Shown here in pieces: positions 1 to 34,165 of a stretch of 34,165 nt of DNA. Each line of letters starts with the position of its first letter. Within the stretch, counting starts at the first letter, position 1. Location of the stretch: assembly GCA_001788495.1 (NCBI GenBank), contig MGCF01000007.1, forward strand, positions 1-34,165, in the 5' to 3' direction. The stretch is from Candidatus Rokubacteria bacterium RIFCSPLOWO2_02_FULL_73_56 (lineage in GTDB: Bacteria > Methylomirabilota > Methylomirabilia > Rokubacteriales > CSP1-6). The position numbers and the translations under genes are program-made. The notes under the pieces are model-generated. The model saw nothing but the letters and a program-made list of their open reading frames with translations, had not been told where the DNA came from and did not search any database.

Positions 1-1
1 C

Positions 2-208
2 CCGTTCGCCGCGACGGTCAACGAGGGCGCGGCCGCGCCGCCCGCGGGGCCGCCGTGGACGCCCGAGGCCGAGGCGCGGATCGAGCGCATCCCCGCGTTC
101 ATCCGGCCGATGGCGCGCCGGGCGATCGAGCGCTGGGCCGCCGAGCACGGCCGCGCCACGATCGACGAGGCGGTGCTGGACGAGGCGCGCGGCGCCTTCG
201 GGATGTAG
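2..208 (+). CDS. C-terminal fragment of a PCP_red-domain protein (light-independent protochlorophyllide reductase subunit B-like C-terminal domain); 5' end outside window
   Basis: Frame 2 is open from the window edge to TAG at 206-208: PFAATVNEGAAAPPAGPPWTPEAEARIERIPAFIRPMARRAIERWAAEHGRATIDEAVLDEARGAFGM*. The pattern W-x-EA-x-R-x3-IP-x-F-R...E..A...G...I resembles the PCP_red domain. The ORF track lists other frames here. Confidence 0.6.
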   Translation, partial: PFAATVNEGAAAPPAGPPWTPEAEARIERIPAFIRPMARRAIERWAAEHGRATIDEAVLDEARGAFGM

Positions 209-214
209 AGCGCG

Positions 215-484
215 ATGACGAAATCGGACCTCGTCGTGCGCATGGCGCAGGCGGCCGGCTGGCCGAAGGCCGCGACCGAGCGCGCGCTCCGCGCGATGCT
301 GGCGGGTGTCCGCGCCTCGCTCAAGCGCGGCGATCCCATCACGCTCGTCGGCTTCGGCACCTTCTCGGTCGCGCGGCGCAAGCCGCGGACGATGAAGAAC
401 CCGCGCACCGGCCAGTCGGTCACCGTCGGGGGACGGACCCCGCGCTTCAAGCCGTCCAAGGAGCTCAAGCAGGCCGTCCGCTGA
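215..484 (+). CDS. HU/IHF-family DNA-binding protein
   Basis: 89 aa, MTKSDLVVRMAQAAGWPKAATERAL...GDPITLVGFGTFSVARRKPRTMKNPRTGQSV...RFKPSKELKQAV; GFGTF-x3-R-x2-R-x-NP-x-TG is the HU signature. Confidence 0.93.
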   Translation: MTKSDLVVRMAQAAGWPKAATERALRAMLAGVRASLKRGDPITLVGFGTFSVARRKPRTMKNPRTGQSVTVGGRTPRFKPSKELKQAVR

Positions 485-523
485 CCGGTTTTTGCTTGCT
501 GGCCGCGCCGGCCGCTCGCTAGA

Positions 524-1450
524 ATGGCCCCAGTGCAGCCACCGCGCCTCCTCGCCTCGCTGGCGCTCTGCGCCGTCGTGCTGGCTCCCCTCGCCGCCTC
601 CGCGCAGAACGGGCGCGCGGCCGCGGTGAACGGCCGGCCGCTCGTGCTCTCCGCCGAGGCCGTCCTGCTGCTCGACCCCGACGGCCGCACGCTCTACGCG
701 AAGAACCCCGAGGAGGACCGCGCGCCGGCGAGCCTCGTGAAGCTCATGACGCTCTACCTCGTCTACGAGGACGTCGAGGCGGGACGCGCCGACCTGGAGG
801 AGCTCGTGCTGGTCAGCGCGAACGCCGCGCAGACGCCGCGCTACCGCATGGGGCTGCGGGCGGGCGAGCACGTGGCGCTGCGCACGCTGCTCGAGGGCGT
901 GGCGATCGCGTCGGCGAACGACGCCGCCACGGCGCTCGCCGAGCGCCTCGGCGGCGACGAGGCGACGTTCGTCTCGCGGATGAACGCCAAGACGCACGTG
1001 CTCGGGCTGAGCGACACGCGCTTCGCGAACGCCCACGGCCTGCCCGACCCGTTCCAGCGGAGCACCGCGCGCGACCTCGCGCAGCTCACCGCGCGGCTCC
1101 TCCACGACCATCCGGCGTCGCGGACGCTGCTGGGCGGCCAGACGTTCGTGTTCAACGGCCGCGTGCACACGCGGCACATCCCGCTGTTCAACGACCCGGG
1201 CGGCGTGCAGGCGCTCAAGACCGGGTTCACGCTGGAGGCCGGCTACAACCTGGCCGTCTCGGCGTGGCGCAACGGCCAGCAGTTCGTGATGGTCGTGCTC
1301 GGGGCGCGCACCCGCGCGCAGTCCTTCCTCGACGCGAAGAAGCTCCTGCACTACGCCTTCGTGGAGGCCGGGCTCGAGCCGGCCGGCGACCGCGCGCGCC
1401 CGGAGCCGAGGAAGCCGCCGTTCCGCGCCCGGCGCGCCGCGACGCACTAG
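524..1450 (+). CDS. D-alanyl-D-alanine carboxypeptidase (peptidase S11, PBP5/6-like), exported
   Basis: N-terminal signal peptide; SLVKLMT (SxxK), SAND (SxN) and KTG (LKTGFT) active-site motifs in correct order. Confidence 0.92.
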   Translation: MAPVQPPRLLASLALCAVVLAPLAASAQNGRAAAVNGRPLVLSAEAVLLLDPDGRTLYAKNPEEDRAPASLVKLMTLYLVYEDVEAGRADLEELVLVSANAAQTPRYRMGLRAGEHVALRTLLEGVAIASANDAATALAERLGGDEATFVSRMNAKTHVLGLSDTRFANAHGLPDPFQRSTARDLAQLTARLLHDHPASRTLLGGQTFVFNGRVHTRHIPLFNDPGGVQALKTGFTLEAGYNLAVSAWRNGQQFVMVVLGARTRAQSFLDAKKLLHYAFVEAGLEPAGDRARPEPRKPPFRARRAATH

Positions 1451-1479
1451 CCGCGCCGGCCCGGCAGGAGGACTCCCCA

Positions 1480-2130
1480 GTGGCGATTCGGGGCTACGTG
1501 TTCGACGCCTACGGCACGCTGTTCGACGTCCACTCCGTCGTGGAGGCGGGGCGCGCGCTCACGCCGGACCCGGCGGCGCTGTCCGCCACCTGGCGGCAGA
1601 AGCAGCTCGAGTACACGTGGCTCCGTGCGCTGATGGGCCGCTACGAGGACTTCTGGGCCGTGACCGAGGCCGCGCTCCGCTACGCCGTCCGCCGGCTCGG
1701 CCTGACGGCGAGCGAGGCGGAGCTCGCGCGGCTCATGGAGGCCTACCTCTCGCTCGCGTGCTTTCCCGAGGTGGGCGCGGCGCTCGCGCGGCTCGCGGGG
1801 CGGCCGCGCGCGATCCTCTCGAACGGCGCCCCGCGGATGCTCGCGGCGGCCGTCGCCTCGAGCGGGCTGGGCCGCGACCTCGAGCACGTCATCTCGGTGG
1901 ACGCGGTGCGGACGTACAAGCCCGCGCCGCAGGTCTACGCGCTCGGGCCCGCGACCCTCGGCGTCCCCGCGGGGGAGCTCCTGTTCGTGTCCTCGAACGC
2001 GTGGGACGTGGCGGGCGCGAAGGCGTACGGCTACCGGGTCGCGTGGTGCAACCGGACCGGGGCGCCCGAGGAGGAGCTCGGCGTGCGCGCCGACCTGGTG
2101 CTCCGCGGGCTCGACCAGCTACCGGTCTAG
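1480..2130 (+). CDS. haloacid dehalogenase type II (HAD superfamily)
   Basis: GTG start at 1480 with GGAGG upstream; AIRGYVFDAYGTLFDVHSV (DxxGT/LFD motif I), ILSNG, YKPAPQVY, FVSSNAWDVAGAKAYGYRVAWCNR. The ORF track begins earlier at 1264, inside the upstream gene. Confidence 0.9.
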   Translation: MAIRGYVFDAYGTLFDVHSVVEAGRALTPDPAALSATWRQKQLEYTWLRALMGRYEDFWAVTEAALRYAVRRLGLTASEAELARLMEAYLSLACFPEVGAALARLAGRPRAILSNGAPRMLAAAVASSGLGRDLEHVISVDAVRTYKPAPQVYALGPATLGVPAGELLFVSSNAWDVAGAKAYGYRVAWCNRTGAPEEELGVRADLVLRGLDQLPV

Positions 2131-2463
2131 GAACTCGTTCGGCTGCTCGAAGACGCCGAGCACGACGCAGCCGTCGGGCGACCACGCCTCGTGCACCGAG
2201 CCCGCGCGGCGCCACACGAAGTCGCCCGCGCGGCAGGCGCCGTCCTCGTCCACCAGCGAGCCCTCGAGCACGTAGCTCTGCTCGACGCCGACGTGGCGGT
2301 GCGTGGGCAGGCGCGCGCCGGGCGCCATCCGCACGAGCGAGGTCTGCCGCCCCGTCGCGTCCTGGTAGAGCAGCTTCAGCGTGACGCCCGGAAAGCGCGT
2401 CGGCTCCCAGGCGATCCGCGAGACGTCGAGGTAGGTCGAGCGCGCCGTCTCCTTGACGATCAT
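2119..2463 (-). CDS. cupin-domain protein
   Basis: 114 aa; APGARLPTHRHVGVEQSYVLEGSLVDEDGACRAGDFVWRRAGSVHEAWSPDGCVVLGVFE matches cupin motifs 1 and 2. Convergent, overlapping the preceding gene's 3' end by 12 nt. Confidence 0.85.
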   Translation of the reverse strand: MIVKETARSTYLDVSRIAWEPTRFPGVTLKLLYQDATGRQTSLVRMAPGARLPTHRHVGVEQSYVLEGSLVDEDGACRAGDFVWRRAGSVHEAWSPDGCVVLGVFEQPNEFLDR

Positions 2464-2551
2464 GGTGGGCCTCCCCCGCGCGGAGTGTACAAAAAAAGGC
2501 GGCCCGCCGGAAGCGAGCCGCCCGAGACGGTGTGCGGTCGGCGCCGCGCGC

Positions 2552-2710
2552 CTACTTCTTGCCGGCGAGCTTCCGGCGCTTCACGTAGCCCCAGATCTTC
2601 TTCGTCATGTCGGACGGCCCGATCGGCGCGCTCCCGAAGACGGACTCCAGCGTGTCCTTGCACCCCTTGAAGCAGATCGAGTACCCGCCGAACGCCTTCT
2701 TCTTCGCCAT
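2552..2710 (-). CDS. 52-aa basic mini-protein with a truncated SWIB-like motif
   Basis: MAKKKAFGGYSICFKGCKDTLESVFGSAPIGPSDMTKKIWGYVKRRKLAGKK; strong Shine-Dalgarno (AAGGAGGAGG) just upstream on the minus strand. LESVFG...MTKKIWGYVKRRKLAGKK resembles the first half of a SWIB domain. Confidence 0.65.
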   Translation of the reverse strand: MAKKKAFGGYSICFKGCKDTLESVFGSAPIGPSDMTKKIWGYVKRRKLAGKK

Positions 2711-2876
2711 CTGCCCCCTCCTCCTTGGTGGTGATCGACCACGCGTCCCCTGACTGCCCGGGGGTATTACTACCACATGTACGAGGGGAGGAAAAGGGGA
2801 AATACCATCCGTTGGGGCGCCGCGCCCCTCCCAGGAATACCCTGGAGGGGTATCAGGGCGCCCGGGACCCCGCCGC

Positions 2877-6586
<3,710 letters not shown>

Positions 6587-6590
<4 letters not shown>

Positions 6591-7126
6591 GGGCGCCCGC
6601 GCGCCGGGGCGGCGCAGGGCAGCGGCGGGAGCGTCTGGGTCTCGATGGACGCCTCGTCCAGCGGGCGGTGTCCGGCCACCCAGGCCTCGGGGGTGATCCG
6701 GAGCTGGCGGCGGACGTGGAAGGTCACGCTGAGCGGCCCGAGGCCGGCGTGCTTCGCGCACAGGTACCGCGCGGCGCTCGCCACGTGCCGCGGGTGTTCC
6801 GGCCGGATGGCCCGGTACACGTTGCTGAGCCGGAAGTAGGCGAGGCTCGTCCGCCGAAGGTCCTCGGTCAGGCGGAAGTCGTGCCGGCCGGCGGCGCTCT
6901 CGACCGTGTAGCGCACCAGGCGTCCCGGATCGGGGTTGGGCGCGAAGAAGTTCCAGTCGTTGTCGAGGAAGAGCGCCGCGAGGTACGGGTGGACGATCGG
7001 GTGGACCCGTCCGGTGAGATAGGACGCGGGGAAGGGCGCGACGAGGAGGGCGAGGGTGTGCCACGCCAGGAAGAGCGAGGCGCCGACGCAGGCGACGCCC
7101 CGGAGCGCCCGGCGGGCCTTCGCGAT
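6587..7126 (-). CDS. HTTM-associated membrane-anchored protein (partner of the downstream HTTM gene); start codon uncertain
   Basis: In-frame extension upstream of the listed ORF (6587-6916) gives a TM segment and conserved-looking sequence: ...VACVGASLFLAWHTLALLVAPFPASYLTGRVHPIVHPYLAALFLDNDWNFFAPNPDPGRLVRYTVES... No ATG/GTG/TTG lies between the in-frame TAG (7153-7151) and GTG 6916; ATC at 7126 is a guess. Confidence 0.6.
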
Positions 7127-7150
7127 CGTCTCCGCTCCGGGCCCTCGGCG

Positions 7151-7642
7151 CTAGCGCCCGGGCATCGAGGGCGCGGCCTTCCGCTGCGAGCCCTGGCTGC
7201 CCGACAACAGCTTGGTCTCCCCCTGCACCTGCGAGGGCGCCGCGCCCCCCGGCACGGACGGCGTCTGCTTCCGCGCCGCGCCCTTGCCGCCCATGAGCAG
7301 CTTGGTCTCGCCTTCGACGCGCGAGGGAAGCGGCGCGACTCCCGTGAGGCTCAGGCTCCGCACCCCGGGGATGCGGCCCTTGAGCTGCTCGAGCTGGGGC
7401 CGGTGCTCGGGCGTGGCGATCCCGGACAGCTCGACATGGCCGTTCTTGACGCCGACCTTCATCTTGCAGTCCGCACAGCCCCCGAGGCTCGCCGCCACCG
7501 CCTCCCTGACCTTGAGGGCCAGGTCTCGATCCGCCCCCGGCCGGAGCGCGGGATCGATCTCGACCGTCCCCGCGGACGCGGCCGACGCCACGAGCAGCCC
7601 CGCGAGCCCCGCACACCGACGCACGACCTTCCTCAGCGTCAT
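7151..7642 (-). CDS. exported BON-domain protein with C-terminal two-copy repeat
   Basis: Signal peptide MTLRKVVRRCAGLAGLLVASAASA; DRDLALKVREAVAASLGGCADCKMKVGVKNGHVELSGIATPEHRPQLEQLKGRIPGVRSL is BON-like. Tail: SRVEGETKLLMGGKGAARKQTPSVPGG then SQVQGETKLLSGSQGSQRKAAPSMPGR. Confidence 0.75.
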   Translation of the reverse strand: MTLRKVVRRCAGLAGLLVASAASAGTVEIDPALRPGADRDLALKVREAVAASLGGCADCKMKVGVKNGHVELSGIATPEHRPQLEQLKGRIPGVRSLSLTGVAPLPSRVEGETKLLMGGKGAARKQTPSVPGGAAPSQVQGETKLLSGSQGSQRKAAPSMPGR

Positions 7643-7802
7643 CGCAGCCTCCCTCCCGCGACACCCGAAAGGCGCGCGGCCGTCATCATATCAGCCTTCG
7701 AGCGGGCCGAAGCGCTCGACCCGCCGTGACGCCGGGGCGTTCTTTCCGGAAACTCAGTCGTCTTCCGGCACGATTTGATGCGTCGTGCGGATTGATTTTC
7801 TC

Positions 7803-7831
7803 TTGACAACGTGCGACGCGGGGCCAATAGT
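7803..7831 (+). promoter_or_regulatory. putative sigma70-type promoter for the accessory operon
   Basis: TTGACA (7803-7808), 17-bp spacer, AATAGT (7826-7831; 4/6 to TATAAT). Sits in a local AT-richer intergenic gap. Confidence 0.5.
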
Positions 7832-7870
7832 TCGCGCCGTCGCGGCTCCTCGTCCACTCACGGTTGTCTT

Positions 7871-7945
7871 CGTCGAGGCCGGGGCCGCAAGGGGCAGCCG
7901 GTATGGGCTGGAGAGGCTCCGGGGACCTTGGACCCGGCAGGCAGC
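7871..7945 (+). ncRNA. possible structured 5' leader (two adjacent hairpins), family unknown
   Basis: CAGCC (7895-7899) pairs with GGCTG (7906-7910) around loop GGTATG; CCGGG (7919-7923) pairs with CCCGG (7933-7937). Purine-rich unpaired GCAAGGGG and GCAGGCAGCAACGG flank them. Confidence 0.3.
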
Positions 7946-8322
7946 AACGGACTCGGGAGAGCGCCCAGCGGGGCGACCCCCTGCGTTGTGCGGGCTTCGC
8001 GCTCCTGCTCGCCGCCGCGCTCCTCTCGCTCGTCACTCCCGTCCTGGCCGCGCACCCCCAGGACTCGCAGGACCCGCCCACGCACGAGCGAGCGGTCTTG
8101 GAGACGCCCGACGCCGAGCAGAACGCCTGCATCCGCGCCGGGCGCCGCGCGTGGGAGCCCGGCGCCGAGCAGGTCGTCGTCACCGCTCAGCCGGCCGCCA
8201 CCGAGGGCGCCCTCGCGATCATCCCGAGCCTGACGGGCACGACGCTCGGCGAGGGCGAGGAGCAGCTTCCGGCCCCGGTCGTCCCGGAACGGATCAAATG
8301 GGACAAGCGCGGGGCGGCCTGA
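7903..8322 (+). CDS. small exported protein of unknown function; start uncertain
   Basis: ORF open to TGA at 8320-8322; hydrophobic segment CAGFALLLAAALLSLVTPVLAAHP looks like a signal peptide, followed by an acidic mature region. Ends one nucleotide before the next ATG (8324). Confidence 0.5.
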   Translation: MGWRGSGDLGPGRQQRTRESAQRGDPLRCAGFALLLAAALLSLVTPVLAAHPQDSQDPPTHERAVLETPDAEQNACIRAGRRAWEPGAEQVVVTAQPAATEGALAIIPSLTGTTLGEGEEQLPAPVVPERIKWDKRGAA

Positions 8323-8323
8323 G

Positions 8324-11300
8324 ATGAGACCCCTCCGCCTCGTCGCCCTCCTCGCCGCCTTGCTCGCCGCCCCCGCCGCCGCCCAGGGACCGCTCCCGGC
8401 GCCGGTCTCCCGCTGGAGCTTCGACGAGGCGGGCGGGAGCGCGGTGCTCGACGCCACGGGCACCGGCAACACCGGCGCGCTCGTCGGCATCGTGACCCGC
8501 GTGCCGGGGCTCATCGGCAACGCGGTCAGGTTCGACGGGCCGGTCGGGCGCGTCGAGATCCCCTCGAGTCCGAGCCTGGTGAGGTCGGGTGGGCACGTGA
8601 CGTTCGAGGCCGTCGTCTACGTCGACGGACCCGCCCCCGCCGCCAACGCCGCGGCGGACGGGCTGAACGTGATCGCCGCCAAGACGCAGAGCGGCTTCCA
8701 CGAGTACGGCTTCTTCCTCCAGTCGGGCACCGCCACCGTGGTCTGGACCGTCGCCGACGACGGCGGCAACGGCCGTCTGGCCGCGCCCGCGCCCCTCAGC
8801 CTCAAGCGCTGGCACCACCTGCTCGGCACCTACGACGGCGACCTCCAGAAGCTCTACGTGGACGGCGCCCTCGTCGCCTCGGCCGTTCGCGGGCCCGATT
8901 TGCTCGACGGCTCCGGGCCCGTCGTGGTCGGAGACTACGCGGCGCTCGACTTCCTGCAGGGGCCGATTTTCGGCACCGTGGACGTGGCCGCCGTCTACGA
9001 CGAGCCCGTGGACGCGGCCACCGCGCGGGCGCTCGCCCAGGCGGCGCTGAACGTCCGCGGCTACGTGAGCAACCTGGCCGGCGCGAGCGTGTCGGTGATC
9101 GATCCGGCCACGGGCAGCCTCCTCGCCACCATTCCGGTCGGGGCGGAGCCGCACGGCGTGGCCCTCACGCCGGACGGCACGCGGGCCTACGTGGCCAACT
9201 TCGCGGACGACACCGTCTCCGTGATCGACACGCGCAGCAACATGGTCGTCGGAACGCTCTTCGGATTTTCGGGCCCCGTGAGCATCACGATTGCCGCCGA
9301 CGGCAGCCGCGTCTACGTGGCGAGCCGCTCGGGCGACTTCGTCACCGTCCTCGACGCGGCCACGAACGGCGTCCTGCAGACCGTCTTGCTGCCCCCCGGG
9401 TCGCGGCCGTCGTTCATGGCGCTCTCGCCCGACGGTGACCAGCTCTGGGTCACCCACGAGCTCGACGCCGGCATCTCGATCGTGGACACGGCGACCTACG
9501 CGGTCACGTCCGCTTCGCCGCCGGGGCCGGCCGCCGAGATCGCGCTCGCGTCCGACGGCGCCCGCGCCTACGCGACGGGCTTCTTCCACGACCAGCTCTG
9601 GATCATCGACACCCTGAGCCTCACGACGCTCTCGCTCCCCGTCGGCGTCGCCCCGCACGGTGTCGCGCTCACGCCCGACGGCGCCCGCGCCTATGTGGCG
9701 AACCGGGGCACGACCGACCTGGTCCCCGTCCTGTCGAACAACACGGTGTCCGTGATCGACACCGCGACGGCCACCGTGCTCACGACGATCAGCGCCGGGC
9801 TCGGGTTCGGTCCGGAGTCGGTGGCGATCAGCCCGGACGGCACGCGCGTCTACGTGACCGCGCTCTTCTCCGACAGCGTGTCGGTCATCGACACGGCGAG
9901 CAACACCGTCGTCGGCACGATCCCGGTGGGCGCGATGCCCGCCCACATCGCCCTCGGCCCCGCCGCCGCCCTGGCGCCGCCGCCGCCGGTCACCACCGGC
10001 GCGATCCTCGGCCACGTGCGCGACAACTTCGGCAACCCGATCGGCGGCGCCACCGTCCAGCTCAACGCCGACCTCGTCGGCGGCACCTATGCGACCGTCA
10101 CGACCGCGGTGGACGGGAGCTACGCCTTCTCCGGCGTGATCCCGGGGACGTACCGGGTCAGCGCCCAGGCCGACGGCTACGCGACGCAGTGGTACAACGG
10201 CAAGTCGGTCCACCACCTGAGCGACCACGTCGGCGTCACCGCGGGTGCGACGACGAGCGGCATCGACTTCGCGCTCGTCGCGGGCGCCGGCGGCATCGGC
10301 GGCCGCGTGACCGACGGGGCGGGCAACGGCCTCGCGGGCGTCCCCGTGAGCATCCACCTGGCGACCGGCGGCTACGTGCTGAGCGCGCTCACCGACGCCG
10401 CCGGCTACTACACGACCGGGCTGCGCCTGGGTCCGGGCTTCTACAAGGCGCAGGTGGACACGAACGGCTTCGTCCAGCAGTGGTACAGCGGCGCGGCGAC
10501 CTTCGACACGGCGAGCGCGATCCCCGTGTCGGGCGGCAGCGTCACGCCCGGCGTCGACTTCGCGCTCGCCGGGGGCGCGGCGCGCATCGCCGGCACCGTG
10601 ACGCTGGCGGGCTCCGGCGCGCCGCTCGCCGGCATCCAGATCGACGTCCTCGACGCCGCCACGAGCGCGGGCGTGGCCGGGGCGCAGACGGGCCCGGACG
10701 GGACGTACGCGACGAACCAGAGCCTCGCCCTCGGGCCGTACCTGGTCCGCGCGAGCGGCCCGGGCGTGGAGCCGCAGACGCTCGGCCCGTTCATGCTCGC
10801 GGCCGGCACGACGCTCACGGTCGATTTCGTGATGGCGCCGGGCGGGACCATCACGGGCACCGTGCGCCGCGCCGCCGACTTCGCGCCCGTCGCCGGCGCG
10901 ATCGTCGAGGTCTACGACGCCGTCTCGGGCCTCTGGGTCGCCGGCAGCTTCATCACGCAGGCCGACGGGAGCTACGCGACGACGGGCCTCGCCCCCGGGC
11001 AGTACAAGGTCCGCGCGCGGACGCTCTCCGGGCTCGCGGCCCGGTACTACGTGGACTCGGCGACGATCGCCGGGGCGACGCCGGTCACCGTGAGCGCGGG
11101 CGCGACCACGCCCGGCGTGGACTTCGCGCTGGCGGCGGGCGGCGGCATCGTCGGCACGGTGACGAGCGGTGCCACGCCGCTCGGCGCCGTGAGCGTCGAG
11201 GTCTACGACTTCGCGACCAACGCGTGGCTCGATGCGGCCCAGACGGCGCCCGACGGCACGTACACGTTCGAGCGGCGCCTCGCGCCCGGCGCCTACAAGG

Positions 11301-14300
11301 TCCGCGCGCGCGCCGCGGGCTACGCCACCCAGTTCTCGAACGGCGCGCAGGCCTTCAACGCGGCCGCCGGGGTCGTCGTGGCCGCCGCCGTCGACACCCC
11401 CGTGAACTTCGACCTCACGCCGGGCCGCTCGATCACGGGCACGGTGCGGAGCAGCGGGATCCCGCTGGCCGGCGCGCTCATCGGCGTCTACGACAGCAAC
11501 AACCAGTGGGTCGAGGGCTTCTTCACCTCGGGAGCCGACGGCACGTACACGACCGAGGGCCGGCTCAAGGGCGGCGTGAGCTACAAGGTCCAGGCGCAGC
11601 TCTCCGGCTACGCCACCCAGGTGTACAACGGCCAGCGCGCCGTCAACGCGGGCACCCTCGTGGCCGTGGGGGCGACCGATGTCGGCGGGATCGACTTCGC
11701 GCTCGTGCCGGGCGGCGGCTTCACGGGCACGGTCCGGGACACGTTCGGCAACGCGATCGCCGGGGCGATCGTGGACCTCTTCGACGCCGTGTCGGGCGCC
11801 TTCCTGCAGGGCGGCTTCGTCACCCGGGCCGACGGCACTTACGACACGGGGCGCCTGCTCACGGGGAGCTACAAGGTCAAGGCCCGGGTCGTCGCGCCGC
11901 AGTCGTTCGTGGACACGTTCCACACCACCGTGGTGGACGGCAGCGGGCTCGACCTCCGCACCGCCACGACGGTGACCGCCGTCGCCGGCACGGACCTGCC
12001 GAGCGTGGACATCGCCCTGCCGCCGGGCGGCAGGATCGCGGGGACGATCCGCACCCGTGGCTCGGGCCTCGCGATCGCCAACGCCCTCGTGGTCGCGTCG
12101 CGGCTCCAGGCCAACAACTTCTCCGGCACCTTCTCCACCCGGACGGACGCGACCGGCGCCTACGAGCTCCGGGGGCTGCGCGACGGCGAGTGGGTCCTGC
12201 GCGTCGAGGCCGCCGGCCACCAGGTGGGCCACCACAGCGGCAGTCCCGACGCCACCGTCCCGGACAACGCCGCGGCCACGCCCATCAAGATCACCGGCGC
12301 CGGCACCGTGAGCGCCGTGGACCTGAACCTCGCGCCGGGGGGCGGAAGCATCAGCGGCCGCGTGACGCGGATCGGGAGCGGCACCCCCGTGCCCACCAAT
12401 ACGCAGGTCCAGGCCCTGATCGGCGCGGGCAGCGTGTTCCCGCGCGCCAATTTCGTCACCGGGGCCGGCACCGACGGCAACGGCAACTACACGATCTCGG
12501 GCCTGCCGCCCGGTCAGTACCTGGTCCAGGCTGCGAGCACGGGCGCGACGGCCGTGGGCTGGTATCCGACCGAGGCGATTTCCGCCGCCTCGGCGTTCTC
12601 GGTCACCGTGACGGACGGCGCGACGACGGCCGGCATCGACTTCGCCGTGCCGACCTCGCTCCGGACCATCAGCGGCACGGTCAGGGACACGAGCGGCAAC
12701 CCGATCCGCTTCGGCACCGTCGGCGCCGTCAACCCGTTCTTCCAGTTCACCATCCGCGGCGCGGCGCTGAACGGCGACGGCACCTACACGATCGGCGGCC
12801 TGCCGCCCGGCAAGTATCTCGTCCGGGCGACGACCGAGACGACCTACGAGCAGCGGATGTACCCCGACGAGACCGTCGTGCCCGCGGGGACGCCGGTGGA
12901 CGTCACCGTGGCCGGCCAGAGCGGGATCGATCTCGTCCTGCCCGCCACCGGCAGCACGATCGCCGGGCGCGTGCTGACCCTGAGCGATCCCGACAACCCG
13001 CTCTCGCCGCTGGTCCCGGTGCCCGGCGTGCAGGTCAGCGTGCGCAACTTCACCGACAACAACGCCGGGAGCGCGATCACCCAGCTCGACGGGACCTACC
13101 TCGTCCGCGGCGTGCCACCGGGCGAGTACAAGCTCCGGATGCAGAACGGCCCCGACACCCTCCGGACGCCTCACGGCCCGGGCTTCACGATCCGCTACTA
13201 CACCGCGAGCGGCACCGGCGCGGCCATCTTCGACGACGCAAGCTTCGTCCACGTCGACCCGGGCTCGACCGTGACGGGCATCGACCTCACCGTTGCCCCG
13301 GCGACGGGGCGCATCACCGGCACGGTGACCGCCGAGGACACGGGCGCGGCCGTGGTCAACGGCGCCGTTGCGATCCGCGAGTCCACGAGCGGCGCGATCG
13401 TCGGGACCGCGGTGACGCGGGCCGACGGGACCTTCGTCGTGGACAACCTCGCCCCCGGCAGCTACAAGCTCCGCGCCTCGGCACCTGGCTTCGCCGCGCA
13501 GTGGTGGTCCGGCCAGGACACGCGCGAGGCGGCCGACGAGATCGCGGTCGCCGCGGGCACGGTCGGCGGCGTCGACTTCGTCCTGACGCCGAGCCAGGCC
13601 GCCTTCAGCGGCTTCGCGTTCGACACGGCCAGCCAGCCGCTCAGGGACGTCGCGATCACGCTCTACGACGCCGCGACCTTCGGCGTGGACGCCGACGGCC
13701 TGGTGACCGGCTTCGTCACGGGCGTGGGCGTCACCGACTCCCAGGGGCGCTTCGTCGCCGACAACATCAAGCCCGGCAGCTACCTCGCCCTGGCCCGGGC
13801 GCTGGGCTACGCGCGCGTGTACCACGGCCAGCGACCCGACGCCGCCAGCGCCGCGCTCTTCCCGATCACCGTGACGAGTCCGCCGGGTCCGGACGCGCCG
13901 TCGGTGACCTTCACCATGACGCGCACGTCCGACGTCCGGGGGACGATCAGCTACACGGGCCCGCAGGTTGGGGCGCTCAGGATCGGCCTCTTCTGCGACC
14001 CCGGGCTGACGGAGCGCGTGTACGGTCTCGTCGTCCCGTCGCCGGTCTTCCCCCAGGCCTACCAGTTCGGCTCGCCCGCGCCCGACACCCGCGGCCTCCT
14101 GCCCGCGGCCGTCGCCTGCCCGGCGAGCGAGGCGTACTTCGTGGCCGCGTTCGTGGACAGCACCCCCAACGGCGCGCGGGACGCGACCGAGCCCGCGGGC
14201 GCGGTCGGCGGCGTGCCGCTGGCGGAAAACGCCACGGCCAGCGGCACCGACCTCACGCTGACCGACCCGGCCGTCACCTTCGCCGACGTCTCCATCACCA

Positions 14301-17300
14301 AGACGGCGTTCCCGATCGTGCCGATCCTGCTCGGCGGTCAGCTGACCTACACGCTGACCGTCGGCAACGCGGGACCCGGCATCGCCAGCGGCATCGCGCT
14401 CTCCGATCCCCTGCCCGCCGGCACGGCCTTCGCCGCGATCAGCGTGCCCCAGGGCGTGTGCGTCACGCCGCCGGTGGGCGAACCTGGCACCGTGAGCTGC
14501 GCCCTCGGCGCCCTCGTCGCCGGCGCGAGCAAGACCGTCACGCTCACCGTGGCGACGACCGCGACGGGCTCCATTGACAACACGGCCACGGTGACCACGA
14601 CGTCCACCGATCCGAATGGCGCCAACAACAGCGCGAGCGCTCCCGCCTCCGTCTTCGAGACGGGACGCATCACCGGCCGGGTCACCGCCACCGACGGCGT
14701 GTCGCCGATCGCCGGCGCCTTCGTCGAGGTGTTCGACGCCGGCACGGGCGCCTGGGTCGCCGGCGGCATCGTCACGGCCGGCGACGGGACCTACACGACC
14801 GGCGAGCTCACCCCGGGGCAGTACAAGGTCCGCGCCAGCGCGTCGATCCCCGGCCTCGCCGCGACGTTCTACGCGGGCGCCCCGAACCTGACCCTGGCGA
14901 CGGCGGTGACGGTGACGACGGGCGCCACGACGCCGAATGTGGACATCGCGCTCGCGGCCGGCGGCGGCATCGTCGGCACCGTCAGCAGCGGCGGCACGGC
15001 CATCGCGTTCGCGGGCATCGAGGTCTACGACGCCACGACCGGCTTCTGGGTGGACAGCACCCAGACCTCGACCGACGGGCTGTACACGTTCTCGCAGCGC
15101 CTGGCGCCCGGCACCTACAGGGTCCGCGCGCGGGCGAGCGGCTACGCGACCGTGTTCTCGAACGGCGTGCAGGCGTTCAGCGCGGCGGCGAACGTCCTCG
15201 TGGCCGCCGGCGCCGACACCACGGTGGACTTCAACCTCACGGCGGGCCGCTCGATCACGGGCACGGTGGCGAGCGGCGGCGTCCCACTGCAGGGCGCCTG
15301 GATCACCGTCTTCGACGCCAACAACCAATGGGTCGAGGGCGTGGCTTCCGCGGCCGATGGCACGTACACGACCGAGGGGCGCCTGCTGCCCGACCGAAGC
15401 TACAAGGTCCAGGCACAGCTCGACGGCTACGTCACCCAGGTCTACAACGGCCAGCGCACGCTCGGCGCCGGCACTCTCGTGGCCGTGGGCACGACCGACG
15501 TCGCCGGGATCGATTTCAGCCTGGCGCAGGGCGGCGGCTTCAAGGGCACGGTCAGGGACACGAACGGCACCCCGATCGGCGGGGCGATCGTGGATCTGTT
15601 CGACCCCGTGACGGGCTTCTTCCTCGCGGGCGGGCTCCCCACGGCGGCCGACGGCACCTACGACACCGGCCGGATCCTCGGCGGTGCCTACAAGGTGAAG
15701 GCCCGCGTCCCGGCGCCCCTGTCTTTCGTGGATACCTTCCACACCACCGTGCCCGACGGCAGCGGCGTGGACCTCAGGACGGCGACGACGGTGACGGCCG
15801 TCGCCGGCCAGGACGTCCTCGGCGTGGACATCGCGATGCCGCCGGGCGGGCGGATCAGCGGGACGATCCGGACGCGCGGCACGCTGGCGCCGATCGCCAA
15901 CGCGTCGGTGTTCGTGGGGCGGGTCGCGGCGAGCAACTTCTCCGGGGCCTTCTTCGTGCGGACCGACGCCGCCGGCACCTTCGAGGTCCGCGGGCTGCGC
16001 GACGGCGAGTGGACCGTCCGCGTCGAGGCGGCCGGCCACATGGTCGGCTACTCCAGCGGCGTCCCGGACGCGCCCGGCCCCGACGGCGGTGTGGCCCTGC
16101 CGATCGCGATCAGCGGCGCCGGCACGGTGAGCCCCGTGGACCTGCACCTGACCCCGGGTGGAGGCCGGATCAGCGGCCGCGTCACGCGGAGCGGCGGCGG
16201 CGCCGTGCCCGCGGGCACGCAGATCCAGGCCCTCATCGGCGCTGGCAGCATGTACCCGCGGGGCAACTTCGTGACCGGCGTCGGCACCGACGGCAACGGC
16301 AACTACACGATCTCCGGGCTCCCCCCGGGCGTCTACACGCTCCAGGCCGTCGGCAACCAGTTCGCGAACGGCACGGCGATGGGCTGGTACCCGACCGCGG
16401 CGACCTCGCCCGCCTCGGCGGTGCCCGTCACCGTGGTGGACGGCGCCACGACCGCGGGCGTGGACTTCTCGGTGCTCGGCCTGACCGGCGGCGCCTCCCC
16501 GCGGACGATCAGCGGCACCGTGCGGGACGTGAACGGCAACCCGATCCGCTTCGGCACCGTCGTCGCCATCGATCCCTTCTTCCAGTTCGGGATCCGGGGC
16601 ACCGCGCTGAACGGCGACGGGACCTACACGATCCCGACCCTGCCGCCCGGCAGGTACCTCGTCCGCGCGCAGACCGAGACGACCTACGAGCAGCGGATGT
16701 ACCCGGACGAGACCGTCGTGCCCGCGGGCTCGCTCGTGGACGTCACGGCGGGCAACCAGGTCGGGATCGACCTCGCGCTGCCGGCGACGGCGGGGACGAT
16801 CCAGGGCCGCGTCATGACCCCGAGCGATCCGGCCAACCCGCTCTCGCCGCTGGTCCCGGTGCCCGGCGTGCAGGTGAGCGCGCGCAGCTTCTTCGACAAC
16901 AACGTCGGGAGCGCCATCACCCGGCTCGACGGAACCTACCTGATCCGCGCGCTGGCGCCGGGCGACTACATCATCCGGATGCAGAACGGCCCGGACACGG
17001 TCCGCGAGCCGGCCGGGCCGGGCTTCGCGATCCGCTACTACACGGCGAGCGGCACCGGGGCGGCGATCTTCGACGACGCGAGCTTCGTCCACGTCGCCGC
17101 CGGCCAGAGCACCACGGACATCGACCTCGTCCTCGCCCCGGCAACGGCGAGCCTCGCGGGCACCGTGACCGTGCAGGGCACCGGCGCGCCCGTGGTCGGC
17201 GGCGCCGTCTCGATCCGCGAGGCGGCCTCCGGCGCGGCCGTCGCGGTCGCGGTGACCCGGGCCGACGGCTCGTTCCTCGCCAACAACCTGGCGCCCGGCA

Positions 17301-20300
17301 GCTACATGCTCCGCGCCTCCGCGCCCGGCTACGCCGCCCAGTGGTCGTTCGGCAAGGACACGCTGACGGCGGCCGACGCGATCACGGTGACGACCGGCGC
17401 CGTGAGCAACGCCAACTTCGTCCTGACGCCGAGCCAGGCCGCCTTCACCGGCCGGGCCTTCGCGACCGACGGCGAGCCGCTCAGGAACGTCGGCATCGTG
17501 CTGTTCGACGCCGCGACCTTCAGCCTGGACGCGCTCGGGCGGACGACGGGCTTCGTCACCGGCACCAACGTGACGGACTCCCAGGGCCGCTTCATCGCGA
17601 CCAATATCAAGCCGGGCGCCTACGTCGCGCAGGCGCGCGCGCTCGGCTATGCGCGGGTGTTCGCGGGCGGGCGTCCGGACGCGGCAGGGGCGCTGCTCTC
17701 GACGATCACGGTGACGAGCCCGCCGGACCCGGACGCGCCGGCGGTGAACTTCAACATGGCGCTGACGGCCGACATCCAGGGGGCAATCGCCAACGCCGGC
17801 ACGCAGACCGGGGCGCTCAGGATCGGCCTCTTCTGCGACGCCACGCTGGTCCAGCCGGTGTACACGCTTGCGATCCCGGCGCCGAGCTTCCCGCAGGCTT
17901 ACCAGTTCGGCCGGCCGGGCCCGGACACCCGCGGCCTGCTGCCGTCGAGCCTCGCCTGCCCGGTGAGCCAGCAGTACTTCGTCGGCGCGTACGTGGACAC
18001 GAACTCCAATGGGGTGCAGGACGCGACGGAGCCGTCCGGCACGTTCGACGGCGCGACCGCGGTCGGGGTGGCCGTGGCGGAGGGCGCGACGCTCGTGGGC
18101 CGCGACTTCGCGCTCGTCGAGGATCTCGGCGCCGGCGGCACGACGACGACGGCCCTCGCGATCGTCTCGACCTACGTGCCGGCGGGCGGCGGGCTGGCGA
18201 CGCTCGGCGACATCCGGATCGACGAGCACGGCGCGCGGGCCCTGTCGACGGCGGGCCGCATCCGGGTGACGCTGCCGGGCGGCCTCGCGTTCTCCATGCT
18301 CCCCGTGGTCTCGACCGGGCCGAGCTGGGGCCTCGGCATCGTCCAGACCGGCCCCGACGCCCCGCGGCTCGAGAGCAGCGGCGCGGTGTTCTCGTTCGCC
18401 CTCGCGTCGCGCTCGAGCGGCGGCGCCGCGTCCATCATCGTTTCCGGGATGCTCGTGACGGCCTCGACGGGCTTCGTCCCCGACGGCGCTGCCGTCCCCG
18501 TCTCCGTCGCGGTCGACGCGAGCCTGCCGAACGGGCTCACGCCCGAGTCGGTCCAGGTCGCGATCTTCCTCGCGCCCCCGCCCGACCCCGTCTTCACCGG
18601 GATCGCGATCGACAGCAACGCGGCGGGGCTCGGCGTGACGCGCACGGTCGTGCTCAACGGCCTCAACTTCGGCCAGCTCGATTTCACGAACTCCGACCTG
18701 AGCCTGCGCGACACGATCGACTTCGGCCCGGGCATCACGGTGATCGGGGCGCCCTCCGTCAGCCCCGACGGGAAGCAGATCACGGTCACGATCCAGGTGG
18801 ATCCCAACGCGGACGCCGGGCCTCGCACCGTGTCGATCATCGACAGGGGCCCGGACGGTCAGCAGACGATCATCACGGCCACGCTGCCCGGCGGCGGCAG
18901 CTTCAGCGTGGACCCCCTGCCCGTCGTGACCGCGGCGGGCACGGGCGAGACGGGCGCGGGCCCGCTCTTCGCCGATCTGAAGAAGCAGACGCTCTACGTC
19001 GGCGGGAGCAACTTCAGGCCGCCCACGACGACGCCGTCGAACCTCGTCGTCCAGGTGGGCGGTGGCGGGATCACGGTTGACCCGACGAGCGTCGTGTTCC
19101 TGTCGGACATGCGCCTCGCGGTCGAGGTGGACGTGGCCGCTGGCGCCGACGCGCTCTCGCCGCGGACCGTGACGGTGACGAATCCCGACCTCGGCACGAC
19201 CACGAGCGCGGCGATCCTCGCAATCGCGCCGCGCCCGCCCGACGCGCCCGAGGGCCTGCCGGCGCCGAAGAACTCCGGCTCGTCCACGTCGACGACGCCG
19301 CCCTCGCTCTCCTCGATCAGCCCGGCCGCCGCGCGCACGGGCGCCTCGGTGACGATCAGCGGCACCAACCTGGGGAGCGCGACGGCGAGCAAGGTCACGT
19401 TCACGGCGGCGAACAACGCCAAGGTCACGGTGAGCCCGACCAGCGGCGGCGCCTCGAGCCTCGCGGTGCTGGTCCCGGCGACGGCGGTGGACGGCCCGGT
19501 GACGGTCGCGAACGGCACGCTCCAGAGCAGCAACTCGCTCGCGTTCACGGTCACGAACCCGCGGCCGTCCGGGGTGAGCCCGGGCAGCGCCTTCCAGGGC
19601 GACACGCTCACGCTCGACGTCACCGGCACCAAGTTCCAGAGCGGGATGACGGTGCAGCTCAGCCCGTCCACCGGCGCGACGCTCGGCGCGGTGATCTTCG
19701 TGGACGCGACCCGCGTCCGGATCCCCGTCACGCTCGCCGCGAACGCACCGACCGGGCTCAGGAGCGTGGTCGTCACGAACCCCGACGGCGGCACGGCAAC
19801 GCTCGCCAACGCGTTCGAGGTGAAGCTCAGATCGGCGACGACGATGACGCTGGCCCTGCGGCGGGCCGACGGCACGCCGCTCGACGTCCCGGCCTGGCTC
19901 CCCAGCGTGGACGGCGTCAGCGTCACGCTCGACGCGACCGGCCGGTGCACGGCCAAGACGGTGACGCCGACCCTCCTGATCGTGGAGGCCCAGCTCGCCG
20001 GCACGTCGCTGCCGCCGCAGCTCACGTTCACGATCACGCCGTCGGCGATCAAGGGCACCGCGGCGAACGAGGACTGCGAGATCGACCCCGTGACGCTGCT
20101 GCCGACCGCGGTCCCGACCAACGACTTCGGCATCGGCCAGGTCGCAACGATGCCGAGTCTCACCGCCCCGCTCTCCGTGACCGTCGGCGGCGCCAACGGC
20201 GTCTACCAGGCCCAGCTCGCCTCCTGGGACTGGGGTGGCAAGGTGCGCATCGAGGTGACGGACAGCCCGACCTCGCCGACGGTGGCGGGCAGCCTGCGGC

Positions 20301-21508
20301 TGCCGGTGGACGCGGACGGCGACGACCTGCCCGACGTGTACGAGACCAACCTGGTCGCCGGCGTGGACAACGCCGACGCCACCGGCGTCAACGTCCTCGA
20401 CGCCGGCAAGCAGGACCAGAACGCCAACGGCCTGAGCGACCGCGACGACCGCTTCGCGCGCGACGGCCTCACGAACTTCGAGAAGTACCGCGGCGTGTAC
20501 CTGCGCGGGCCGCTCAACGGGACCGCGAGCGGGCCGATGCTCGACCACGTCAGGCTCGGCGCGGGCAAGCGGAACCTCTTCGTCCGCGGGCGCGGCTTCA
20601 GCACGGACCCGAACGTCCCGGCCGGCTCGTGCGGCGTGGACAACACGGGCAGGCCCATCGCGCAGGACGCCGCGCTCCTCGCGCGGTTCCCGTGCCCGGC
20701 CTTCGAGGTGGGCGACGCCTACCGCGAGCTCGGCATCCGGGTGTGGGACGTGGCGGCCTCGTTCACGGGCGCCTCCGTCCTGCCGACCAAATCGTACGCC
20801 GACCCGACCAAGCCGACGCTCGACCTGGCGACGGTGACCTACGACGCGGTCAACTGCGCCGGTGGCCAGACGTGCGACCATTCGGGCAAGACCGGCATCC
20901 GCCAGTGGCAGTTCCCGACCCTCGGCTACAGCACCTTCGGGTCGGCCACGACGTACGGCGACGCGCGGGTGTTCGCCCGGGCCGTGAAGGGCTACTTCAC
21001 CGACCGGCCATACCTCCACCAGGAGAACCTGACGGGCAAGTACCTGCCCATGGCCACCACCGGCGGGGTCCCGATGCTCGCGCCCGTCACGACGGTCTGC
21101 GACAGCGGCTCGGGGGGCTCGGACAACGGCGTCGCCGACTCGGGTGAGTGCAAGGACGCCGACGGCCTGCTCGGCGGCGACGTCTTCGTGGCGGGGCAGT
21201 TCAGCCTCTCCGTGAGCGCGATGGACGTGAACAACGACGACTGCGTCGAGCTGCCGTTCGTCGCCGACCCGACGACGCTCACGGCGTGCGACGCCAGGGC
21301 GGCGTCGGCGTCGGGCCCGCAGGCGACCTTCCGCCAGGTGGTGCGCGCGATCGTCACGCACGAGCTGGGCCACGCCCTCGGCGTGAACGTCCACACGACG
21401 GACGTGACGGACGTCATGTACCAGTACTCGATCAACTGGACGCGCGACAACCACTTCTCGTCGCAGGCGGGGCAGCTCATCCAGGTCCACAACAAGGGGC
21501 TCCAGTGA
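8324..21508 (+). CDS. giant (4394 aa) exported multidomain protein: LamG-like, YVTN beta-propeller, about 25 CarboxypepD_reg/Cna-B-like modules, DUF11, IPT/TIG-like repeats, acidic Ca-binding-like motif, C-terminal HExxH metalloprotease-like domain
   Basis: Uninterrupted 13.2-kb ORF; N-terminal MRPLRLVALLAALLAAPAAAQG signal peptide; repeated I-x-G-x-V...G-x-Y...L-x-P-G-x-Y-x-V-x-A modules; THELGHALGVNVH near the C-terminus. Confidence 0.9.
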   Translation: MRPLRLVALLAALLAAPAAAQGPLPAPVSRWSFDEAGGSAVLDATGTGNTGALVGIVTRVPGLIGNAVRFDGPVGRVEIPSSPSLVRSGGHVTFEAVVYVDGPAPAANAAADGLNVIAAKTQSGFHEYGFFLQSGTATVVWTVADDGGNGRLAAPAPLSLKRWHHLLGTYDGDLQKLYVDGALVASAVRGPDLLDGSGPVVVGDYAALDFLQGPIFGTVDVAAVYDEPVDAATARALAQAALNVRGYVSNLAGASVSVIDPATGSLLATIPVGAEPHGVALTPDGTRAYVANFADDTVSVIDTRSNMVVGTLFGFSGPVSITIAADGSRVYVASRSGDFVTVLDAATNGVLQTVLLPPGSRPSFMALSPDGDQLWVTHELDAGISIVDTATYAVTSASPPGPAAEIALASDGARAYATGFFHDQLWIIDTLSLTTLSLPVGVAPHGVALTPDGARAYVANRGTTDLVPVLSNNTVSVIDTATATVLTTISAGLGFGPESVAISPDGTRVYVTALFSDSVSVIDTASNTVVGTIPVGAMPAHIALGPAAALAPPPPVTTGAILGHVRDNFGNPIGGATVQLNADLVGGTYATVTTAVDGSYAFSGVIPGTYRVSAQADGYATQWYNGKSVHHLSDHVGVTAGATTSGIDFALVAGAGGIGGRVTDGAGNGLAGVPVSIHLATGGYVLSALTDAAGYYTTGLRLGPGFYKAQVDTNGFVQQWYSGAATFDTASAIPVSGGSVTPGVDFALAGGAARIAGTVTLAGSGAPLAGIQIDVLDAATSAGVAGAQTGPDGTYATNQSLALGPYLVRASGPGVEPQTLGPFMLAAGTTLTVDFVMAPGGTITGTVRRAADFAPVAGAIVEVYDAVSGLWVAGSFITQADGSYATTGLAPGQYKVRARTLSGLAARYYVDSATIAGATPVTVSAGATTPGVDFALAAGGGIVGTVTSGATPLGAVSVEVYDFATNAWLDAAQTAPDGTYTFERRLAPGAYKVRARAAGYATQFSNGAQAFNAAAGVVVAAAVDTPVNFDLTPGRSITGTVRSSGIPLAGALIGVYDSNNQWVEGFFTSGADGTYTTEGRLKGGVSYKVQAQLSGYATQVYNGQRAVNAGTLVAVGATDVGGIDFALVPGGGFTGTVRDTFGNAIAGAIVDLFDAVSGAFLQGGFVTRADGTYDTGRLLTGSYKVKARVVAPQSFVDTFHTTVVDGSGLDLRTATTVTAVAGTDLPSVDIALPPGGRIAGTIRTRGSGLAIANALVVASRLQANNFSGTFSTRTDATGAYELRGLRDGEWVLRVEAAGHQVGHHSGSPDATVPDNAAATPIKITGAGTVSAVDLNLAPGGGSISGRVTRIGSGTPVPTNTQVQALIGAGSVFPRANFVTGAGTDGNGNYTISGLPPGQYLVQAASTGATAVGWYPTEAISAASAFSVTVTDGATTAGIDFAVPTSLRTISGTVRDTSGNPIRFGTVGAVNPFFQFTIRGAALNGDGTYTIGGLPPGKYLVRATTETTYEQRMYPDETVVPAGTPVDVTVAGQSGIDLVLPATGSTIAGRVLTLSDPDNPLSPLVPVPGVQVSVRNFTDNNAGSAITQLDGTYLVRGVPPGEYKLRMQNGPDTLRTPHGPGFTIRYYTASGTGAAIFDDASFVHVDPGSTVTGIDLTVAPATGRITGTVTAEDTGAAVVNGAVAIRESTSGAIVGTAVTRADGTFVVDNLAPGSYKLRASAPGFAAQWWSGQDTREAADEIAVAAGTVGGVDFVLTPSQAAFSGFAFDTASQPLRDVAITLYDAATFGVDADGLVTGFVTGVGVTDSQGRFVADNIKPGSYLALARALGYARVYHGQRPDAASAALFPITVTSPPGPDAPSVTFTMTRTSDVRGTISYTGPQVGALRIGLFCDPGLTERVYGLVVPSPVFPQAYQFGSPAPDTRGLLPAAVACPASEAYFVAAFVDSTPNGARDATEPAGAVGGVPLAENATASGTDLTLTDPAVTFADVSITKTAFPIVPILLGGQLTYTLTVGNAGPGIASGIALSDPLPAGTAFAAISVPQGVCVTPPVGEPGTVSCALGALVAGASKTVTLTVATTATGSIDNTATVTTTSTDPNGANNSASAPASVFETGRITGRVTATDGVSPIAGAFVEVFDAGTGAWVAGGIVTAGDGTYTTGELTPGQYKVRASASIPGLAATFYAGAPNLTLATAVTVTTGATTPNVDIALAAGGGIVGTVSSGGTAIAFAGIEVYDATTGFWVDSTQTSTDGLYTFSQRLAPGTYRVRARASGYATVFSNGVQAFSAAANVLVAAGADTTVDFNLTAGRSITGTVASGGVPLQGAWITVFDANNQWVEGVASAADGTYTTEGRLLPDRSYKVQAQLDGYVTQVYNGQRTLGAGTLVAVGTTDVAGIDFSLAQGGGFKGTVRDTNGTPIGGAIVDLFDPVTGFFLAGGLPTAADGTYDTGRILGGAYKVKARVPAPLSFVDTFHTTVPDGSGVDLRTATTVTAVAGQDVLGVDIAMPPGGRISGTIRTRGTLAPIANASVFVGRVAASNFSGAFFVRTDAAGTFEVRGLRDGEWTVRVEAAGHMVGYSSGVPDAPGPDGGVALPIAISGAGTVSPVDLHLTPGGGRISGRVTRSGGGAVPAGTQIQALIGAGSMYPRGNFVTGVGTDGNGNYTISGLPPGVYTLQAVGNQFANGTAMGWYPTAATSPASAVPVTVVDGATTAGVDFSVLGLTGGASPRTISGTVRDVNGNPIRFGTVVAIDPFFQFGIRGTALNGDGTYTIPTLPPGRYLVRAQTETTYEQRMYPDETVVPAGSLVDVTAGNQVGIDLALPATAGTIQGRVMTPSDPANPLSPLVPVPGVQVSARSFFDNNVGSAITRLDGTYLIRALAPGDYIIRMQNGPDTVREPAGPGFAIRYYTASGTGAAIFDDASFVHVAAGQSTTDIDLVLAPATASLAGTVTVQGTGAPVVGGAVSIREAASGAAVAVAVTRADGSFLANNLAPGSYMLRASAPGYAAQWSFGKDTLTAADAITVTTGAVSNANFVLTPSQAAFTGRAFATDGEPLRNVGIVLFDAATFSLDALGRTTGFVTGTNVTDSQGRFIATNIKPGAYVAQARALGYARVFAGGRPDAAGALLSTITVTSPPDPDAPAVNFNMALTADIQGAIANAGTQTGALRIGLFCDATLVQPVYTLAIPAPSFPQAYQFGRPGPDTRGLLPSSLACPVSQQYFVGAYVDTNSNGVQDATEPSGTFDGATAVGVAVAEGATLVGRDFALVEDLGAGGTTTTALAIVSTYVPAGGGLATLGDIRIDEHGARALSTAGRIRVTLPGGLAFSMLPVVSTGPSWGLGIVQTGPDAPRLESSGAVFSFALASRSSGGAASIIVSGMLVTASTGFVPDGAAVPVSVAVDASLPNGLTPESVQVAIFLAPPPDPVFTGIAIDSNAAGLGVTRTVVLNGLNFGQLDFTNSDLSLRDTIDFGPGITVIGAPSVSPDGKQITVTIQVDPNADAGPRTVSIIDRGPDGQQTIITATLPGGGSFSVDPLPVVTAAGTGETGAGPLFADLKKQTLYVGGSNFRPPTTTPSNLVVQVGGGGITVDPTSVVFLSDMRLAVEVDVAAGADALSPRTVTVTNPDLGTTTSAAILAIAPRPPDAPEGLPAPKNSGSSTSTTPPSLSSISPAAARTGASVTISGTNLGSATASKVTFTAANNAKVTVSPTSGGASSLAVLVPATAVDGPVTVANGTLQSSNSLAFTVTNPRPSGVSPGSAFQGDTLTLDVTGTKFQSGMTVQLSPSTGATLGAVIFVDATRVRIPVTLAANAPTGLRSVVVTNPDGGTATLANAFEVKLRSATTMTLALRRADGTPLDVPAWLPSVDGVSVTLDATGRCTAKTVTPTLLIVEAQLAGTSLPPQLTFTITPSAIKGTAANEDCEIDPVTLLPTAVPTNDFGIGQVATMPSLTAPLSVTVGGANGVYQAQLASWDWGGKVRIEVTDSPTSPTVAGSLRLPVDADGDDLPDVYETNLVAGVDNADATGVNVLDAGKQDQNANGLSDRDDRFARDGLTNFEKYRGVYLRGPLNGTASGPMLDHVRLGAGKRNLFVRGRGFSTDPNVPAGSCGVDNTGRPIAQDAALLARFPCPAFEVGDAYRELGIRVWDVAASFTGASVLPTKSYADPTKPTLDLATVTYDAVNCAGGQTCDHSGKTGIRQWQFPTLGYSTFGSATTYGDARVFARAVKGYFTDRPYLHQENLTGKYLPMATTGGVPMLAPVTTVCDSGSGGSDNGVADSGECKDADGLLGGDVFVAGQFSLSVSAMDVNNDDCVELPFVADPTTLTACDARAASASGPQATFRQVVRAIVTHELGHALGVNVHTTDVTDVMYQYSINWTRDNHFSSQAGQLIQVHNKGLQ
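8396..9043 (+). other. LamG/concanavalin A-like domain (within giant CDS)
   Basis: SRWSFDEAGGSAVLDATGTGNTGALVG...GNAVRFDG...VTFEAVVYVDG...LKRWHHLLGTYDGDLQKLYVDGALVAS...VVVGDY: LamG-3-like pattern. Confidence 0.8.
9050..9958 (+). other. YVTN-type beta-propeller domain (within giant CDS)
   Basis: Repeated VSVIDPATGSLLATIPVGAEPHGVALTPDGTRAYVAN / VSVIDTASNTVVGTIPVGAMPAHIALGP blades. Confidence 0.9.
9995..10849 (+). repeat. three CarboxypepD_reg/Cna-B-like modules outside the duplicated block (within giant CDS)
   Basis: ILGHVRDNFGNPIGGATVQL...GYATQWYNGK; IGGRVTDGAGNGLAGVPVSI...VQQWYSGA; IAGTVTLAGSGAPLAGIQIDV...LGPYLVRASG. Confidence 0.75.
10850..14270 (+). repeat. super-repeat copy 1: ordered block of 11 beta-sandwich modules (within giant CDS)
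   Basis: Starts ITGTVRRAADFAPVAGAIVEVYDAVSGLWVAG; runs through GRSITGTV...NNQWVEG, SFVDTFHTTV, TYEQRMYPDETVVPAG, NPLSPLVPVPGVQVS, RYYTASGTGAAIFDDASFVHV, SQAAFSG, GALRIGLFCD, FPQAYQFG. Same order in copy 2. Confidence 0.88.
14276..14660 (+). other. DUF11/TIGR01451-like module between the two super-repeat copies (within giant CDS)
   Basis: VSITKTAFPIVPILLGGQLTYTLTVGNAGPGIASGIALSDPLPAGTAFAAISVPQGVC...VSCALGALVAGASKTVTLTVATTATGSIDNTATVTTTSTDPNGANNSA is a textbook DUF11 repeat. Confidence 0.92.
14669..18125 (+). repeat. super-repeat copy 2: same 11-module order as copy 1 (within giant CDS)
   Basis: Starts ITGRVTATDGVSPIAGAFVEVFDAGTGAWVAG and repeats every landmark of copy 1 at an offset of about 3.82-3.84 kb, including a 42-nt identical stretch (12994-13035 = 16834-16875). 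Confidence 0.88.
18926..19840 (+). other. IPT/TIG-like Ig repeats (within giant CDS)
   Basis: PSLSSISPAAARTGASVTISGTNLGSATASKVTF...; PSGVSPGSAFQGDTLTLDVTGTKFQSGMTVQLS...GLRSVVVTNPDGGTATLANAFEV; an earlier degenerate copy ends PRTVTVTNPDLGTTTSAAIL. Confidence 0.75.
20309..20491 (+). other. acidic Ca-binding-like (TSP3/EF-hand-like) segment (within giant CDS)
   Basis: DADGDDLPDVYETNLVAGVDNADATGVNVLDAGKQDQNANGLSDRDDRFARDGLTNFEKY: two DxDxDxLxD-type loops. Confidence 0.6.
20492..21508 (+). other. putative C-terminal zinc metalloprotease domain (within giant CDS)
   Basis: THELGHALGVNVHTTDVTDVMYQYSINW: HExxH, downstream Gly and His, and a DVM Met-turn-like motif. Confidence 0.6.
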
Positions 21509-23448
21509 GCCGCCGGACGCTCGCTCCCCTGCTCGTCGCGCTGGCGCTCGTGCTCGCCGGCGCGGCCGCGGCGCGCGCCCAGGCGCCCCCGGCGGGCCCG
21601 CCCCTCAAGGCCACCATCGTGCTCGGGCAGGGCGCGCCCGCCGACGGCGTCTTCCCCGCGGGGGTGCCGGTCCCGATCGTCGTCCAGATCGAGAACGTGA
21701 GCGGGGCGGACGTGGCGACCACGGAGGGTTTCTCGTCCACCGATTTCTTCCGCCGCCTCTACTTCGTGGACCCCCAGGGCGGAATCGTCACCAACAAGGT
21801 CGAGGAGCAGATCCACACCGACAGCCGCGTGTTCATGTGCCTCTCGCGGCGGGGGGCGCTCCAGCGTCCGGCGATCCCCGTCGCGCCGATCGAGGTGCTG
21901 GTCGGGACCGGCCCCGGCGCGCCGGGCAACTTCTTCCGCGAGTACGAGATCGATGACGCGCGGAGGTTCTACGACCTCTCCCGCCCGGGCCGGTACAGCG
22001 TCACGGCCCGCATCCCGCTCCTCGTGTTCACGCTCTCCGATCCCGCCGCGGTCATCGACGACTGCGACCAGCTCCCGGGCCTGGTGGCGGCGAACGTCGC
22101 GGCGCTGACCGGCCGCGCGGAGTTCACGATCGTGTCCAACACCCTCGAGTTCGAGGTGGACAGCCTGCCGCCGCAGCCGCCAGCGACGACGGCGACGGCG
22201 GCGCCGGCCCCGGGCCCGTCGGGCTGGACGCGGCAGAGCGTCACCGTGAGCTTCACGGCCACGAGCCCGAGCAACATCCCCATCCAGCGGATCGTCATCC
22301 AGACCTCCGGGGCGCAGCCCGGTGTCCAGGACCTGTCGGGGACGAAGGGCTCCGTCACGATCACGGCCGACGGGCAGACGTCCGTCGCCTTCCACGCCGA
22401 GGACATCGCCGGGAACATCGAGGCGACGCAGGTCCTGACGGTGAAGGTGGACGGCACCCAGCCGATCGTCACCTGTGAGGCGCCCGACACGGGCTGGCAC
22501 GCGACCGACGTCACGCTGGCCTGCACGGCCCAGGACCCCGCCTCCGGCCTCGCGAACACGTCCGACGCCAGCTTCAGCCTCGCGACGGCCGTGCCGGCCG
22601 GCACCGAGACCGACGCGGCGACGACGGACGGCCGCACCGTCTGCGACGTCGCGGGCAACTGCGTCACGAAGACCGTCGGCGGGATCAAGGTGGACAAGAA
22701 AGCGCCGGCCATGACGCTCACCTCGCCCACGCCCGACGCCGTCTACGACGTGGGCCAGGTGGTGCTCGCCGGCTACGGGTGCACGGACGGCGGCTCGGGC
22801 CTCGTGGCCTGCGCGGGCCCGGTGGCCAGCGGCGCGGCGATCGACACGGCGACGCCGGGCGTCACGACCTTCACCGTCAACGCCATGGACGCGGTCGGCA
22901 ACGCCTCGAGCGCGTCCGTGACCTATCGCGTCGGGTCCCAGGACACGACGCCGCCGGTCCTGACGGTTCCGAGCAGCGTCACCGTGGACGCGACGAGCCC
23001 GGCGGGCGCCCTCGTGACGTACGCGGTCTCGGCCACCGACGACGTCACGCCCTCGCCGACCGTCGCGTGCGCGCCCGTGTCGGGGAGCACGTTCCCCATC
23101 GGGACGACCACCGTCTCGTGCACCGCGACGGACGCGGCGGGCAACACCACGAGCAAGAGCTTCTCGGTGATCGTCCAGGCGGCGGCGGCCCAGGTCGCCA
23201 ACCTGATGGACACGGTCAGGAGCTTCAACCTCAAGCAGGGGATCACCAACAGCCTGGACGCGAAGCTCCAGAACGTCGAGGACGCGCTGACCTCGGCCAA
23301 GAAGGGCAGCGTCACGTCGACCTGCAACCAGATGAGCGCGTTCATCAACGAGACGAAGGCCCAGTCGGGCAAGGCGCTGACGGTCGACCAGGCCACCCAG
23401 CTGCAGTCGGCAGCGACCAGGATCAGGGCCGTCATCGGCTGTCCGTGA
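21505..23448 (+). CDS. exported protein with Ig-like regions, HYR domain and C-terminal FIMAH-like helical domain
   Basis: GTG start at 21505 overlaps the giant gene's TGA (GTGA). Signal peptide TLAPLLVALALVLAGAAAARAQA; PVLTVPSSVTVDATSPAGALVTYAVSATDDVTPSPTVACAPVSGSTFPIGTTTVSCTATDAAGNTTSKSFSVIV (HYR); KQGITNSLDAKLQNVEDAL...QMSAFINETKAQSGKALTVDQATQLQSAA (FIMAH-like). Confidence 0.85.
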   Translation: MSRRTLAPLLVALALVLAGAAAARAQAPPAGPPLKATIVLGQGAPADGVFPAGVPVPIVVQIENVSGADVATTEGFSSTDFFRRLYFVDPQGGIVTNKVEEQIHTDSRVFMCLSRRGALQRPAIPVAPIEVLVGTGPGAPGNFFREYEIDDARRFYDLSRPGRYSVTARIPLLVFTLSDPAAVIDDCDQLPGLVAANVAALTGRAEFTIVSNTLEFEVDSLPPQPPATTATAAPAPGPSGWTRQSVTVSFTATSPSNIPIQRIVIQTSGAQPGVQDLSGTKGSVTITADGQTSVAFHAEDIAGNIEATQVLTVKVDGTQPIVTCEAPDTGWHATDVTLACTAQDPASGLANTSDASFSLATAVPAGTETDAATTDGRTVCDVAGNCVTKTVGGIKVDKKAPAMTLTSPTPDAVYDVGQVVLAGYGCTDGGSGLVACAGPVASGAAIDTATPGVTTFTVNAMDAVGNASSASVTYRVGSQDTTPPVLTVPSSVTVDATSPAGALVTYAVSATDDVTPSPTVACAPVSGSTFPIGTTTVSCTATDAAGNTTSKSFSVIVQAAAAQVANLMDTVRSFNLKQGITNSLDAKLQNVEDALTSAKKGSVTSTCNQMSAFINETKAQSGKALTVDQATQLQSAATRIRAVIGCP

Positions 23449-23527
23449 CCGACCCGGCAACGGAACGGTGAGGAAACGCTCGAGCACCGCGCCGCGCGCA
23501 CCGCGGCCGATTGAAAGGAGACCACGG

Positions 23528-24100
23528 ATGTCCAGGACAAGAGTCGTCGGGCTTCTGATAATCGCGGCGATGGCCGCGTCGATCCTCGCCCCCGGCCTCG
23601 CGAGCGCCGGCGGCGGCTTCGCCCCGCCCCCGCCGGGATTCGTGCTCAACACGACCAAGGACGTGTCGGCCGTCGTCGTGCTGGATCCCCACGGCCCCGT
23701 GGTCTTCGGCACCCCGGCGACCGCGACGGGCACGTTCGGCGCGATCACCTTGAACCGCAAGCACTTTGCCCCGGCGTCCGCGGTCTTCAAGGTGCCCGGG
23801 TTCGGCAGCCTGGGCGAGCTCGCGCTCGGCTGCGACCTCTCGGCCTCGACCGCACGGTTCGTCACGGTGCCGCTGAACGGCTGGATGTCCCAGGAACTCC
23901 TCGAGATTCTCTTCCAGCAGGTCGGGATCACGATCGGACCGCTGACCGCGCCGGTCCTGGTCCCCGCGGTCACGCAGATCGTGAGCCAGCAGTGCTCGCC
24001 CGCTCCGCCACCGGACGACACGGCGTTCAACCCTGGCTTCCTGGTCATGGAAGTCAAGATCGGCTTCTTCGCTGCGCCTGGCACGCCGATCCCGAAGTAG
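23528..24100 (+). CDS. small exported protein of unknown function (190 aa)
   Basis: ATG at 23528 with GAAAGGAG upstream; signal peptide MSRTRVVGLLIIAAMAASILAPGLASAGGG; no family recognised. Confidence 0.75.
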   Translation: MSRTRVVGLLIIAAMAASILAPGLASAGGGFAPPPPGFVLNTTKDVSAVVVLDPHGPVVFGTPATATGTFGAITLNRKHFAPASAVFKVPGFGSLGELALGCDLSASTARFVTVPLNGWMSQELLEILFQQVGITIGPLTAPVLVPAVTQIVSQQCSPAPPPDDTAFNPGFLVMEVKIGFFAAPGTPIPK

Positions 24101-24115
24101 GCCGACGGCACGACG

Positions 24116-24151
24116 GGCGGTGCCGCCGTCTTGCGCGACGGCGGCGCCGCC
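24116..24151 (+). terminator. strong hairpin, possible terminator after the accessory operon
   Basis: GGCGGTGCCGCCGTC - TTGCGC - GACGGCGGCGCCGCC: 15-bp stem with one G-U, 6-nt loop; no clear U-tract follows. Confidence 0.5.
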
Positions 24152-24167
24152 CCCGTTCCTTCGCTCG

Positions 24168-26033
24168 ATGACGCCTCGCCGTCCACCGGCCGTCGGGCCG
24201 CTCGCCCTTCGCGCCCTCGCCCTCGGGGCCCTGGCGCTGACGCTCCTGGCTTGCCAGCAGGCCCCGCTCGAGGGGATCGTCAGCTCGAAGACGTACCGGC
24301 CCGAGATCGTCGGGCGCGTGGGCGTGGTCGCGGCGGGGCGGCACTTCGCCGCGGAGGCGGGGCTCCGCATGCTGGCGCGCGGGGGCAACGCCGTGGACGC
24401 GGGCGTCGCGGCGACGTTCGCCGCGGCGGTGACCGAGATCTCCCACTTTGGCCTCGGCGGCGAGGTGCCGATCGTGCTCTACCTCGCCGACCGGCGCGAG
24501 GCGGTCGTGATCAGCGGCCAGGGCACGGCGCCGGCGGCGGCGTCCCCCGAGGCCTTCCGCCGCTTCCGCTTGATCCCGCCGAACGGCCCGTCGGCCGGGA
24601 CGATCCCCGCGGTCGTGGACGCGCTCGCGCTGGCGCTCGCCGAGTTCGGCACGCTCTCGCTCGCCGAGACGCTCGCGCCTGCGATCGAGCTGGCCGACGG
24701 CTTCCCCTGGTACGACTTCCTGACGCGCTATCTACGGCCCGAGCTGGAGAAGATGTTCGCCTTCCCGAGCGGCGCCCGCGTGTATCTGCCGAACCGGACG
24801 ATCCCCGCGGTCGGCAGCATCTTCCGCCAGCCGGACCTCGCGCGGACGCTGCGCGCCCTCGTCGAGGCCGAGCGCCAGCACGCGGCGGAGGGCCGGAAGG
24901 CCGCGATCTCCGCGGCGCGCGACCGCTTCTACCGCGGCGACGTCGGCCAGCGGATCGCCGCCGCCGTGCAGCAGGCCCAGGGCCTCATGACGGCGGCCGA
25001 CCTCGCTGGCTACCGGGGCCGCATCGAGCCGCCGACCCGGGGGACCTTCACGACGCGCCACGGGACGTTCGAGGTGTTCAAGACCGGCTTCTGGGGTCAG
25101 GGCCCGGTCCTGCTCCAGGCCCTCGGGCTCCTCCAGGGGTTCGACCTCGAGCGGATGGGCCACAACTCGGCCGCGTACATCCACACGGTGACGGAGGCGC
25201 TCAAGCTGGCGCTCGCCGACCGCGACGGCTTCTACGGCGATCCCGACTTCGCGAAGGTGCCGACGCGTGGTCTCCTCGCGCCGGCCTACGCGGAGGCGCG
25301 CCGCGCCCTGATCGATCCCGCTGTCGCGAGCGCCGAGGTGCGCCCGGGCGACCCCTGGAAGTTCGAGGGCTCGGCCGGGCCCGCGCGCCGGCTCCGTGTC
25401 GCGCGCGCGACCCCCGCGAGCTCCGAGGATCGGGCGCTGCCCGAGCTCGACACGACGACCGTCGACGTCGCCGACGCCCGGGGCAACCTCTTCTCCGCCT
25501 CGCCCTCGTCGGCGTGGTTCTCGGGCGGCGTGTTCATCGCCGGCGACACGGGCGTGCCGCTCGGCAACCGCATGCAGGCCTTCGTCCTCGAGGCGGGGCA
25601 CCCGAACGTCGTCCAGAGCGGCAAGCGGCCGCGCACGACGCTGACCCCGACGGTCGTGCTCCGCGACGGCAAGCCCTTCCTGGCGCTCAGCAGCCCCGGC
25701 GGCGACACCCAGGAGCAGCAGGCGCTCCAGGTGCTCCTGAACATCGCGGTCTTCGGCATGCGCCCGCAGGAGGCCGTCGAGGCGCCGCGGTTCAACACCG
25801 GCCACTACCGGGAGAGCTTCCGCCGGCACGCCTTTCGCGGCGGCGTCCTGCAGGTCGAGAGCCGGATCCCCGCGGGCGTGGTCGAGGCGCTCGAGCAGCG
25901 CGGGCACAAGGTGGCGGTCATTGGCTCGTTCATGATGAACACGGGGACGGTCGTGGCCGGCGTGGACCCGGAGCACGGCACGCTCTTCGGCGCCGCGGAC
26001 GTCCGGCGCCAGCGCTTCGTCGTCGGCTGGTAG
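24168..26033 (+). CDS. gamma-glutamyltransferase-family lipoprotein
   Basis: Lipobox LTLLACQQ; HFAAEAGLRMLARGGNAVDAGVAATFAAAVTE; DTTTVDVADARGNLFSASPS (nucleophile Thr region); RPRTTLTPTVVLRDGKPFLALSSPGGDTQEQQALQVLLNI. Confidence 0.88.
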   Translation: MTPRRPPAVGPLALRALALGALALTLLACQQAPLEGIVSSKTYRPEIVGRVGVVAAGRHFAAEAGLRMLARGGNAVDAGVAATFAAAVTEISHFGLGGEVPIVLYLADRREAVVISGQGTAPAAASPEAFRRFRLIPPNGPSAGTIPAVVDALALALAEFGTLSLAETLAPAIELADGFPWYDFLTRYLRPELEKMFAFPSGARVYLPNRTIPAVGSIFRQPDLARTLRALVEAERQHAAEGRKAAISAARDRFYRGDVGQRIAAAVQQAQGLMTAADLAGYRGRIEPPTRGTFTTRHGTFEVFKTGFWGQGPVLLQALGLLQGFDLERMGHNSAAYIHTVTEALKLALADRDGFYGDPDFAKVPTRGLLAPAYAEARRALIDPAVASAEVRPGDPWKFEGSAGPARRLRVARATPASSEDRALPELDTTTVDVADARGNLFSASPSSAWFSGGVFIAGDTGVPLGNRMQAFVLEAGHPNVVQSGKRPRTTLTPTVVLRDGKPFLALSSPGGDTQEQQALQVLLNIAVFGMRPQEAVEAPRFNTGHYRESFRRHAFRGGVLQVESRIPAGVVEALEQRGHKVAVIGSFMMNTGTVVAGVDPEHGTLFGAADVRRQRFVVGW

Positions 26034-26042
26034 GCGGCCGGC

Positions 26043-29000
26043 TCAGCCCGCCGCGAGCGTCTCGCGCAACCGGCGCGCCCGGTCCGGGCCCTCGAGCGTC
26101 CCCAGCTCCTCGAACACGGCGCCCGCGCGCTCGAGGAGCACCCGGGCCGCGGCCAGGTCCCCGCCCGACGCCCTGAGCTCGGCCTGCGCCAGGCGCGTCT
26201 TCGCCAGGTCGTTCCGGGCGCCGGCCTCCTCGAGGATGCGCGCCGCCTCCGCCAGCTGGACGCCGGCGGCCGCCGGGTCGTCACCGAGCAGGCACTCGCC
26301 GAGCAGGCGCTGCGCCACGCCCTCGGCGTGCCGGTAGCCGAGATCGCGGCTGGCCGCCAGGCCCGACTCGGCGAGGACGCGGGCCTGCTGGCGCTCGCCG
26401 TGGCGCAGGTAGCTCTCGGCCAGGAACAGGTCGATGAGCGTCCGCGTATACCGCAGGTTGAACTGCTCGAGCCACGTCGCGACCTCCTCGAGCAGCGCGA
26501 TGCCCGCTGCGGTCTGGCCCGCCCGCGCCATCCCGAAGCCCTTCATCGCCCGCGCCATCGCCGCGTCGAACGGGATCGGCTTGAGGGCGAGCGCCTCGTC
26601 GCAGCAGCGGAGGCCGGTCTCCACCTCGCCCCGCTGGATGTGCGTCGAGCCCGTGCGCCACCAGCCCACGACCTTGAGCCGGAGGTCGTTGACCGCCTCG
26701 CCGTGGGCGAGCCCGCGCCGGCAGTACCCGAGGCTCTTCTCCCACTCGCCGATCGCGTTGCACGCCATGCTGAGGCCCCAGAGCGTCCGGCACGCCCACC
26801 AGACGTTGCCGCGCGACTCGAAGAAGGCGAGCGCCCGCTCGCCGGTGTCCAGGGCCTCGGGAAGCCGCCCGGCCACCACGTACACGTGGGTGAGACAGCA
26901 CTCGGCGAACGCGCGCATGTCGTCGAGGCCGGCCAGGTCCGCGAGCGCGGTGGCCTCGGTGCAGTAGGCGATCGGCACCTCGGGGCGCGCGCCCGTGAGG
27001 CTGTGGAGGAACCCGGTCCAGCAGAGCCACGCGGCGCGCCGGGGCGGGTCGGCGCCCTCGGTGAGCTGCCGGATCGCCTCGAGAGCCTGGACCTGCTCGG
27101 CGTGGCGGCCGAGCGCGAACTTGACCTCCGACTGCTTGACGACCGCGTCGATCCGCCGGAGCCGGTTCTCGTCGCTGTCGGGCATCGCCTCGAGCCGCTT
27201 GAGCGCGGCCTCGAAGTGCGCCAGGGCCTCGGCGCTCGCCCAGCGTCGCTGGGCCTTCTCGCCCGCGCGGATCGCCCAGTCCACGGCCTTCGGGGCATCC
27301 GTGCTGCGCCCCCAGTGATGGGCGAGCAGCTCGGCCACGTCGTCGAGGCGGTCAGCGTAGAGCATCTCGAGCGCGGCGCCGATCGCCGCGTGGAGCACGC
27401 GGCGCCGGCGCTCGAGCAGGCCCGTGTAGACGACTTCCTGGGTGAGCGCGTGCTTGAACGCGTACACGAGGCGGGGCTCGCGGACGTCGGGGAACACGAA
27501 GTCCAGGGCGCGGAGCAGGTCGAGGCGCTCGACGACGTCGCGGTCGCCCCCGGCCACCGAGGTCATGAGGTCCACCAGGAAGCGCCGGCCGATGACCGCC
27601 GCGGGCTGCAGCGTCGCCTTGAGCGGCTCGGCGAGCCGGTCCACGCGCGCCGCGATGAGGTCGTGGATCGTCTCGGGGATCGCGGCCTCGGAGCGCTCGA
27701 GCCGCGCCCGGCCGCCCTCGACGACGATCGCCTGCGTCTCCTGCAGCTGGCGCAGGATCTCCTCGACGTAGAGCGGATTGCCGTCGCTCCGCTCGAGCAG
27801 GAGCCGCACGAGCGAGTCCTCGGCGTCCCGGGCGCCGAGCAGGGTGACGAGCATCCCGAGCACGTCGGCCTCGGTGAGCCCCTCGAGCGGGACCGTCTCG
27901 GCGCGCTCGGCGAGCCAGGGGACCTCGAGCCCCGGCCGCGCGCTCAGGATCAGGAGCACGCGGTGCTTGGCCACGCGCTCGGCGAGCTGGCGGAGGAACG
28001 CGAGCGAGCTGTCGTCCGCCCAGTGGATGTCCTCGACGAGGAGGACGAGCAGTCGCCCGGCGCTCGCCGCGAGGAGCAGCGCGATCAGGAGCTCGAACGT
28101 CCGTTCCTGGAGCTGCGGGCCCTGCAGGCGCACGAGGAACTCCGACCGGACCGGCACGCCGAGGAAGTAGGCGAGGAGCGCGTCGGACTCCGGATCCCGG
28201 AGCCCCGCCGCCTCGAGGCCCTCGGCCGCTCGCTGCCGGGTCTCCGCCTCGCTCGCGTCCTCGCTGAGCCGCAGGTAGGCGCGCGTGAGGGCGAGGATCG
28301 GGTGGTACGGCACGGAGCGGCCCCAGGACAGGCAGCTCGCCTCGAGCTCGAGCGTGCCGGGCGCGTCGAGCCCCCGCACGAACTCGTACAGGAGGCGCGA
28401 CTTGCCGACGCCGGGCTCGCCCGTGACCAGCACGACCGCGCCCTCCCCGTCGTCGGCGCCGCGCGCGGCCTCGGCGAGCCGCCCGAGCTCCGCCTGGCGC
28501 CCGGCGAGCGGCGTGAGGCCGCGCTCGCGCGACACCTCGAGCCGCGTCCGCCCGCGCAGCTCGCTCTGCACGGTCCAGACGCGCACGGGCGCGGTCTTGC
28601 CCTTCACCGTGAACTCGCCGAGGTCCTCGAAGAGGAAGAAGCCGCCGGTGAGCTGGTGGACGTGCTCGCTGACCGCGATCTGGCCCGGCTGGGCGAGGTT
28701 CAGCAGGCGCGCGGCCAGGTTCGTCGTGTCACCGACGGCCGTGTAGTCCATCCGGAGGTCGCGGCCGATCGCGCCGACGACGACGAGGCCCGTGTTGATC
28801 CCGATCCGGACGCGGAACTCCACGTCGCGGTCGCGCCGGACGTCGCGGCGGAGGGGGCCGAGCCCCTCCTGGATCGCGAGCGCGGCGCGGAGCGCGCGAT
28901 GGGCGTGGTCCTCGTGGGCGATGGGCGCGCCGAACAGGGCCATGACGCCGTCCCCGAGGAACTGGTTGATCGTGCCCTCGTACCGATGGACCGCGCCCAG

Positions 29001-29420
29001 GATCACCTCGAAGGCGCGGTCCATGATACCGTGCACCTCCTCGGGGTCGAGCTTCTCGGACATCGCCGTGAACCCCGAGACGTCGGTGAACAGGACGGTC
29101 ACCTGCTTGCGCTCGCCTTCGACCGCGCTCCGCGAGGTCAGGATCTTCTCGGCGAGGTGCTTCGGCGTGTACGCCGCGGGCGACGCGAAGCGCGCCGCCG
29201 GGGCCCCGGGAGCCGGCGGCGGCGCCGCGGCCGCGGCCGGTGCCGAGGCCGGCACGGGCGCGGCGGCGTCGGCGAGGCGCTGGCCGCAGCGCCCGCAGAA
29301 CTTGTTCGACGGCGGGTTCGGCGCCTGGCAGGCGGGACACACGGCCTGCAGGTGGGCCCCGCACTCGCCGCAGAACGCCGCCTCGGCGGGATTGGCGTGC
29401 TGGCACTGGGCGCACCGCAC
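26043..29420 (-). CDS. zinc-ribbon + class III adenylate/guanylate cyclase + AAA ATPase + TPR-like multidomain regulator
   Basis: GTG start at 29420 (the listed ORF extends into the neighbouring gene). CAQCQHANPAEAAFCGECG...CPACQAPNPPSNKFCGRCGQRL; VTVLFTDVSGFTAMSEKLDPEEVHGIMD...INQFLGDGVMALFGAPIAHEDH; VTGEPGVGKSRLLYEF (Walker A); LVLLVEDIHWADDSSL (Walker B). Confidence 0.92.
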   Translation of the reverse strand: MRCAQCQHANPAEAAFCGECGAHLQAVCPACQAPNPPSNKFCGRCGQRLADAAAPVPASAPAAAAAPPPAPGAPAARFASPAAYTPKHLAEKILTSRSAVEGERKQVTVLFTDVSGFTAMSEKLDPEEVHGIMDRAFEVILGAVHRYEGTINQFLGDGVMALFGAPIAHEDHAHRALRAALAIQEGLGPLRRDVRRDRDVEFRVRIGINTGLVVVGAIGRDLRMDYTAVGDTTNLAARLLNLAQPGQIAVSEHVHQLTGGFFLFEDLGEFTVKGKTAPVRVWTVQSELRGRTRLEVSRERGLTPLAGRQAELGRLAEAARGADDGEGAVVLVTGEPGVGKSRLLYEFVRGLDAPGTLELEASCLSWGRSVPYHPILALTRAYLRLSEDASEAETRQRAAEGLEAAGLRDPESDALLAYFLGVPVRSEFLVRLQGPQLQERTFELLIALLLAASAGRLLVLLVEDIHWADDSSLAFLRQLAERVAKHRVLLILSARPGLEVPWLAERAETVPLEGLTEADVLGMLVTLLGARDAEDSLVRLLLERSDGNPLYVEEILRQLQETQAIVVEGGRARLERSEAAIPETIHDLIAARVDRLAEPLKATLQPAAVIGRRFLVDLMTSVAGGDRDVVERLDLLRALDFVFPDVREPRLVYAFKHALTQEVVYTGLLERRRRVLHAAIGAALEMLYADRLDDVAELLAHHWGRSTDAPKAVDWAIRAGEKAQRRWASAEALAHFEAALKRLEAMPDSDENRLRRIDAVVKQSEVKFALGRHAEQVQALEAIRQLTEGADPPRRAAWLCWTGFLHSLTGARPEVPIAYCTEATALADLAGLDDMRAFAECCLTHVYVVAGRLPEALDTGERALAFFESRGNVWWACRTLWGLSMACNAIGEWEKSLGYCRRGLAHGEAVNDLRLKVVGWWRTGSTHIQRGEVETGLRCCDEALALKPIPFDAAMARAMKGFGMARAGQTAAGIALLEEVATWLEQFNLRYTRTLIDLFLAESYLRHGERQQARVLAESGLAASRDLGYRHAEGVAQRLLGECLLGDDPAAAGVQLAEAARILEEAGARNDLAKTRLAQAELRASGGDLAAARVLLERAGAVFEELGTLEGPDRARRLRETLAAG

Positions 29421-29422
29421 GG

Positions 29423-30873
<1,451 letters not shown>

Positions 30874-30874
<1 letters not shown>

Positions 30875-31947
30875 CACTTGGCGATCGGGAGGAAGCACGT
30901 CACGACGGTGCCGCGCCCTTCCGCGCTCTCGACCTGGATCGCGCCCCGATGCTCCTCGAGGATCCGGTGGCAGATCGCGAGCCCGAGGCCGAGGCCCCTG
31001 GCCTTGGTCGTGAAGAACGGGTCGAAGATCCGCGCGCGCACGGCGTCGGGCATGCCGGTGCCCTCGTCCACGACCTGCGCCTCGACCATGTTGCGGGACC
31101 CGGCGCCCAGGTCCATCTTGCCGAAGAGCGGGTTCAGGCTCACGCGCGTCGTGAGCGTGAGGTGCCCGCCCGCCGTCATCGAGTCGAGCGCGTTGCGCAC
31201 GAGGTTGTGGAACACCTGGAGCAGCCGGTCCTCGTCGCCGAGGATCGGCGGCAGGCTCGGGTCGTAGCGCCGCACGAGCGTGATCCCGCGCTCGCGGGCC
31301 GCCTCCTCGCTCAGCAGCGCCACGCGCTCGAGGAGCTGGTGGAGGTTGAGCGGGACGGGTCGGAGCTGCACGGGGCGCGCGAGGTCGAGCAGCAGCTCGA
31401 TGATCCGGTTCACCCGGTCCACCTCGGTGAGCAGCACGTCCGTGTACTCGGCGAGCCGCGACGCGGGGCCGAGCTCGCGCCGCAGGAGCTGCACCGCGCC
31501 CCGGATGGCGCCGAGCGGGTTGCGCACCTCGTGGGCGAGCCCCACCGCCATCCGGCCCGCGGCCGCGAGCGTCTCGCCGCGCCGCACCTCGCTCTCGAGC
31601 TGGCGGATCCGCGAGAGGTCGCGCAGGACGGCGACGGCCCCCTCGACCGTGCCGTCGTGACCGAAGAGCGGTGCGGTGACGATGCTCACCGGCACCGGCC
31701 GGTGCTCGCCGCGCGCCACGGCGCCCTCGGGCTCCGAGCGGCTCTCGCCCGTCGCGAGCGTCTCGGCGAGCCGCCGGACGACGGAGGCGTCGGGCGGAAA
31801 GAGCTCCTTCAGGTACTTGCCGACGGCGCGCCGGGCGGAGCGCTCGGTCAGCACCTCGGCGGCCGAGTTCCAGAACACGATGCGGAGCTCGCCGTCCACG
31901 GCGATCACCGCGTCCGGCAGGCCGGCGAGGACCGCCGCGTAGTTCAT
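30874..31947 (-). CDS. PAS-domain sensor histidine kinase (NtrB-like)
   Basis: LAGLPDAVIAVDGELRIVFWNSAAE (PAS), GLAHEVRNPLGAIRGAVQLL (H-box), FHNLVRNALDSM (N-box), DPFFTTKARGLGLGLAICHRI (F/G boxes). TGATG overlap with the response regulator. Confidence 0.94.
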
Positions 31948-32993
31948 CGCGCGCGCGCCGCGAGCGCCCGCGGCGCACCGCCCAGCGACGCGTCCTCGAG
32001 CGCCCAGTCGGGCCGCGCGTTCAGCGTGAGCCCCGCGCGCTCGCCCGCGGCCAGCCGCGCGGCTCCGGCGGCGCCGATCATCGCCGCGTTGTCGGTGCAG
32101 AGGTGCGGCGGCGGGACGTGCAGCCGGGCGCCGTGCGCCTCGGCCTCGCGCGCGAGCGCGGCGCGCAGGGGCCCGTTCGCGGCCACGCCGCCCGTCAGCA
32201 CCACCCGCTTGACGCCGAGCCGCAGCGCCGCCCGCACGGTCTTGCGGACGAGCATCTTCACGACGGCGGCCTGGAACGACGCGGCGACGTCCGCCACCTG
32301 GCCGGGCGAGAGCGGCCCGTGGCGCTTGACGTGGAGCGCCACGGCGGTCTTGATCCCGCTGAACGAGAAGTCGGACGCGCCGTCGCGCATCTGCGCGAGC
32401 GGGAAGCCGATCGCTCCGGGGTCGCCCGCGCGCGCCGTGCGCTCGATCACGGGGCCGCCCGGGAAGCCGAGCCCGAGCAGCTTGGCGACCTTGTCGAAGG
32501 CCTCGCCGGCGGCGTCGTCGCGCGTCTGCCCGACGAGCGCGTACACGAGCGGGGCGGGCGCGTGGTACAGCGCCGTGTGGCCCCCGGAGACGACGAGGGC
32601 GAGGAACGGGTGCTCGGGCGGGTCCTCGGTGAGGCGCGCGGCGAAGATGTGCCCCTCGAGGTGGTGCACGCCGACCAGCGGCTTGCGCGCCACGTACGCG
32701 AGCGCCTTGGCCACCGCGCAGCCGACCAGCAGCGAGCCGACGAGCCCCGGCCCCCGGGTCACCGCGATCGCGTCGAGGTCGCCGAGGCGGGTGTCGGCGG
32801 CGGCGAGCGCCTGCTCGACGACCGGCACGATGACCTCGAGGTGCCGCCGCGAGGCCAGCTCGGGCACGATGCCGCCGTACGGCGCGTGGACCGCGTCCTG
32901 CGAGGCGACGACGCTGGAGAGCACGTGGCGGCCGTCCGCCAGGACCGCCGCCGCGGTCTCGTCGCACGAGCTCTCGATGGCGAGCAGCCGCAA
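31944..32993 (-). CDS. tsaD: tRNA N6-adenosine threonylcarbamoyltransferase TsaD
   Basis: TTG start; LLAIESSCDETAAAV, ASRRHLE, GPGLVGSLLVG, GVHHLEGHI, ALVVSGGHT, GEAFDKVAKLLGLGFPGGP, FSFSGIKTA. ATGA overlap with the downstream kinase gene. Confidence 0.96.
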   Translation of the reverse strand: MRLLAIESSCDETAAAVLADGRHVLSSVVASQDAVHAPYGGIVPELASRRHLEVIVPVVEQALAAADTRLGDLDAIAVTRGPGLVGSLLVGCAVAKALAYVARKPLVGVHHLEGHIFAARLTEDPPEHPFLALVVSGGHTALYHAPAPLVYALVGQTRDDAAGEAFDKVAKLLGLGFPGGPVIERTARAGDPGAIGFPLAQMRDGASDFSFSGIKTAVALHVKRHGPLSPGQVADVAASFQAAVVKMLVRKTVRAALRLGVKRVVLTGGVAANGPLRAALAREAEAHGARLHVPPPHLCTDNAAMIGAAGAARLAAGERAGLTLNARPDWALEDASLGGAPRALAARAR

Positions 32994-32998
32994 CGACG

Positions 32999-34165
32999 CT
33001 ACTGCGGACGCACCTGGACTTGCGGGCTCACCTCCGGCCGCTGCTGCTCGATGATCCGCATCGTCTTGATGACGTCGAGGGCCCGCTGCACCTGGATGTC
33101 CTTCTTGAGGTCTTCCATCGGATCCAGCGGCGGCTTCCGGTCCCGGTTCGCGGGCTCCTTCGGCAGCTCGACGATGATGTCGGGCGTGATGCCCTTGCCG
33201 TGGATCGAGCGCCCCTTGGGCGTGAAGTACTTCGCGGTGGTGAGCCGGAGCCCCGAGCCGTCGGAGAGCGGGATGATCGTCTGCACGGAGCCCTTGCCGA
33301 ACGTCTGCGTGCCGACGATGATCGCGCGGCCCCAGTCCTGGAGGGCGCCGGCCACGATCTCCGACGCCGAGGCGCTGCCCTGGTTCACGAGCACGACCAT
33401 GGGCAGGCGCGGGTACGACTTCTTCGCGTGCGCCGAGAAGCGCATGTTCTGGTTGCGGACGCGCCCCTCCGTGTAGACGACGAGCTTGCCGTCCTCGACG
33501 AACTCCTCGGTCACCTCGACCGCCGCGGTCAGGAGGCCGCCGGGGTTGTTGCGCAGGTCGAGGAGGAGCGCCTTCATGCCGCCCTTGGCGGCCTTCTCGA
33601 GCGCGGCCGCGAGGTCGGGGGGCGTCTGCTCCTGGAACTGGCGGAGCTTGACGTAGGCGACGCCGCCGCCGAGGTCGGCGGTGCGGACCGAGTGGACGCG
33701 GATCTGCTCGCGCACGATCTCGACGTCCTTCGGCTCCGTCCAGCCCTCGCGCACGACCGTGATCATCACCTTCGTGCCGGGCCGGCCGCGCATGCGCTTG
33801 ACCGCGTCCTGGAGCTGCATGTCCTTGGTGCTGAGGCCGTCGATCTTGACGATGCGGTCGCCCGTCTGGAGCCCGGCGCGGTAGGCCGGCGTGCCCTCGA
33901 TCGGGGACACGATCGTCAGGACGTCGTCGCGGAGCGTGATCTCGATGCCGAGGCCGCCGAAGCTGCCGGTGGTCTCGACCTGCATCTCGCGGTAGCTGTC
34001 GGGGTCGAGGAACGAGCTGTGGGGGTCGAGCCCGCGGAGCGTGCCCTTGATGGCGCTGTAGATCAGCTCTTTCGGCGGCACCTCGTCCACGTACTGGTTC
34101 TGCACGATGGACAGCACCTCGGTGAACAGCTTGAGCTGCTCGTACGTGGCGCTGCTGTCGGTGCC
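32999..34165 (-). CDS. S41 carboxy-terminal processing peptidase (CtpA/Prc-like); 5' end outside window
   Basis: Open to the window edge (GTDSSATYEQLKLFTEVLSIVQNQYVDE...); PDZ GLGIEITLRDDVLTIVSPIEGTPAYRAGLQTGDRIVKIDG; LLLDLRNNPGGLL; VLVNQGSASASEIVAGALQDWGRA; GTQTFGKGSVQT. Confidence 0.95.
   Translation of the reverse strand, partial: GTDSSATYEQLKLFTEVLSIVQNQYVDEVPPKELIYSAIKGTLRGLDPHSSFLDPDSYREMQVETTGSFGGLGIEITLRDDVLTIVSPIEGTPAYRAGLQTGDRIVKIDGLSTKDMQLQDAVKRMRGRPGTKVMITVVREGWTEPKDVEIVREQIRVHSVRTADLGGGVAYVKLRQFQEQTPPDLAAALEKAAKGGMKALLLDLRNNPGGLLTAAVEVTEEFVEDGKLVVYTEGRVRNQNMRFSAHAKKSYPRLPMVVLVNQGSASASEIVAGALQDWGRAIIVGTQTFGKGSVQTIIPLSDGSGLRLTTAKYFTPKGRSIHGKGITPDIIVELPKEPANRDRKPPLDPMEDLKKDIQVQRALDVIKTMRIIEQQRPEVSPQVQVRPQ

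Follow-up and report, generated by a model that had tools for sequence, protein, structure and literature searches.

Proteins made of repeated domains often gain several domains in one step, the two-domain unit being the commonest and nebulin growing by seven (PMC1553488), and titin, for which a length of ~4 nm per domain has been measured, carries super-repeats of 11 domains (PMC7427331). An earlier reading of the DNA analysed here, made from the sequence alone (the sequence-only reading), had held that repeat proteins ordinarily add one or two modules, a generalization which neither of these reports supports. The DNA in question, referred to as the window, is the whole of a 34,165-nucleotide stretch from Candidatus Rokubacteria bacterium RIFCSPLOWO2_02_FULL_73_56 (GCA_001788495.1, MGCF01000007.1:1-34165), and it contains a giant gene in which an ordered block of eleven modules is present twice. 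We have compared the two copies with each other and with those of relatives, and the explanation that best accommodates the results overall, which we regard as reasonably probable, is that the gene encodes a secreted matrixin-like protease with a modular arm, that the block in this arm was duplicated in a single event, and that an independent block duplication took place in a relative, Candidatus Rokuibacteriota bacterium AR31 (G064).

The giant gene, its relatives and its cassette

The giant gene (8324–21508; this and all features described below are on the + strand unless stated) is one uninterrupted frame of 4,394 aa with homologues in three other genomes, and has a position-specific GC content of 0.66/0.56/0.97. 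An antisense frame of 4,398 aa (8294–21490, − strand) was considered as a gene and ruled out by the third-position GC of 0.97 and by the finding that all homology is on the + strand. When the block was searched against 57 genomes of the family and the C-terminal region against 95 genomes of the phylum, the giant gene was found in just three, including the source genome; the others are G064 (QHSL01000081.1, loci L017/L023) and G019 (locus L019). A contig scan with copy 2 alone gave no relatives, a second with the C-terminal alignment gave two, and a scan of viral contigs with the C-terminal region gave none; beyond the host phylum the search consisted of pattern scans and one further phylum. 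A further homologue, L024 (VBAL01000072.1), lies on an 8.1-kb contig of the ‘ANGP1’ MAG, and the known homologues are four in all, source gene included. The tetranucleotide profile of L024 scored 0.51–0.66 against Rokubacteria contigs (L017, L018 and L019) and 0.32–0.39 against two contigs of its own bin, some of the compared stretches including the homologous gene. This contig is perhaps misbinned, and we therefore do not claim spread of the family across phyla.

The N-terminus of the giant protein, judged by eye, resembles a signal peptide. It is followed by a Laminin_G_3/concanavalin-like domain (8552–9016, aa 77–231; Pfam PF13385, E=4e-13) and a YVTN/YncE-type beta-propeller (9023–9943, aa 234–540; Pfam PF21783, NCBIfam TIGR02276). 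Three front modules, n1–n3 (9992–10843), come next and, as the sequence-only reading had it, the module matrix and tree place them outside the duplicated block. Copy 1 of the block (10844–14278, aa 841–1985) is separated by a DUF11 domain (14285–14641, aa 1988–2106; Pfam PF01345, E=2.6e-22) from copy 2 (14663–18118, aa 2114–3265). Cut at module starts, each copy comprises exactly 11 modules, m1–m11, which begin in copy 1 at 10844, 11141, 11426, 11714, 12029, 12341, 12659, 12953, 13307, 13595 and 13928, and in copy 2 at 14663, 14963, 15248, 15533, 15848, 16160, 16499, 16793, 17147, 17435 and 17768; the core m4–m11 referred to below occupies 11714–14278 and 15533–18118, respectively. Directly after copy 2 lies a domain without a Pfam name (18119–18601), then three stretches matching IPT/TIG domains (18602–19945; Pfam PF01833) and a C-terminal region (19946–21505), which alignments show to be common to all four homologues and which has a metzincin-like peptidase domain at its end.

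The CarboxypepD_reg family (PF13620) matched 22 stretches of the giant protein (E=8e-177). Taken singly, m1–m3, m5–m7 and m9 scored above the family cut-off and m4, m8 and m10 under it, ten of the eleven modules (m1–m10) being of CarboxypepD_reg type. Module m11 of the window gene had no Pfam match above noise and none to CarboxypepD_reg, and its equivalent in G064 is weakly DUF2141-like, which corrects the original description of every module as a beta-sandwich, m11 not being a CarboxypepD_reg sandwich.

The peptidase domain carries the zinc-site motif HELGHALGVNVH (21359–21394; sequence and alignment; Matrixin E=1.6e-4, under the Pfam cut-off), followed by DVMY, a Met-turn-like element. The corresponding motif of G019, HELGHAVGARH, is an exact HExxHxxGxxH, whereas in the window gene and in G064 (HELGHLTGVNTH) the third His is placed one residue later; a Met-turn pattern, D-[VI]-M-[YF], follows the zinc motif in all three. 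Because the Matrixin (PF00413) score of 22.0 bits falls short of the cut-off (24), and the match to solved structures was marginal (E=0.65), we describe the domain as ‘matrixin-like’ and not as a member of that family. Protease activity of this domain is likely.

The giant gene is the first member of a four-gene cassette, the order of which (giant, Ig-like partner, small secreted protein, GGT-family protein) is the same in all three Rokubacteria genomes; it is present in 3 of the 57 family genomes and conserved in three genera. The secreted partner (21505–23448), of HYR/OmpL47-type/Ig-like composition, has a GTG start which overlaps the TGA stop of the giant gene (CCAGTGAGC), an overlap made up of identical bases in G064, and it has no counterpart outside the three cassette genomes except for a short, marginal match in G033. 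The small secreted protein (23528–24100) belongs to no recognised family and is encoded in the same place in G064 and G019. The last gene encodes a secreted gamma-glutamyltranspeptidase-family protein (24168–26033; Pfam PF01019, E=1.5e-116), which exceeded the PF01019 cut-off of 27 with 390.6 bits and fell below that of the NCBIfam gamma-glutamyltransferase equivalog (290.7 against 357.85 bits); it is therefore a family member, the exact enzyme not being implied. The cassette proteins of this type are mutually 72–75% identical, and any other GGT in the family is at most 50% identical. A convergent zinc-ribbon adenylate cyclase gene, recognised by eye, lies after the cassette in the source genome and in G019. 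A limited literature search found no description of the cassette.

The duplicated block

Self-comparison, on which the sequence-only reading had staked its claim of an ordered eleven-module block present twice in one gene, gave a single continuous off-diagonal BLAST alignment (aa 841–2041 against 2114–3328; 65% identity, 1,223 columns including 30 gaps), other registers of the protein reaching at most 28%. The outcome that would have refuted the claim therefore did not arise, and the ordered duplication is confirmed. As the last ~55 aa of this alignment extend into DUF11 on one side, the true block is taken as aa 841–1985 and 2114–3265. The edges first proposed (10850–14270 and 14669–18125) lie within 10 bases of the refined ones, and the count of eleven modules also stood, the 13 landmarks then listed mapping to 11 modules of which some bear two. 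In the module matrix, same-position modules of the two copies are 55–80% identical (mean 68) and off-diagonal pairs have a mean of 31% and a maximum of 48%; were the order random, all eleven best matches would line up with a probability of 1/11!, or about 2.5e-8. Modules within one copy, at a mean identity of 31%, are as far apart as any other non-matching pairs, and had therefore diverged before the duplication.

Codon identity at conserved residues was 0.65–0.81 over the eleven modules without heterogeneity (p=0.34), and amino-acid constraint was heterogeneous among them (homogeneity p=0.001). Separate copying of modules, or patches of gene conversion, would have caused silent-site similarity to vary along the block; as it is uniform, the eleven-module block was copied in a single event. 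This uniformity and the module tree together rule out stepwise growth of the block, one module after another. Overall codon identity between the copies is 0.73, compared with 0.63 expected at saturation, so that the duplication is old but not saturated. The repeat period is 1,273 aa, and the two copies have evolved equally fast, their branches measuring 0.23 and 0.21. Since the genome is a 189-contig assembly, the joining of genes from two strains, or mis-assembly or misbinning of the repeat, has to be considered; we judge this exceedingly improbable, and reject an artefact, as the copies are only 77% identical in DNA (a 23% difference), have unique flanks with DUF11 in between, and are paralleled by a comparable arrangement in an independent assembly (G064).

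Ancestral core and probable history of duplication

The search for homologues that the sequence-only reading had proposed revealed one core copy in each of G019 and L024 and two block copies in G064. The G064 gene has the layout DUF11-x1..x11-DUF11-x1..x12, that is, the eleven-module block twice with the terminal module absent from copy 1, and a repeat period of 1,256 aa; its two DUF11 domains are 66% identical, similar to the level of the modules. Codon identity between its copies is 0.50, against 0.495 at saturation, and is thus saturated, with uniformity across modules (p=0.27). G019 has m4–m11 once, preceded by a non-module domain, and this is the single core match in the whole genome (95% complete), the 5′ end of the gene being cut by a contig edge. 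L024 has a complete N-terminus and m4–m10 once, and ends before the Met-turn site.

Modules m4–m10 are in order in all relatives, and m11, missing from L024 and from copy 1 of G064, is present in three of the four homologues. In the module tree, in which many other forks are unresolved, each of m4–m11 forms its own clade across every organism having that module, whereas m1–m3 are seen in the source genome alone and x1–x4 in G064 alone; the place of m1–m3 is taken by four other modules in G064 and by none in the single-copy relatives. From this tree we infer that the ancestral unit is the core m4–m10/11 and not the full eleven modules.

Identity between copies is 71.6% within the window gene and 59% within G064, compared with 39–43% between genomes. 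In the core tree the two source-genome copies (A1+A2) and the two G064 copies (B1+B2) each group with 100/100 support, and the single-copy sequences C and D fall between these pairs; because copies pair within genomes and not with those of the other genome, two independent duplications are favoured. Synonymous divergence also differs between the two pairs, that within G064 being saturated. We have weighed against this a single ancestral duplication common to the source genome and G064, after which gene conversion or unequal crossing-over would have homogenised the copies within each genome, and G019 and L024 would each have lost one of theirs. Such a history would account for DUF11 lying between the copies in both genomes, for the near-equal periods (1,273 and 1,256 aa), for the homology of the domain following copy 2 and for the slightly greater similarity of the window DUF11 to the second DUF11 of G064 than to the other (48% and 45%). 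We nevertheless think it unlikely, since C and D lie between the two pairs, grouping of all four duplicated copies was rejected (p-AU 0.003), and the constraints A1+B1 or A2+B2 were rejected far more strongly; moreover, the two genomes have unrelated front modules, the block boundaries differ (m1–m11 in the window gene, DUF11+x1–x11 in G064) and neither gene shows the patchy codon identity that piecemeal conversion would leave, its level being uniform throughout the block. Trees of the C-terminal and TIG regions gave weak support or different topologies, and the giant gene may therefore be a mosaic.

With independent duplications as the favoured history, an old ordered core, m4–m11, would have been present in the arm, to which the source lineage added m1–m3; all eleven modules would then have been doubled by one in-frame tandem duplication, with DUF11 ending up between the two copies, and a comparable but separate event would have occurred in the G064 lineage. 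The protein would be exported by its signal peptide, with an arm of Ig/transthyretin-like domains joining an N-terminal binding head (LamG and propeller) to the C-terminal TIG and peptidase domains. Assuming the titin scale of ~4 nm for each domain, duplication of eleven modules and DUF11 would have added about 45–48 nm, and the doubled arm might lengthen reach or double the binding sites, and might keep head and protease far apart. The cassette may act extracellularly, targeting proteins or gamma-glutamyl peptides.

The sequence-only reading had gone further, concluding from the block duplication that every module has a role of its own. This does not follow from the duplication by itself, as an in-frame tandem duplication of ~3.4 kb copies whatever lies within it. 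The position-specific clades do give m4–m11 distinct conserved identities, as that reading would have them, but m1–m3 were copied too and are absent from relatives. Retained order over evolutionary distance appears the better argument for distinct identities, and holds for m4–m11 only; it supports specific roles and does not prove them, as simple inheritance explains order by default. At the other extreme, the block could be merely a spacer of interchangeable modules to which duplication added only length. The free turnover of m1–m3 and x1–x4, the equal rates of the two copies and the fact that two different module sets both give 11 modules plus DUF11 per period are all consistent with this, which we consider rather unlikely, given that m4–m10 hold their individual sequences and order at 38–47% identity between organisms and that constraint is unequal among modules. 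There is also a slim chance that independent doubling of an eleven-module arm in two lineages, to nearly the same 12-domain period (~48 nm) from different module sets, reflects selection for a fixed super-period; if true, bacteria would have a counterpart to the titin ruler, here within a new secreted protease/gamma-glutamyltranspeptidase system.

Comparison with known systems

In the giant protein described here an ordered set of distinguishable modules was doubled as a unit, which seems to have happened twice among related bacteria; other relatives with a single copy allow comparison, so that whether such arms are kept for their length or for their individual modules becomes an approachable question. 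It also exposes a secreted four-gene cassette of uncultured soil bacteria with its own gamma-glutamyltranspeptidase subgroup. The closest comparison is G064, which shares with the window gene the core m4–m11 in order, the block twice with DUF11 between, the TIG-like region, the C-terminal HExxH and the cassette, but differs in its N-terminal DUF7948 and SBBP propeller, a DUF11 ahead of copy 1, four other front modules, a copy 1 without the terminal module and an older, saturated duplication. G019 and L024 have the ordered core (m4–m11 and m4–m10, respectively) and the C-terminal region, and G019 also the cassette; unlike the window gene they are single-copy, with the core beginning at m4 after a non-module domain.

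Among described proteins, the A-band super-repeats of titin likewise consist of 11 distinct beta-sandwich domains in order, with same-position domains conserved; they are, however, eukaryotic Ig/Fn3 domains in numerous copies that fit the period of a filament, whereas the window protein has two copies, domains of unrelated families and no known filament (PMC7427331). Nebulin and similar repeats also grew by several domains at once, but the units cited for them comprise 2–7 domains of one family and are mostly eukaryotic, compared with 11 in a bacterium here (PMC1553488). Very large bacterial proteins in which CarboxypepD_reg and DUF11 domains abound are similar in domain content and as surface or secreted giants; the survey that reports them has a 5,000-aa limit, above the size of the window protein, and in the part consulted describes no duplicated heterogeneous block (PMC11573180). 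By its organization only, in that several distinct domains recur in the same order, the window protein can be classed with titin and nebulin as a higher-order (super-repeat) protein, and it represents a striking yet recognisable kind of protein growth.

The cassette GGT and the assignment of a related contig

The GGT-family protein of the cassette (24168-26033) and its counterparts at loci L018 and L019, which belong to the two other Rokubacteria genomes with the giant gene and cassette (G064 and G019, respectively), are 72-75% identical among themselves, and other GGTs of the family are at most 50% identical to this subgroup, which is restricted to the three genomes with the giant. The 8.1-kb contig VBAL01000072.1, which carries a homologue of the giant and is filed as 'ANGP1', is closer in tetranucleotide usage to Rokubacteria contigs than to two contigs from its own bin, and it is possible that it was misbinned.

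Reading frames and genes around the giant

Opposite the giant gene, the minus strand contains an open frame of 4,398 aa (8294-21490), which is a by-product of the 73% GC content. The partner gene (21505-23448) begins within the stop codon of the giant in a GTGA overlap, and the overlap in G064 is identical; judged from this arrangement, the two genes are likely to be translationally coupled. The giant is preceded by a short ORF (7906-8322) whose product may have a signal peptide; one base separates the stop codon of this ORF from the ATG of the giant. The cassette in G064 is followed by a 1,800-aa RHS-repeat/SpvB-like gene (L018:2397-7796), and none was seen adjoining the cassette in the other cassette genomes. 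Elsewhere in the window, an ordinary TPP riboswitch (3804-3914) lies upstream of a gene identified by eye as thiC-like, and a membrane protein (5598-6560, minus strand) has, also by eye, the appearance of an HTTM/vitamin K-dependent carboxylase relative.

The m11 module

Both copies of m11, the last module of the duplicated block (13928-14278 and 17768-18118), contain a DxNxNGxxDATE-like stretch, clearest in copy 2 and also found in G064 and G019, which at the sequence level resembles a calcium-binding loop.

Follow-up and report, generated by a model that had tools for sequence, protein, structure and literature searches.

The Rokubacteria, uncultured bacteria widespread in soil, obtain their nutrients in ways known mostly from genomes. 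The stretch of Rokubacteria DNA analysed here ("the window", 34,165 nucleotides in full) encodes an exported protein of 4394 residues, BigP, which raises the question of what a protein of this size does for the cell. A first-pass annotation of the window had listed the domains of BigP and proposed roles for it. That description holds, but it overlooked a four-gene locus, the duplication of a stalk block and the homologues of BigP, and its functional guesses were too specific. We consider the conserved four-gene locus to be more important than the description of BigP alone, and found no earlier account of such a Rokubacteria locus in the open-access literature.

BigP is encoded by a single, genuine reading frame

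The frame was found exactly as first described, running uninterrupted from an ATG start, and its mature product would have a mass of about 440 kDa and a pI of 4.7. Third-position GC is 97%, and since the GC of the three codon positions is uniform over ten segments (62-70%, 50-60% and 96-99% in each), BigP is coding along its whole length. Even at 73% GC, a stop-free run of this length has a chance of about 1e-29. The opposite strand carries a frame of 4398 aa (8294-21490) whose translation is arginine-rich and, by inspection, without recognisable domains; this is the usual GC-rich shadow of BigP.

This equally long antisense frame, together with the origin of the contig in a MAG, could suggest that BigP is an assembly artefact or a chance frame in GC-rich DNA. 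However, such a reading conflicts with the uniform codon-position signal and the strong Pfam scores. In addition, a read stretch that had been duplicated would not give two stalk blocks so different from each other, and three further assemblies contain homologues that have this tail and stalk. The assembly artefact, which the first-pass annotation had itself named as something that would refute its description, is therefore ruled out, and we give the artefact or chance reading practically no weight.

BigP combines a predicted binding head, a long stalk and a protease-like tail

The features of BigP and its surroundings are collected in Table 1. Pfam bears out the domain list and domain order proposed earlier, inspection does the same for the signal peptide, and the architecture as a whole, for which no named family had been recognised, is indeed covered by no Pfam or NCBIfam model. 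Between stalk block 2 and the two TIG domains lies a stretch that was assigned to no domain. NCBIfam matches to hydrazine synthase, L-NosZ and PQQ propellers were set aside as generic YVTN similarity. No surface-anchoring signal was recognised in BigP; by inspection, its C terminus, which ends ...VHNKGLQ, has no LPXTG motif, hydrophobic stretch or basic tail of the kind that marks Gram-positive sortase-anchored adhesins. Behind the promoter-like site at 7803, a possible small exported ORF (7864-8322, plus strand) ends one base before the BigP ATG. It has no Pfam family over the cut-off, no counterpart was noticed in the homologous locus G013 described below, and it may represent either a leader gene or a spurious frame.

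Table 1. Positions of BigP, its parts and the neighbouring genes in the window
Feature	Position	Strand	Basis or remark
Promoter-like TTGACA-17-AATAGT upstream of BigP	7803..7831	+	10/12 consensus match only
BigP (giant exported protein)	8324..21508	+	ORF, codon composition; 4394 codons
Sec-type signal peptide MRPLRLVALLAALLAAPAAAQ	8324..8386	+	By inspection
LamG / concanavalin-like domain (Laminin_G_3, aa 77-231)	8552..9016	+	Pfam
YncE/YVTN beta-propeller (aa 234-540)	9023..9943	+	Pfam, NCBIfam
Three lone CPD-reg modules (aa 561-837)	10004..10834	+	Iterated HMM
Stalk block copy 1 (aa ~841-1967)	10843..14225	+	10 CPD-reg modules and a divergent end module
DUF11 domain (aa 1988-2106)	14285..14641	+	Pfam
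Stalk block copy 2 (aa ~2113-3247)	14661..18066	+	77.6% DNA identity to copy 1 over 3.4 kb
IPT/TIG domain (aa 3660-3742)	19301..19549	+	Pfam on pieces; better of two stretches
Thrombospondin-3-like calcium-binding loops (DADGDDLPD...DQNANGLSDRDD; from aa 3993)	20300..20509	+	Inspection; invariant acidic alignment columns
Zinc-binding motif HELGHALGVNVH (aa 4346-4357)	21359..21394	+	HExxHxxGxxxH
Candidate Met-turn DVMY, Met4365	21416-21418	+
g2, exported Ig/HYR-type protein	21505..23448	+	GTG start overlaps BigP stop
g3, small exported protein	23528..24100	+	No Pfam family
GGT-family Ntn hydrolase	24168..26033	+	PF01019, 390.6 bits; lipobox LLAC by inspection
Class III cyclase - AAA_16 - TPR protein	26046..29315	-	Convergent with GGT

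BigP heads a rare four-gene locus

The order BigP, g2, g3 and GGT, all in one direction, is shared by the source genome, G013 and G047, which represent three genera. Our phylum set comprised 95 genomes including the source, and a search of the 94 others with the BigP tail found only G013 and G047. The four genes co-occur in these 3 of 95 genomes and nowhere else among them; likewise, the tail, the stalk block, the g2 N-terminal domain, g3 and the GGT clade are each found in exactly the same three. Since only the three loci went into the g2 and g3 alignments, these searches are biased towards the source, G013 and G047, but they should be able to reveal further close members.

The N-terminal ~215 residues of g2 are conserved across the three loci, and the overlap between BigP stop and g2 start is seen in two of them. 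Further g2 matches in the phylum are confined to the later Ig or C-terminal parts. The C-terminal ~85 residues of g2 (window 22923-23448; VANLMDTVRSFNLKQGITNSLDAKLQ...) match exported-looking frames in G016 and G002 (model positions 435-521), and possibly form an unrecognised C-terminal domain. The parts of the locus are of known kinds; it is their combination and the tail domain that are without a family model.

A scan of named genomes gave no match when one tail sequence served as the query, and two loci when a three-sequence tail alignment did. One is the G013 locus (QHSL01000081.1, Candidatus Rokuibacteriota bacterium AR31), from the same family as the source genome. The other, VBAL01000072.1, is a contig of 8.1 kb that ends before g2 and is possibly misbinned; it was assigned to ANGP1 isolate NP_4, now Candidatus Segetimicrobium genomatis (Sysuimicrobiota). 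No BigP relatives were found in the viral contigs, plasmids or phages searched, or in 42 further genomes from the phylum to which the Segetimicrobium homologue belongs.

The stalk consists of beta-sandwich modules in a duplicated block

The CarboxypepD_reg family (PF13620) matches BigP over its cut-off in 22 stretches (E 8e-177, 574.5 bits), and the CPD-reg modules found by an iterated HMM number 23, slightly fewer than the ~25 claimed earlier. Stalk copies 1 and 2 are the same block of ~1,130 residues. The G013 homologue also has two blocks, with DUF11 ahead of each, and the Segetimicrobium homologue has one; the G047 fragment shows one, its contig end cutting the sequence so that a second block further upstream is possible. 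A seven-module block is conserved among the homologues, and in a tree of this shared segment the two BigP copies pair together, as do the two G013 copies (support 100), and the single G047 block adjoins the G013 pair. These data are compatible both with stalk doubling that occurred separately in two lineages and with copies that were later homogenised.

The AlphaFold2 model obtained from six stalk blocks is almost all-beta (mean pLDDT 67, pTM 0.40), and its best Foldseek partners include B. anthracis TIE, the BcpA pilin, SdrD B and Cna B repeats. Global TM-scores reach only 0.07-0.14 by query length, which is unsurprising for domains flexibly placed along a chain; therefore, the module fold is supported and the overall shape is not. 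The long stalk of beta-sandwich modules inferred earlier agrees with this all-beta model and with nearest solved structures that include Cna-B-type adhesins and pilins. The label Cna-B-like stands for the fold and falls for isopeptide bonding: among 59 modules no column has Lys above 39% or Asn above 25%, and Lys is rare in the BigP stalk (22 in 2725 residues). Isopeptide cross-linking, which needs a lysine and asparagine that are not conserved here, is ruled out.

BigP resembles CarboxypepD_reg and Cna-B-type repeat proteins (SdrD B, BcpA, Spa pilins, Cna B) in its tandem transthyretin/Cna-B-like stalk under a binding head, and differs from them in having neither the isopeptide residues nor an LPXTG tail and in carrying a protease-like domain at its C terminus. 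A second comparison is offered by Giant1-5, giant bacterial surface proteins of Apilactobacillus (PMC12863079). They share with BigP a signal peptide, an N-terminal binding domain, a long repeat stalk and a conserved C-terminal segment, but their repeats are alpha-helical, their head is a beta-solenoid, and they have no GGT operon.

The CPD-reg region is also weakly similar to the Kustd1514 S-layer family of anammox bacteria (NCBIfam, E 3e-16, 58 bits), as it might be if BigP were an S-layer or sheath subunit. The cut-off of that family is 1400 bits, however, and the match is probably due to shared Ig-like repeats. Furthermore, the known Methylomirabilis S-layer protein, mela_00855, is a 31-kDa protein unrelated to BigP (PMC8671808). 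We rejected S-layer identity on these two grounds; given also that BigP occurs in so few genomes of the phylum (3/95) and that its protease and head domains are ill-suited to a lattice, a role of this kind is very improbable.

The conserved tail resembles metzincin proteases around a zinc motif

The tail is the most conserved part of BigP, with 45-56% identity among homologues over about 555 residues, whereas the N-terminal binding head is swapped: LamG and propeller in BigP, DUF7948 and an SBBP propeller in G013, and a weak choice-of-anchor R match in Segetimicrobium (the G047 contig ends before the head). Together with one or two stalk blocks and one tail, the swapped heads form a small natural series for the evolution of a giant surface protein.

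The protease-like character assigned to the C terminus earlier is upheld by a metzincin-like motif, but the Peptidase_M10 match (PF00413, on pieces) is sub-threshold, at E 5e-4 and 20.3 bits against a cut-off of 24. Fragilysin (TIGR03935) scores 20.4 bits against 190.7, and fragilysin and MMP-1 are the nearest solved relatives among PDB sequences, with weak E values of 0.3-0.8. The tail shares HExxHxxG...H and a Met-turn-like methionine near the C terminus with metzincins (PF00413, TIGR03935 and the MXAN_2677/2678 family NF041905), and its likeness to them is confined to the surroundings of the zinc motif. All matches lie below curated cut-offs, and the ~555 residues, rich in cysteines and calcium loops, have no family model. 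All four homologues retain eight cysteines and several calcium-loop acidic residues without change, as would fit a domain that folds outside the cytoplasm. AlphaFold2, run on the 555-residue tail from only three sequences, gave a pLDDT of 36.

In two of the three complete tails, HELGHALGVNVH and HELGHLTGVNTH, one extra residue precedes the third His (HExxHxxGxxxH), a spacing that is not standard among metzincins; in G047 the homologue has a motif of the canonical form, HELGHAVGARH. None of the three complete tails departs from HExxH, the third His or the Met-turn Met, and the Met always lies 8 residues past the third His (DVMY, DIMY, DIMF). All three complete proteins also end in HNK[GK]LQ, right at the stop codon.

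Some of these features would suit a structural or adhesive surface fibre, with a protease domain that is dead or self-processing, a tail that serves only to mature, anchor or end the fibre, and a locus for attachment rather than digestion. The nonstandard motif in two homologues and the sub-threshold protease match point that way, as does the stalk, which makes up most of the BigP mass, and the shared terminal residues could be a recognition tail. However, those residues could be no more than the final helix of the fold, a GGT-family hydrolase belongs to the gene run in all three complete loci, and the invariance of the zinc-motif and Met-turn residues in tails that have otherwise diverged so far is as expected for retained catalysis. 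We therefore consider a purely structural fibre unlikely, though a serious competitor.

The locus GGT departs from its family at a substrate-binding position

The predicted GGT nucleophile is Thr429 (25452-25454), and the small-subunit chains of solved GGTs align from residue 429. Arg114 of E. coli GGT binds the gamma-glutamyl alpha-carboxylate, and Gln118 of the locus GGT aligns with it. The nearest solved structures are 6j3a and 6j3i, of which 6j3a likewise has Gln at this position. Compared with its family (PF01019), the locus GGT has a complete Ntn-hydrolase domain and nucleophile threonine, and is set apart by a lipoprotein-type signal and by being encoded beside BigP, g2 and g3 in three loci. 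This Gln-for-Arg114 GGT accompanies BigP in every complete locus.

It is also the most conserved product, 72-75% identical to the source copy compared with 38-45% for g2 and g3 and 38-56% for the other products overall, and its clade is found only alongside BigP, the next-best GGTs in the 95 genomes being at most 50% identical to it. One could therefore read the locus the other way round, with the GGT-like hydrolase as the key enzyme, a polymer or peptide at the cell surface as its substrate, and a scaffold for it made up of BigP, g2 and g3. Homologues with a replaced arginine can catalyse other reactions, e.g., LmbA, a GGT homologue without gamma-glutamyl transfer or hydrolysis that cleaves C-C bonds (PMC5519988, PMC6085292). 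On the other hand, these genomes also share 74-80% identity in TsaD. Since surface repeats usually change faster than enzymes do, the identity contrast within the locus proves little, and a protease-tipped protein of 4394 residues would be an odd scaffold. We regard a GGT-centred modification system as quite improbable.

The similar identities of GGT and TsaD also bear on the patchy distribution of the locus. They suggest that a locus inherited vertically from long ago and lost in places is as probable as one acquired by recent horizontal transfer.

A tentative role in handling extracellular protein

Our preferred reading, held with somewhat less than even confidence, is that BigP is a secreted surface adhesin-protease heading a four-gene locus for the capture and digestion of extracellular proteinaceous material. 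The LamG domain and propeller would bind a surface or polymer, and the roughly 23 transthyretin/Cna-B-like modules would build a long stalk, reaching some 80-100 nm at full extension. The TIG and calcium-binding domains would hold the C-terminal metzincin-like zinc protease, which may cut bound or neighbouring proteins. The exported partners g2 and g3 would probably serve display or assembly of BigP, and the lipoprotein GGT-family amidohydrolase may act on released fragments. That this GGT takes part in peptide digestion is guesswork, because the arginine by which GGTs bind gamma-glutamyl groups is missing from it.

The signal peptide predicts export of BigP, presumably to the outside of the cell; the source genome encodes GspD, the type II secretion secretin, over its curated cut-off. 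Protease activity and a protein substrate are likewise predicted from sequence. Neither predation nor a biofilm-matrix role, both proposed earlier, is specifically supported, as nothing in the locus indicates them.

The rare gene set is a testable candidate for the handling of extracellular protein in some Rokubacteria, and two of its enzymes differ from their families at the active site, one in the zinc motif (canonical in one homologue) and the other at Arg114. A bolder version, which we think unlikely as a whole, would make it an undescribed extracellular digestion system with a swappable head, an adjustable stalk, a metzincin-like protease whose zinc motif is shifted and an unusual surface GGT-type hydrolase for a non-gamma-glutamyl substrate, under cyclase regulation.

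The surroundings of the locus

A regulatory role for the adjacent cyclase is speculation. The cyclase-AAA_16-TPR gene is convergent to GGT in the source and G047 and lies upstream of the giant gene in G013. Genes of this type are numerous, with 38 first-look candidates in the source genome, and the cassette-adjacent cyclases of G047 (63%) and G013 (60%) are the best matches to the source gene in their genomes. Orthologues in G011 and G016 (67%) lack the cassette and lie, as in the source, close to tsaD and a ctpA-like gene. Therefore, either the cassette sits here next to a gene that was there before it, or the two travel together elsewhere.

On the minus strand of the window (26046-34165), the cyclase-AAA-TPR gene, an NtrC-type regulator, tsaD and a ctpA-like frame stand in the same order as in G011 and G016. 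The Segetimicrobium contig carries, upstream of the homologue (L039 1077-1589), a broken, rearranged cyclase remnant matching the cyclase beside the source locus. In G013, an RHS/YD-repeat-like protein of ~1800 residues, recognised by inspection, lies directly 3' of GGT (L036 4353-9803, plus strand); it is absent from that place in the source window. Finally, an ordinary TPP riboswitch (Rfam RF00059, 61.7 bits) at 3804-3914 on the plus strand precedes a ThiC-like coding sequence in a frame ending at 5613.
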